Shown here: positions 1 through 64,000 of the stretch, piece by piece | Numbering within the stretch: position 1 is the stretch's first letter | How the letters are laid out: the number at the start of each line of letters is the position of its first letter | Source: Suillus spraguei | Lineage: Eukaryota; Basidiomycota; Agaricomycetes; Boletales; Suillaceae | Direction of reading: 5' to 3' | Assembly (NCBI GenBank): GCA_016800925.1 | Contig: JABCPU010000301.1 | Span: 1 to 64,000, forward strand | Length of the DNA stretch: 64,000 nucleotides | The notes under the pieces: model-generated | Told to the model about the DNA's origin: nothing | The model's input: the letters and a program-made list of their open reading frames with translations, nothing else | The model's database searches: none | Position numbers and translations under genes: made by a program

Positions 1-231
1 CGTCTCCAAGGCCAGATAGATGAATTCACTTGGTCTGCTCTTACGCATCTCGGAGAGGGATTTGATGCAGATCACGATCCTGATGACTTGAACTAGATAT
101 TCTTGATGATCTTGATGATGACCCAGCAGATTCACTGAGACATCTGATGTGTGGACAAACTCCCCTGAGCTCACCATAATTCCATTGCCATCAAACCTTG
201 GGGTTGATCATTGCAGACGCTGTATGGCACC
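1..231 (+). pseudogene. KDZ transposase C-terminal fragment (older, inverted copy)
   Basis: This stretch matches the reverse complement of about 9030-8815, the C-terminal coding part of the KDZ transposase further right, with scattered substitutions and small indels. The shared reading begins in the segment encoding GQIDEFT and runs past the acidic linker toward the HCRRCMA segment, where homology stops abruptly at about 231. It is open to the left window edge, so the rest of this copy may lie outside. It is in the opposite orientation to the main KDZ transposase and is a relic. Confidence 0.75.
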
Positions 232-1334
232 TGCAGACCTCAGTCTGATTCATTGTTCCTACTTCTGTATATTCCTTTGATTACTCTGTATCTGTTATCA
301 TGTCTATATAACTCCATCTCCGTTCTTGCACTTGGGCTCCGGCCCTTGTAAGCTTCCGACTCAGGCCTATGGGATCACTCCCTAGGCCGGAGCTTTGATC
401 CTATGTCATATAAATCTTTTTGGACTTCGTCCATCTCCGTCTATCATCTGTTTCACCTCCGACTCTACCATTGGTAGTCTTATACTGTCTGTTTCTAGTC
501 CGGACCTTGTCCGGAGTAGTCTATACTATCTCTACACCATATCCGGACCTACACCTCTCTAGTAGCCAACACTTCCTCTAAGATCTACAGAGCTATGCTC
601 ATCCGATCATCCGATCATCCGCTCCTCCGATCATCCGCTCCTCCGCTCCTCCGCTCCTCCGCTCCTCCGCTCCTCCGCTCCTCCGCTCCTCCGCTCCTCC
701 GCTCCTCCGCTCCTCCGCTCCTCCGCTCCTCCGCTCCTCCGCTCCTCCGCTCCTCCGCTCCCTCCGCTCCTCCGCTCCTCCGCTCCTCCGCTCCTCCGCT
801 CCTCCGCTCCTCCGCTCCTCCGCTCCTCCGCTCCTCCGCTCCTCCGCTCCTCCGCTCCTCCGCTCCTCCGCTCCTCCGCTCCTCTGAGCTCCGGACCTTC
901 GGACCCCTAGTCCTCCAGATCCATCCTATCCTATCCTCTGACATCTATGGATCATCTTTCCCTCCAGAGCTCTGCTCCTATCCTGCCCTGGACTTTGTCC
1001 AGCGGTCCATCCTTCATCTGTTCTACTTGGAGCTTCTTCCAGTAGTGTTACCATTACTCCCTACCTTCCGGAAATAGTTCCGGCGCATTCCCACGCTCAT
1101 CCGGAAGTCCATCGGAGCTCTGTCGAGCTATCCTGCCTTAGAGTTTGTCCGGACCCTCCATCCGGACTTCACCAGAACTCTCCCTTGGACTTCATCCGAA
1201 ATTAAGGGCACATACTTGGGTAAGGGGCACAGCATACGAGCTGAGGCCAAGCCCCTTTGACTTACAACCCTCCGGTACAACCCCATGTAAGACCAGGACT
1301 TCTTACTAATCTCTGGTTTTGCATGGTCGTAACA
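232..1334 (-). repeat. Solo LTR (Ty3/Gypsy-like), minus orientation, expanded by a minisatellite
   Basis: Read on the minus strand it begins TGTTACGACC at 1334 and contains a block (about 1290-1200) that closely resembles the solo LTR at 18728-19496; both share GGCCTCAG followed by a GTGCCCC stretch. No coding sequence is present. It sits between two pieces of the older KDZ copy, and about 700 bp of KDZ sequence is missing at this point. The insertion therefore came with a deletion, or the LTR is what remains of a rearrangement. No target duplication is visible. The left boundary is approximate. Confidence 0.6.
612..884. repeat. 8 bp minisatellite (CTCCGCTC)n
   Basis: About 34 near-perfect tandem copies of CTCCGCTC (period 8), with one extra C near 758 that shifts the phase. 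The array has no stops on either strand, so it creates long artefactual reading frames with an eight-residue period (RSSAPPLL on the plus strand). It lies inside the left solo LTR and explains why that LTR is longer than its relative at 18728-19496. Confidence 0.95.
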
Positions 1335-1600
1335 ACATGAATGAATTTGTTTTGCTGATGAAACGCATATTGGACACCTAAACATTGAGTCCCGGGAATT
1401 GTCCAGGTCAGCCCATGTCGGAGTTTGAATTTCTAATCCATCCATCAGTGACTCTTCACTGTGTTCAGAATAGAGAGGTCTTCATTTCATACATGATGTA
1501 AAATATTATATTCTGTCCAAATGATTGTCTTGACTCCCGAATATTTTGTTCCAGAGTTCAAGGACTGGATTTCAAGATCTGGATGTAGAGTCCTAAATCC
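1335..1600 (+). other. Relic of the KDZ element 3' region, inverted
   Basis: 1335-1455 matches the reverse complement of about 8090-7970, just downstream of the transposase stop. 1460-1600 matches the reverse complement of about 7130-7000, downstream of the 246-residue gene. The gene that should lie between (7106-7908) is missing. This is therefore an internally deleted, inverted copy of the same element family, and it carries no intact gene. Confidence 0.75.
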
Positions 1601-2660
1601 CAAATGCTGAGTGGCAAATGCCTGAGTGCCGAGGTACTCAGAGTTTGGGACTCAATTCATGGGACTCAACTTCTGAATGGCAAGATTGCCTCACATATTT
1701 CTGAGTGGCGAGTCACGAATCTTAGGTACTGAACCCCGAACCCCAACATTGTGGACTACCGGATTTCATGGTTTGGGGTTCAGCACTCAAGATTCAAGAC
1801 AAAATAGATATCTGTGCCACGGTTCGGGGTTTGGCACTCACATTGTGTGGATCAATATCTTTCACATTGTTCTGAGTCCTATGTCCCGTGTGCCAGATGC
1901 CGGGGCTTGGGGTTCAGCACTTAAAATGTGTGAATTCATATCTTTCACATTGTTATGAGTCCCAAGTCCCGACTGTCGGAGTGCCAGCTGCTGGGGTTCG
2001 GGGTTTGGCACTCAACATGTGTGGATCAATAACTTTCACATTATTCTGAGTGCCGAGTGCCAAGTTCTGGGTTCCGGGGTTTGGCATTTGGCATTTGGCA
2101 CTTTACATGTGCGAATCAATATCTTTCACCTTGTTCTGAGTCCCGAGTCCTGAATGCCAGCTGCCAGGGTTCAGGGTTTGGCACTCAACATGTGTGGATC
2201 AATAACTTTCACATCATTCTGAGTGCCGAGTGCCGAGTTCCGGGTGCTAGGGCTCGGCATTCGGCATTCGGCATTCAGCATTTGGCATTTGGCATTTGGC
2301 ATTTGGCATTTGGCATTTGGCATTCGGCACTTAACATGTGTGCATCAATATCTTTCACACTGTTGTGAGTCCTGAGTCCTGAGTGCTGGCTGCTGGGGTT
2401 CGGAGTTTGGCATTTAATATATGTGAATTCATATCTTTCACATTGTTCTGAGTCCCGAGTCCCAAGTGCTGGCTGCCGGGGTTCAGGGTTCGGCACTCAA
2501 AATGTGTGGATCAAAGTCTGTTGCCTCACATTGTGCTGCCTCACATTTTGGTGAGTCCCGAGTGTCAAGCCTGAATTCGGACTATCGATTATTGAGTCCC
2601 GAATTTCGAGTATCGAGTCCAAGTCCCAAGATACTCAGAGTTAGGGACCCAATTCATGGA
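1600..2660. repeat. Satellite block 1 (degenerate ~80 bp tandem repeat)
   Basis: Tandem units, each containing a core like ATCAATATCTTTCACATTG followed by TGAGTCCCGAGT and a CCGGGGTTCGG stretch. The run TTTGGCATTTGGCATTTGGC near 2280-2320 is a short local expansion. The orientation is opposite to block 2 (5340-6970), and the end at about 2660 matches the start of block 2 in inverse. No gene is present. Confidence 0.9.
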
Positions 2661-2661
2661 A

Positions 2662-2777
2662 CCACATATTACAGTGAACTATCTCTGTATTATATGAGTG
2701 AACGGACGTGCATAATATCCACATATTACAGTGAACTATCTCCGTATTATACGAGTGAACGGACGTGCATAATATCC
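2662..2777. repeat. Left terminal inverted repeat of KDZ element, present as a 57 bp tandem pair
   Basis: Two consecutive 57 bp units start at 2662 and 2719. Each holds CAGTGAACTATCTC, then a TATAnGAGTGAACGG core and CATAATATCC. The inner copy (2729-2777) pairs with the right end at 20972-21019, which reads CAGTGA..CTCCGTA..CATAATATCC on the minus strand. The pairing defines the ends of the 18.3 kb element. The duplicated outer copy is unusual and may be the end of the older inverted element. Confidence 0.7.
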
Positions 2778-2779
2778 CG

Positions 2780-3225
2780 TATGATACGGGCCAGCGGACC
2801 ATGGGCCATGGTAGAAATATCCTCGTTGATGACGGATGGGCCGGGAGGAATATTATTCCCGATGACAGCGGGTGGGCCCATGCAAGGAATATGTAGAGTA
2901 GATGAGTGGGCCGATGTACATGAATATCCGGTAGACGGATGGGCCGAGGTAGTTGGATATCATGTAGATGGGTGTATCAAGGTAGATGTGTATCAAATAG
3001 ACAGGTATGTGAAGGGTACTTGTTATCACATACACGGGTGGGCCCAGACACATATTAAATTAGACGGGTATTAGACGGGTGAGCCGAGAGTGTTATATAA
3101 ATATTTATTAGACGGGTGGGCCGAGGGTGTTGTACAGTATATTATATTAGACGGGTGGGCCGAGGGTGGTATAAAATATAGACGGGTGGGCCATGTGTAT
3201 GATAATGGTAGACATGACGGAGCTG
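2780..3225. repeat. Left subterminal repeats of the KDZ element
   Basis: Eight or more irregularly spaced copies of a motif like GACGGGTGGGCCGAGG, separated by AT-rich 25-40 bp spacers. The mirror-image array (CTCGGCCCACCCGTC) lies at 20560-20965 inside the other end. Such arrays commonly serve as transposase binding regions; that role is inferred here. The translated frames across it look repetitive and are not a gene. Confidence 0.8.
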
Positions 3226-3285
3226 AGGGAGTTGCATATCATCTGAATCAGAGGAGGTAATAAATCACAGTTACTGAGTTCCCGG

Positions 3286-3760
3286 AGCAGCAGGTGCTGT
3301 CTTGACATGGCCTTTTGTGATGCTTAGGTTGTCTTGTAGAATGTGGAAACTGGGGTGCGAGGCTTGTGTTGCCCTACAAGACACCCAGCTCCGACCCCCG
3401 AAAATCAAATGAAGCATACCAAGTTCCGAGTTCCGAGACCCGGGTCTCGACACATAATTCAGTCAATAAGAGACACCCAGTTCCGACCCCCGAAATTTGA
3501 GTGAAGCATACCAAGTTCCAGGAGCAGCAAGTGATGTCTTGAAATGGCCTTTATGGCGCTTAGGTTATCTTGTAGAATGTGGAAAGCGGGGTGCGAGGCT
3601 TGTGTTGCCCTACAAGACACCCAGTTCTGACCCCGAAAATCAGATGAAGCATACCAAGTTCCGAGTTCCGAGACCCGGGTCTCGACACATAATTCAGTCA
3701 ATACGAGACACCCAGTTCCGACCCCCGAAATTTGAGTGAAGCATACCAAGTTCCGGAGTT
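3286..3760. repeat. Direct tandem duplication of ~230 bp
   Basis: Two adjacent copies (about 3286-3512 and 3513-3757) share segments such as CCCTACAAGACACCCAG, GAAGCATACCAAGTTCC and GACCCGGGTCTCGACACATA. Each copy also contains a smaller internal repeat of the CACCCAGTTCCGACCCCCGAAA type. It lies upstream of the TET/JBP-like gene and could hold its promoter. No reading frame of interest is seen. Confidence 0.8.
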
Positions 3761-3967
3761 CCGAACCCGGGTCTGGACAAATGAATATCAGATATCCAGC
3801 ACACTTCCAATCATCTGGTATTTCATTGAGCAATGGATGATAATACAGCTTTGAAAGCCAACATCATCCAAGGTTCCCTTATCTGATCCTCACTATCTCC
3901 ACCCCTTTAACACGAAAGTCTGGACATCCAGCATTCAGCGTCTGATTTCCCAATATCAACTTGCAAC

Positions 3968-5270
3968 ATGAACACTTCTTCCATGTCCACTTGTGACATA
4001 AAAATCTGGCGCACTTGGGCCCTGGCCATCACTCATGAAGCAGGGGCATATACCGAGCAAAAATTCAATGCAGAGAAGACTGGAGGAGAACCGGTTATAC
4101 CTTCTCCGAACCTGGACACTGATCTGGTGATGGCGTGCGATCGCTTGGCTGATGTACTCATAAAGGCATATAAAAATCCCAGTGGGTCTTCCTGCAGATG
4201 TTGAAAATGTGTTTGATCATTCAAATTCCTTCATGATAGTTAAGATACAGATTGATATTGCAAGATATAGCAAATTGATATCCCCAAAGAACACTGGGCA
4301 TAATGAGGAGAAAGAGGAGAAGTTGCTTGAGAGGTGTCCTCCTGGCCATGAGGGCACAAAGGTGGTGGACAAACCTGCCACAATTATCGATGTTTCCGGT
4401 ACCATCATCGCATGGTACCTTCCGGACGCCCTGACCGAGACCACCCAGGTGCGTAATGTGTAGATTGTTACTCAATGGATATTGAATATCAAATGGTACC
4501 TACAGAAGGAAATCAGGGCGGCACCGATTTGCTGGGTCCAAGCCTCGAAAAAAGTGTAAAGGCTGATGGCAATTGGCGATATAATCAAGAATGGTTCAAA
4601 CAGGGCTCGGAAAATGTTGGTCAACTCCGGATGCATCAATTTATCTCCGGCATGGTTTCAACAGGGCCACGAGGTAGGATGTGATGAGATGGTGATTTCT
4701 GGAGTCAAACTCACCAATCCATAGAATCTGTCAGATCCGGAGGTATCCGCATCATTGAAGGGACCCTCCTCCGAGAATATCCTGAAAGCTATTGCAAGGC
4801 CGGCAGCCATCGCATCGGCGGCACTCAGGGTCATGCATCCTCAGCAGTATTTTGCAGGGTTACGAGCCTTGTCACACCTCGGAGATAAGGCAGTGAGCAA
4901 GGAACTGCCACAGATGCCAGAGACCCTGCAGTACTGGGCATCCGTGTTTAACAGCCTCTCCATCATTTCCAATCGGGAAACCCCCAATCATCGAGACCAT
5001 TTATCGATTCCTGAATGCTTCGATATTCTCACCACCGTGGGGAACTATTCTAATGCTCGGATGAGTATGCCAAGCCTTCAGCTGGAATTCAGGTATGATT
5101 CCGGCTGTATGATTGCATTTTCGGGAAGAATTGTGAGACATGGTGTTGATGGAGGGGAAGGGGATCGGATTGCTTGGGCATGGTATATGAGGGATTCTGT
5201 GCACATTTATGCCGGGGTTCCCTCATGTGGATGGGCTATGGTCGAAGGCCACATACTAAGCACGGTGTGA
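3968..5270 (+). CDS. TET/JBP-like 2-oxoglutarate/Fe(II) dioxygenase (KDZ cargo), reading frame probably disrupted
   Basis: TET/JBP enzymes oxidise 5-methyl-pyrimidines in DNA using Fe(II) and 2-oxoglutarate; fungal members are often carried by KDZ transposons. The C-terminal block (frame from 4725 to 5270) has the family signature. This is the metal motif H-R-D (codons 4989-4997) after NRETP, then GRIVRHGV with the distal His at 5139-5141, then GDRI with the 2-oxoglutarate-binding Arg at 5166-5168, then YMRD. Upstream, GTIIAWYLPDAL (before 4449) and SPAWFQQGHE (before 4674) are typical N-lobe motifs. Introns are placed at 4449-4505 and 4674-4724; the second contains an otherwise in-frame TAG. 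Two defects remain: an in-frame TAA at 4557-4559 and a frame change at about 4170-4200 between the N-terminal part (ATG 3968) and the following exon. The catalytic core is intact but the complete protein probably is not made. Function is inferred from motifs. Confidence 0.75.
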
Positions 5271-5339
5271 AAGATCAAAGAAGTTGACAGAGTTGTGACC
5301 CATGTTAGTAGCAACACACGAATACCATGTACCAATTAG

Positions 5340-6975
5340 AGCATCAACAGTTTTGGAACTCAAGTCGGAAGTCGAGTTCCATGAATTGAGTCCCTAACTC
5401 TGTGTATCTCGGGACTCGGGACTCGATCCTCGAAATCAGGGACTCAATGATCGATAGTCCGAATTCAGGCTTCACGCTCGGGACTCAGGAAAGTGTGAGG
5501 CAACAGACTTTGATCCACACATTGTGACTGCCGAACACCGAACACCGGCAGCCGGCACTCGGGACTCAGGACTGACACCAATGTGAAAAATATGAATTCA
5601 CATATAGTGAGTGCCAAATCCCAAACTCAGGCAGCCGGAGCTCAGGACTCGGGACTCAGAACAATGTGAAAGATGTGAATTCACATATCATAAATGACGA
5701 ACTCCAAATCCGGCAGCCGGGACTCGGGACTCGGGACTCAGAATAATGTGCAAGTCATTGATCCACACATGTTGAGGGCCGAACTCCGAGCCCGGCAGCC
5801 AGCGGTCGGAACTTGGGACTCAGAAGAACGAGAAAGATATTGATTCCTACATGTAAAGTGCCGAACGCCGAATGCCGAACGCTGTGAAAGATACTGATTC
5901 CCACATATCAAGTGGCGAACCCGGAACCCTGGCAGCCGGAACTCGGGACTCGGGACACACAACATTGTGAATGATATTGATGCACACATGTTAAGTGCGA
6001 ACGCCGACTGCCGAGCCCCGGCACCCGGAACTCGGCACTCGGCACTCACAACAATCCACACATGTTGAGTGCCGAACCCCGAACTCCGGCAGCCGGAACT
6101 CGGGACTCACAACATTGTGAAAGATAGTGATTCCCATATGTAAAGTGCCTAACCCCGAACCCCGGCAGCCGGAACTCGGGACTCGGGACACACAACATTG
6201 TGAATGATATTGATGCACACATGTTAAGTCCCGAACGCCGACTGCCGAGGTCCGGCACCCGGAACTCGGCACTCGGCACTCAGAATAATCCACACATGTT
6301 TGAGTGCCCGAACCCCGAACTCCGGCAGCCGGAACTCGGGACACACAACATTGTGAATGATATTGATGCACACATGTTAAGTCCCGAACCGCCGACTGCC
6401 GAGGTCCGGCACCGGAACTCGGCACTCCGCACTCAGAATAATCCACACATGTTGAGTGCCGAACCCCGAACTCCGGCAGCCGGAACTCGGGACTCCACAA
6501 CATTGTGAAAGATAGTGATTCCATATGTAAGTGATCACGTACGCCGACTGCCGACCCGGCCGGAACTGCACTCGCACTCAAATAATCCACATGTGTCGAA
6601 CCGAATCGCAGCGGATCGGGACCGATCCACATTGTGATGATATGATGCCATTGAATCGAACCCGACTGCCGAGGACCGGGACCCGGAACTCAGGACTCGA
6701 GACTCAGAATAATGTGAAAGTTATTGATCCACATATGTTGACTGCCGAACCCCGCACTGTCGCACAGATATCTATTTCGTCTCGACCCTTGATTGCTGAA
6801 CCCCAAACCATGAAAACCGGTAGTCCACAATTGTGGGGTTCGGGGTTCGGTACCTAAGATTCGTGACTCGCCACTCAGAAATATGTGAGGCAATCTTGCC
6901 ATTTGGAAGTCGAGTCCCATGAATTAAGTCCCAAACTCTAAGTACCATTGCACTCAGGCATTCGCCACTCAGCAT
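5340..6975. repeat. Satellite block 2 (degenerate ~80 bp tandem repeat)
   Basis: About 17-20 diverged units with cores such as CAATGTGAAAGATATTGAT, a CACATGTTGAGTGCCGAAC stretch and runs of CGGGACTCGGGACTC. It is inverse to block 1 (1600-2660) and parallel to 17640-18515. It fills the whole space between the dioxygenase gene and the 246-residue gene. The translated frames here are repetitive and are not genes. Confidence 0.9.
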
Positions 6976-7105
6976 TTGGGATTTAGGACTCTACACCCGG
7001 ATCTTGACATCCAGTCCTCAAAATCCGGAACAAAATATTCGGGAGTCAAGACAATGATTTGGACGGAATAAAATATTTTACATCATGTATGAAATGAAGA
7101 CCATT

Positions 7106-7908
7106 CTAATCTAAACACAGTGAAGAGGACTCCACTCCCCTGCCTCTCTTCAATCTCTGTAGCATGTCAGTGTACATCTTCACCTCTGCCATCTTCTCAT
7201 GGATACCCTCATCTTGCTCCTCCATCAATGCTACCAGGCGTGCTCGAATCATCTTAAGTCCCATCACTGATGGGCCTGATGAGTCATTTACCTCCTCAGG
7301 AAGAACCAAGCCATCATCCTCAACTCCATTTACCATCCAATGCTGGTAGTGAACGACACAGGACCTCATGATCTGACCCCATTGCCATGGTTCATTCGGA
7401 ATTTCGGTGTGTCCCATCCACCATGGAGTATCATAGCTGGGAATAATCCGGGATGGATGTCCCGGAGCTGCGACATCATCAAACTGACACAGGTGGGATG
7501 AAAAGATGTGGTCTGGAACAGTGTTCCAGGTGAGCATGGGATACAATGTCAGGACATGAGCGACGGGGCTTGGAACAACAGAAACGATGTTCCTTGCAGC
7601 TGAGTACTGCAGGAGTGGCGTAACAAATGTCTGTTGGAAATCTCAGCATTGCCCAAAAAAGTCAGCCGGTCATCCGGTCATCAGTCACTTACATTGATTT
7701 CCCATTGCACCCCGGCTTTAAAGTACATGATCCGGGCAGAAGAGGGAGGGTTGTTAGCAGCCTCCATCTGATATTGAGAGATACATGCGCGGATGCGCAA
7801 TGCAGCCATATTCAAAGTACAAGAAATATCTTGAAGGTTCAGCTTCATGGGTTGCCAGTGATGTCCAGTATTTGGAGTGCCAGATGTGGATGCAGGAGTT
7901 TCAGGCAT
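7106..7908 (-). CDS. Uncharacterised 246-residue protein, KDZ element cargo
   Basis: Two exons, 7908-7693 and 7630-7106, joined over a 62 bp intron (GTAAGTGA..CAACAG), give one uninterrupted frame of 246 codons ending at 7106. I do not recognise the family. The N-terminal part contains NLQDISCTLNMAALRIRACI. The middle is rich in aromatic and histidine residues (PWWMGH, EPWQWGQ, VVHYQHWMVNG). The C-terminal third looks helical and could form a coiled coil (RARLVALMEEQDEGIHEKMA). It follows the transposase on the same strand with about 170 bp between them. A decayed inverted copy of its downstream flank occurs at 1460-1600. It is one of the few intact frames in the element and may assist transposition, but that is a guess. 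An upstream exon cannot be excluded. Confidence 0.6.
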
Positions 7909-8079
7909 GGCTAATGCAAGAGTGTGACGCTGGGAATGACACTGACAGATAGTAAAGAGCTGATGATATGAGTCACTGATGGATGGATTAGAAATTCAAA
8001 CTCCGACATGGGCTGACCCGGACAATTCCCGGGACTCAATGTTTGGGTGTCAAATATGCGTTTCATCAGCAAAACAAAT

Positions 8080-11000
8080 TCATTCATGTGCACCATCGAT
8101 CAACGAGGGCTGCAGGTCTTGAAATGCTGCCTGTGCATCCTGAGCTAGTAAGGAATACATTTGAGACTGCCTTCCGGCATAGCATGCATGACCCGGAAGT
8201 TGTTTCAACAATGATTCCTGCATCCGGGCACCCCATGTGGTTGCCTTCCACAAGAAAAAGTTGCACGTCCAATCCATCTCTGATTGCACCAATGATATTT
8301 CTTCCTTCCATCGATCCCGTAGTGCCTTTGCCCGAAGCCAATGAACTCAGTAAACTTGGGATGGGTCCTGTCAGCTCACCACGTAATATATCAAGCATGC
8401 CCGAACTCACATTCCTCATTCCACGAATTTTCTGGACCCTCCATGTCGACTTCCACTGACCAGAACCAAGCGAGGGACTCATTTCGCTGACCTCGGGCGT
8501 TTGGATCGCCGATGGCAGTGCTGATTTTGAGCTGCTCGCGAAGCAGGGGTTTGTATTTCTGAAGCTGGTCTGGCCCCGGCTCAAGTTGTATCATTTGCTT
8601 CCTGGTTTTTGTATATATACTGGCATGTAGGGATACTGCCTGCTGCACTGATGTCACCTGGGACCACGCTCGAGTTTTTAGGGCTTGAGATTTGGCTTGC
8701 CTAACTGTTGTTCGGAACAGGATAGCCTTGTTGCACAAGTGAATGCGGAGATTGTGCAGGGCATCATTGGCCTGCCCTTCACGAAGGGACATCTCCAATG
8801 GAATCAGATCCTCTGCCATACAGCGTCTGCAATGTTCAACCCCGAGGTTTGATGGCAATGGAATTATGGTGAGCTCAGGGGAGTTTGTCCATGCATCAGA
8901 TGTCTCGGTGAAATCGCCGGGTCATCATCGATATCGTCAAGAATATCTATGTTCAAGTCGTCAGGATCGTCATCTGCATCAAATCCCTCTCCAGATGCGT
9001 AAGAGCAGACCGAGTGAATTCATCTATCTGGCCTTGAATACGATCGCGTTGCCGGGCGATATCTAATCTCTGTGTCTCCGTCGATCGTCTTCCAATTCTG
9101 CGGACCTCGATGAGCAATGCAATTTGAGCCTCTTCAATTGCCAACCCAATGGATATCCATGTTGCCACAGATCTGCGAGAGGGTGCTGCATGACGGGCAT
9201 TACCCGCTTCTAGTAGTCTAAGCTCGATCTCCTTTTTGCTTGGTGCTAAGTGAAAAATGAATGCGGAGCTCCACGGAGACAAAGAATGTTAACTTACCCT
9301 TCTTGATATTGATTTCATATAAATCCATCGCCGCAGGATCCCTGATTCTCTTGGACTGAGCGACCATCTCGCTGGCTAACCATTGTGTCTTTAAATTGCC
9401 GGGTGCAGCTTCATCAAGTCTGTCGAAAGCCTTGCCACTTTCGGCGATGCCATTCTTCGCCAGCTTGTATTTCCGGCAAAGAGTCCTTTTCATGCGGATC
9501 ATCTTGCAGAAATTGGAATCGTTCATCTGATAATCAAGACATTCCTTTCGGTGCGGGGATGACATTCCCCGAGCGGCAGGGGAAATCAGGTTGAGACGCG
9601 CCCATAGGGTCTCCATGATCTCTCCATCAATCCGGCCAATGCCTTCAATAAAATTCGAAGCATATCGGACATAGCAACTGTCCTGATGTCCATGCACATG
9701 CCACAACCCGATTCCAGGAATGATGGTCAGTTCCGGTACCATGTCAAGGTATCGGCTTCGATCCACCCGAACACGAAAGTGCTTGTTGTATTGACAATTG
9801 AATGTCATAGAAGGTGACAGCCCTGGTAATGCCTTCCATGTTGTGCTGGGCAGCCTCACAAAGGCATAGTCCATGTTCATTTGTCTGCAAATGATGCATG
9901 GTCAACTAGTGAATGTCGAATGGCATGTTTGGCTTGCCCTTTCCCCTTTCTGAAAATCAACCATCGAGTGAGGGACAAAGCACCCATGCCGGGCGCAGGC
10001 AACTCCCCCGATTCCTGTGGACTCGAGCTTGTGCCGCGCCGCATTTGCTTGATTGACCGCCCGGTGATTGTTGCAGCTCGATTTTTCCACCGTGTCAGCA
10101 GCCTCCGCAAGATGCATGTTATACCTGTCCTTTCCGACCATGAATCCAAGCCCATCTGAAAGCCAAACTTCATCGAGGGGATTAATGGGATGCCAGGTGT
10201 TCAGCTTTGAAATTTCCGTCCATCACAAATGACCGGGTGTATTTCCAGCTTGGAGTTCTTATCATCGCCGAGTTCACTTCGGTATGAACATGACTCACTC
10301 ATCAAGTGATTCATCCCCTGACAAAGATACATTAATCCCAGGCTGAGGACATGCCGGGCAAAATAATGCAAGATCTCCTGCGTTCGGGATGTCAGAACGA
10401 TGGCCATAGCCATGCCATTTCATGGTCTTCAACTGCCTCCACTGTCGAGCGACTCTCATGAGCTCTCTGTATCGATCCTTTCCACGGCCTGTGTCAACAT
10501 CATGTCCTTTAGATGAAGCACAAATAGCATTACCGGAACAAGGTGTGGAAACATGCTCGAGGTCATTCGCCGGAGCTTACTGTAATAGTTCATTGCGGAG
10601 GTGCCGCATTCAAGGTTGTCCAATAGAAAATCATCCAGCACTCCGAAGGTAAACACGGTCTTCGGCCTGTTAAACGATGCAGGGAAAAATCCATGCCGAA
10701 ACATTTGAATGTCCGGACTCATGGCATTTGGACAATCACAGCAGCGAACCTCGAGGCGGTGAACTCCGGACTTGTCAACGATGACCATGGTGTTTTCCTT
10801 CGCTGGAACTCAGGTCCCGACACAGACGGAAGATCTTCGGGCTCAAGCTGGTCTTCAGGTTCATCTCCTTCGAACAAATCCCACCTATCTGTGAGCACCG
10901 GACATTGCTTGCCATCATGCCCAAGGTGTATGGTGAGTCCACATGAGCGAGACAACTCCGCTCGAAGAATTGACCATTCCATTGACTGATCCAGTGGAAA

Positions 11001-11507
11001 GGATTGCAACGATGTTGACTCCTGCAACAGCCCGTGCAATAGAGAGGCTCGCCAAGACAATCTTGACATTTGTAGACCCCATCCTGGTGGCAGATGATGC
11101 ATCTCCTGTCTTCTGGTGGAGCTTCTCATCCAGGAGGTGATGCAGATATGATTCCTGCCTTGGCAGCCATTGCCTGAGGTAGTCATTTTGACTCTGCATT
11201 TTTTATATTGAGCTATAGTTTGAATGACACTCCAACATTTAACATGAACTTGCCATGGTTTTTTGGGAGTTGCAATGGCTCAAATGAGCCTTGGTCTTGC
11301 TCGTAAGTATTGTCAGGAAAGTCATCCCAAGGAGGTGGTGCCTGAACAGGCTGAAGTGTTGGTGATTCTGGGGAGAGTGAGGCATGGACCTGTAGGCTCG
11401 TCGTCTGTGCTTGCAAGTGGGACCTTGACCCAAATCTTTCTACCTTTGCTGCCCCTTGCTTCTACCCTGTGGGATTTTTGCAATGGGGTGCATCTACCTA
11501 TCTTCAT
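8080..11507 (-). pseudogene. KDZ transposase with CxC2-type cysteine cluster (multiple frameshifts)
   Basis: KDZ transposases are RNase H-fold DDE enzymes that move the element. Reading down the minus strand, a basic N-terminus lies at about 11507. The paired-cysteine cluster RCIICHQDG..CQDC..CTGCC..H..NPFHWI lies at about 11105-10960, then LGHDGKQCP and VRCCDCPNAM, then VLDDFL, then GDLALFCPACPQPGIN (about 10380) and CNNHRAVNQAN (about 10080). CARHGCFVPHSM follows at about 9990. The first catalytic Asp lies in a YDI motif (about 9804-9812), directly followed by NCQYNKHF in another frame. Next come HVHGHQDSC (about 9700), GRIDGEIMETLW (about 9620), an intron at 9246-9297, and a C-terminus with REGQANDALH and TRAW ending at 8080. 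Frame changes occur after the cysteine cluster, near 10480, near 10250, at the catalytic Asp and near 8410, and a TGA (from CGA) lies at 8347-8349. The copy is therefore defective. Confidence 0.85.
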
Positions 11508-11743
11508 CTTATTTTATAATGCTAATGTTGCAAGCAAAGCATCTGCTCAGGTGGAATGAATTTTTATTACATTGTGGTGTCATACTGTCCTGCCGACTCA
11601 TTACAAATTTATGTCCATTTATGGCTTCGGGACCAATATAGCTCAATTAAGCTACTGTTAGGCTTTTGTCAAAGATCAACTTCTGACAATTCGTTCATAC
11701 TTCCACCTTGCTTATCCTCAGCCCATTCTGCAATTTGATTCAC

Positions 11744-13598
11744 CATGGCAAGGACGGTCATTCCACTCACTCGACTTCCGCAGAAATAGGGCACGTCAAC
11801 CACAGACACAGAAGCTCACGGAAAACGAAAATTTCGGAGTTGAAGAACTACCTTCCTGAGTGGACCGCAGCCAAAAGGGGTGAGAAGCGAGGGGTTTTCA
11901 CTGCAATTGCCAGGGCAGCCAGGTTGTTTGCTCCTAAAGTCGACCAAGGACAATGGAAAAAGAGGAAGCAGGTGATGCGTCTTCGTTGTGTTGAAAAACT
12001 ACAATTTTAACATCTTATTCTTCCATCAACTCTCAGATGTATAAGACTTGGTTGTTCAACAACAAGAAAAGGAAGGAAAGGAAGGACATGATAAAGTATG
12101 GGAGGAAATGGACGCCTAGGATGGTGGTCTACCAGCAGAAGCGCAAAGAGGTGCTAAAGAGGATTGAGGACGAGTCCGGGCAAAGCCGGGAGATCCCGGT
12201 ATGTTCAAACATTATCAGGGGGCTGTGAAGAGAGTCATGGCTGAATTGGATGACAAGAGTTGGAGAAGGCAAAAGAAACAGCGGAAGAATGGTCAAACAG
12301 CTTTCCTCCTCCGGAGATACAAGCAGAAGTTGCTCGTAAGAAGGGACCAGCATATATGGAGCACTTTTCGAAAGAGATGTGGAGGCAATGCGGGATGAGA
12401 GTTTTTGTGTTGTCAGCTTGGAAGAATGAACAGGGAGAGGTTCTGTTCGGGATGTAAGTCAATTGTGTCCGTCATCGCCGATCTTGGATCTCAATATATG
12501 TGTGCAGGCATGATGATAATGAGGCATTAGGAGATGGGGACAGCTTCATGAAGACTAAGGACTGGGAGGACATTGAGCCAGTATGGCAGGAGTACGCCCA
12601 GGAACAGTTCAGTGAGTGTTTGAACTTTGGATGCAAGAATGAATTCGTTGATCATCACAATGATAGGTGCCGGGCACAGGACGGAGGACGACAGGTCAAG
12701 GGAGGTCGCAAAAGAGTCAGAAAACCAGCTTTGAACTCGACACAGATGGAATGGGATGCCGTTGCTTCCAGACATCACGGAAACAAAACTTGAGGAGAAG
12801 AAAGCCATAGTCAGGGCGTTTCTTACATCGCACTACAGTGAGTCTTTCGTGGCAACATCCGAGATGTTGCTGAATGCGTGGACACAGGAATATGTTCCGG
12901 GAATGACAAGGCTGTCGTGCCATGGAGTGCCCTCGTACAAAGTCAGGATGACTTTGTGGCAAGGAAGTATCTTCCGGCGGATATTGACCTGAAGGAGCCT
13001 TCGAAGTTGCAAAACTGGGACACGACGGCCTTGCTCAATTTCTGGTATGCTCAGCAGGAAACAGGAAAAGATTCAACATTCCTGTTCAAAGCATGGAAGA
13101 ACAAGGATGGGGACATGGTACCATCTGTGGTATCGGCAAGTCGCCATCGCGTCTGACTCGTCAAGTGAGAATGCAGAAGAGTGGAACTCTCCGAAGGCCC
13201 CAGGATCCATCAACCAAGCCGAGAGTGATACCGACAGTGAAACTCATGACAAGGAGGATGACATTGATGATGACTCGGCTGATGGTCGATCCCCACTGAA
13301 GAAACCCAGACGAATAGCACATCCATCTTCAGCACCCAAGGAGACAGAAGTTCCATGTTCAATGCCAGAGCCTCGCCCGGCCAGGCCGGCCAAGGCAGGT
13401 GCACTTTTGACATCACGGATGGGCGACCTCCTGGCCAGGTTGACTGAGGAAGTGGAAGAGAGGAACACATCGCCGGAACCAAGGAGTATACAGGGCAAGA
13501 AAGCTGTCATTGAACCATCCGCAAGGACCACCCGGAGTAAGTCTCAAAAGCCGGTAGAGAGTACACTTCGAGTAACCAGGGCAAGGGGAAGGAAATAA
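11744..13598 (+). pseudogene. Lysine-rich KDZ companion gene of unknown function, frameshifted
   Basis: The segments form a consistent protein only when several frame changes are allowed. They are ELKNYLPEWTAAKRGEKRG (about 11835-11900), an intron of about 65 bp ending CTCTCAG before 12037, then MIKYGRKWTPRMVVYQQKR, then HYQGAVKRVMAELDD, then EVARKKGPAYMEHFSKEMW and VLSAWKNEQGE. A second intron (12454-12507) leads to DDNEALGDGDSFMKTKDW, LLPDITETKLEEKKAIV, VARKYLPADIDLKEPSKLQ and an acidic, proline-rich tail ending TRARGRK at 13598. Frame shifts lie near 11830, 12200, 12255, 12750, 12885 and 13125. It runs head-to-head with the transposase. I recall similar proteins beside KDZ elements in mushroom genomes but cannot name a function. 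The strongly basic first half suggests nucleic-acid contact. Confidence 0.6.
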
Positions 13599-13676
13599 TG
13601 TACATATACCAAACTGCCCCCATGTTACCACATTTTCATCATTTGTCACACTTCTCAAAACACAGTGTCCCACTTC

Positions 13677-14087
13677 CAAAATGTTGAATCCTAAGCACCG
13701 AGTTCCAGACGAATCCTGATCACCGAGTTCCGGACGACTCCCGATCACCGAGGTCCGGACCAGGTATCAATCATTGGTAGTTGGTATTAGAATTAGGGTT
13801 TGTGCATCATCTAAAATAATTGAAATGTCATTGTTATACATGAAAAATTCAGTGGTTCACATGATGTAAGTATGTGAATGAATATCCAAATATTACGAAA
13901 CCTGATCACCGAGTTCGGATGAATCCCAATCACCGAGCTCCGGACCCCGGAATCAATAATTGGCTGTTGGAATGTGACAATTGGGTGTGTGCATCATCTA
14001 AAATCAATTGGAAATGTCATTGTTATACATGAAAAATTCAGTGGTGAACATGATGTAAGTATGTGAATGAATATCCAAATATTTACA
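13677..14087. repeat. Direct repeat of ~180 bp (two copies)
   Basis: Two copies (about 13715-13900 and 13915-14087) share ATCACCGAG..CCGGAC, a GTGCATCATCTAAAAT stretch, TCATTGTTATACATGAAAAA and GTATGTGAATGAATATCC. They fill the space between the lysine-rich gene and the acidic-protein gene. They may contain a shared 3' end for the two converging genes. No other content is seen. Confidence 0.8.
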
Positions 14088-15098
14088 TATGGGGTTGATC
14101 ATCACACTTTTCAATGAGGGTATCTAATACAAGCAGCAATTCAGAGCTCATCTGTTTGGCCCTTTGCAACCTCCGGAGGTCCATATCAGCTCTTCTGAGT
14201 TTGTCGGATGTGTCAGCCCAAGCCACTCGGAATGGTCGGTCAGCCTCAAGGAGTTGATGTACGGTAGGCTCCGGAAGATGGCCATGACGCTGTTGGTAAT
14301 GGTCCAGGCGATCCAGAATTGATTCAACTTCAAGAAAATTAGCAGAAAGATACATGATGAACAATTAAATGCTCACATTCTGTTTGATCATATGACCCTA
14401 GGGGCATGAACTCCCTAAGCATGGCACGCAGGTCTTCATTGCTGAGTTCCGGTATGGGGGACTGACATTTAGGAGGTGTTGCATGTGCTTGGGACATCAC
14501 ATCAACAATAAAAATGAGATTGTATGAATGAACTCACCTGGAATTGCTATTCCTGGGATAGCCGGAGCATCAATCTCAACATCAGCACATTCCGGTGCTT
14601 CATCACAATCAATAAGATCATCATCAGGCCCTAGGTACAAGTCCGGATCGTTGAACAAAGGCAGTTCCTCAGGCTGAGCCGGGCATAAATGATCTGGATG
14701 GATTGAATGAACATCCACAGTTGGATTATCTAAATGTGAATTGAGAAACCTACCAGGAACTGCATCCAAGACATCCGGACACCTGATGACCCAGAATCAT
14801 AGTCGATCTCATCATCCGGCCCAAGGTATACATCTTCACATGGATCTAATAAATGTCCAGTCAATTGTAAGATACACTCAAAGCAACACATACCTGATGA
14901 AATCCGGGACTCAGTCTCATCATCCGGCCCAAGGTATACATCATCCAGTGCATCTGGTCCATCTCCGGTCAATTGAGAGCTGTACTGAAAGCACAACATA
15001 CCTAGTGAAATCCAGGAGTCGGTTGAGTCATCCACATCCATTGAGTTGTATTCAGTGACCGGAGGTTCATAAAATCTGACTGCTGGTTGAGATCTCAT
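14083..15098 (-). CDS. Acidic repeat protein with C-terminal coiled coil, KDZ cargo
   Basis: An intron-rich gene of unrecognised family. From the ATG at 15098, short exons separated by small introns each carry an acidic module: DDVYLGPDDE near 14940, EDVYLGPDDE near 14820 and DLYLGPDDD near 14635. A longer exon then reads SPIPELSNEDLRAMLREFMP (about 14450-14400). After an intron beginning GTGAGCATT, a helical last exon (ESILDRLDHYQQRHGHLPE, then RRADMDLRRLQRAKQ) ends at 14083. The introns between modules resemble each other as well as the exons, so exon-intron units were duplicated together. One proposed intron (about 39 bp) is shorter than normal, so the first junction is uncertain. The gene lies between two other KDZ cargo genes. 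Its function is unknown. Confidence 0.55.
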
Positions 15099-15316
15099 GA
15101 TGTCTGATCAACTGATCAAACTGATTGATAACTAATAACTTCGAAGTTCAACACATGGCTGGCAACGGCCGAAAGTTGAACCACAACCAAACAAAGACAA
15201 ACAATCAATGCTTATCAAGATCGTTCTTCAATTGTCTGGTTTCCTTTGAAACTTCATCCTAGTGATAACAGATTTCAAACTTATCTCAAGCTTTCACATC
15301 TTTCAACTCAATCCAA

Positions 15317-17451
15317 ATGTCTACTCCAGTTCAAACCTCTTTGGCCGGTCTCAAGGCAACCACTGCTCAGATTGTGGGCATCATCCCGGGGCACAGCTCA
15401 TACCTGCCGGCACTGGCCAAGCCCACGTTGCTCTGACAGCACAAGTCACTAATCTTGTGGTAAGTACCATTCATGTGTTAATTTTACTTTTGGTTTTTCT
15501 AAGATCTGTTTAGGCTGAGATAGTCAGGGAGCATGAGAAAGGGCCTTACATGCCCGGCATCATTGCATCCTGCTCCAAGGAGTTGATGAGAGTCAGGTCC
15601 ATGACTCCCCAGGTGTGGCCCAACTGGCACAGCATCGGCCATGATGACCCCCGGGTGTTGAAACACTCCTGGCGCAGCAAGATTCGCGCCTGGGAGGCTT
15701 TAGGTGACCATTCAGGTGATCTCCCTGTCATGCCTAACCCTTCCATTGGCCCAATCACTGTGGACCTTCCCTCCCCACCCGTCGTCGCCGGCAATGTCGC
15801 TGGTTCTTCCACCCACGCCACCTCCGAGCTCCGGGACAAAGGAAAAGGTAAGGCAGTTGTTGCTGACATAGAGCCGGAGGTGGAAGGGAGCAGGAAGAGG
15901 AAGTCCCCCATGATGTCTGGACACTCTTCCTCACCTCCAAGTCGGCCAAGAAGGGTCGCAAGTGGGTCAAGGCAACTCGCCATGTCAAGCAGAAGGTGCT
16001 TGTGGAGTCGGAAGATGATGAAGACACAATTGTTCAGGTATGTCGTCCAGCTCATTGTTTTCATTCTCTCAATTTTCTGTAGCCTATTTGAGTGGAGTGC
16101 CGGCGCTCAACGTTCCCCAGCCTTCCACAATTGGTGTAGGGACGCCTCATTCCCCTCGTTCACCACGTTCCCCAAAGAAGCAATTGTTTGGTCCTGCTTC
16201 AGTAAGTAATATTTAGTTGTCCGGCACGTGGAAAAATGCTTATATATCATCAGCTCATTGCTGGCAGTCCACCCAAGGTGATGGTGAGTCATCATTTTTG
16301 TCCGGACCTCCTGCCTGTACTTACCCATTGTCAGGCCTCCTCTGGCAGTCGTCCGGAGGTCGTGGAGACTCCCCAGGCAATGTCCAGCACTCCAGCTGAG
16401 GAACCTGCTGTCATGGATACAGGTGATATTCTCATTCCCAGCCCAGTGAGTACTCTAATGAATTCCAATGAGTCCATCAACTAATGGAACCCACAGAACA
16501 ACCCCTGCCATTATTGCACCCAGGAGAAGTGGCCCTGTGCCACTCGGTTGGACAGGAGGACCCGTGCCCCATATTTGTTGTGCATCCGCTGCGCCACCAA
16601 GAAGATCAAATGTGTCCCAGCATCCATGGGATCCCCGCCAAAACGTATTCGAGGGAAGTCTACCACCCGGCAGGCTCGCTCCAGGACACCTTCCAGAGCT
16701 CCCTCCAATGCGCCGGCTGCCTCGCAGTCCAAAGCCCGAACTCGCAGTCAATCTCGTGGCCCCTCCGGCACTCTGGCTGTCCCTGCTGTGACCACACCCA
16801 AGGCACAGTCCCGTGGGCGCAGCAAGACAATCACTGCCCCCAAGACACCTGCACCTGCATCAGCTTGTGAGTCACCCCAATTGTCTATGACCATCTGACC
16901 TTATCTTTCACTTAGCTATTCCATCTTCAAGCGCCGCAGTGCCTCGTCCGGCACTCGATGTGCCCATGCCGGATCTCCATTCCATGGCAATTGCAATTTG
17001 GGATGGTGCCACTCGAATTGCTCTTCTTGAGGCTCGTGTGGCGGAGCAGGATGGTAAGATTGATACCCTGCAACGCCTCCATGAGGGCCTTTGTCGCAAG
17101 GTCATGGACCGGCACCCTTCATTTCCACTTCCTGACTCTCCTGTCAATGCAACCTTTTTGCTTGATCAATCTGTCCCCCTGTCCATCTCACCCCTCCCAT
17201 CTGCACTTGCTCCCCTCATTGACTTGGATATGGCAGGGATGGAGCCTCCGTCTCCGAAAGTCCAGCCTGCATCTATCATTGAGGGTCTCATATTTGAGCT
17301 GAGCCAGATTCAGCCTGAGGGTCCACAAACATCCGGCGAACTTGTGGACCCAGATGATCCATGCAACCTTGTCCCAGAATATGATTCTGATGATATGGAT
17401 GTTGAGGTGAAGGTTGAACCCTCTGCTGATGAGGGTGAAATGGCTACATAA
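15317..17451 (+). CDS. Zinc-cluster and coiled-coil protein, KDZ cargo (at least two frame breaks)
   Basis: Multi-exon gene. The start MSTPVQTSLAGLK lies at 15317, and an intron at 15460-15513 leads into AEIVREHEKGPYMPGII. After several short exons comes a cysteine cluster at about 16500-16620: NPCHYCTQEKWPCATR, about 15 residues, then LCIRCATKKIKC. The spacing resembles fungal Zn2Cys6-type or other paired-CxxC DNA-binding clusters. A basic SR/RS-rich stretch follows. After an intron ending CACTTAG at about 16915, the last exon has a predicted coiled coil (IALLEARVAEQDGKIDTLQ) and an acidic tail that stops at 17451. A one-base frame change lies near 15390 and another near 15930. It probably belonged to the element's own gene set, possibly as a DNA-binding partner of the transposase; this is inference. 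Confidence 0.55.
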
Positions 17452-17639
17452 GTGTATGTTCATAGATGTATATACAATGTTTGAATGAATGTCAGTGCTG
17501 GATGCCAAGTCCGGAAATCCAGAACTGGACAATGGAGATTCACAATGGATATTTCGCGACTTCCGGATATCCGGCTACCTGAAATACAACACACAATTTA
17601 AAGAATTTGAAACATCTCTGTCGAGTTACCTTGTGCCGG

Positions 17640-18727
17640 GTGCCGGGTCACATTGTGAAACATATCATTCCATATATCTTAAGTGCCAAACCCCGGACCC
17701 AGGACCCTGGAGTTGGGACTCATCACCATGTGACAGATATCGATCCACATATTTGATGTGCTGAACCCCAAACTCCGGCACTCGGGAGTTAGAACAATGT
17801 GAGGCAATACAAAGATATTGATTGACACATGTTCAGTGGAAAGATGTCGATGCACATATTCTATCACCGAACCCCGAACCCCGGCACCCGGGAGTTAGAA
17901 ATATGTGAGGCAATACAAAGATATTGATTTACATGTGTGGAGTGCCGAACCCCGAACTCCGGCACCCGGCAGTTGGGACTCTGGACTCGGGACTCATAAC
18001 CATGTGAAAGATATTGATCCACATATTTAACCACCCAACCCCGAACCCCAGCACCCGGGAGTGAGAACAATGTGAGTCAATACAAAGATATTGATGTACA
18101 CATGTTGAATGCCGAACCCCGAACTCTGGCACCCGGCACTTGGGACTCGGGACTTGGTAGTCATAACAATGAGACAGATATCGATCCACATATTTTAACA
18201 CCGACCCCCGGACCCCGCCACCCGTGAGTTAGAACCATGTGAGGCAATACAAAGTTGAGTCCCGAATCACGATCACCGAGTGCCGGGTTACCATGTGAGG
18301 CAATACCATGATATTGATTACACATGTTGAGTGCTGAACCCCGAGCTCCAGCGCCCTGGAGTTAGCACAATGTGAGGCAACACCATGATATTGATTTACC
18401 CATGTTGAGTGCCGAACCCCGAGCTCCGGCACCCAGGAGTTAGCACAATGTGAGGCAATACCATGATATTGATTTACACAAGTTGAGTGCTGAACCCTGA
18501 GCTCCGGCACCCGGCACCCGGAGCTCGGGGTTCGGCACTCAACTTGTGTAAATCAATATCATGGTATTGCCTTACATTGTGCTAACTCCCAGGTGCCGGA
18601 GCTCGGGGTTCGGCACTCAACATGTGTAAATCAATATCATGGTATTGCCTCACATTGTGCTAACTCCCGGGTGCCGGAGCTCGGGAAGTCCTGAGTCCCG
18701 AGTGCCGGGTGCTGGAGTTCGGGGTTC
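17640..18727. repeat. Satellite block 3, containing a large palindrome
   Basis: Same ~80 bp family as blocks 1 and 2, with units such as CAATGTGAGGCAATAC, AAAGATATTGAT, CACATGTTGAGTGCCGAAC and CCGGCACCCGGGAGTTAG. Orientation flips at about 18520. It lies immediately downstream of the zinc-cluster gene. No gene is present. Confidence 0.9.
18310..18690. repeat. Near-perfect inverted repeat (palindrome) centred near 18520
   Basis: The left arm (about 18320-18515) contains CATGATATTGATT..ACATGTTGAGTGC and GAGCTCCGGCACCC. The right arm (about 18520-18690) contains its reverse complement in the same order outward, with few mismatches and almost no spacer (GGCACCCGGCACCCGGAGC at the centre). It marks where the satellite orientation reverses. 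Confidence 0.8.
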
Positions 18728-19496
18728 TGTTAAGACTGTACTCAAGGGTAGAGAGATCTGAAGGGCTTTGGCCTCAGTTCGTGCACTGTGCCCCTTTCTC
18801 GAGTAATGCCCCTTATTTCAGGGAGGAGTTATTCGTCTGAAGACCCGGAAGGAGTTGCGTGACGGATCCGGGTGTCTGAAGGTGTCAGATATGATATGTC
18901 CGAAGGTTATTTGGAACGTAAGGAGAGGACAGAGATTAAGGCTAGTTTCGGAATGAGTTCCTAACTAGAAACTAACGGAGATAGACTATCCGAAGATAGA
19001 GTCGGAGATATAGACTATAGGAATCAATCCTAAGTCTCGGAAGGTGACTTAAAGCGGAAAGTGGCTTAAGTCCGGAGGAGGCAGAATGAGTAGAATCTAA
19101 GATGATATTTGAACTAAGGTTCTACGGAGATCTACAAGTGGTTTATATACTGTAAGTATCTAAGACGGATAATCAGCAAGTCCGGGACCGAGGGCTATGT
19201 ATGAAGTGTAATGGGAGTCTATTAGTTAATGCACAGCGGATCAATAAGCATGAATCGGAAATGAACACAGGAAATGGATCAGTAACACAGGACGGAAATA
19301 TAAACAGCTGGAATACCAGAAACAGGAGGAATGACGAAAGGAGATAGATGCAGATATACACAAGGGAGTTAAGGTGCGAGAAGTGAGCACATTCGGATGG
19401 GTGGTCCGGGCAGGATCTGTGGACCGGACAGATATGAAATCGATCGGATCTGATCGGATATGGTCGGATCTGAGATTAGAAGTATGGTATATGACA
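18728..19496 (+). repeat. Solo LTR of a Ty3/Gypsy-like element with 5 bp target duplication
   Basis: It begins TGTTAAGACT at 18728 and ends ATGACA at 19496, 769 bp in all. It is flanked by GGTTC at 18723-18727 and GGTTC at 19497-19501, so it inserted into the satellite and the internal part was later lost by LTR-LTR recombination. It resembles the LTR at 232-1334 in the GGCCTCAG..GTGCCCC region. No coding sequence was seen. Confidence 0.8.
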
Positions 19497-19501
19497 GGTT
19501 C

Positions 19502-20280
19502 GGCACATACAATATGTGGATCGAGGTCTTTCACATTGTTTTGACTGCCGACCCCCGAGCTCTGGCACTCGGGGTTCGGCACTCAACATGTGTAAATCAA
19601 TATCATGGTATTGCCTCACATTGTGCTAACTCCCGGGTGCCGGAGCTTGGGGTTCGGCAGTCAAAACAATGTGAAAGACCTCAATCCACATATTTTATGT
19701 GCCGAACCCTGAACTCCAGCACCCGGCACTCGGGACTCGGGACTTCCGAGCTCCGGCACCCGGCACTTGGCACTCGGGACTTGGTACTCATAATGTGAAA
19801 GATCTTGAGCAACATATTGTCAGTGCTGAACCCTGAACCCCGGCACCCAGCACTCGCAACTCGGGACTCAGAACAATGTGAGGCAATAGACACCTATTGA
19901 TCCACACATTCTAAGTGCCGAACTCCGAACTCTGAAATCTGGTAGTCTACTATTTAGGGGTTCACGGTTCGGTACTCGGGCTTTTGCACTTGAGACCGAA
20001 AACAATGTTAGGCAATATAATGACTTTGATCCACACATTTTTGGTAGATATCTTTTTCATCTCAAATCTCGAATCTCGAGTGCTGAACCCCCAATCCCGA
20101 AATCTGGTAGTCTACAATTTCGGGGTTCGGTCCTCGGGACTCAGACACATGTCAGGCAACAACAAAACTTTGATCCACACGTTTTTGGTAGATGTCTGTT
20201 TTGTCTCGAATCTCGAGTTTCTAGTTTCTAGTTTCAGTACTCTGCACCCGCACCCGGCACTCAGCACTAGATGACTCCAC
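19502..20280. repeat. Satellite block 4
   Basis: Continuation of block 3 beyond the solo LTR, with a further orientation change near 19650. Units become more diverged toward 20280, where CACATTTTTGGTAGATATCT-like segments appear twice (about 20030 and 20175). 20281-20560 holds no recognised gene or repeat. Confidence 0.8.
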
Positions 20281-20559
20281 ACATGGACTTTAAATCTTTC
20301 ACCTTGTGTGTTGTGTTTCGGGTGTCCGGGTATCTGGAATTCAGGAAATCTCTAGTTTGCATCTCCAGTTTCGAGTTCCTGGATTTGGGACTTGGCACCT
20401 GGCACCCGGCACCTCAATTATCGATGAATGTCAGACATGATGAATTCAGGTTTTCGTGCTTCAGGGTTTAGATTTTGGTGGTTGATGGTAGGTATATGCA
20501 CTCATAGGGTGCATGTATCCTATGTGTTTGATTCTCTGGTGGCTACATCAGCTGTACGT

Positions 20560-20971
20560 CTTTATCATACATATCTAGGCCCACCCGTATATGTAATATA
20601 TTTTACCTCAGCCCACCCGTCTATGTAAAATTCCCCCACATCGGCCCACCCGTATATGTAATATTCTCTCACCTCGGCCCACCCGTCTATGCAATAATAT
20701 TTGCCTTGCGTCTCTCTTCAGCCCAGCTGTCTATAATATCCTACTCTACATACTACCCAGATGAGCCCACCCATCTCTGTCAGATTTTATATCCCCCTGG
20801 CCCATCCGTCAACATCAGAAATCATGTTTCCCTCGGCCCACCCGTCTCTCCCGAAAATACAAGTCTCCCGGCCCACCCGTCTCCATCGGAAATAATATTC
20901 CCCCCAGCCCATCCGTCAACATCGAGGATATACATAACCTCGGCCCATCATCCACTGGCCCGTCTTTGACA
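20560..20971. repeat. Right subterminal repeats of the KDZ element
   Basis: About ten copies of a motif like CTCGGCCCACCCGTCTATGT with 20-30 bp spacers, the mirror image of the array at 2780-3225. They lie just inside the right terminal repeat. Confidence 0.85.
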
Positions 20972-21019
20972 GGATATTATGTGGGTCAGGTGACCCGTAT
21001 AGTACGGAGTTTGTCACTG
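20972..21019 (-). repeat. Right terminal inverted repeat of the KDZ element
   Basis: Read on the minus strand from 21019 it shows CAGTGA, CTCCGTA, TATACGGGTCA and CATAATATCC. These match the left end (2729-2777) in the same order with a short indel and several substitutions. Gypsy pol coding sequence starts within about 10 bp beyond it. Confidence 0.7.
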
Positions 21020-21021
21020 AA

Positions 21022-23603
21022 GGGGCTCTCACCGAGCCTTAGCTGAAGAATCTTGGGACCTTACCACCTTCCAGACACCTCTCGGCACTTTTCAACTTAC
21101 TGCATTACCTATGGGATGGACAGATTCTCCCACGGTCTTTCAAAATGACGTCGCATTCATCCTTCAACATGAAATCGATATCGCACCAAATTTTCAAGAT
21201 GATGTTAATGTTCTCAGCTCTCGCACATGATATGAGCTCTTGGACGGCACTTTTGAGACCATTCCCGAGAATTCCGGCATTCGACGATTCATTTGGGAGC
21301 ACTGCTTAGATGTGAATAGAGTTTTACACCGTCTTAAGCATGCAGGAGCCACGGTCTCAGCAAAGAAGCTTTTTAGTTGTGTACCTGAGGTTATCATTGT
21401 CGGCCAGCGCTGTACTTATGAGGGACGCATTCCCAATGACTCGAAAGTCGTCAAGATCAAGAACTGGCCTCCCTGCACGACACGATCTGAAGTCCGTGGA
21501 TTTTCAGGCACTGCAGGAACAGTCCGCAACTGGATTAAGAACTACGCCCTACTCGCATGCCCGCTTACTAATCTCACTCGCAATGCTGTGCCTTTTGTTT
21601 GGGATGAAAATGCGCAGACCTCCATGAACACCCTTAAACATGCCATCATTAATTCACCCGCTATTCGACCCATCAATTATCATAGCTCTAATCCCGTCAT
21701 TCTAGCCGTCGACTCCTCCCATATTGCCTACGGTTGGATTCTGCTTCAGCTCGACAACGAAAATTGTCGTCGACCATCTCGTTTCGGCTCGATTACTTGG
21801 AATGACCGAGAATCTTGCTACTCACAAGCAAAAATCGAACTTTATGGTCTATTTCGCGCACTCAAAGCTACCAAAGACTGGACAATCGGAATCAAGAATT
21901 TTATTATCGAAGTTGACGCAAAATATATTAAGGGTATGCTCAATAACCCTGACATTCAGCCAAACGCAGCTGTTAATCGTTGGATCGCAGGAATCTTATT
22001 ATTTGACTTCATGCTCAAACATGTTTTGGGATCGAAGCACACTGGCCCTGATGGTCTCTCACGCCATCGTCAAGCACTGGAAGATGAAGATTTCGACGAA
22101 GAAGATTTGGGAGAAGTTGAAGAGTGGATAGATGAAGTCCTTAGCTATGGGATATGGACAGTGATGGATTCTCACAACGGAAGTCTCGGAATGATGACCA
22201 AGGCTCAGGTTTTCAATTCTATGAAAGCCAACATCAGTACTGACCTTGAATTCCCGTGCAACGAAGGTTCCAAATGGTGCGATGATGACCTTCGGGCCAT
22301 TCAGCATTATCTCGAGACGCTCGCATTACCTTCGGGTATGCAGCTCTCAGCTCACTCTCGTTTTCTTAAATGAGCAGCACAATTTTTTGTTCATAATACA
22401 CAACTTTGGCGTCGTAATTCTGCAGGTCGTCATCAACTCATCATTTTCCAAAATGACCGCTCTCGAATTCTCCAGCAGACTCACGACAATCTTGGACATA
22501 AAGGTTTCTATTCAACTCGAAAAACCATTGCTGATCGTTTTTGGTGGCCAACTCTCAATCACGACCTTTCGTGGTACCTTAAAACATGCCATCAGTGTCA
22601 GCTTCGATCTGTCGAGAAAGTTGTTCTCCCACCTACAGTTGCCATTCCCGCACCTTTGTTTCACAAAGCCTATACCAACTCAATGCATATGCCAACCTCG
22701 CACGGACATTCCTACATTGTTCAAGCTTGTTGTTCACTTTCAGCATGGCCCGAATGGCGAATGCTATGGAGAGAGACTGGTCGCATGCTGGGAAATTTTA
22801 TCTTTGAAGACTTATTGTGCCGTTGGGGAGGACTTGAAGAGATAGTTACAGACAACGGGACTCCGTTTGTGGCTGCGCTCGACTGGCTCGCATCGAAATA
22901 CCATATCTGTCACATCCGCATTTCAGCCTATAACTCTAAAGCCAATGGAATCGTCGAACGTTCGCATTGAACGATCCATGACTCACTTGTTAAAGCTTGT
23001 CAAGGTGACATCACCCAATGGCCAGTATTTGCGCCACATATCTTTTGGGCAGACCGCATCACCACTCGCAAATCGACGGGACACACGCCATTTTATATGG
23101 CGCACGGCATCGAACCTCTGCTTCCGCTCGACATAACAGAAGCAACATTCCTCATAGCTGACATCACCGAAATCATCCCTACCCACGAACTTATTGCAGC
23201 CCACGCACGACAGCTTGCCAAACGAGATGAAGACCTTGCACACATTCACAAGCGCGTCCTTGCAAGTCGTTATGCCTCTGTGAAAGATTTCGAGCGTCGT
23301 TTTTCAAACATCATCAAGGACCGACACTTTGAACCAGGCAAGCTCATTTTAGTCCTTAACAAGAAGATTGAGCCGTCGTCGAATGCAAAGTGCAAGCCAC
23401 GCTACTTTGGTCCCATGGTTGTCGTTTCACGAAACACAAACGGCGTGTATTGTCTTGCAGAGGTCGACGGCGCTGTGTCCAAGCTCAAATTTGCTGCGTT
23501 TTGTCTCATCCCCTATCACTCACATTCCCCGACTACACTCGAAGTCACTCAGATTATCGATGCAGACGCAATCACAGGGATGATAGGATTATTCAATGTA
23601 TAG
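21022..23603 (+). pseudogene. Ty3/Gypsy pol (reverse transcriptase-RNase H-integrase), 5' truncated
   Basis: One reading frame (codons in phase with 21030) runs from the KDZ end to 23603. It encodes the C-terminal half of the reverse transcriptase (TFQTPLGTFQLTALPMGW, then QDDV in place of the usual YxDD-type box). RNase H follows (ILAVDSSHIAYGWIL, then EVDAKYIKGML). The integrase has an H-H-C-C zinc finger (HDNLGHKGF..CHQCQ) and DDE-type core motifs (ADRFWWP, EEIVTDNGTPF, NGIVERSH). The frame is interrupted only by TGA codons at 21228-21230, 22371-22373 and 22968-22970, each where the family has Arg. Gag, protease and the N-terminal reverse transcriptase are missing because the KDZ element abuts here. 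Confidence 0.85.
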
Positions 23604-23644
23604 ATTTGTTTTGTGGATCGACCGAGGACGGTCGATATCTGTAG

Positions 23645-23655
23645 TTGGGGGGAGG
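23645..23655 (+). other. Polypurine tract of the truncated Gypsy element
   Basis: The purine run TTGGGGGGAGG directly precedes the LTR start TGTAGTG at 23656, the usual plus-strand primer position in LTR retrotransposons. Confidence 0.7.
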
Positions 23656-24293
23656 TGTAGTGATTACCAATTGGCTGACACCGGAAAGTGCCGTTTCGAC
23701 GCTTACCTCTACCACCATCAGCATCAATGCACTGCCAAGTCAGTCAGCACGGACCTCACCTCCTTTTCGTCTCTAATTCTTTGTCGCTACTGACTCGTTC
23801 GACCCTTATTATTCTTTGTCACCATCGCCCCATTCTCAGTTCGCCGTCTCCGAATCTGTCAAGTCCCACTATCCCGCTCTCGTCAATTTGTCAATACCAT
23901 ACCCTTTTATATCACCACTCACTCAATCGTTTCGTATGCTCTTCCCTTTCAGTCTACTCTACCCTGTCAGGCACGACGCCACTCCCTTCAGCGCCCATCA
24001 TCACATAAACAATTCGGCATAGCTATACCCGACCCTTAGTATTTCGAAGTATAAAAGTAGCCCATGTACACTCACTACGACAGGCAAATATACCAGTCTC
24101 CCAGTCTCAGTCTCAGTCTCGCACTCGCTATCTAAATTGTATCGCTATATCCATCGTTTATCGTCTCGCACTCGTCTCGATCATTATCGCATAACATTTG
24201 TTAACGCTAATCTATTTCTATAGCGTTTCAGCATCACACTAGCGGTCTCCACACCCCTTTGAACTCACAGCGAGAGCCACTTAGGTTCTTACA
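23656..24293 (+). repeat. 3' LTR of the truncated Gypsy element
   Basis: It begins TGTAGTGATTACC and ends TTCTTACA, 638 bp in all. A related LTR in minus orientation starts at 57481 (TGTAAGGACC) and shares the CCCTGTCAGG region and both ends. The tail of a Helitron Rep gene follows directly at 24294. The 5' LTR is absent, so no target duplication can be checked. Confidence 0.8.
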
Positions 24294-24692
24294 GAAATGT
24301 CCATCCCCAACTCTATGAGGCTGTGGAGAAATACATGCTTCATGGCCCCTGCTCTCCAGAATGTTGCTTGGAGAATAGATGTTGCAAAAAGCACTTTCCA
24401 AAGTCTTTCTGTGCCCAGATATTTATGAAGGAAGATGGCTATCCAGAGTATGCAAGACCTGACAATGGTCACACTGTCCAGAAGAATAACACTGTCTTTA
24501 CCAACAAAGATGTTGTTCCTCACCCTCCACAACTCCTGGTGGAATTCAACTGCCACATCAATCTTGAAGTCTGCACTTCCATCAAGTCTGTGAAATACAT
24601 CCACAAGTACATCTACAAGGGAAATGACTGTGCCACTTTGGAGATGCCAGGACCAGTGGATGAGGTCAAAACCTATCTTGACTCCAGATACA
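24294..24692 (+). pseudogene. Helitron Rep/helicase, part 1 (Rep region with tyrosine motif)
   Basis: The frame around 24323-24690 encodes a cysteine-rich stretch (HGPCSPECCLENRCCKKHFP), then CHINLEVCTS and the Rep tyrosine motif KYIHKYIYKGND, ending DSRY at 24690. Helitron Rep is the HUH endonuclease that starts rolling-circle transposition; the HUH part should lie upstream but is cut off by the Gypsy LTR at 24293. The protein continues in frame at 31244 (ISSTEAAWHIFEF) once the inserted Gypsy element and one copy of its target duplication are removed. Confidence 0.85.
24688..24692. other. Target site duplication, left copy (ATACA)
   Basis: ATACA lies immediately before the Gypsy LTR start at 24693 and again at 31239-31243 immediately after the other LTR. 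Confidence 0.9.
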
Positions 24693-25170
24693 TGTCACAA
24701 CCCACAAACGAATTAACGCAAGGGCAGAGACTAGGACTCAAACTAAGGTTATCACAGAGAGAGAGAGAGAGGAGCAAGGACGTCTTGGATTGCTACAGGT
24801 GTAGATACAAGAGGTTTGAACTAAAGAACTACTACAGCGAAACTAGCTAACTATATACATATATTGAAACTGAGATATAAACTGAGTTTGAAACTACTAA
24901 CCAATCATAAAATAGAAATGAGAATCGTACAATGTGATGGTTGTGACATTGTTATGACATCATATTCTAGAAGGTTCTAAGATCACGTGATACTATCTTA
25001 TCTTATCTTATCCGATAGCATCATAAAAGATCTCTTCATCTTCATCAGGAAGTTCGGTTATAGAAGCGGTTATAGAAATTTCGATGGAGTTTGTGTTTGT
25101 CTTAGCGCTGGGTTTAGATGCTTTAGGAAAATTGAGAAAGAGTAGTGATTTGTATTTGGAATTCGTGACA
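24693..25170 (-). repeat. 3' LTR of the chromodomain Gypsy element
   Basis: 478 bp, nearly identical to 30762-31238. The last ~100 bp of the pol frame (ending at 25070) lies within it. It contains an AGAGAGAGAG microsatellite whose length differs between the two LTRs. Confidence 0.92.
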
Positions 25171-28100
25171 TTACCCCCTCTCTAGGATGAGCGTCATTGT
25201 GAATGTATGAAGGTCTGATGTTACGTGTTCTCCATTTCTTGAAATCTTCCGAATTAAGTATAGAACCTTGAATTCTTTTGGTTTTAGCCGCCGTGGGATT
25301 CTTTTTGTGAAACTCCGCTATAAGAATCGGGGAATTCTTTACGTTTTCTTCTGGTTCCCATGTCGACTCTTCTATCAGATATCCTTCCCATTTTACTCGG
25401 TATTGCAGCTTTCCTCGGAATAATCGGCTATCTAATACTTCTTCTACAACAAATTCTTCCTGATCGTCAACTATGTCAGGAGGTGGTTGGGTGGGTTGAG
25501 AATGAGGGATCATTTGAGATGCATAGTATGGGGTGAGTAATTGAACATGAAAAACCGGATGGATCTGATAATTTGCTGGCAATTTCAATTTATAGTTCAC
25601 CTCGCCAATCTTCTCTAGTATTTCAAAGGGCCCAAGACGACGATCTGACAATTTTTGACTTGGACGATGTTGTTTAATGTTTTTTGCGTCTAGCCAGACT
25701 TTGTCTCCCTTTTTATACTGTGGTGCGTCTTTTACTCCTTTGTCATAGAACCGTTTCATTCGTTCATTGACTAGTTTCAAAGTATTTTCCGCATCATCTC
25801 TTGCTTCTTTCATTTGATCCACTCTTTCATCGGCAACAGGAATATGGGAGTTGGAATTAGGAGATATCGTGAATTCTGGATTATATCCATATAGAACTTT
25901 GAAAGGGCTATGACCAGTGACTGTGATTGCATTATTATGCGAGAATTCTGCAATCGGTAACCAAGATACCCAATCATTTTGTCTATAAGAGGTAAACAGG
26001 CGTAAATATTGTTCAACTTCTTGATTTACACGTTCTGTTTGTCCGTCGTATGGGGATGATAGGCGGTCGAAGCAGACCATTTTGTGCCTAATCTTTTTGA
26101 CATTTGTCCCATAAATTTCGATACGAACTGTGTTCCTCTATCTGAAATCACTTTCTTTGGTGTTCCATGATGTTTCCATACATTCTTTAAAAATAGCTCG
26201 GCAATTTCCTTCGAGTCTACTTCTTTATTGGTGGGAATGAAGTGTGCTTGTTTCGTAAATCGATCAACGACAACAAAAATGCTATCACACCCTTCACTCT
26301 TTGGTAGGTCCACAATCAGGTCACATGTAATCGTTTGCCAAGGTCCTTCTGGAACTTCATTTGGCTGTAAAAGTCCCGTCGGTTTACTAGGATAGACCTT
26401 TGTTTGTCTGCAACGATCACAACCATCTACATAATCGTGAACACTTTTTGTCATCATTGGCCACCAATAATTTCTGGAAATCAATTCTAAGGTTTTGGCA
26501 TGTCCAGGATGTCCAGCCGGTGGTGAGTCATGGAATAACTCTAGAATTTCTCGGTGGATTTCTTTATCGTTTGGAACATAGACCAATCCTCAGAATAACA
26601 CCAATCCATCTTGAACATTCCATTCTTCGACTCCTCTACGCAATTGCACTGGTGCTGCTTTTAATGTTTCTAGCGCTTTCATCACTTCAGGCTCTCGTTC
26701 TGTACTTTGTCTAATCTTTTTGAGAAGAGATTTTTCTCCTTCTATAAGAACTTGGCCTCGTTTAGCAGCATTGATTTTGAAAAATTCCAGTTTAAGCAAA
26801 ATGCGATCAGAATTGTCGTTTTCTACCCCCCCTCTGTGGTCTGATCTCCGAGACAGACGATCGGCCTTATCATTGACTACACCAGGCTTATGTTGGAGTG
26901 TAAATTCATACTCCGCCAGGAACAGACTCCATCTGGCTTGCCTTCGTGTCAATTTTTGACTCGTCATGAAATACTCAAGATTCTTATGATCAGTCCAGAT
27001 CTCCACAGGTTGAGGTGCTCCCTGCACATAGTGCCTCCACTCTTCTAACGCTCAAATGATTGCTAACAATTCTTTGTCATGAATGTCATAATTTCGTTCT
27101 GCATCATTCATTGACTTTGAATAATAAGCGACAGGATGCCATAGTCCGTCTTCCATCTGTTGAGAAAGTACTGCACCAGATGCATAGTCAGAAGCATCGG
27201 TCTCTATTCTTTTCTTTTTCTCAACATCTGGCATTACTAGGAGCGGAGCTTCTGTGAATCGTTTCTTTAATTCATCAAATGCATGTTGTTTCTCCGTCCA
27301 ATTCCATGGAACATCTTTTCTTAGCAAATCATTCATTGGTCTGGCTATATCCAAGAACCCCAGTATGAATCTTCAATAGAAGTTGGCAAAACCCATGAAT
27401 GCTTGTATGTCTTTTACGCATTTGGGAACAGGCCATTTTAATACTCCTTCTACTTTCACAGGATCCATAGATACATTGCCTTTTTCCACGATCAACCCTA
27501 ATAATTCGACTTTAGACTGTTCGAAACTACATTTCTCTGGTTTTAAGAACAGGTCGTTATCTTTTAATCGTTTGAGTACTTCTCGTATGACTTTTCGGTG
27601 TTGCTCCTTATTTCCATTTGTAAAGACCAAGATGTCATCGATGTAGACAATGACCGTCTTTCCATCAATGAGATCTCTAAATATTTCGTTCATCATGGTC
27701 TGGAAAGTTGCTGGAGAATTTGTCAACCCAAAATACATTATGGTTGGTTCATGGTGACCAAAAGGCGTTTTGAAGGCTGCTTTCCACTCGTCTCCTTCTT
27801 TCATCCGAATATTATTGTATCCCCATCGTACATCCATTTTAGAGTACATTGTGGCACCAGTTAAAGCATCAATTAGATCTTGAGATCTCGGTAAAGGATA
27901 CGCATTTTTGACCGTTTTCTCATTGAGCTTTCTATAGTCCATTACTGGTCGTAATTTGCCATCTTTTTTTGGCCACAAAGAAGAAAGGTGCTGCAACAGG
28001 AGATTGTGAATCTCTAATACATCCTAATGCAGTTTCGGCTTTTAACCAATCTTTCAGTGTGTCCATTTCTTTGGGTGATAAAGGATACAGTTTTGCATTC

Positions 28101-28783
28101 GGTGGAAGATCATTCTCATCTTTGAGATCTATCGCATGATCCCATTTCTTTCTTTCAGGAAATCTCTTTGATTCCTCTTCTGAGAATACACCCAGGTAAT
28201 CGTGAAGCCAGTCTGGAACCATTTCTTCTACAGACTTTTTCTTCTTAGTAGCTTCCTCTGCTACTTTTTGTTCTGTGGCGATAGAAGCTTTATATCTAAT
28301 CTATTCATTCTTTGGACTATCTTCATCCTCTATTTCTTCAACCATCGCCCTCTTCTTCGCCATGCCTTTGTCGTCATCTTCCTCTTCCGTGGGAATCAGA
28401 TCTGGCAAGTCACCCTGTTTTTGGGTTTTTCGTTTTTCTCTATTTTTTTGTCTTTTTTCTTTTTTAGTCTCACACTTGATTGGGCATCGTGTAAGAGCAA
28501 ATCGTCCTGCGTTCCAATCAATCTCCGGATTATGATACCTTAGCCAATCTATACCGATAATAACATCATCGCTTCCTAGATCTGTAACCATGAAGGCTGC
28601 TTTGTCTTCTTCATGATCTCCAATCTTTAATCCTATTTCAGCGAATCTTGTCATAGCTCCAGCGGCATTTAAGGAACCATCAATGTTCTTGACTGGTATG
28701 GGACACAATAATTTACGACACCGAACATCATTGTTCTTCACAAATCTTTCGCTTATAAATAATGTTGATGCACCACAATCCAC
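25070..28783 (-). pseudogene. Gypsy pol: protease, reverse transcriptase, RNase H, integrase, chromodomain
   Basis: Reading downward, the protease carries DCGASTLFI (28783). Reverse transcriptase has KLNEKTVKNAYPLPR, KTPFGHHEPTIMYFGLTN and IVYIDDILVF (about 27650). RNase H has RIETDASDYASGAVLSQ and IWTDHKNLEYF. The integrase zinc finger is AGHPGHAKT..CDRCRQTK, and its core is FVVVDRFTKQAHFIP and VISDRGTQF. The chromodomain is VEEVLDSRLFRGKLQYRVKW with the WEPEENV end. Breaks are a TAG at 28301-28303, a frameshift in an A-run at about 27965, TGA codons at 27373-27375, 27052-27054 and 26590-26592 (all expected Arg), and a one-base frameshift at about 26045. The frame continues into the 3' LTR and stops at 25070. 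Confidence 0.92.
25171..25184 (-). other. Polypurine tract of the chromodomain Gypsy element
   Basis: On the minus strand a purine-rich run containing AGAGAGGGGGTAA lies directly upstream of the 3' LTR start. Confidence 0.7.
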
Positions 28784-28947
28784 AAGTGCTTTTACGTCTG
28801 CTTGTCTGTTCTTTCCTTTCAGTGTAATTGGAATGTAAAAATGCTCTGATTTGGATCATATATACACTTCCGTTACATCTGAAAAACTAGAAAGAATAGA
28901 GAATCAATTGTTTGGGTCTAGGTCTGCAGACTCTGACTTCAACCCTT

Positions 28948-29985
28948 CTAAAAACCCTTGCCTTCTTTGGAGGATAACCAGTCCTTGAACCATTTAGGCG
29001 CGGTTTCTTCTTCGGCAGATGATGCCTTCACTTGCGCTGATTTCGGCGCTTCTTTACAGTTCCTAGCCATGTGGCCTTCTCCACCGCATCTGTAACATTT
29101 GAAAGCACCAGGCTTTCCTTGCGGTTTGGGGGCATTCTTTTGCCTTCCGGAGTCGACATCCATAGTGTCACTGTTACTGGGTCCAGCCCTTGATGAAGAA
29201 GGAACTCCACTGTTAGATTTAGGAGTCCACCAGGTGTTTCACTTCTTCTCTGCATCCAACTCTTCAAAGTTTTGCCCAATTTCTACTGCTCTTTCGACCA
29301 ATTTATTGAAAGTGTTCTTGTCTTTGAGCGCAACATGAGCGAGTTGTTCTTTGATCTGGGTTTGTAGACCAGATCGGAGTTTGAGGCAGAGGTCGTAGTC
29401 TGAGAAGTTTGTGAATACCGACTTTTGTTTGAAGGATGCAACGTATTCTGGAACAGAACTAGATCCTTGCCTAAGGGTCTCTAATTCTCTGATGGCCTTT
29501 GCTTCTTTGTTCTCATCTTTAAACATGCGTGAGAACTCCTCTAAGAAGTCTTTGAAGTCCAATTCTCCTGCAGCTTGTTTCTTAACATAAGGTTCTGCCC
29601 ATTTTCCGGCATTTCCCTTAAGATAAGACAACATTAAGCTGAGATGTTGTTGTTGCGTTGCATTGGGATATTGTGTGAGGTAGAGGGATACTTGTGCCAA
29701 GAATGTTTCGACGTCGATGGAATCTTTTCCTCCAGTGAACTCTGTTGGCTTCGCAATTTTAGGAGCTCCTCCTGTTGATGTAGGTTTTGCTTCCAATTCA
29801 TCAATTCTTTCCCTATATTGACGAAGTTCTTCGTGGAGTTTTTCATTCTGGTCTTGTAAGACATCATTCATATTCCTGAGTCTTTGAACTTGCTCTTGGA
29901 CTGGAGCAATCGCAACATTGATAGCATTTGCGATATACTCAGCCAAAGCTTGTTCGTTGTGAATGGTAGTGGCAGGAGCAGACAT
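28948..29985 (-). pseudogene. Gypsy gag with CCHC zinc knuckle
   Basis: From the ATG at 29985, an N-terminal coiled coil (VQEQVQRLRNMNDVLQDQNE) is followed by the capsid-like retrotrans_gag region (KDSIDVETFLAQVSLYL). A nucleocapsid zinc knuckle CYRCGGEGHMARNC lies near 29095-29055, and the frame ends at 28948. One in-frame TGA at 29239-29241 lies between capsid and knuckle; a Trp codon is the likely original. The pol frame starts downstream in a different phase. Confidence 0.88.
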
Positions 29986-30761
29986 AGTACCAGTTGTTTT
30001 CTGGAACCCAATGTACTGATGTCTGTGGTTGACTAGTCGTAACGGTCAACCCGAATAGGAAAGATGGTGAAAAGGAGATGGGAAAAGAAGTATGTAAATG
30101 GAAAACTGAGCGGTCCCCGATATCTGATCAGATCTACCACGTACTCAGGTCCTAAAGGGTTCTTTAATCAACCCAACTAGGCGCTTCCCTATTTACTAAC
30201 TAAGAAAACTATAGTAAAGGTTTTTGTAATCTTCCAAGTGGGAAAAACTCGAGGGACACGGTGCTCTTCCAGCCGAAGCTTACAAGCGACCAGTCTATCT
30301 TGAACAACGAGGCAATTTTACTAAATACTTCGAAGAAGACTAGACCTTCTATCGTATGAAGAGAAAACTATCATAAAAAGGAAACTATCATAGAGCTCAG
30401 CAGGCAGGGTCTTGGGCCAGCACTGAGGTCACGGATCGAACACCTAATGTTGCTCATCCACCATCTACTAGCAGCAGCAATGTAAGGCTGGGCCTGGTAG
30501 AGGTCTACTAACTACAAAAGACTATTGGTAGAAAATGCGCTCAAATGAGCAAAGGGAAGAAGAAAGATCGCGACTTTTTTAGGGTCGGGCAAGACAAAAC
30601 GTTTTGTACTGGCCTGTAAGTGTGAGTGCTTTTACAGACGCGTACAGAAGATGATAAGAGACTTCTGAGAGTCGTCTACAATGGTACTATCGTTGAAGAG
30701 GAATCCAGAAGAAAAGTATGCAGTGGTATGCGAGTCGGAGTCCCCTAAAGTTCAAACCTAA
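29986..30761 (-). other. Untranslated leader of the chromodomain Gypsy element
   Basis: 776 bp between the 5' LTR (30762) and the gag ATG (29985). It has no reading frame of note. A classical tRNA primer-binding site next to the LTR was not recognised. Confidence 0.6.
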
Positions 30762-31238
30762 TGTCACAACCCACAAACGAATTAATGCAAGGGCAGAGAC
30801 TAGGACTCAAACTAAGGTTATCACAGAGAGAGAGAGAGGAGCAAGGACGTCTTGGATTGCTACAGGTGTAGATACAAGAGGTTTGAACTAAAGAACTACT
30901 ACAGCGAAACTAGCTAACTATATACATATATTGAAACTGAGATATAAACTGAGTTTGAAACTACTAACCAATCATAAAATAGAAATGAGAATCGTACAAT
31001 GTGATGGTTGTGACATTGTTATGACATCATATTCTAGAAGGTTCTAAGATCACGTGATACTATCTTATCTTATCTTATCCGATAGCATCATAAAAGATCT
31101 CTTCATCTTCATCAGGAAGTTCGGTTATAGAAGCGGTTATAGAGATTTCGATGGAGTTTGTGTTTGTCTTAGCGCTGGGTTTAGATGCTTTAGGAAAATT
31201 GAGAAAAGAGTAGTGATTTGTATTTGGAATTCATGACA
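30762..31238 (-). repeat. 5' LTR of the chromodomain Gypsy element
   Basis: 477 bp, nearly identical to 24693-25170, ending at 31238. It is followed by the second copy of the ATACA target duplication at 31239-31243. Confidence 0.92.
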
Positions 31239-31243
31239 ATACA

Positions 31244-33603
31244 TCAGCTCCACTGAGGCTGCATGGCACATCTTTGAGTTTGGAATGTACCTTGAATGGC
31301 CCTCTGTCTACTGTCTGCCAATCCACCTCCCAAATGAACACATGGTGTTTTATGATTCTGAGGATGATGTCCAGGATGATGTTCTTGAGCATGCAGCAAC
31401 CAAGGAGACTTGCCTTACTGGATGGTTCAAAGCCAATGCCAATAATGTCTTGGTGGCAGCTGGAGCCCATGACCACCTCTACCAGGACTTCCCCTCAAAA
31501 TTTGTATGGAACAAGACCACATGGAAGGTACAATAACGTGGAATGGCCATTGGAAGGATGTATTCTGCTGCACCTGGATCTGGAGAGCACTTCTACCTGA
31601 GATTGCTTCTGACTGTAGTAAAAGGTATGATGCTCATGTCAATTTTTATCAATCAAACTCACAATGTATTCAAGGGGCCACCTCTTATGAGAACCTTCAA
31701 ACAGTTGATGGTGTTTTATGCAACACTTTCAAGGAGGCATGTCGATGTAGAGATCTGCTTGAGGATGACAATGAATGGATCCAGTGCTTGCAGGATGCCT
31801 CTCACATGAGCACTGGACATGGCATGTGCAATCTGTCATCATCCTCATCCACTGCAATCCTACAGACCCCAGTGATCTTTGGAACCAATTCAAGGATAAT
31901 CTCTGTGATGATCTGCATCACCACCTGTCTCATGCCCCATTCAACATTCCCAACCCCACAAATGAAGAGGTCTATGACTATGGTCTCTATCCTATTGATG
32001 GAAAGCTTTGCAAAAATGGAAAGTCTTTGCAAGTGATTCCTCAGATGCCTACACCTCAAATGGTAGCAAGATGGGGGGCCATGCAGGGAAATCAGCTCAT
32101 TGCTGAGCAGCTCCAGTATAACCAGGAGGAGCTCCAGCAGATGGTGAACCAAGGAGTGCTTTCTCTCAATCAGGAGCAGAGGACAGTCTTTGATGCAGTA
32201 GTCAATGATGCCATGCAAAGAAATGAGCAGATACCTGGACATGCATTCTTTGTCCACAGTGCAGGTGGATGTGGCAAGACATATCTCTGCAAGCTCATTG
32301 CCTCAAAACTCCGTGCTGAAGGCAAGATTGTCCTATGTGTGGCTTCCTCTGGAATTGCTTCTCTCCTCCTACCAGGTGGATGTACAGCTCATTCATGATT
32401 CAAGATCCCAATCCCCATCAATAAGGACAGCTCCTGCAACATCAAGAAAGAAGATGTCATGCATGAGCTTCTGAAGGCCACCTCTCTCATCATCTGCAAT
32501 AAAATTCCAATGCTACACCGTCACATTCTGGAATGCCTTGACTGCTCATTGTGCGACCTTCTCAATGTTGATGCTGATTTTGGAAGAATATCCATACTCT
32601 TTGGAGGAGACTTCAGACAGACTCTACCAGTGGTGGCTCATGGATCCAGAGAGCAGATAGTGGGTGCTACCTTCTGCAGATCTCGCATCTGGCTAAGGCT
32701 TCAGATCTTCCATCTCAAGACAAACATGCGCCTTGGTCAAGACCCTGCCTCTGATGAATTTGCCAAGTGGCTTCTGGAGATTAGAGCTGGAAAGAACACA
32801 TATGCAGATGGAACAGTTGTCCTTCCAATTCATATGCACTGTACCAACAATAATGTCCAGTCTCTCATCAATGCCCTCTACTCTCCTATCCTGCTCCCTG
32901 ACCATCCTCCTGTGAATGATTCCTTCTTCCTGGAACATACCATCCTCTCTGCAAAGAATACTGATGTGGATGAAATCAATACCAACATTATTAAATTATT
33001 CCCTAGAGAAAAGCAGTGGTCACCAGTGCAGACTCAGTTGCTGAGAGGGACTATGACTATATCCCTCATGAGTTCCTTCACACTCTGACACCATCAGGGT
33101 TCCCTTTGCACAAATTGGAACTCAAAGTGGGTGTTCCTCTGATGCTGTTGTGCAACTTGGATCCCACCAATGGCCTCTACAATTAAACTAGGATGATCCT
33201 CCTGTCTTGTACCACACATGTGCTCAAATGTCGGATTCTCAAGGATGGAGTTGATGAAGCCCAGCAAGATAATCAGGACACAGTGCTGATCCCCAGGATT
33301 ACTCTGGATGCCACTGCTGAAGACAACTCAATCCCTCTAAAGCATCAACAATTTCCTGTCTGTCTTACATTTGCTATGACAATCAACAAGGCTCAAGGTC
33401 AAAGTGTGAAGTGGGTTGGACTAGATTTGAGAACTCCTGTGTTCAGTCATGGACAGTTGTATGTGGCATTGTCCAGGTGCACTCACCCAGAGTGTGTGTG
33501 TACTATCTTTCCAGAGCATGAAGAAGGGTCAAAGACGACCAATGTGGTGTATACAGAAGTGCTGAGAGGACTTAGAGATCAGATTGAAAATAAATTGATG
33601 TAG
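31244..33603 (+). pseudogene. Helitron Rep/helicase, part 2 (Pif1-like helicase)
   Basis: It continues the Helitron protein interrupted at 24692. SLNQEQRTVFDAVV is followed by Walker A HSAGGCGKTYL (usual GGTGKT has become GGCGKT). Then come IASLLLPGGCTAHS, a degraded Walker B region reading IICNKIPM, GGDFRQTLPVV, HLKTNMRL and the C-terminal helicase motif AMTINKAQGQSVKWVGLDL with YVALSRCT, stopping at 33601-33603. Defects are frame changes around 31530, 31650, 31880 and 33030, and a TGA at 32396-32398 where Arg is expected (after TAHS). The acidic Walker B residues are replaced by N and K, consistent with G-to-A change. The gene is dead. Confidence 0.88.
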
Positions 33604-33689
33604 TTTTATGTAAAGTGATATATAGTGTACTTTTAGTCTTGCTAAAATGGTGGTGAAATGTACATGTTTGTTTGAAAATTTACTATGAT

Positions 33690-34420
33690 TATTAGGATGA
33701 AGCCAAGGCCAGAAAGCCAAAAAGAGTGTGAAGCACTCTTTTTGGCTTTCTGTGCCTTGGGAAAAAGAAAATTATTGGGATGAAGCCAAGGCCAGGAAGG
33801 CAAAGTGAATTATTAGGATGAAGCCTTGGACAGGAAGCAAAAGGAGTGCAAAGCACTCCTTTTGCTTCCTGTGCTGAAGGCACAACAGGTAGTGGACTCG
33901 TCTATAAAGTAAGGGAGAACGGGTGTGAAAGTGGCTCGCTAGCTCACGTGGCTTTCACTTAGGAACGCTTAGCTTGGCTATTTCTTTTTGGAAATTTCTC
34001 GCGTGGTTTTTTCAAGTGCTGACACTGTTGTCCCATTGTGTGATTGCATGGATGCATGGATTTGTCACATGCAGCGCCACATGGGTTGAAATTTGCCACA
34101 GGTTGTCTGAAGCTGGGGTAAAACGAAATTATTAGGATGGAGCCAAGGCCAGGGAGCCAAAAAAGAGAGTTCAGCAAAAAGTGAAGGCAAAAAGGAGTGC
34201 AAAGGAGTGGAAAGCCAAAAAGGAGGGCAAGCCAAAAAGGAGGCCAAAGCCAAACACTCCTTTGCACTCCTTTTTGCCTTCACTTTTGGCTGAACTCTCC
34301 CTTTGGCTCCCTGTGCTGAGGGCAAAACAAAATTCTTAGGATGTGGCCTTAGGCCAGGGAGCCAAAAAGGAGTGCGAAGCACTCCTTTTTGGCTTCCTGT
34401 GCTGAAGGCACAATGGGTAG
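33690..34420. repeat. Hairpin-bearing repeat cluster downstream of the Helitron gene
   Basis: Five or six copies of a module ATTAGGATG(A)AGCC..GGCCAGGAAGCC, several followed by a strong palindrome such as AAAAGGAGTGCGAAGCACTC continuing CTTTT (34366-34390). Others are at 33720-33755, 33838-33868 and 34190-34280. GCTTCCTGTGCTGAAGGCACAA followed by a GGTAGTGGACTC stretch occurs at about 33865-33900 and 34390-34425. These may be Helitron 3' ends (hairpin near the terminus) or a small non-autonomous family. No protein is encoded. Confidence 0.7.
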
Positions 34421-34920
34421 TGGACTCATACATATGAAGCTATATACTGCTGATGTAGTGAGCGGTGAGCCATAATATAGTTGGTTATCTGCTTATATAA
34501 CATCTGCTGCTCACATGCATCAACAAACTCAGAGCTCCCCTATTAAATCATTGAATCAATTTACACTGGTGTCTCACAGCGATTAGGCAAGTGGAGTCCC
34601 CCAGTTTCATACTCGGGGGACTCAGACAAGTTTTATTGCGAACTGAGAGAGTGAAAAGTACATGATACGGCAGTGTAAGGCAAAACAGATGCTAGACTCG
34701 ATAAGATGTGCTTGAGAATGAGCAATAAAACTAGGAGACAGACTTCAATAGGCAAGAAAAGACCAGAATTGAGTGTCGGAGGCACGATAGAAATGCTATA
34801 AGGCTATTTTTTTTTGTTTTTTATATAACGTGTTTTTTCATTGTTTTGTGGTCATGGTGCCAGGCGAGTAGGTGAAATCCAGTCTGAGTCAAGAATGAGG
34901 TCATGTGTGAGTCAATCTGT
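34421..34920. other. Non-coding stretch between repeat cluster and DIRS-like element
   Basis: No gene recognised. It contains an imperfect inverted pair, GGAGTCCCCCAG and CTCGGGGGACTC (34590-34625), which could belong to a DIRS terminal repeat; this is unproven. Confidence 0.4.
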
Positions 34921-35925
34921 TCATGTAGCAGGGTTGCATTCACGAGCCGAGCTGTGTAGTAAAGCGTTGAGCAGAAAAGGATGCTGGCGGATATACTTTC
35001 TGAATTCATCAGAGGACCACCAACCTGCTGCCTGAATAAGGTCTGGAGCCATTCCCACAATTGCAAGTGCAGTTGCACCTCCAGCCCTCATTGAATGTCC
35101 TGACATCGCGTTACCACAGTGTCGACGTAAGTGTCGTAAGAACCAACTTCTAGTTGGTATGGTGCCCATGCTCGACAACCAAAGTGCCAGCCGAATTGGA
35201 AATGCAGTGTCATGAAACGTCAAATAGCAATGGATGAGTGGAAGAGGATCCAAATCAATAACAGAACGTGATGGGATGAGGATAGTGGTGCCAGTCCCCA
35301 AACTGTCATTCTTCTGGGAAGGCAGTGTATATGACATGGCGGTGTTGGTGATAGTGAGTGTGTGTCATAAAGGCACCTTCCGGTAAGTCTGATGGCTGAT
35401 TGCATCTGGCCAGGTCAATTCTCCAAGACGTTGGAGTGTTGCAAAACCAGTGAATAACAGAGCAAGGAAGAGACTATCATCATGTTGCAGTGAAGAACCA
35501 AAAAACAAGCGCACACATTGCAAGTCATCCACACACAAAGGTAACTTCCTTTGTATTGGTTTTGACATATGGCATTTGCAACCACGGAGAGTCCATGCAA
35601 CCAAGGGTGAATGTCGCGCGGCCTGTACCATAGGGTATGTGTCCTCTAGCCGACTGGCGATGCCCAAAAGATATGAGTCAACTGACTGAGGTTCAATATG
35701 GTGTGATAACCATACAACATAAAAAGATAATGTATCCACTGTGGGATCAATAGGGAGGTGGTGCAGCTGACAGAAAGTGATGTAAGAGTTGAGATGTGAG
35801 TCGTAAACAGACGCAGTAGTGGAATCAATAGCAAAACCAAGCGCCCTTGAACGTTTGTATAAGAGACGCTCGTGTGTCCAGGCTTGCCGTACAGGCTGCC
35901 TGGATGATAGTGAAACTTGCATCAT
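34921..35925 (-). pseudogene. DIRS-like tyrosine recombinase
   Basis: DIRS elements integrate with a tyrosine recombinase instead of a DDE integrase. The frame 35925-34921 is open except for one TGA at 35365-35367, where Arg is expected. Recognisable parts are an SAM-like N-domain (SHLNSYITFCQLHHLPIDP), the first catalytic Arg region (FTGFATLQRLGELTWPD), the H-x-x-R box in GHSMRAGGATALA (about 35090), and the last box GWWSSDEFRKYIRQ with the probable nucleophilic Tyr (about 34995). The tail ends at 34921. It lies downstream of reverse transcriptase/RNase H on the same strand. Confidence 0.85.
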
Positions 35926-36083
35926 TTTTTTGCTGCCCCCAGCGCATTCCGAGGGGGTTCGAAATCAAAAAAGCTGGCATCTGGTGCCAACTCCAAAACG
36001 ATTTCATTTTGAAAACATGAGAGTGCGTCGGCAACCATATTCTCACATCCACTAATGTGCTCTACATGTAAGTCCACCTCATA

Positions 36084-37619
36084 CTAGAGTAGAACATCCA
36101 TTGCCGAGAGCATGATGGAATTATAAGGAGGATGCGCACGGAGAGAGTTGAACATCAACACTGTATTTGTGTTATCAGTGTATATGAGCATTTGGGGTGG
36201 GACTTCTGTCATGTTAGGGATTGTGTGAATTGCAGAGCAAACCGCCAATGCTTCAAAGAAAAAGATGGTGTTTTTAGGAGCATCCGCAGGCAAAGATGAT
36301 TGACCTGCAAAGTTATCATGAGGGAACCAGAGACCCATTCCTACACCAGATGCGTCAGTATAAGCAACCACGACATCATCAGATGATGGATCAAAATCCA
36401 AAGATTTGTAAAACATGAGCCCAGGTAAATGTTCCATATGATCAGCCATCCAAGTGAGTTCACAAATGATAGGATTGTTGACATGAAGGTGTGCGCGTGG
36501 TTGAATTTTCCCGTGAATCTTCTCATACACAGCCGAAAGTCCTGGTTTGAGCAAAGGGAAAATATTGAAACTCCATTCGCACCATCCGGTAAGCTGTTGA
36601 TATTCGCGAAGCGTCCAATGATAGTTTTTACAGGCAAAGTCACATAGATGCTTGATCAACTCATTCTTTTTGTGCCTCGGCAAAGTAGCAGACATAGTGT
36701 TAGGGTCGACGTTGAAACCAATAATGGTCAGAGTTGAACCAAGGAGTTGTTTGGGACGATCATGAGGGATTCCTGAGCTCGTCCCAGAGTTGTAACAGAC
36801 GAGTCTGTTTCTCAGGGTAGTCAGTTTGATAAGGCAGATAGTACAACATACGCTCTGCTAGCTCAAATGAAAAAGAGTCATCCACATAAAGTTCAAGAGC
36901 ATCGATAAGCATGCGATGAATTGCAATCCAAGTGACCAGTGACATAAATGAGATCCAGACCTTAGGGGATCCTCGTCCTCCAAAGTTATTGCAACGATCC
37001 ACATGATGTTGACCTTGTACCGTTAGCACTTGCTTGGTTTGCCACAGCGGGTGCATAGGTAAGCGCCAAAAAGCTTGAGAAACATCCGATTTAAAAAGGA
37101 CCAATTTATCATTAGGATGTTCTTGTCGAAATTGCAGCAGGGAAGCACCAAGCGAATGCAAACCGTCAAGTTTGGTGCCTCTAACGGCATCTGAATCAAT
37201 CATGGAGTTCAGCAGTATTCTCCTGCTGTGTGATCCACTACAAGGCGTAGTTTATCCGAATTGGGTTTAAGGACGGTATGCATTGGCACACTGTACATTC
37301 CGGGGAATAAATCTGGACCAAAAGGCTCTGATACACATCCAAGACGTATTTCTTCTCATAGCTGTTCCTCAATAAACTTTTCTTGATCCGCTGATTTTGC
37401 ACAGGTGTGCATTGAGTTATCGTTTATAGAGGGATATGACTCATCCGAAGCATCTGCCCATGGCCAAAAACCTTCACGTAAGGCTCGACACACCGACAAA
37501 ATGAAAGGTTGATTTGGATGGTCAGCAAGGAGAACTTGAAACCGATCAATGTTGATTGGTGTTACTATTTTGAAGAGATCTGGATGATTGCATACTGTGC
37601 AGGCTGCATCACTGTCCAT
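36084..37619 (-). pseudogene. DIRS-like reverse transcriptase and RNase H
   Basis: Upstream part: IVTPINIDRFQVLLADHPNQ and ALREGFWPWAD, then DKLRLVVDHTAGEY. The reverse transcriptase core has FKSDVSQAFWRLPMHP, RGSPKVWISFMSLV and the active-site box LELYVDDSFSF (about 36895-36865). RNase H has VVVAYTDASGVGMGLWFP (about 36370), FFFEALAVCSA and LIYTDNTNTV. Frames change near 37230 and 36770, and stops include the TAG at 36084-36086, after which homologous sequence (VDLHVEHISGCENMVADALS) continues. Confidence 0.85.
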
Positions 37620-39020
37620 AAGGTAAGTAGGAGCCTCTGGGACAGGATCCGCATACTCTGTAGAACTGCGGTTGGGCTAAATGAATTATCGGTTGGCGAC
37701 CAAATCAGCCCTTGGTGAAAACGCGGATGTTTAAGGTATTTTTCAGGCTGATTTAGTGTTCCTGTCCTCATGATGTTTTGTTTTGACATGACGATGGGCA
37801 CAGATACGTCCATTTTGTTCGACATTGCAGATGTGTGCGTAACGACAGGTGGCTGCACTGCATGTGCATTCACCATTATTCCATTTACGGCAGGGTTCTC
37901 ATTTGGTGACATTTTCTCGACCTCCTCCAGTGGATTTGTTAGATTCCTCCGTTTCATTATGCAGTCTTCCTCCAGCGGAGAAGTGAGAGCTGTAGATGTC
38001 CCTGAAGCACTCAAAGTCTGACAATTCATACCTGCGAGTGTTTCCAACTCTGAATCTGACAGATTTGTCATATCTGATGACTCGTTCATGGCAGCTTTCC
38101 GATTGTTGATCGAATTGTTCATTAATGTGTTCCGAGTAGGCATTAAGCTCAGCCTGTCAGAATGGGAAAGCAAATTTGAGAGCTCATGAGGCTCTGTTCC
38201 ATGCAGCATTCCAGTGGCCTTGCTTGGTAATTTTCTTTGTGGCTGTTTCAGAGACTCCATAGGTAAATTCAACATCTCTGATGGATTCTGTATGTTTATC
38301 AACTGATCTTGATGTAGTGATGATGGTGTGGATGGCATCAAGATTGAGGCTTTGTCCAGCAACAATATCGGCCCATCCGGATTCATAAAACTCTGGACTC
38401 CGTTCATGATACATGAGTTTGAGTTTGGCTTGTTTCTGATCCTGTGCCCAATTTTGTAAGATGTGGACAGTTTGTCTGAGGTTTGCTGATAGGGGCCTGG
38501 ATGGTTCTTCATTAACTGTTGATTTGAGTTCAAGACAGGTAAAGTCAAGTTTAGGTTGTTTCCAAGCAGGTTCTCCTGGCTCAATGCTGACTTGTTGACT
38601 CCTGTTATCCTCTACAGTAAACTCTTCTTCAATCTGTGCAGGATCAGACATTGGTTCTGCTGAACGTCGTACTCTGGATGTGCCCGCTGCTCTTTGTCCA
38701 GCCTGATTTTGTTCTGACTCCCATTCATCAAGCATTGTAAGGTAGATAGCCGCGATAACAGACAGGTCTTCCCCTGAGCCAAGGGGTAAGCTTTCTTTGA
38801 TGATCCCGCAGATAACATAGGAGGCATCAATTTTCATTCCTTTGGCAGACCTGAAATCTTGGATGACATCAAGGCATCTCTTCGCCATGTCTTGTTGGGG
38901 TAGATGCACTCTATCAGGCTTGGTTTCAACTGAAGACCCCCATATTCCAGGTCCTCTGAGAGATGCTTGTGTTTGTGTCGGATTGCTGGCATTTGTATAT
39001 GAGTTACCTGGATCTGACAT
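37565..39020 (-). pseudogene. DIRS-like gag region
   Basis: From the ATG at 39020 a Gln/Glu-rich protein runs to 38184; the sequence then continues in other frames to about 37565. Near 37880-37790 one frame reads a cysteine/histidine cluster (KWNNGECTC, then CRYAHIC), typical of DIRS gag proteins before the reverse transcriptase. Function as a nucleocapsid protein is inferred from position and this cluster. Confidence 0.6.
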
Positions 39021-40764
39021 ATGATTGGAAGTATGACCAAATAAATTTTAAAGAAATTCAAGATGACACGAAATAGAATGGTGCTGAATGTGCACGAGCA
39101 GACGGTGCTCAGAAGACAAGTGTGCGACGTGCAGATCAAAACCGACTGATCAGTCAGACACTTTATCTAGATTGGTAAAGGGGCCTCTAAGTATGACGCA
39201 GAGTCACGAGGTTGTTTCGACCAGCGTCGCGAATCGATTCAACTTAGTTAAACAAGTTTAACTCCGATGAAATTCGTGTCCAAACAGAGCCAAATGGATG
39301 CGTGTCGCTGAGAAACATTCTCTATGTTTCTCAAGTCCTAGCCGCGTGAAGTACTGCCTTTCCTTTTTTCGCTGAGCTGCTGGCACACGAGTTTATATGG
39401 TTATCGTCTGACGGTTCAAGACAAGAAAGGTAGTTTGCCTGTCAATTAATGGTATCCATACGCTGAGTGCCCATTGTCGATTATTAAAGCGCGGACTAAA
39501 TATGTTGGCCGTTCAGCGGCGAACGATCCTCGGTATCATCCTGCTCCATGTGCCAATAAGTTTTGAACATATGTCGGTGCTCCCATTGGCAGTTAACCTT
39601 CTGACATTATCCACCTGATAGTACAGATATTGATCCGCATCTCATATGCACACGACAGTGTCCAATAATGACAAGGAATCTCGCATGCGGGTTTGCGCAA
39701 CTGATTCCTAGGCTTTTTAAATTCAGACTGATTGTCCTTTGAGGTCGAAGACCCTGTGTCGATTGTAGCCCTTTTCGTGGGGACACTGACAAGGCTTCTC
39801 ATGCACATCTTACACCACAGAAAGAAAATCATGCCACTCATGGTCACATGTACCCAAAGTCATGATGCAGATCCCGAGGCACTACCCGGATGAGGATTTG
39901 ATGTCACGGTCTCGCAAAATATATTGCCAAATCGGTTACCAGGCCTGTCTTTCGTATAGAGTTTCCGAAGTTTCTTCCCGTTCCCGAGTTCTGTTCTGTG
40001 TTGCCTTGTTTTCTATGCAACCGCAAGGCATCTGCCGGGTCTTTATCCGGAATCACACTTATTATGACAATGAGTGTCTAAAAGCACGAAAATGGCGCTG
40101 GTGTGTGGCTGTGTTATCTTTGTTCCAGCGAGCACCCGTTCAAGCCCGGAAAGGCCTGTCAAGGATATTCCACACGCGGGGGCATCCTCAAACTTAAACT
40201 GACCTCCAATGCCATGGACATCCTTGAGACACTACAGTCCAGATTATGACTACGTCATGGTGTCGAAAGTGCGTTGCGCCGGAACTGCCTAATTTTGCTT
40301 TAATGTCATACAAAAGGATCTAACCCAAACTAACACTCCACCCTTGGAACTAGTTCCGGCGCAGCCCTTGCGTTCTCGTTCATGCAGTTCACGCGCTTGC
40401 CCGCAAAGTTGCCGTCAAGCACGGCAATGGCTAATGAAATTTAGCATTTGAAACCCCAATTTGTAACAGCAAACATGATGGACGTTAATCTCGAGAACCA
40501 CATAGGTGAATTCGGGTGCACGTTCAGCTCAAGGTCTGCACAATTCCCTCATCTATATGACATGACCAGCCTTTGGCTAGAACATCGATTCCCCTCGCGT
40601 TAAAGATATGTATCTGGCGCCAAGAACCGGTGTCGACCGGCGTTTTTGATCATGAAGCCTAGGACGCTGTTATCGGGGCTATCGGTTCAATTTGTCTTCC
40701 TTGAAGCTTATCACGCTCTTTCTAGTGCCTTGAATCAAATTTATCAACTGACCCTTGACACGTG
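39021..40764. other. Non-coding upstream part of duplicated segment A
   Basis: No intact gene. From 39339 it is duplicated at 53814 onward. A relic reading on the minus strand (about 40440-40330: IAVLDGNFAGKRVNCMNENA, then ELVPRVE) also occurs in copy B at 54890-54780, so a gene fragment of unknown family was duplicated along with the decarboxylase gene. Confidence 0.5.
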
Positions 40765-43068
40765 CATCAGGTAAACGTAATTCACTACAGAGTGCTACGG
40801 AGCATTCCGTAGCACGGTCCAACCCGCTGATGTGAGTGAACTTCTACTTGAATTTGGGAGCGTTTACTCTTAGAGGCACCGCACAACTCCATGGGGGTTC
40901 CAAATCGCCAGCACTGCACCTTTGGATGTATATGGTGCGCGCGAGAGTAACCAGACGCCCTGACTGTAAAGACATAGTAACCAGAGACTCGAACCATACA
41001 GAACCACCTGTATACTGTTCTTCCACAATTTGTTATTGTCATGGATGTTGAACAGTACGTTCTGCAATGGTCAATCTTGACCTGGTCATATCTGATATAC
41101 CTTAGATTCCGCAAAGCTGGCTATCAAGCCATCGACAGAATATGCGACTATCATAATTTCTTAAGGGATAAGCCCGTCTCGTCCCAAGTGGAGCCAGGGT
41201 ATCTCAGAAAGGCACTCCCAGGTGTCTACTTTTCATCCTGGCTTGTGCTCTCTGTCTGACTATTCCCATTCCAGCGTCTGCCCCTATGGAGGGTGAGGAC
41301 TTTCAACTCATCGCGGATGACTACCAAAAATACATCATCCCTGGTACTTGATTCCCATTATTGCATGAATTGACCTGTCTCATTTGGACTAGGCCTAACA
41401 CACTGGCAGCACCCCTCGTTCTTTGCCTACTTTCCTACGTCAAGCACATTCGAGGGTATACTTGCAGAACTATACGCGTCTAGCACGTCTAACCCTGGAT
41501 TCAACGTATGTCTCCCCGCTGCGACCCTCCCGCCGTCTTTGTGACTTTTTGTAGTGGTCTGCGAGCCCCGCGTGTACAGAACTTGAAGCTGTGGTCATGG
41601 ACTGGACCGCTCAATTACTCGGGCTTGACAAGGCGTTTTACAATGTCTCTGAGGTTGGCGGCGGCGTCATCCAGGTCCGTTTCTCATTCCCTCATATCAC
41701 CTATTTATACTGATCGCCATACATCAGACATCAGCATCTGAATCCGTGTTGGTCGCAAGTGTCGCTGCTCGTTCACGGTATATTCGTGAGCACCCTCACG
41801 TGGCTGCGGAGAAACTTGTACTGTATACCACTACCCAAACCCACTCGCTCGGGAAGAAAGCTGGGCTTATCTTAGGTCTTAAAGTCCGCGCACTGGAAGT
41901 CACGGCACAGGATGACTTTGCATTGCGTGGAGACACACTCAAGGTAGCATTGGAGGAGGACGTGAATGCTGGGTTTCACCCTTTCATCCTGAGTATGTTC
42001 TTTGCGATCACTCGCTGTCTTGAAATTCATTTCGTTCGTTCTGCAGTCGGTACGGTAGGGACGACATCTTCTGGTGCCGTCGATCGGCTAGACGAGATTG
42101 TTGATGTCGGTGCGCATGCTGATCATATCATTAAAACCCCCTAAATCTTCTTTTACATGTAGTGGAATATTACCCTTTTCTTTGGCTGCACGTCGATGCT
42201 GCATGGGCAGGCCTCGCATTTGTGTGTCCCGAATATCGCGAGGCATACCAACTTCCCGCTATAAATAACTATGTAGATTCTTTCTGCACTAATTTTCACA
42301 AGGTTTGTTTATTTCCGAGTCTGTCTCGTGAGCATCAGTCTGGGACTTATTGAAGTTCTGCAGTGGGGTCTCATACATTTTGATGGCTCCTGTTTGTGGG
42401 TTCGGCACCGGAGGCATTTGATCGATGCGCTAGACGTCACGCCTGAATTTTTGCGGTCGAAGCACGGAGATGCTAGTACGTTTTTATACCTGTCGAGTCA
42501 TTGCTACATTATTGACGCATGCGTATAGGTACTGCTATTGATTACCGCAACTGGCAACTCGGTCTCGGCAGACGATTCCGATCACTCAAATTCTGGTTTG
42601 CCCTTCGTGCACGCGGGGTGAATGGCTTCCGAAAGTACATCACCAACGTATGTTGATTTATTTGTTCCCATCCACTCGTCCCGTTCTGACGTGTAGTCGT
42701 ATCTCACCAGTGTATCCGGCTGAACGCTAGGTTCGCACAGCGCATATACGAATCTGACCTATTTTCAGTCGTCACAAAACCGTCCCTTGCTATGACAGTC
42801 TTCAGGATGGCACCCAAGTCCCTTCCTCACCTTGGGACTCCCGAGCTAAACGCTCTGAACCGCGCATTTTACGCTCGTCTTGCAGCACGGAGTGATATTG
42901 CAATCACCCAGACGGACCTGAATGGGGTGTTTTGTGTGAGGATGGTGATTGGTGCCGAGAAAACTGAGGAAGATGATATTGAGCGGGCGTTGGCGTTGAT
43001 GAAGGATGAGGCGATGGTTTTGGTGAGGAGCTGGGAAGGGATTGGAGGTCGGAGGCAGGAAGACGTGT
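39339..43068 (+). repeat. Segmental duplication, copy A (~3.7 kb)
   Basis: It matches 53814-57467 in direct orientation with high identity through coding exons, introns and ~1.6 kb of upstream sequence. Differences are substitutions, small indels and a 70 bp insertion in A at 40765-40834. Confidence 0.92.
40765..40834. repeat. 70 bp insertion with a perfect 10 bp stem hairpin, only in copy A
   Basis: Compared with copy B (near 55232) this segment is extra, with GTG at both edges. It contains GTGCTACGGA at 40792-40801, a 4 base loop (GCAT), and TCCGTAGCAC at 40806-40815, a perfect inverted repeat. Confidence 0.75.
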
Positions 43069-43139
43069 GTGGTCCCATCTCACTCTTATCAAAAGATTTA
43101 CATATTGTAATTAACTGTTGTTATAGGCGCTGTTCCTGA
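41041..43139 (+). CDS. Aromatic-L-amino-acid decarboxylase-like protein, copy A (519 aa)
   Basis: A PLP-dependent group II decarboxylase, which removes CO2 from aromatic amino acids such as tryptophan, tyrosine or DOPA. Eleven exons in one phase: 41041-41054, 41106-41221, 41275-41343, 41393-41505, 41555-41674, 41728-41992, 42047-42109, 42163-42302, 42364-42475, 42529-42647, 42711-43139. The start [20 protein letters not shown] is typical. [20 protein letters not shown] and [12 protein letters not shown] are substrate-side motifs. HVDAAWAG binds the cofactor ring, NFHKWG holds the PLP lysine (K300), and [20 protein letters not shown] follows. Length fits the family (about 480-520). Compared with copy B the C-terminus is shifted by a 2 bp deletion near 43050 and extended by about 20 residues. 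Substrate cannot be told from sequence by eye. Confidence 0.88.
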
Positions 43140-44436
43140 CACTTTATTTCTCTTAGTTGTACTCCTGACTCGGACTATGTACAGTTGTACTTATCTGCCT
43201 TGACAATTACATAAGAGCGAAATGCTGGTGGTTGAATATTGAATGATTACTATGGGCAGACATCCAACTCTCAAGATCTCACCAGTTACGACTCGCATTC
43301 TAGAATTAGTATCCATTCTCTCTGCCAAAGACGAAACGGGCCAAGTTTTGGAATTCGATATTAACGTTTCAGAAATTTCAACCTTGCACCGCTGAGCGCT
43401 CACACTCATGACATCAATTCACTTGCCATTTCTCCTGATCGGCTCCTTGCAACTTCCTCAGACGATAGACTGTGTGCCCGTGGAGCACAAAGCAGATAGG
43501 ACAGCAACTCAAACTTGAATACACCGCACTTGTTTTTTTGCGTCGCAATTTATCTCGGTGGAGAACTGCTCACGAGTGGAGACTCTAGTGGGAATTTTCA
43601 TCTCTAGTCCATTGAGAACCCACTGTGACAGCATTCGTGATATACTTCGTGTGTTGCGCAAGATCAAGTTGGACTAAAACCTTTACCATGCGAAGGCCTT
43701 TTCGGACACGAAAACGGTGGGGACAGTATCGGTCATTGTTTTAACATCTGTAGACTGTGATCATATTCGCAGAGTCATTGTGCTCAACCCCTCGTCTCAT
43801 CTTGGATACGAATTGAAGTATGCAACGCTTCGTGGAGCACATCGACCGGATCAACAAATCCTAGCTCGGAGAATTAGTCAATCCCATGTTCGTCTGGTAT
43901 CCTTACTCAGCGCTCACCATCCTCTACCTATCAGGTGTTCCTCCATCGTCAAAGTCAGGTGCGCTCGCAAACAGCATTTGGAGCAAGCGAGGATGATGGA
44001 CTGGTCAAGAGTTCCTGGCTCTTAAAATTGACACCATATCTCGACAACCGCTCACCCGACCACAAGGAGTCCATCAGCATCGCGAAGGAGTTGGAGCATT
44101 CAACTGGCGTAAATGCGCGGGCGCTCGTCAACCTCCATCCGGGGACAAGGTTCCCGAGAGTAATGCTGATGGGCGCCAACCTCCATCCGGGGACAAGGTA
44201 CCCGAGAGTAATGCTGATGGGCGTCAACCCGTCACACCACAAAGGAGGAAGATATCGCCTACTCTTTTTTTGGCATCTTTGGTGTCAACATTCCTATCAT
44301 CCACGGAGAGAAAAAATAAAGGTGCTCGGACAACTCTTGCAGGAGATCATAGCCCATTCGGATGACATCAGAGCCCTTGATCGGGTGACTTCAACAGTTC
44401 TCTGCCAGCCGACATTTCCTCATACAAGGCTCCGTC
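43140..44436. other. No recognised gene; includes a 2 x 48 bp tandem repeat
   Basis: Nothing convincing is coded here. At 44129-44224 two copies of a 48 bp unit (CAACCTCCATCCGGGGACAA..CTGATGGGCG) stand in tandem, differing at very few positions. Because 48 is a multiple of three, frames stay open through it. Confidence 0.5.
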
Positions 44437-44945
44437 ATGTACACTGCCATTTCTATCGGTCTCTGCCCCGCGAAACAATATTGTGACTGGGAGTTGGCCT
44501 CGAAATTGTATATCCCCGAGAATCTCAGCGTTCCTTGTTTTGCCAATGCCAGGTTGCAATGGCTTTGTATTACATTTCCTCTCACAGAACTCAGGCGGAG
44601 GCCTGGTCAAGACAGGGCCAAATGTTTAGCTTATAGGCCCTTGCGGGGGCACACTTATTCAGTTAACTCAATGTCGTTTTTACCGGATGGCACTCACATC
44701 GTCACTGGTTCTTCAGAGAGGACTGTTCGGCTGTGGGATACAGGGACGGGGGAGCCAGTCGGTGAATTCTTTCGGGGGTACACTGATTCAGTTTTGTCGG
44801 TCTCGTTCTCGCCGGACGGCACTCGCATCGTCATTGGTTCAAAGAACAAGCACTGTTCAGCTGTGGGATGCAGGAATGGGGGAGCCAGTCGGTGAGCACT
44901 TGCGGGGGCACACTTCACCAGTTAATTCAGTCTCGTTCCGTGCGC
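44437..44945 (+). pseudogene. WD40-repeat gene fragment
   Basis: Two to three WD40 blades of the type found in fungal NLR-like and HET-E-like proteins. These are RGHTYSVNSMSFLPDGTHIV with TVRLWDTGTGEPVGE (about 44640-44770), SVLSVSFSPDGTRIV (about 44795-44835), and, after a frame change near 44850, TVQLWDAGMGEPVGEH with the start of another blade. No NACHT or P-loop domain was seen upstream. With only a few blades and a frameshift it looks like a decayed remnant, though a short expressed piece cannot be excluded. Confidence 0.65.
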
Positions 44946-45732
44946 TAAGTCAGTATTCTCAGATAAACATCGTACGATCGAGGCCACTACTACCCTGACA
45001 TTGAACACTTGGAACAATTACTTCATTTGCTTTTCGTCCAACTCTACCCATGCACTCTGCGATGCCTCTGAATTAAGGCAGAGAGCATCACATGATGACA
45101 AATGCAGGCCAACCCCCTTTTTTTCTGAATAGTGCTGATAGATCTAAGATGGGCCCAAATGTCAGCTATTATTCTGGGTACCACCCGCTTCTCGAAACTC
45201 ATTTTATAACCTTGCAACTGCATTAGTGATACCCATTGATTTGAGCCGCATGGCACGTGGTCAACACTGGAAAAAATGCCGAGAGTCAGTCTTTTAGGTA
45301 GTAGTACGTAACTAAGTAAGGTACCGATCAGAACCTCGAAAGGACGATTACTATTGGACGATTACATCCTTCATTCCACTCAGCAGACCAACAAATATTT
45401 GCCTTGAGGCTGGCCGTATCTTATAAATGATGGACCCTTCTAATTATCTTACTTCGCTTCACAATGCACAAAGGCAAAGCATCGAGAAATTCCACTGACT
45501 TGGAAGCAACAACTCGGAGTCCTGAAAGCAAGTCCCTCAGTATATTCAACACTGTTATCGGAGATATTGTAGATGTATGCAGGTCCTCCTCTCGATCAGG
45601 ACCGAACTGATCACGTTCCACAGGTACATCTATATGCAAGAATGGCACTGAGCGTGTTGTCCTGTGCAGCCAAAGTATGGTTTCATTTTCTCTCCCACTG
45701 CAGTTACTCAGCAATCATTTGTGCAGATTATT
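44946..45732. other. No recognised gene
   Basis: No supported coding region. A short frame beginning MHKGKASRNSTDLEATTRSP near 45465 has no recognisable family. Confidence 0.4.
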
Positions 45733-45931
45733 CTAGCTCACAACACAGCGGTCTTCACTGGTTCTTCGGATAAGACTGTTCGGCTGTGGGATGCAGGGAC
45801 GAGGGAGCCAGTCGGTGAGCCCTTGCGGGAGCACACTTCATCAGTTTCGTCGGTCTCGTTCTCGCCGGACGGCACTCGCGTCGTCACTGGTTCTACCTTC
45901 AAGGAAGATGTTACGGTAGCGCTGTTCAACA
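45733..45931 (+). pseudogene. Second WD40-repeat fragment
   Basis: The frame reads SSDKTVRLWDAGTREPVGEP, then SVSSVSFSPDGTRVVTGS, one and a half WD40 blades closely similar to those at 44640-44945, and then loses similarity. Probably a piece of the same original gene, separated by about 800 bp of unrelated sequence. Confidence 0.65.
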
Positions 45932-47194
45932 ACCCCCATCCAATATCTGTTTCGTTTATTGCATCTCATTTCTGCGAGATCTCAGCTACCCTCATTTACC
46001 TGTTATTTCTACAGTCGTATCATGATGTCGCTATCGGCCCAGTACCTAGTGACCAGTTCTTTATCCTTCTTCCGCCGCTCCCGCATTTGCCTGATATTTG
46101 CTGTTTCTTGGACCTTACAATGAATATCATCGTCAGCTGTAGAACTACGCTACTACTAATATTGTTTGAACCTCCAGAATTCAGAATTTGATCCTGTTGA
46201 ACGCACCCAAGGGCTCTCTATTACAGGTTAAATAGTCTCAAAGAGCTTTCAGATTATGTGAAGTTCTGAGTGGTAATAGTTTCCCATAGAAGGCAGACAA
46301 ATGTATGGTTCCTTCTGAATTTGATGGGGAGGTAAGGGGCCCCAGAAACCATTTGCAAAGTTCTGCCCAATGAGAACGTCTGGAGCAACAGCAGCATGCT
46401 AGGCAGCTGTGGTGACCTTCAAGCGCCGCAGAAAAAATGTTTCTTCTCTGATTTCGCTCCCTTCAAACACAGAACCCATAGTGTCTGTTCATAATTGCGG
46501 TTTCGCTGACTGAATCCAATTGATGGTCGGAGATATCAACTATGACGGAAAAAACGGGAGAAATGAGGGATTGGAGGAGATATGGGTATGGACTCTGAAG
46601 CGTCGCAGAACTACATTGAATGCCCTAGCAAAGAAAAGCCAACAACGTCGACGAGCTCACTATGGCTTGTTGAGCTCAAAACTGGCGAAGTTTGCGGAAC
46701 ATCAACAATGTGGCTTGTTCGGACGAACGAAGTAGGGATTCTCGCGGAGCACGCACAGCACTGTATGTCGCAGACTGAACAAAATGTAGAATATGGCAAC
46801 TGGAAGACAATGAGTAAGTGGCTAAATGCTAACTTGAATAACGAGTTTCTTCGGTTGAAGGGGTTGGAGTTTTGACTGTAGTCTTGATTGTCTTTTGCCG
46901 GGAAGTGTAGATAAGGATATCCGGGTGAAAGAGTGAGATAATCGTCGATAGCAAGCAAAGACGAAATGAATGCGCACGAGATATGTAATATGTTCAAGGC
47001 TAGGATAGGAATTGTATAAACGCATCACAAACACTATTTGCATGCATCTACACCATGCCTACCCTCCATTTCCTTCTATTATCGAGACTAGAGAGAAAAC
47101 ACATTTTAGCTCCCACATCGAGAAGGGTATGAAATCGAAAAATCGAAAAGGAGAACGACACTGTTAACAAAAAAATTTCCATAACAAACAGATA
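45932..47194. other. No recognised gene
   Basis: Short frames only. One on the plus strand near 46582-46875 (SSLWLVELKTGEVCGTSTMW) has no family I recognise. The last part is probably the 3' untranslated region of the TFIIIA-like gene. Confidence 0.4.
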
Positions 47195-48837
47195 TCAAGA
47201 CCTCTGGGCGCCGCTTCTGTGCAATCTTACCCAAGAGTCTACTTTGCTCTTGTCCCCAACGAGTCCATGCTCGGCCTTCAAATGCCGACGAAGATCATAT
47301 GCGCGAGTTAAGATGTGATCGCAGTGCGCTGAAGAGCCAGAAAGCGGAGTCTCTGGAGGTAATAACAGTAGGTCCTCGACATTGGGGTATGGACATTGTA
47401 TGGTTTTTGACGTTGGTATACGAGTGCGGAGGGAGTAAGCATGTCCGGTAATGCGATCAATGCTCAAGTGCGCTGCCGGTTCGTTGTCGGGACAATCAGT
47501 ATCGGCGTCTGTAGATGTGGCGCCGTCTGACTCAGACGGATCTGTAACAGATTGATCGCTCTTCGTGCTATGGATCTTGGCCAGATGCCTTTCGAGGAGC
47601 TTTTTGTAGCCAAAGGCGCTGGAGCAATGTTGATGTGGACAGACATGATTTCTGTGGCCGAGATGAATCACATTGTTGTGTGTCGTAAGGGCTTTCATCT
47701 GTGCGTGGCATTAGAATTGATTGAGAAGAAACATCCGTCAACGATCATACAGATTTGAATTCTTTCCCGCACTTGTCGCATTTCCAGTCTCTGCCCACTT
47801 CTCCACCGCGTCTACGTTTGCGGGGCCAGTCGGTTGCTTCTGATGGTTCTACATTTGCTAGAATGGCTTCTAACTCTTGTTGTTCGTGTAATTTCTGATG
47901 AGCGCGCAGATTATGTTGGGAAGCGAAGGTGCGTCTGTTGCATGAGGGATGCATGCACGTCGGAGGATGGGCCTCACGTATATGAGCCTGGAGGGACGTC
48001 CATGTCGGGTAATATGCAGGGTCAGTGTTGGACGAAGGTAAACAGTTTGGGTGTGCACACGTGTAGCGCTTATCTGAATAAATGATAAATTATCAGGGAC
48101 ATGGACATGAATGTGTACGAACCGTCATGAGTCTTGACGTGACTCTTAAGTTTTTGGTTCGTATCGAACGATTTGGTGCACCCTGGGTGTGTGCACATGT
48201 AAGGTTTCGTACCCGGGGGCGCGTGTGCTTGGCAGGTATGAGATCGCAACTGATGGTGCTTGGCAAACACTTCGTCGCAGCCCTCTACAGCGCACTGAGA
48301 AGACACAATTAGTGGTGATGACATGGATAGTGGAGATGGCACCTACAGCATACGATTTGGCACCACTATGCGTATTCTCGTGTACATGGAGGTGTTGGAG
48401 GGTCCAGAACCGTTTCTGACAGGTTGCCGACTCTGTACATACATAAGGGCGTTCTGACTCGGGAAGATGGCTTTTTGCGTGTGCTTCAAGGTGAGATTCG
48501 CGCAGATAAGACTTTTGACAAGTCGTGCAGACGTAGGGACGCTGTTTGAGCTGATAAACATGCAGTGGGCGTAAAGTGGCACACTAGACGACGTCACCTC
48601 TCCTGTATGGGACCTTATGTGTTCTGCTAGCCTACAGGCTTTGGAATAGGACTTTGTGCATCCAGAATACGGGCAAGGATGGCGGGCTTTCTTTGAGGAA
48701 GGCTCTGGAGTGTCGCGGATGGCGAGATTTGCAGTTGAAGTCGATGACTCGGGTTGTGGACTCGCAGAGATGTGTAAAACATATCTAGCGGCCTTACGTT
48801 TCCCAAGAACTGTCGTCGATGACAACGAGAAGGACAT
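47195..48837 (-). CDS. TFIIIA-like C2H2 zinc-finger protein (480 aa)
   Basis: TFIIIA binds the internal control region of 5S rRNA genes (and 5S RNA) and recruits RNA polymerase III factors. Five exons in perfect phase: 48837-48598, 48550-48347, 48294-48123, 48073-47751, 47698-47195. About 55 residues of Ser/Pro-rich leader precede nine C2H2 fingers in series, the first being CPYSGCTKSYSKACRLAEH and the ninth CPHQHCSSAFGYKKLLERH. A basic RKRRRGG patch lies before finger eight. A degenerate tenth finger (AHCDHILTRAYDLRRHLKAEH region) lies near the C-terminus. Nine fingers with TFIIIA-like CxxxxC spacing support the assignment; a general C2H2 regulator is the alternative. An in-frame ATG at 48861 would add eight residues; 48837 is preferred. 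It is transcribed divergently from the glycosyltransferase gene, with ~150 bp between the starts. Confidence 0.85.
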
Positions 48838-48990
48838 TTTGATTAACCCGCTGATAAGCACAGCAAGTTCACATGGAAGTGGAGTAGAAGTTGCGGAACC
48901 CTCAATATACCTTGGCTTATATTTTTACCCATCGGGGTTTGTTCGCACTTCGCAGTCAGCTTCTTCCTGCCCGCTCAACATTCATTGCTC
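48838..48990. promoter_or_regulatory. Shared divergent promoter region, TFIIIA-like and GT61 genes
   Basis: Only about 150 bp separate the two divergent start codons, so both promoters must lie here or overlap the 5' coding ends. No clear TATA box was seen. The inference rests on gene layout only. Confidence 0.5.
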
Positions 48991-50646
48991 ATGCATAGCC
49001 TGTCGGCGCCAACACGAAGAGAGGGCATTCTACTCATTCTCGTCTTCTTTTCATTGTTATTTGTCTCAAGATATAATACAACCGGGATCAGATTCTGGGA
49101 TGTCGATAGGTCAGGCGCATCGCCGGCACATCCTTCGGAGCCTTGGAGGACACGAATGACATGGTCAAATGGACGCGTTCCAAACACTCGTGTAGTATCT
49201 CACGTCCCTGGTACGTTCTTGCTTCGAGTCCCTTGAATTGTCCCAGGCTGAATAGTTCCCTATAGGATGGACTATTTTTGATAACCTCTTTGTCTTCAAC
49301 GGGACTGTTTTTGTCGTGACGGATTTCCCATCAAGTATTCCTAACCGCCTTACCATCACTTCTACCGCTGTGGATATATTCAATGGCGAAGACGCTGTAA
49401 ATAGTCGAACGCCGGGGAACCGCGAGATGCGAGTTGTCTCGACTGATCAAGCTCAAAGACTATTCGGTTCAAGCGCCGAGTTGATGGATGGCGTAACAGT
49501 AAGTAATTAGAACCATTTGAGTTGCGCTTTGCTCAACCTCGGATAATGCGGCAGTGGCTCGTAAACGATCCTCCTCAGTTGTAAGTGTCAGGGGCTAGCA
49601 ACCAACTGAAACTCATTTGGAATGCCAGTGTCACGCACTATTATCATTGGGCAGCTGAACTCTTTTTTGGGTTCTGGCGGACGTATTCCTCGTTGGACAC
49701 TAGCATCGATGAAATGGGGAAATCTACACTTCCTGCTCTACGTCGGATATTCTTTGCCCATGTGGATGCAGACCACTGGAGAGATTATGCTCTGATGAAC
49801 CAATGGATCTTGCGCAGCGCCTTCCCCTCTCTGACGACAGAATACTCTTACGACTGGGAAGATCGCGCAGCTATGGGTCGGCCAATAATGCTAGACCGCG
49901 TAATCTTCACTGACCGGGCTGCCGCCATGCAAGGTAAACATTTCACAAGTACCGGGCGAACAGCATCAGAGCCATCTGTTTTACCTGGGAGTGAGCATTG
50001 GTGGAGTACGATTCGCGCAAACGTTGTCCGCGTTTGTGGGCTGGACCCGAATGTGGTGGGTGATATGGAACAGACGCCTGTTATCACGTACATATCGCGT
50101 CAAGAGTGGGGGCGTCGTATGCTCATACAGGAGGATCATGAGCGTCTTGTGGAGGAGCTTTATAAGCTTCGAGATTCATTTGGGTACGAAGTGAACGTTG
50201 TGAGCATGGACAAACTTTCTCGAGCAGAGCAGTTCGCTCTCGCGGCGAGAACCACGGTTTGTACTAGTTTTTATCTTTTGGTGAGGTATGACTGACGATG
50301 GTGTTGTGTAGATCATGATGGGTGTCCATGGTAACGGACTCACGTCGCTACTTTGGATGAGGCCATCACCTCGGGCTACGGTAATGGAATTTTTCTTCCA
50401 GGAGGTTTTGCACGAGATTATGAGTACACCACACGGGCTCTTGGCATGGTACATTACGGGTTTTGGGGTGACCAGTGAGTGCGTTTGTTTGTCGGGGCAG
50501 TATCATATCTGAGATAAATGCGCAGGTACTTTACAAGTCCTGAAACTCCGGAACAGGCGTATCCTCCAGGTTTCCAGGGAACGAGCATTCCTATTGATGG
50601 AGCTGTTGTTGCGAGATTGTGTCACGAGAGGCTTTTGCTCCAGTGA
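48991..50646 (+). CDS. Glycosyltransferase family 61 (DUF563) protein, type II membrane (464 aa)
   Basis: Family 61 enzymes transfer sugars in the secretory pathway (EOGT and plant xylosyltransferase relatives). Six exons in phase: 48991-49210, 49266-49498, 49555-49580, 49629-50256, 50312-50478, 50526-50646. A short cytoplasmic N-terminus (HSLSAPTRREG) is followed by a membrane anchor (ILLILVFFSLLFVSRY, about residues 12-28). The core has the family's HYYHWAAELFFGFWR and, near the C-terminus, MMGVHGNGLTSLLWM. The exon 5 donor was placed at GTGCGTTTG because only that keeps YFTSPETPEQ and PGFQGTSIP in frame. The 26-base third exon is unusually small. Donor and acceptor sugars are unknown. Confidence 0.82.
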
Positions 50647-51340
50647 AATTCACTGAGCTGGTCTTTGATGAGATAGAAAATAGATCGAGTTTGATCTGCT
50701 CGAAGTGGAGTACGCTAGGCTGCTTGGTTATAACTTATGTATATGAGACTTGGACATTTGTAAGGGGTACCAGTGGTTGGAGTATTTTGCTATTAAAACA
50801 TTGGAAAGAGTCCAAACTCCTTCGATACGCCTGATTCATATCTTCGGTTACGACGCTGCGTTGAAGAACGATTAGTGGGTCACCTAAGAGCCAGCCGACC
50901 GGTAAGTAAGGCGGTGACATCGGCAGCCCAAATGGAGGACAAGAATTGAGCACGCCGTCGATAATCAAATTGGCCGTGATACATAATAGTGTTGGGCTTC
51001 AAACAATGACGTAGAAGCTTACGCAACTCCGTCTAGGCACCGTACATGACTATAAATGGGCTCACGATATCACTCACTCATCATACGCTCTTCCACGTTA
51101 CTGTTTGTCTGTTAGTGTTGCCGTCGCTGTGACGACCTTGTGTGATATCCCTTCTACCTCCGACGTCTTGGGATGATGAAGGGGTTGGAATGAGAAAGTA
51201 ATCTCGTTTGAATTCTTTCTTCTTCCAAGTCATGTAATGTCTTCAATCGATAATATTACTTGTCAAAGTGTTTCATGACACGATTGCATGGAAAATTCTG
51301 CGTTACACAACCTTGTAAATGACATTGCCATGTTATAACA
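50647..51340. other. Intergenic region between GT61 and oxidoreductase genes
   Basis: No gene recognised. A TATAAAT box at 51051-51057 followed by a pyrimidine-rich, ATG-free stretch (51070-51150) resembles a fungal core promoter and start region but has no reading frame behind it. Since the two flanking genes converge, both 3' ends should lie here. Confidence 0.4.
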
Positions 51341-53094
51341 TTAATCATCATTCAACGCTTCCAGTAAATTCTCCGCCTTCGCCTTCTTCCACCTCTTCTC
51401 ACTAACTCTCATAATATCCGGGAACCACTCCCCAAGCTTGCCCTCCAATTCGCGTCCCAACACCATATCTGCCAAGGCCTTCCCACTTAACCATGCATGC
51501 ACCATCCCCTCACCCGAATACCCCGCTGCAATCCACTCCCCAGGAGTAGCACCCACGTGCATCCCCTCACCTTTCTCACTTTTCACAGCCGAACTCAACG
51601 GTGGCTCGCTCCTTCCAGATATCACACACGGCAAACGGCCAACCCAGGGTATCAAATCCACCGAAATACCCAAAATCCCACTCCACAACGCCTTAACACG
51701 CCCTTCTGCCCACTCTCCCTCCAAGGGCACGCCTTCCCGCCCCCAATTATTCTCTCCAAAATATCTAGGAAGCACACCGGATAAATGCGTCCCAATACGT
51801 GTGCTATACGTCGTATCATCCGTATTTCCCATCGCTTCGTATCCCTCGTCACCGTCTTGTGCGAATCCACCGCCTAGCATGAACTCATATTCTCCTGTAG
51901 GGAGTTGGGTGAGGTAGTCATAGCCCATTGGTCGCGTATAGAAAACGAAGGAGCGATGGGAGGTGGGGTTGGAATCGGGGATAGGGAGGGATTGCCCAGG
52001 GCGTTGGGCTGACATGTTACCTCGGAAGGGAATGATTTTACCGCGAAGCTTCTCGAGGAGGGTTGCTGCCCAGCCGTTCGTTGCGTGGATGACGTGTGGG
52101 GTTGTGATAATCCCGCGAGGGGTGGAGAGGGTGTAGTAGGGATTAGAACCTGTTGGAGATGAGATGGAGGTGCATGGGGTGTTGGTACAGAGTGAGAAGC
52201 TATGGGGTGGTATGTTAGTTTGATTGGTTTCAGTGGCAACAGGTTATTCACCGGTCGGGGTATCGTGATAGAAGCTTTGCGAGGATTCCGGTCACAAATT
52301 GGTATGGATGGATTGCGCCCGCGCTGGAAGATATACAGCCGACTGTATCAGATGCTAGGCGGTATTTCTGGCTCGAGGCATAAATTTCTCTTTTAAGACC
52401 GAGTCGTAAAGCGTACCTCGATGGCCTCTTTTGCTTCGTACACCTCATGGTGCTCAGCATCGAAGGGAAGGTCTGCTTTATACGTTTGAATCTTTGTCTT
52501 CGCCTTCTCGAACATGTTCGAGTTATAAAATACATCTAAAGAGTCTACCTCCCGCCACTGAGATTCTGCAAGAATGCCTTCCTGCTCTGCGACGCTTCGT
52601 AGCTCTTCGAGATGTGCTAACCTCAATTTAATCATCTTTTGGGCCACGGCTTGTCCGTGATCGCGTTTGAGCGAGATATAGTCGTGATAAAGAGGCGGTG
52701 TGATATGCCCGCCATTTCTACCAAGGATGTTAGTCCACTGGTTATGGAAGAGCCGATATGATACTTACCTCCCAGACGCCCCAGAACACGCATCTCTTGC
52801 TTCTAACATAACCACACTAACATCATGCCCCTCAGCACTTGCATCATCTAAAAGCCTCCTTACAACCGACGTCCCAGTAATACCCGAGCCAACAACGACA
52901 AAGTCAGCATGTGTCGGGAGCTTGGAAACGTGAGTGGCGATAGGGGAGGGTGGGTAGCACCAGAATGAGCGGCTGGGATTTGGAAGTGGGAGCCCTGGAG
53001 AGCCTTGGATGCGTGCTTGGAGGGTTTGGAAGGTGTGGAGGTTGTCGAGGAATTCGGTTAGTGCTAGGCGAACGAGGGACAGTGTATTACCCAT
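51341..53094 (-). CDS. FAD-dependent oxidoreductase, DAO family (533 aa)
   Basis: DAO-family flavoenzymes oxidise amino acids, amines or related compounds, often releasing H2O2. Four exons in phase: 53094-52769, 52717-52417, 52367-52252, 52199-51341. An N-terminal extension of about 63 residues precedes the FAD-binding Rossmann motif DFVVVGSGITGTSVVRRLL (GxGxxG at residues 69-74), which continues to LEARDACSGASGRNGGHITP across the first intron. Middle motifs are AGAIHPYQFVTGIL and VIHATNGWAA. The C-terminal part has LIPWVGRLP and AAGYSGEGMVHAWLSGKALA, the usual second flavin-contact segment. The frame is intact. The exact substrate cannot be assigned. Confidence 0.87.
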
Positions 53095-53813
53095 GATTGT
53101 GGGAAGGAAGGAACCAACTCGGATGCGATTGTAGCGGTTGAACCATTGTACTGATTAATGTTTCCTTGAAGTTCTGTCCCCACACAATACTTACTGTGTC
53201 GCTTTATAGAATCAACATGCCCTCGTAGCGTTTTCTATGAGAAATATTCTCTGTGTTTAGAACGCTTGAGTCCCATGAGCTTGAAGGGGTTAGCCTCTTT
53301 GCAGATTCAGGAAAATGCTCAGTTGAAGGTGTGCCGGTACTAACATAGTGTCATTTCAAGTTTTGTACTGACACTTCACTTCTGTCCTCCTTCGTCTGTG
53401 ACATGTCCATGAGGCTAATTCAAGTGCGAAAAGCAATCGAAATGTTGAACATTGAATATCGAATCTTGGAGCTCACGGCAATCAGGTAGTTTAGTGTTGA
53501 AGGACTATTTCTGAAAACATACCTGCCACCTTAGACACAATGCCCGAGTGCGACCATCGTCAGATAGACTATTCAAGGCAATTACTCTGCCAGGTCATCA
53601 ATGGTTTTACATGGTGAGTACTCCCCGTCGAATTCAAATGTACACTGATGCGAGCCTCGCGCGTGATACTTCTTGGCTACGATGCGTCAATTAATCATTA
53701 GTATCCACCGACCACCAAATGTTAATCACCGCCCCGGTCGAGGCCCCAAAGAAGACTCGGCGGTCATGTGCTAGGGCAAATTTGAATCTTTGAACCCTGT
53801 AACTATCGATAAA
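53095..53813. other. Intergenic region upstream of duplicated segment B
   Basis: No gene or clear repeat recognised. It should contain the promoter of the oxidoreductase gene (start at 53094, minus). Confidence 0.4.
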
Positions 53814-56800
53814 TAGCCGCGTGCAGTACTGCCTTTCCTTTTTTCGCTGAGCTGCTGGCACACGAGTTTATACGGTTATCGTCCGACGGTTCAAGACAAG
53901 AAAGGTAGTTTGCCTGTCAATTAACAGTATCCATACGCTGAGTGCCCATTGTCGATTATTAAAGCGCGGACTAAATACGTTGGCTGTTCAGCGGTGAACG
54001 ATCTTCGGTATCATCCTGCTCTACGTGCCAATAGGTTTTGATCATATGTCGGTGCTCCCATTGGCAGTTAACCTTCTGACATTATCCACCTGATAGTACA
54101 GATATCGATCCGTATCTCATATGCACACGACAGTGTCCATGGGGCAATAATGACAAGGAATCTCGCATGTGGGTTTGCGCAACTGATTCCTAGGTTTTTT
54201 AAAATTCAGACTGATTGTCCTTTGAGGTCGAAGACCCTGTGTCGATCATAGCCCTTTTCGTGGGGACACTGACAAGGCTTCTCATGCACATCTTGCATCA
54301 CCGAAAGGAAATTATGCCACTCATGGTCACATGTGCATGTGCCCAAAGTCATGATGCGGATCTCGAGGCACTACCCGGATGAGGACTTGACGTCATGGTC
54401 TCGCAAAATATATTGCCAAATCGGTGTCCAGGCCTTTCTTTCGTATGGAGTTTTCCGAAGTTTCTTCCCGTTCCCGTGTTCTGCCTGTAACCGCAAGGCA
54501 TCTGCCGGGTCTTTAAGCTTTATCTGGAATCATACTTAAAATTATGTCAATGAGCATCTAAAAGCACGCTGGTGTGTGGCTGTGTTATCTTCGTTCCAGC
54601 GAGCACCCGTTCAAGCCCGGAAAGGCCTGTCAAGGATATTCCACACGCGAGGACATCCTCAAACTTAAACCGACCTCCAATTCCATGGACATCCTTGAGA
54701 CACTACAATCCAGATTATGACTACGTCATGGTGTCGAAAGTGCGTTGCGCCGGAACTGTCTAGTTTTGCTTTAATGTCATACGAAAGGATCTTACACTCC
54801 ACCCTTGGAACTAGTTCCGGCGCAGCCCTTGAGTTCTCGTTCATGCAGTTCACGCGCTTGCCCGCAAGGCTGCCGTCAAGCACGGCAATGGCTAATGGAA
54901 TTTAGCACTTGAAACCCACTTTGTAACAGCAAACATGATGGACGTTAATCTCTAGAACTACATTGGTGAATTCGGGTGCACGTTCAACTCAAGGTCTGCA
55001 CAATTCCCTCATCTATATGATATGACCAGCCTTTGGCTAGAATATCGATTTCCCTCGCGTTAAAGATATGTATCTGGCGCCAAGAACCAGTGTCGACCGG
55101 CAGTTTTGATCATGAAGCCTAGGACGCTGTTATCGGGGCTATCGGTTCAATTTGTCTTCCTCTTCTTCATCTTGAAGCTGATCACGCTCTTTCTAGTGCC
55201 TTGAATCAAATTTATCAACTGACCCTTGATACGTGAGTGAACTTCTACTTGCGTCAGTGAGTGTTTACTCCTAGAGGCACCGCACAACTCCATGGGGGTT
55301 CCAAATCGCTGGGACTGCACCTTTGGATCTATATGGTGCACGCGAGAGAAACAAGACGCACTGACTATAAAGACATAATAACTAGAGGCTCGAACTATCC
55401 AGAACCACCTGTATACTGTTCTTCCACAATTTGTTATTGTCATGGATGTTGAACAGTACGTTCTTCAATGGTCAATCTTGACCTGGTCATATCTGATATA
55501 CCTTAGATTCCGCAAAGCTGGCTATCAAGCCATCGACAGAATATGCGACTATCATAATTCCTTAAGGGATAAGCCCGTCTCGTCCCAAGTGGAGCCAGGG
55601 TATCTCAGAAAGGCACTCCCAGGTGTCTACTTTTCATTCTGACTTGTGCTCTCTGTCTGACTATTTCCATTCTAGCGTCTGCCCCTATGGAGGGTGAGGA
55701 CTTTCAACTCATCGCGGATGACTACCAAAAATACATCATTCCTGGTACTTGATTCCCATTATTGCATGAATTGACCTGTCTCATTTGGACTAGGCCTAAC
55801 ACACTGGCAGCACCCCTCGTTCTTTGCCTACTTTCCTACGTCAAGCACATTCGAGGGTATACTTGCAGAACTATACGCGTCTAGCACGTCTAACCCTGGA
55901 TTCAACGTATGTCTCCCCGCTGCGACCCTCCCGCCGTCTTTGTGACTTTTTGTAGTGGTCTGCGAGCCCCGCGTGTACAGAACTTGAAGCTGTGGTCATG
56001 GACTGGACCGCTCAATTACTCGGGCTTGACAAGGCGTTTTACAATGTTTCTGAGGTTGGCGGCGGCGTCATCCAGGTCTGTTTCTCATTCCCTCATATCA
56101 CCTATTTATACTGATCGCCATACGTCAGACATCAGCATCTGAATCCGTGTTGGTCGCAAGTGTCGCTGCTCGTTCACGGTATATTCGTGAGCACCCTCAC
56201 GTGGCTGCGGAGAAACTTGTACTCTATACGACTACCCAAACCCACTCGCTTGGGAAGAAGGCTGGGCTTATCTTAGGTCTTAAAGTCCGCGCACTGGAAG
56301 TCGCGGCACAGGATGACTTTGCATTGCGTGGAGACACACTCAAAGTAGCATTGGAGGAGGACGTGAATGCTGGGTTCCACCCTTTCATCCTGAGTATGTT
56401 CTTTGCGATCACTCGCTGTCTCGAAATTCATTTCGTTCATTCTGCAGTCGGTACGGTAGGGACGACATCTTCCGGTGCCGTCGATCGGCTAGACGAGATT
56501 GCTGATGTCGGTGCGCATGCTGATCATATTATTAATACCCCCTAAATCTTCTTTTACATGTAGCGGAACATTATCCTTTTCTTTGGCTGCACGTCGATGC
56601 CGCATGGGCAGGCCTCGCATTTGTGTGTCCAGAATATCGTGAGGCATACCAACTTCCCGCTATAAATAACTATGTAGATTCTTTCTGCACTAATTTTCAC
56701 AAGGTTTGTTTATTTCCGAGTCTGTCTCGTGTGTATCAGTCTGGGACTTATTGAAATTCTGCAGTGGGGTCTTATACATTTTGATGGCTCCTGTTTGTGG

Positions 56801-57467
56801 GTTCGGCACCGGACGCATTTGATCAATGCGCTAGACGTCACGCCTGAATTTTTGCGGTCAAAGCACGGAGATGCTAGTACGTTTTCATTCCTGTTGAGTC
56901 ATCGCTACATTATTGACGGGTGGGTATAGGTACTGCTATCGATTACCGCAACTGGCAACTCGGCCTTGGCAGACGATTCCGATCACTCAAATTCTGGTTT
57001 GCTCTTCGTGCACGCGGGGTGAATGGCTTCCGAAAGTACATCACCGACGTATGTTGATTTATTTGTTCCCGTCTACTCGTCCTGACGTGCAGTCGTATCT
57101 CACCAGTGCATCCGGCTGAACGCTAGGTTCGCACAGCGCATATACGAATCTGACCTATTTTCTGTCGTCACAAAACCGTCCCTTGCTATGACAGTCTTCA
57201 GGATCGCACCCAAGTCCCTTCCTCACCTTGGGACTCCCGAACTAAACGCTCTGAACCGCGCATTTTACGCTCATCTTGCAGCACGGAGTGATATTGCAAT
57301 CACCCAGACGGACCTGAGTGGGGTGTTTTGTGTGAGGATGGTGATTGGTGCCGAGAAAACTGAGGAAGATGATATTGAACGGGCGTTGGCGTTGATGAAG
57401 GATGAGGCGATGGTTTTGGTGAGGAGCTGGGAAGGGATTGGAGGTCGGAGAGGCAGGAAGACGTGTG
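53814..57467 (+). repeat. Segmental duplication, copy B (~3.65 kb)
   Basis: Direct repeat of 39339-43068, starting at TAGCCGCGTG and running through the end of the decarboxylase gene. The right side is cut near 57480 by a solo LTR. The upstream ~1.6 kb (53814-55441) has no intact gene but includes the same minus-strand relic (KRVNCMNENS, ELVPRVE, about 54860-54790) as copy A. Confidence 0.92.
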
Positions 57468-57475
57468 TGTATTAA
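55442..57475 (+). CDS. Aromatic-L-amino-acid decarboxylase-like protein, copy B (499 aa)
   Basis: Same eleven-exon structure as copy A: 55442-55455, 55507-55622, 55676-55744, 55794-55906, 55956-56075, 56129-56393, 56448-56510, 56564-56703, 56765-56876, 56930-57048, 57107-57475. All junctions keep GT and AG and the total is 1500 coding bases in frame. PLP lysine in NFHKWG (K300) and HVDAAWAG are conserved. Differences from A include HNSLRD for HNFLRD, EVAAQ for EVTAQ, EIADVAEH for EIVDVVEY, YITD for YITN, and a C-terminus ending GRKTCVY. Both copies lack obvious damage, so both may be expressed. Because copy A has a 2 bp deletion near its end, B probably keeps the ancestral C-terminus. Confidence 0.88.
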
Positions 57476-57480
57476 TTCTA

Positions 57481-58077
57481 GTGTAAGGACCAGTAAGGCT
57501 CCGGCTGCGAGTTTCGTAGGGTGTGGGACCTGCTAAGATAAGAACGCGCTGAATAGTTAGCCGAGTTGTTAGCGATTGTTATGTGATAAGAAGAGCTATA
57601 ATTCTATGATGAAAGACGATAGACTTCGATGATAATGATAAGAATGAGCGCGATACGAGAACGAGACTGGACTCGTGAGACTGATCTGATTGCCTGTAGA
57701 AACGAGTGTACATGAGCTATTTTATAGTATGAAACGCTAAGGGTCCTCGGGTATGGAAAGGCCGAACGATTGGGTGAGGACGGTTGCAGAAGGACGTGGC
57801 GTTGAGCCTGACAGGGTAGAGTAGAGAGAAAGGAGAGAAAGTACGAAAATCGAGTGAGTGGCGATATGAAGGGGTATGATATTTGACAGAGTTAACGAGA
57901 GTTTTGCTTGTTTTTGACAGATTCCAGACGACTAAGTGACGAGAGGGCGACGGAGACGAACTAAGGGCCAATATGCGATGAATGGATGACGACGAACGAC
58001 GACGGAATCGAGATGAGGCGGTGGTCGTTGATGGTGCTGAAGGTAAGCGTTAATTCGGCTATTTCCGGACGCAGATT
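57481..58077 (-). repeat. LTR of the Gypsy family seen at 23656 (major part), interrupted
   Basis: On the plus strand it begins TGTAAGGACCAGTAAGGCTC, matching the reverse complement of the LTR end at 24293, and later contains the counterpart of the CCCTGTCAGG region. Homology continues to about 58077 (GGTAAGCG..TTTCCGG) and then stops. The missing last ~16 bp, TTGGTAATCACTACA in this orientation, are found at 60337-60352. CTAG flanks both outer ends, a possible 4 bp target duplication. Confidence 0.7.
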
Positions 58078-58265
58078 ATGCCTCGGGAATCCGATCGTTC
58101 AAGGCTCCTAGTCATGACCTTACTATCGCGCGATACATGGAGTTAGTTGAGTTTATGGTAGATGAACTACTAGTAGATGAGGAGGAGGACTCATCAGAGA
58201 TCAGCGACACTGCCAGTGGTCATAGTGGGTCTGATATCAGCATACGGACAGCATCACCAGCATGG

Positions 58266-58470
58266 CCTCTTCTTTAGTACCCAACGAGGGAAATTTGCGC
58301 AAACCTGTAGTATTTATGGTCATCAATTAGAAGCTCTTCCTCTTCTTTAGTACCCAATGAGGGAAATTTGCGCAAACCTGTAGTATTTATGGTCGTCAAT
58401 TAGAAGCTCTTCATCTTCTTTAGTACCCAATGAGGGAAATTTGCGCAAACCTGTAGCAATCATGCTTGAG
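58266..58470. repeat. Tandem repeat, 73 bp x ~2.8
   Basis: TCTTTAGTACCCAA recurs at 58271, 58344 and 58417, followed each time by GAGGGAAATTTGCGCAAACC. The units are nearly identical. They lie immediately downstream of the SANT-like gene. Confidence 0.92.
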
Positions 58471-58539
58471 ATTTTCTCGAGAAAGTACCACTCATATTTC
58501 TAAATGAACTGTTGCATGATGACACGGTACGAACCTACT

Positions 58540-60156
58540 TCAGCTTTGATCAAAACCACGCTCCATAGCAATACGATGAATCCGAGCCTCCTCCTCTTCT
58601 CGACGTGCATGAGACAGCTCGAGTTCGATTCTTGCAATCTCCATTTGCCAAGTCATCCTCTCCTGTTGGTGGTGATGATCTTGTTCAGCAAGATGCATTG
58701 CATGCTCCTGCTCATCACGAGCACTGCGGGCCTTGAGATCATGAGCCCATATTTCGCTCTCGAGCTTCATGCGTTTATAGCGTTCATGCTCGGCACGAAC
58801 CTCACATTTGCTATCAAGGTGCAGCATCAGAGATTCTGCCATTTGGGACATCCTTTCTGTGGTCTGGTCAAGAGTACTGCTGCCAGGGCGTTTGTGTGAT
58901 GATGAGGGGGGACACTGAGATGCACTTGAAGGAGATGGACGAGACTGTTTTGTAGCAAGAGAAGGTGAACTTTCACAACTTCCCTTGAGTGAACTGACAC
59001 AAAGAGACTGTAGTGCTCGGCTGGCACCAATATCTGAGTCCTCTGAGTCAATGGGCGTAGACTGACGACTGGGTGAAGACTCCTTGTAATCAGAAAAAAA
59101 AGACAGTGAATTGTCAACTGGTTTTTTTTTGGCTACCGGCGAGTGTTCAGGAGAGTTTAATGATATCATGCCTGGGCCAAGTGCATCAGAGGTTGAGATG
59201 GGAGGGAGCTGGGGTCGTTGGTACCACTGTGGCAATGGAACCAGTGAGAATGAATCCGGCGTGTTGCTAGGACTATGGTCCGAAGGTAATAGTGGCGATG
59301 GCTGGAGTGATGCTATGCAGGGGGGCTGGTCAACAATCATATCATCTGTCACACCATTGTCCATAGTGTGACTATTAATCTCAACTATTTCTCCATCCTC
59401 AGGATCATCGTCTGCATGAGCGTCATCGTCACCTGTAGCCGGTGGTTTTGAAATATTAAAATGTTCCAATGCAGCAGAGGCAAAGTCTTGCCCTGCATCT
59501 GCAGTAGAGAAGGCATGATTGAAGGCTGGATTGGTCCGCCACCAGCCATGAAGCTCAGGCCACCAGGGAAATTTCTCAAGCTTTGTATCTGATGGAGACA
59601 TGATTAAGACATGCGCAAATCAACGCAGCAGAGACTTACTGATCAACGACTTCATCTTTGGATCCTCTTGAAGCTCTGCATATGTCTTTCCTGCTCCTGA
59701 CTGCTTGAGGTCCTTATTAAACTCATTGTATTTTTTCCGGAGTCTGAAACATCTTATCAGTGATTCTAGTAGACAGACGATGCAAGAACTGAATACTTAC
59801 ATGCCAAAATGAGTTGAAACAGGTTTGATAAATGCCTTAGGGTCCTCCTTGAAGAGTCGTTGAACCTCTGGATCTTCATCATTCGAAAATACAGCTTGTG
59901 CAACCTGCAAGTAGATGACATCTCTTGAACTACCGCTCTGCTTCTTCTTCCGACCTTGCTCCTTGGCATCCTTTGCTGAATCAGAGAAAAGCTTGATGCG
60001 GGCATCTTCATTTTCCTTGCACCAGGCAAGTAAGCGTTCAGTACGAGCACCACAGACCCCCTCCCAATGAATAGTACATTTCTTCCCAGTGTCCACACTA
60101 GTGGATGTATTGCCTCGGACTCCACCACCTCGACCTCTTTGACTTGTGCGTGACAT
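58540..60156 (-). CDS. SANT/Myb-like protein with C-terminal coiled coil (502 aa)
   Basis: Three exons in phase: 60156-59801, 59743-59640, 59588-58540. The N-terminal ~150 residues (RLLAWCKENEDARIKLFSDS, IYLQVAQAVFSND, FGILRKKYNEFNKDLKQSGA) have the spaced aromatic and helical pattern of a SANT/Myb-like or trihelix DNA-binding module. This is followed by FPWWPELHGWWRTNP. The middle is a Ser/Pro/Asp-rich linker. The C-terminal ~110 residues (RYKRMKLESEIWAHDLKARS and on) form a long charged coiled coil. An ATG at 60177 is possible but 60156 (MSRTSQRGRGG) is preferred. The gene is intact and sits in an insertion within a dead LTR, so it is probably transposon-borne. Such proteins are numerous in mushroom genomes. 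DNA binding is inferred only. Confidence 0.7.
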
Positions 60157-60336
60157 GATACAGGGTGTTCTTAACACAGCGATTAAGGATCAGATTGGAG
60201 CTTGACCACCATCGACGCCAATGACAACGACGAGCAGGCAGGGCATACCGGAGTTCGAAAGCTGCCGTACCGGCAGCATCCGAATTCGCAAATTTTGGCT
60301 GAGAATTTCTTTCTAGGTTTGACTTTGAGAACCGTT

Positions 60337-60352
60337 ATTGGTAATCACTACA
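60337..60352 (-). repeat. Terminal fragment of the interrupted Gypsy LTR
   Basis: TTGGTAATCACTACA is the reverse complement of the first bases of the LTR at 23656. CTAG follows, matching CTAG before 57481. Confidence 0.5.
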
Positions 60353-60517
60353 CTAGACACTGATAAACACCTCAGTCTCAATAGAACGGACTGAGGGAAA
60401 AGATTATACGATGCGAAGATATATATATATGTGAGTTTGGTTTGAATTCCTGCTAATCATACTCTGCTAGAACGCGTCGCATCGTCACGTGCGTCCATGC
60501 GTCAACACTCCTCCTCG
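60353..60517 (-). repeat. Probable Copia LTR remnant
   Basis: It lies directly downstream (minus strand) of the Copia pol remnant, beginning after the purine-rich tract GAGGAGGAG with TGTTGACGCATGG, a typical Copia polypurine-tract/LTR junction. The far end is not resolved and may be truncated by the neighbouring LTR fragment. Contains (TA)n near 60422. Confidence 0.5.
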
Positions 60518-60972
60518 ACGCGACAAGTGTCTCCTCCTCGATTGAAGCACCGTAGGCCGAGGCAAGCGCGTAGGCGACTGAAATCTTTCTTTGGTAAGGC
60601 TTTCGTGAAGATATCGGCTAGGTTGTCTTTCGAGCGAACATAATGTAATTTGAGTCGGCAACAGGAGACACGTTCACGGATAGAGTGTTGAGCAAGATCG
60701 ATATGTTTGACACGGGCATGGAAGATATAGCAAACCTCATCTGAGTCCTGTAGACCATAAAGGAATGCGGTCTTGACATCAAGTTGTTCAATCTCCCAGT
60801 CAAGGGCGGCGCCAATGTGGGTCAATATGGGAAAAGATTCAAGATGGGCGGTAGGTGCAAAGGTCTTGGTATATGTAGTCTTGCCCCCACACAGCTGAAT
60901 AACCGCGACGGGCCTTGAACCGGACAGCCTGAGAGAGATGATCCAACCTAGACTGCTGGAGGACCATATCAT
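60502..60972 (-). pseudogene. Copia (Ty1) pol remnant with internal deletion
   Basis: The frame first shows the Copia reverse-transcriptase start (TFAPTAHLESFPILTHIGAA, then EIEQLDVKTAFLYG, then DEVCYI). It then jumps directly to the RNase H C-terminus (VKHIDLAQHSIRERV, then LHYVRSKDNLADIFTKALP). Most of the reverse transcriptase, including its catalytic YVDD box, is missing. Integrase is absent. Confidence 0.85.
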
Positions 60973-61279
60973 ATATTATGAAAGTAGCTAGTAACTGGTG
61001 TATCGCGCAATTTATTTTGGAGCGTCATACGGCAGTAGATAAATTGTACCAGAAATATACATCGCGGGAGCCTGGGTTCATACAAACACAAAATACACGC
61101 AAGCACTCGTGAAAAAAAAATGCAGCGCGGTTGCGGGTTACGACTAGCAAGAGTTAGACGCGCAAGCTCGGAACGGGAAAATAACAAACGTGCAGATTGA
61201 TGCTCTAGATTAATTCATAATAATAGATTGTAACATAGATGTGAGATAGATCGCCTCTCGTGTGGATTCATCAGCTCTG
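60973..61279. other. No recognised gene
   Basis: AT-rich intergenic sequence; probably includes the 3' untranslated region of the F-box gene that ends at 61280 on the minus strand. Confidence 0.4.
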
Positions 61280-63971
61280 CTACTTCGCGGGAGTTTGTGT
61301 GAAGAAATCCTCGTCGCCCACCATCTCTATTCCGTGTCTGCAAAAAGTAAGGTCAGCCAATCACGAAAGTCATCCGTAAACTACTCACAATTCCTTCAAA
61401 TGCGAACGAAGCGCATTGAAGTCCATTGACCTGAGCTTGCTCTTCTTGTTTCTCTGGCGTCTCTTCTGGTCCGCCGTTCGTGACTCTGTGTGTGAGTCCT
61501 CCGTAATAGATTCCCTAGTAGATACTCGCCCCTCCCTATCCATACCAGCATCAACTGATTCGCTAGCTGGAACGCAATGACGGCACCGATAATTCATCTC
61601 ACTCCTTAACTTCCGTGGCTTAGAACCCATATTCATAATTTTTGCAGACAAACGCGCCTCAAAAGCACGCTCCGGTCCTTCTCCTTTGGGCAATATAGCC
61701 ATCTGCATGTTATCATGCCGGTGCGAGTGACCAATCTACGCGTAGCAGTGGTGAATGTCTCTCAATAAACAGAAACGAGAAACAAACTGACGAGGGTGGG
61801 GAAGTCCATGACAATGAATGCATGATTGCAGGAAAGGCACTGAATGCGTGCTCCAAGCATCTTGACAGTATCATGTGCATTGGCATCCTCATCGGTGGTT
61901 CCGACGAGCGCCAGGAGGCGTGCAACTGCATTTGACGCCTGTGAATGCAATGGGACATAGGAGGGCCTATACTTGAGATATCAAAAAACAAACCTTCTCA
62001 TCTTTTGCAAAGCGATCGACACTCCAATCCACAGGTTTCTTATTTTTCTTGTCATCAATGGGGCATTCATGTGCACAGACGCCTGCAAAATCGAGACACC
62101 GTTCCTTCTCGTACCGTTTCGCGACCTTCCCGCATCCCTGGCACATAAACCGTGCAGTTATCCTATCTAGTGGATGTAACTTCGTCTTGCTCGCACTCCT
62201 CCACTTTGGAAACCCAAGCAATTCGGTCAGTTTTTCCCGTGTAGACGCCATCCAGGTCTTCAAATCAGCTGCGACCAGTTCTGCGACGAGGGCCGAATTC
62301 TTCATGTCTTTTGCAAGGCCACTGGAATTGGGTCTTGAACCCGTCACGCTCCCCTGCATGGTCGTCATAACCGAGAGTTTACGGAACTCATAAAGCGATG
62401 GGACAATTGTTCCAGTGGACCGTAGGCGGTTGTAGTATTGTTCGACGTCGTTGCGGCGCTGGCGGTAAGATGCTTCATTTTCTTTATTTTGACGGTGTAT
62501 TTGCATCTTCAAAAGCTGAGCTTCGACAAGGGGCTTGATGGGAAGGAAATCTGAAAGGACGGCACTAAGTAAAACTGTGATTCATGCATATGAGTCTGAC
62601 TGCATTCACATACCGCGTAGCGTGACTTCCTCCAGTACATGATTATTGTGCCTGTGCAATGAACCGTAGGATTGAGAGTTAAATAAATCATGCTCATTCC
62701 AGCCTTCTCGGGCAGCAAGTGCCTTTGCCCTACATTTCCGTTGGATTTCTGTTGTGACAGTAAGTTAAATCGTATTTACCATGTTTCGTTTTTGGTCTTG
62801 ATGGTGTGGTGCATAGTGGCATAAATGCACTTCCACTTCTGTAACGCAACTGCTAACTGCGCTACTGGTCACATTGGCTGAGGCTCTTGCGGAAGGTACG
62901 TACCTCCATGACTTTTGGAAATTTCGCGATTTGATCAGTGCATGTCTAAATGTGTATGTCAGATGATTTCTAGCGAGGCAAAGGTGTCCTCATCCGACCT
63001 TCCGCAGCTCCTCAGACGGAAGTGGAGATAGAGCTGAGAACGCTGCATAATCAGCTCGAAAGCGCTCCCACTCTGACTTCCTCATCAATACGGTGGGATT
63101 CTCGGGCCCTGCGACTTTCATTAAACTACTAGAAACTAAAGGAACGCACAAAAAATATACATTCTTTGTCGGGGTTTAGATCTGAAAAGTGTGATTAAAT
63201 ATGAGGACGTTCGGAAACCGGAAAATAGTCACCAAAGCAATGGGTAGACTCTACATATGGCATCCATATCTCGTCGCGTGCATGACCTTTGAAAATAGTG
63301 GTAACATCTATAAGATATTTCCTGCAACAAGGTAATTGATAATCAAATTCATACACAGAATCGAGACATCTCCCACCTGATGTCCTTTTTGCACCGCGTC
63401 TATTGCAGTAAAATAACCGTGCTCAGTAACCATTGCAAGAAGTTTAGAAAGTTGTGACTCACATCACGACATAAACGAATTCGTGTAGCAAAGCTCGCAT
63501 AGAATTCTTTAGTGTCTCTCTTACACACCTGCATAAACCGATTATCATATCACCGTCAATCCCCGCTCAGGGAATGGGGTTCTTGCTTACATCACAAGAC
63601 CCTCCATCATACACGAATGCTGCATATGCCGCCTCGCTAAAGTTTGGTGTGGGGTCAGGCAGTGCGTGAGGCAAGCAATTCTTGCGAACGGTGCGCCAAA
63701 TAAAGTCAGCAGCGGGATTGCAGACAAGTGTCAAGCACAAAAACTTGGATGTGCGAGCGACAGATAAAACATCGCGAGGAGAGTTAGTTTGAATCAATAT
63801 CTCTGCAAGAAGCTCAAGCGGAAGCGTTGGAAAAAGGCATTGTCCCGGTGCATTTTCAGATTCTGAGAGACCTTGAAGCTCCCGTACGGAAATGCGACAT
63901 TTCTTCGTTAGAGGGAGAGTTGGAACTTTAGGTAGAGAATCGTGCCCATTTGCTGTGCTTTCACTAGGCAT
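61280..63971 (-). CDS. F-box domain protein (multi-exon)
   Basis: F-box proteins recruit substrates to SCF ubiquitin ligases. Exon 1 (63971-63591) starts MPSESTANGHDSLP and contains the F-box LFPTLPLELLAEILIQ with VLSVARTSKFLC and FIWRTVRKN. Exon 2 (63528-63463) and exon 3 (63399-63377) give VCKRDTKEFYASFATRIRLC, then TRCKKDI, a cysteine-containing pattern seen after the F-box in many mushroom proteins. Later coding parts include TVLMRKSEWERFRADYAAF (about 63100) and EIQRKCRAKALAAREGWNEH (about 62740-62680). They continue with YRQRRNDVEQYYNRL (about 62470), a CQGCGK..CLDFAGVCAHEC cluster (about 62140-62070), LGARIQCLSCNHAF (about 61850), and MNYRCRHC (about 61600). The last exon follows an intron at about 61340-61388 and ends FTQTPAK at 61280. 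Middle exon limits are not all resolved. No damage was seen. Confidence 0.75.
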
Positions 63972-64000
63972 AGCTGCTGCTGGCTGTAGTGACGGCTGAC

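Follow-up and report, generated by a model that had tools for sequence, protein, structure and literature searches.

The 64,000-nucleotide stretch of Suillus spraguei DNA analysed here, called the window, most likely contains a copy of a Kyakuja-like KDZ transposon family that forms one unit and whose cargo genes would have an accessory role for the element rather than a role for the host. Judging from sequence comparison, its six genes, which encode a KDZ transposase, an AG-type TET/JBP dioxygenase, a zinc-cluster coiled-coil protein, an acidic-repeat protein, a lysine-rich protein, and a 246-aa protein, almost certainly move together. The whole element spans 2720..21028 (18,309 bases), its limits being the points where copies stop matching. 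The initial annotation had set the outer limits at 2729..21019, and these have to be moved nine bases outward on either side, to a left end at 2720 that reads CACATATTA-CAGTGAAC and a right end at 21028 that reads TCACTG-AAGGGGCTC. The left limit is supported by the 30 left-end loci, 29 of which have flank, with 28 of these flanks differing, and 39 of 40 right-end matches reach 21028. The outermost nine bases on the left, CACATATTA (2720..2728), have no mirror counterpart at the other end, and those on the right, AAGGGGCTC (21020..21028), were delimited by copy comparison. Inside these tips, the mirrored ends already annotated are indeed present, since 2729-2900 aligns with the reverse complement of 20848-21019 with 131 of 182 columns identical and a score of 76.5 against 10.5 or less in 200 shuffles. 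Patterns built on the tips find 293 ends of the left type and 275 of the right type, and a 57-bp duplication of the left end was also seen.

All of the coding content that had been annotated was located between these ends. The KDZ transposase gene occupies 8084..11200 on the minus strand, with approximate limits drawn by eye, and contains both the KDZ domain (about 9512-9883; PF18758, E 6.1e-20, 72.3 bits, cut-off 26.6) and the expected cysteine cluster, CxC2 (about 10555-10800; PF18803, E 1e-22, 80.8 bits, cut-off 27). The TET/JBP gene lies at 3968..5270 on the plus strand, with exon 1 at 3968-4181, exon 2 at 4240-4447, and the catalytic last exon within 4725-5270, which matches CcTET (7vpn, 8jkk) at about 5e-23, with the HRD, distal His, and Arg motifs all aligned, as the initial annotation had read them, together with the strings GRIVRHGV and GDRI. 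The S and D that mark the AG type stand at the positions of CcTET 331 and 337, by a count made by eye on the alignment. A stop that follows TET exon 1 was considered as a lesion and ruled out, given that it is present in all 30 left-end loci; a 58-nt GT-AG intron (4182-4239) accounts for it and leaves exons 1 and 2 in frame. The 246-aa gene (7106..7908, minus strand, two exons) is open in the window copy, in agreement with its description as intact. The lysine-rich gene (11744..13598, plus strand) gives 531 aa as read through, the acidic-repeat gene (14083..15098, minus strand, six exons) gives 256 aa in copy L044, and the zinc-cluster gene (15317..17451, plus strand, seven exons) gives 611 aa in the same copy, the last two being open end to end in 17 and 12 of 30 copies, respectively. 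In Pfam, neither the zinc-cluster, lysine-rich, and acidic proteins nor the open reading stretches within the 246-aa gene could be assigned to an accepted family, and searches of solved structures with the lysine-rich and acidic families gave chance-level matches only (E 0.18 and 0.35). Within the set, only the TET family has known chemistry; the part in modifying or reading DNA methylation that the initial annotation suggested for the cargo is hypothetical. Several KDZ elements are said, after Iyer et al. in 2014, to encode additional proteins, including a divergent HMG domain. In contrast to such elements with an HMG protein, no HMG family appeared among the Pfam matches of this cargo.

One argument for a single unit is the near-constancy of the arrangement from copy to copy. 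Among the 16 copies listing both, the distance from the zinc-cluster gene to the lysine-rich gene is 3551-3588 bases in 15 (3384 in the remaining one), and the distance to KDZ is 6075-6113 bases in 12 of 13 copies, the exception (5449) being a copy whose KDZ match is cut by the contig end. On the strand of the zinc-cluster gene, TET was found 7-14 kb upstream in 16 of the 26 copies with room for it, the window included, and was not found there in the other 10, with 129 of 150 TET matches used. Ordered chains of five to seven among seven landmarks were obtained in 17 of 26 cases, which is a lower bound because the chains come from hand-picked sub-lists of the listed matches, and, leaving the window aside, the acidic gene is complete at 28 of 29 zinc loci. 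Beyond this genome, an acidic homologue is the locus-tag neighbour of a zinc-cluster homologue in 15 of 68 cases, compared with 0.002 expected under a uniform draw of tags, where "same contig" meant a shared species prefix plus equal contig size and the input was 68 of 72 acidic homologues (those left out include three lacking a locus tag), the best 120 of 180 zinc-cluster matches, and the best 120 of 133 lysine-rich matches. The zinc-cluster, lysine-rich, and acidic homologues, the three genes tested, adjoin one another in other Suillus species, such adjacent cargo genes being present in S. bovinus, S. paluster, S. discolor, and S. occidentalis, with EDB93DRAFT_1247622 to 1247624 as an example, and to that extent the recurrence of the cargo in other mushroom genomes, envisaged in the initial annotation, is borne out.

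The element also leaves the marks of transposition. The C427 copy has AAGATAC on both flanks as a 7-bp target duplication, and comparison of 35 x 40 end flanks gave seven exact 7-mer matches at six sites and none at 6, 8, or 9 bases. Empty sites, which had been suggested as a check, were found in the form of element-free targets at C364 and C715. The earlier proposal of one mobile unit is thus upheld by spacing, 7-bp duplications, empty sites, and Suillus neighbours; the window copy, whose flanks have no common target duplication, cannot itself prove a single insertion. It could be argued instead that several elements, nested or joined, make up this layout, given that the left flank of the window (1-2660) holds, in inverse order, parts of a further KDZ element, that the left end is duplicated, that 6 of the 41 right flanks read consist of sequence from inside a KDZ gene, and that only one of 12 same-contig end pairs with flanks read (C427) matches in the 7-mers, L112 (C281) having yielded no right end in this comparison. 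We regard such a composite as highly improbable, because the landmarks recur at equal spacing on many contigs and there are a 17.2-kb copy with a target duplication and empty sites; in particular, we rejected a nest of unrelated elements on this constant spacing, with assembly switching as a reservation. Assembly switching is probably the reason for the scarcity of matching same-contig flank pairs, and it makes the long-range chains weaker as evidence of one unit. An amplified composite was also considered for the copies whose common right flank is KDZ interior, but contigs C905, C678, C493, and C341 each stop exactly 2305 bases past the same junction, equal distances that make reuse of an assembly path more likely.

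The window copy itself carries single-base losses relative to other copies, namely three in TET exon 3 and one in the following intron (compared with L069), small losses in the lysine-rich gene (compared with L033), and four in the zinc-gene stretch, and its left half is 99-100% identical to other copies, its right half about 97%. We lean towards the explanation that this copy is an assembler join of two loci inside the repeat, which would make its mosaic identity and unmatched flanks technical, in line with the pairing of ends on different contigs in five of the six target-duplication sites and with the common stopping point of the four contigs just named; true recombination between copies, however, would give the same picture.

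Within the cargo, the zinc-cluster gene is under purifying selection as judged by comparing copies within the genome, with an N/S ratio of 0.59 of neutral (p 3e-4). Its protein family has the Zn2Cys6 spacing (CxxCx6C, loop, CxxCx6C), given that CxxCx6C-x14-CxxCx6C occurs in 69 of 120 zinc-cluster homologues among the matches listed, always with a loop of 14, and in none of the other two protein sets (0/120 and 0/72); eight of the 51 homologues lacking the full motif have a KKIKC- or NNPC-like string. The Pfam model Zn_clus (PF00172) gives weak matches with E values up to 1 in 20 of 44 homologues (best E 0.0013), P0001 staying below the cut-off with 10.2 bits vs. 21, and no match at E 1 or below for the protein of the C614 copy. 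A DNA-binding protein is a plausible reading of this family. It may be objected that the cargo genes are passengers acquired once, with no role for the element, and that TET alone does any anti-silencing, as would suit the absence of accepted Pfam matches and the acidic gene, where no purifying selection was detected within the genome (N/S ratio 1.07 from 46 substitutions; L061 misaligns and was left out, the ratio being 1.01 with it). This seems improbable to us in view of the selection on the zinc-cluster gene, the 99-100% identity of the 246-aa gene in all 40 scored copies, which may nevertheless reflect only recent spread, and the persistence of three cargo genes as neighbours in other Suillus species.

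TET-bearing Kyakuja elements of Agaricomycotina, with Boletales among the hosts, have already been published (Kojima 2025, PMC12730594), so the association of KDZ elements with TET/JBP genes in mushrooms, invoked in the initial annotation, is in print as the TET-Kyakuja pairing. As far as its text describes them, Kyakuja elements resemble the present one in the KDZ transposase plus AG-type TET, in 7-bp target duplications (8 in Zisupton and Dileera), and in a 5'-CA start. The 3' end, in contrast, is TC here and TG in Kyakuja, the CA..TG wording of that paper concerning two Laccaria families, and for this reason we use the term Kyakuja-like, short of claiming proven membership. Kyakuja is described as being without terminal inverted repeats; here the outermost nine bases of the two ends differ, with no inverted repeat between them, and imperfect mirroring sets in from the tenth base. 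No stable four-gene cargo appears to be described for Kyakuja in PMC12730594, whose main text does not mention Suillus; the open-licence literature yielded no paper on Suillus with Kyakuja, nor any on this element among the matches listed for Suillus, KDZ, and transposable elements. The apparent novelty lies in the conserved cargo of four genes, most of all in the Zn2Cys6-like coiled-coil protein, and in the two internal arrays with their many CGG pairs. The KDZ1-3 elements of Cryptococcus (PMC12810828), whose insertion has been observed, encode a KDZ transposase in which the CxC domain is CxC1; they measure about 9-11 kb, with terminal inverted repeats of 139-241 bp and duplications of 4-8 bp, and, in contrast to the element studied here, no TET cargo appears to be described for them.

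We propose that a unit of about 17-18 kb moves with its transposase, AG-type TET, and four further genes, with the transposase presumably cutting and joining at the ends to make the observed 7-bp duplications. The zinc-cluster protein would be a sequence-specific DNA-binding partner for CGG-containing repeats, its candidate targets being the everted CGG pairs of the internal arrays, the GACGGGTGGGCC units of the subterminal arrays, or both; it would tag the DNA of its own element for transposition and bring or focus TET there, and TET would then oxidise CpG methylation of promoters and ends, thereby weakening silencing, with the lysine-rich, acidic, and 246-aa proteins as putative further accessory factors. 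That the zinc-cluster protein aims both TET and transposase at the repeats is put forward tentatively, by analogy with VANC or TnpA and with no homology claimed. VANC of the Arabidopsis VANDAL elements is described in PMC5735166 as element-encoded and as demethylating its own element, often at tandem repeats; the likeness is in logic, the present element differing in having a TET enzyme on board. The stronger version, a self-targeting demethylation machine in which the zinc-cluster protein reads CpG-holding CGG, TET erases, the element's own arrays are the targets, and the other three proteins join the complex, appears unlikely. According to the text of PMC12730594, TET function in such transposons is not experimentally validated, and AG-type TETs are speculated to act without target specificity. 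How an oxidase with no known aim helps its own element becomes a testable question in a high-copy family that pairs a DNA-binding candidate with TET and possible target arrays, either in vitro or by comparing methylation across copies with and without each gene.

The arrays themselves bear on a rather doubtful alternative, in which the zinc-cluster protein is a TnpA-like transposition cofactor that draws the ends together via subterminal repeats, unrelated to methylation, with TET independent of it. Precedent exists in TnpA of Spm/En, a DNA-binding protein that, according to PMC2613891, acts on subterminal repeats near the ends, the unit being 12 bp in En-1, although this system belongs to the CACTA superfamily and both motif and protein differ from those found here. 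The mirrored subterminal arrays reported initially hold up and fit such a cofactor, since GGCCCACCCGTC, allowing up to two mismatches, occurs 22 times in the window compared with 2.84 expected (0 of 100 shuffles reached 22), with nine minus-strand units at 2831..3192, nine plus-strand units at 20578..20917, and four elsewhere, two of them within the element. Against it, the CGG pairs are found mainly in the internal arrays, away from the ends. Array 1 (5400..7000), in which units of some 75-83 bases and also longer ones follow in tandem, contains 28 CCG-N5-CGG, and array 2 (17640..20450), broken by a repeat at 18728-19497, contains 19, compared with shuffled means of 0.62 and 0.44. These pairs speak for the DNA-binding reading of the zinc-cluster protein; against that reading, they are a consequence of a 7-base microrepeat, and direct CGG-N4-CGG pairs are even commoner in the arrays than the everted ones.

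The element that the initial annotation had placed at 2729–21019 of the window (contig C483 of a fungal genome assembly of 86.2 Mb in 1256 contigs) is real, its mirrored ends scoring 76.5 whereas none of 200 shuffles exceeded 10.5, but each of its exact ends lies nine bases further out. A flank was present at 29 of 30 left-end loci, 28 of these flanks being different, and all of them change just before CACATATTA, whose start stands nine bases outside the earlier left limit in the loci compared; at the other side, 39 of 40 right-end matches extend nine bases beyond the earlier right limit, and therefore the element is taken as 2720–21028. Nine GGCCCACCCGTC units are found at each end, in mirrored orientation. 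The forward strand carries the TET gene (3968–5270), the lysine-rich gene (11744–13598) and the zinc-cluster coiled-coil gene, hereafter the zinc gene (15317–17451), and the reverse strand the 246-aa gene (7106–7908), the KDZ transposase (about 8084–11200) and the acidic-repeat gene (14083–15098). The copy L044 (contig C614) has an open zinc gene of 611 aa in seven exons, with introns that are all GT-AG and 45–54 nt long, and an open acidic gene of 256 aa in six exons; the zinc gene is open throughout in 12 of 30 copies and the acidic gene in 17 of 30. Given that 29 of 43 single-base deletions in the aligned stretch sit within a run of the same base, uncorrected long-read errors fit as well as decay, and the deletion count does not therefore lead us to regard the window copy as dead. 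The TET catalytic exon, aligned to CcTET, retains the HRD motif, the distal His and the Arg, with Ser at the place of 331 and Asp at the place of 337 (places counted by eye).

The elements are numerous, and all copy counts from the match lists are lower bounds: the zinc gene was scored in the best 40 of 240 candidates (94–100% identity), the lysine-rich gene in the best 40 of 215, the 246-aa gene in the best 40 of 204 (99–100%), the KDZ stretch gave 42 matches from the best 40 of 246, and the TET gave 150 matches, all above the cut-off, from the best 150 of 197. Tip patterns with at most one mismatch detected 293 left and 275 right ends, and reversed controls none. Among the matches listed, the zinc-to-lysine-rich distance is 3551–3588 nt in 15 of the 16 copies with both genes, and the zinc-to-KDZ distance 6075–6113 nt in 12 of 13. 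Chains of five to seven landmarks in order occur on at least 17 of 26 rows, with ends 17.2–18.5 kb apart where both were found, and three further zinc-gene contigs (C379, C69 and C1) measure 15.7–16.8 kb end to end. A TET is listed with 16 of the 26 zinc copies having enough contig upstream, the remainder showing none among the matches listed. The transposase, TET and cargo are thus supported as one transposing unit. On C150, C369, C374 and C376, left and right tips stand 4–10 kb apart in the same orientation, which suggests shorter relatives, perhaps non-autonomous.

In other species, all 120 listed zinc homologues (best 120 of 180), all 120 listed lysine-rich homologues (best 120 of 133) and 69 of 72 acidic homologues are named Suillus. 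According to locus tags, 15 of 68 acidic homologues directly adjoin a zinc homologue (null mean 0.002, maximum 1 in 1000 draws) and 7 of 68 a lysine-rich homologue. On the contig level, 45 of 68 have a zinc or lysine-rich homologue on their own contig, and all three occur together on six contigs. In Suillus bovinus, EDB93DRAFT_1247622, 1247623 and 1247624 are the zinc, acidic and lysine-rich genes, in that order.

The zinc protein bears a CxxCx6C-x14-CxxCx6C motif in 69 of the 120 homologues listed, a motif absent from the other two homologue sets (0 of 120 and 0 of 72), followed by a conserved heptad-like stretch; its coiled coil was called by eye and by a sub-threshold Pfam match, and Pfam Zn_clus weakly matches 20 of 44 homologues. 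Among copies, its N/S is 0.59 of neutral (112 and 77 distinct substitutions vs. 134.4 and 54.6 expected, p 3e-4, treating substitutions as independent), which suggests that the protein has been maintained by selection; the acidic gene gave no such signal among copies (ratio 1.07 on 46 substitutions). Zn2Cys6 proteins are known to have everted CGG pairs among their targets. The internal tandem array at 5400–7000 holds 28 CCG-N5-CGG sites and that at 17640–20450 holds 19, where shuffling leaves 0.62 and 0.44 sites on average; the densities are 17.5 and 6.8 per kb. Outside the arrays, the remaining 13.9 kb of the element has 8 such sites, and the rightmost 43 kb of the window has 0.09 per kb. These pairs come from a seven-base microrepeat that also gives CGG-N4-CGG direct pairs (58 and 41), and so we consider them a lead to candidate zinc-protein targets rather than proof.

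The data support one transposing unit with a constrained zinc gene, arrays, and a TET with its catalytic residues in place. The zinc protein could read the element's own CGG repeats and either focus TET on them or ready the ends for the transposase, and silencing might be countered in one of these ways. A 2014 study reportedly described KDZ elements with additional proteins. Arabidopsis VANC causes elements to lose methylation, and its targets in them are frequently arranged as tandem repeats (PMC5735166), the Spm protein TnpA binds to repeated units in the subterminal regions (PMC2613891), and Kojima describes the function of fungal transposon TETs as lacking experimental validation, besides having already published TET-bearing Kyakuja elements, 7-bp duplications and the anti-silencing idea (PMC12730594). 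The TET-Kyakuja pairing is therefore known, whereas the four-gene cargo and paired CGG arrays, of which we found no description in the literature searched, including the available part of PMC12730594, are apparently new.

Mobility is supported by a copy of 17,242 bases on C427 with AAGATAC at both sides. Comparing 35 left with 40 right flanks yielded seven pairs identical over 7 bases, which represent six separate sites; lengths of 6, 8 and 9 bases yielded no pair. Other offsets gave 0 or 1 match, except one cell of 6 that we attribute to a repeated CCATTTC flank. As counter-evidence, only C427 showed a matching 7-mer among the 12 same-contig end pairs with both flanks read, and five of the six sites join ends from different contigs, so that the assembly seems broken or switched within the element repeat. 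A search with the joined C427 flanks found element-free targets on C364 (query 4–238 in 235 bases, 90%) and C715 (7–240 in 235 bases, 86%), together with an incomplete one on C628 (47–240, 88%); these are empty sites in a repeated target.

The window copy itself has no target duplication. Its right flank starts TCACCGA; its left end is duplicated over 57 bp, and the left flank reads ATGGAAC before the outer copy and TAATATC before the inner one. Compared with other copies, it shows 99–100% identity in the left half but about 97% in the right. This mosaic and the unmatched flanks could stem from a mis-join in assembly, the reading that we favour, or from recombination between copies. Window 1–2660 carries stretches resembling 8814–9036, 7970–8089, 6701–7127 and the first array in inverse order (82–98% identity). 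These are pieces of another KDZ-type element, with the 3' portion of a KDZ gene, the end of a gene of the 246-aa type and array-like repeats, at 73–98% identity over the whole set; a GCTCCTCC microsatellite (36 copies, 96% match) lies at 597–884. Directly right of the element, 21231–23603 holds retroelement pol-like open frames (by eye), and a repeat within the second array (18728–19497), perhaps a retroelement piece, also occurs beside other left ends (L023, 88%; L025, 94%). Four contigs (C905, C678, C493 and C341) each stop exactly 2305 bases past the same junction of right end and KDZ interior, suggesting one repeat path reused by the assembler, and C836 and C108, with an identical left flank (L019 and L035), may be one locus assembled twice. 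At L032 (C310), a 54-base piece of a right end is found immediately to the left of another copy's left end, in opposite orientation, and at L033 (C309:1–3000) a left end is inserted into another copy's lysine-rich gene, equivalent to window 12176, by either self-nesting or an assembly join.
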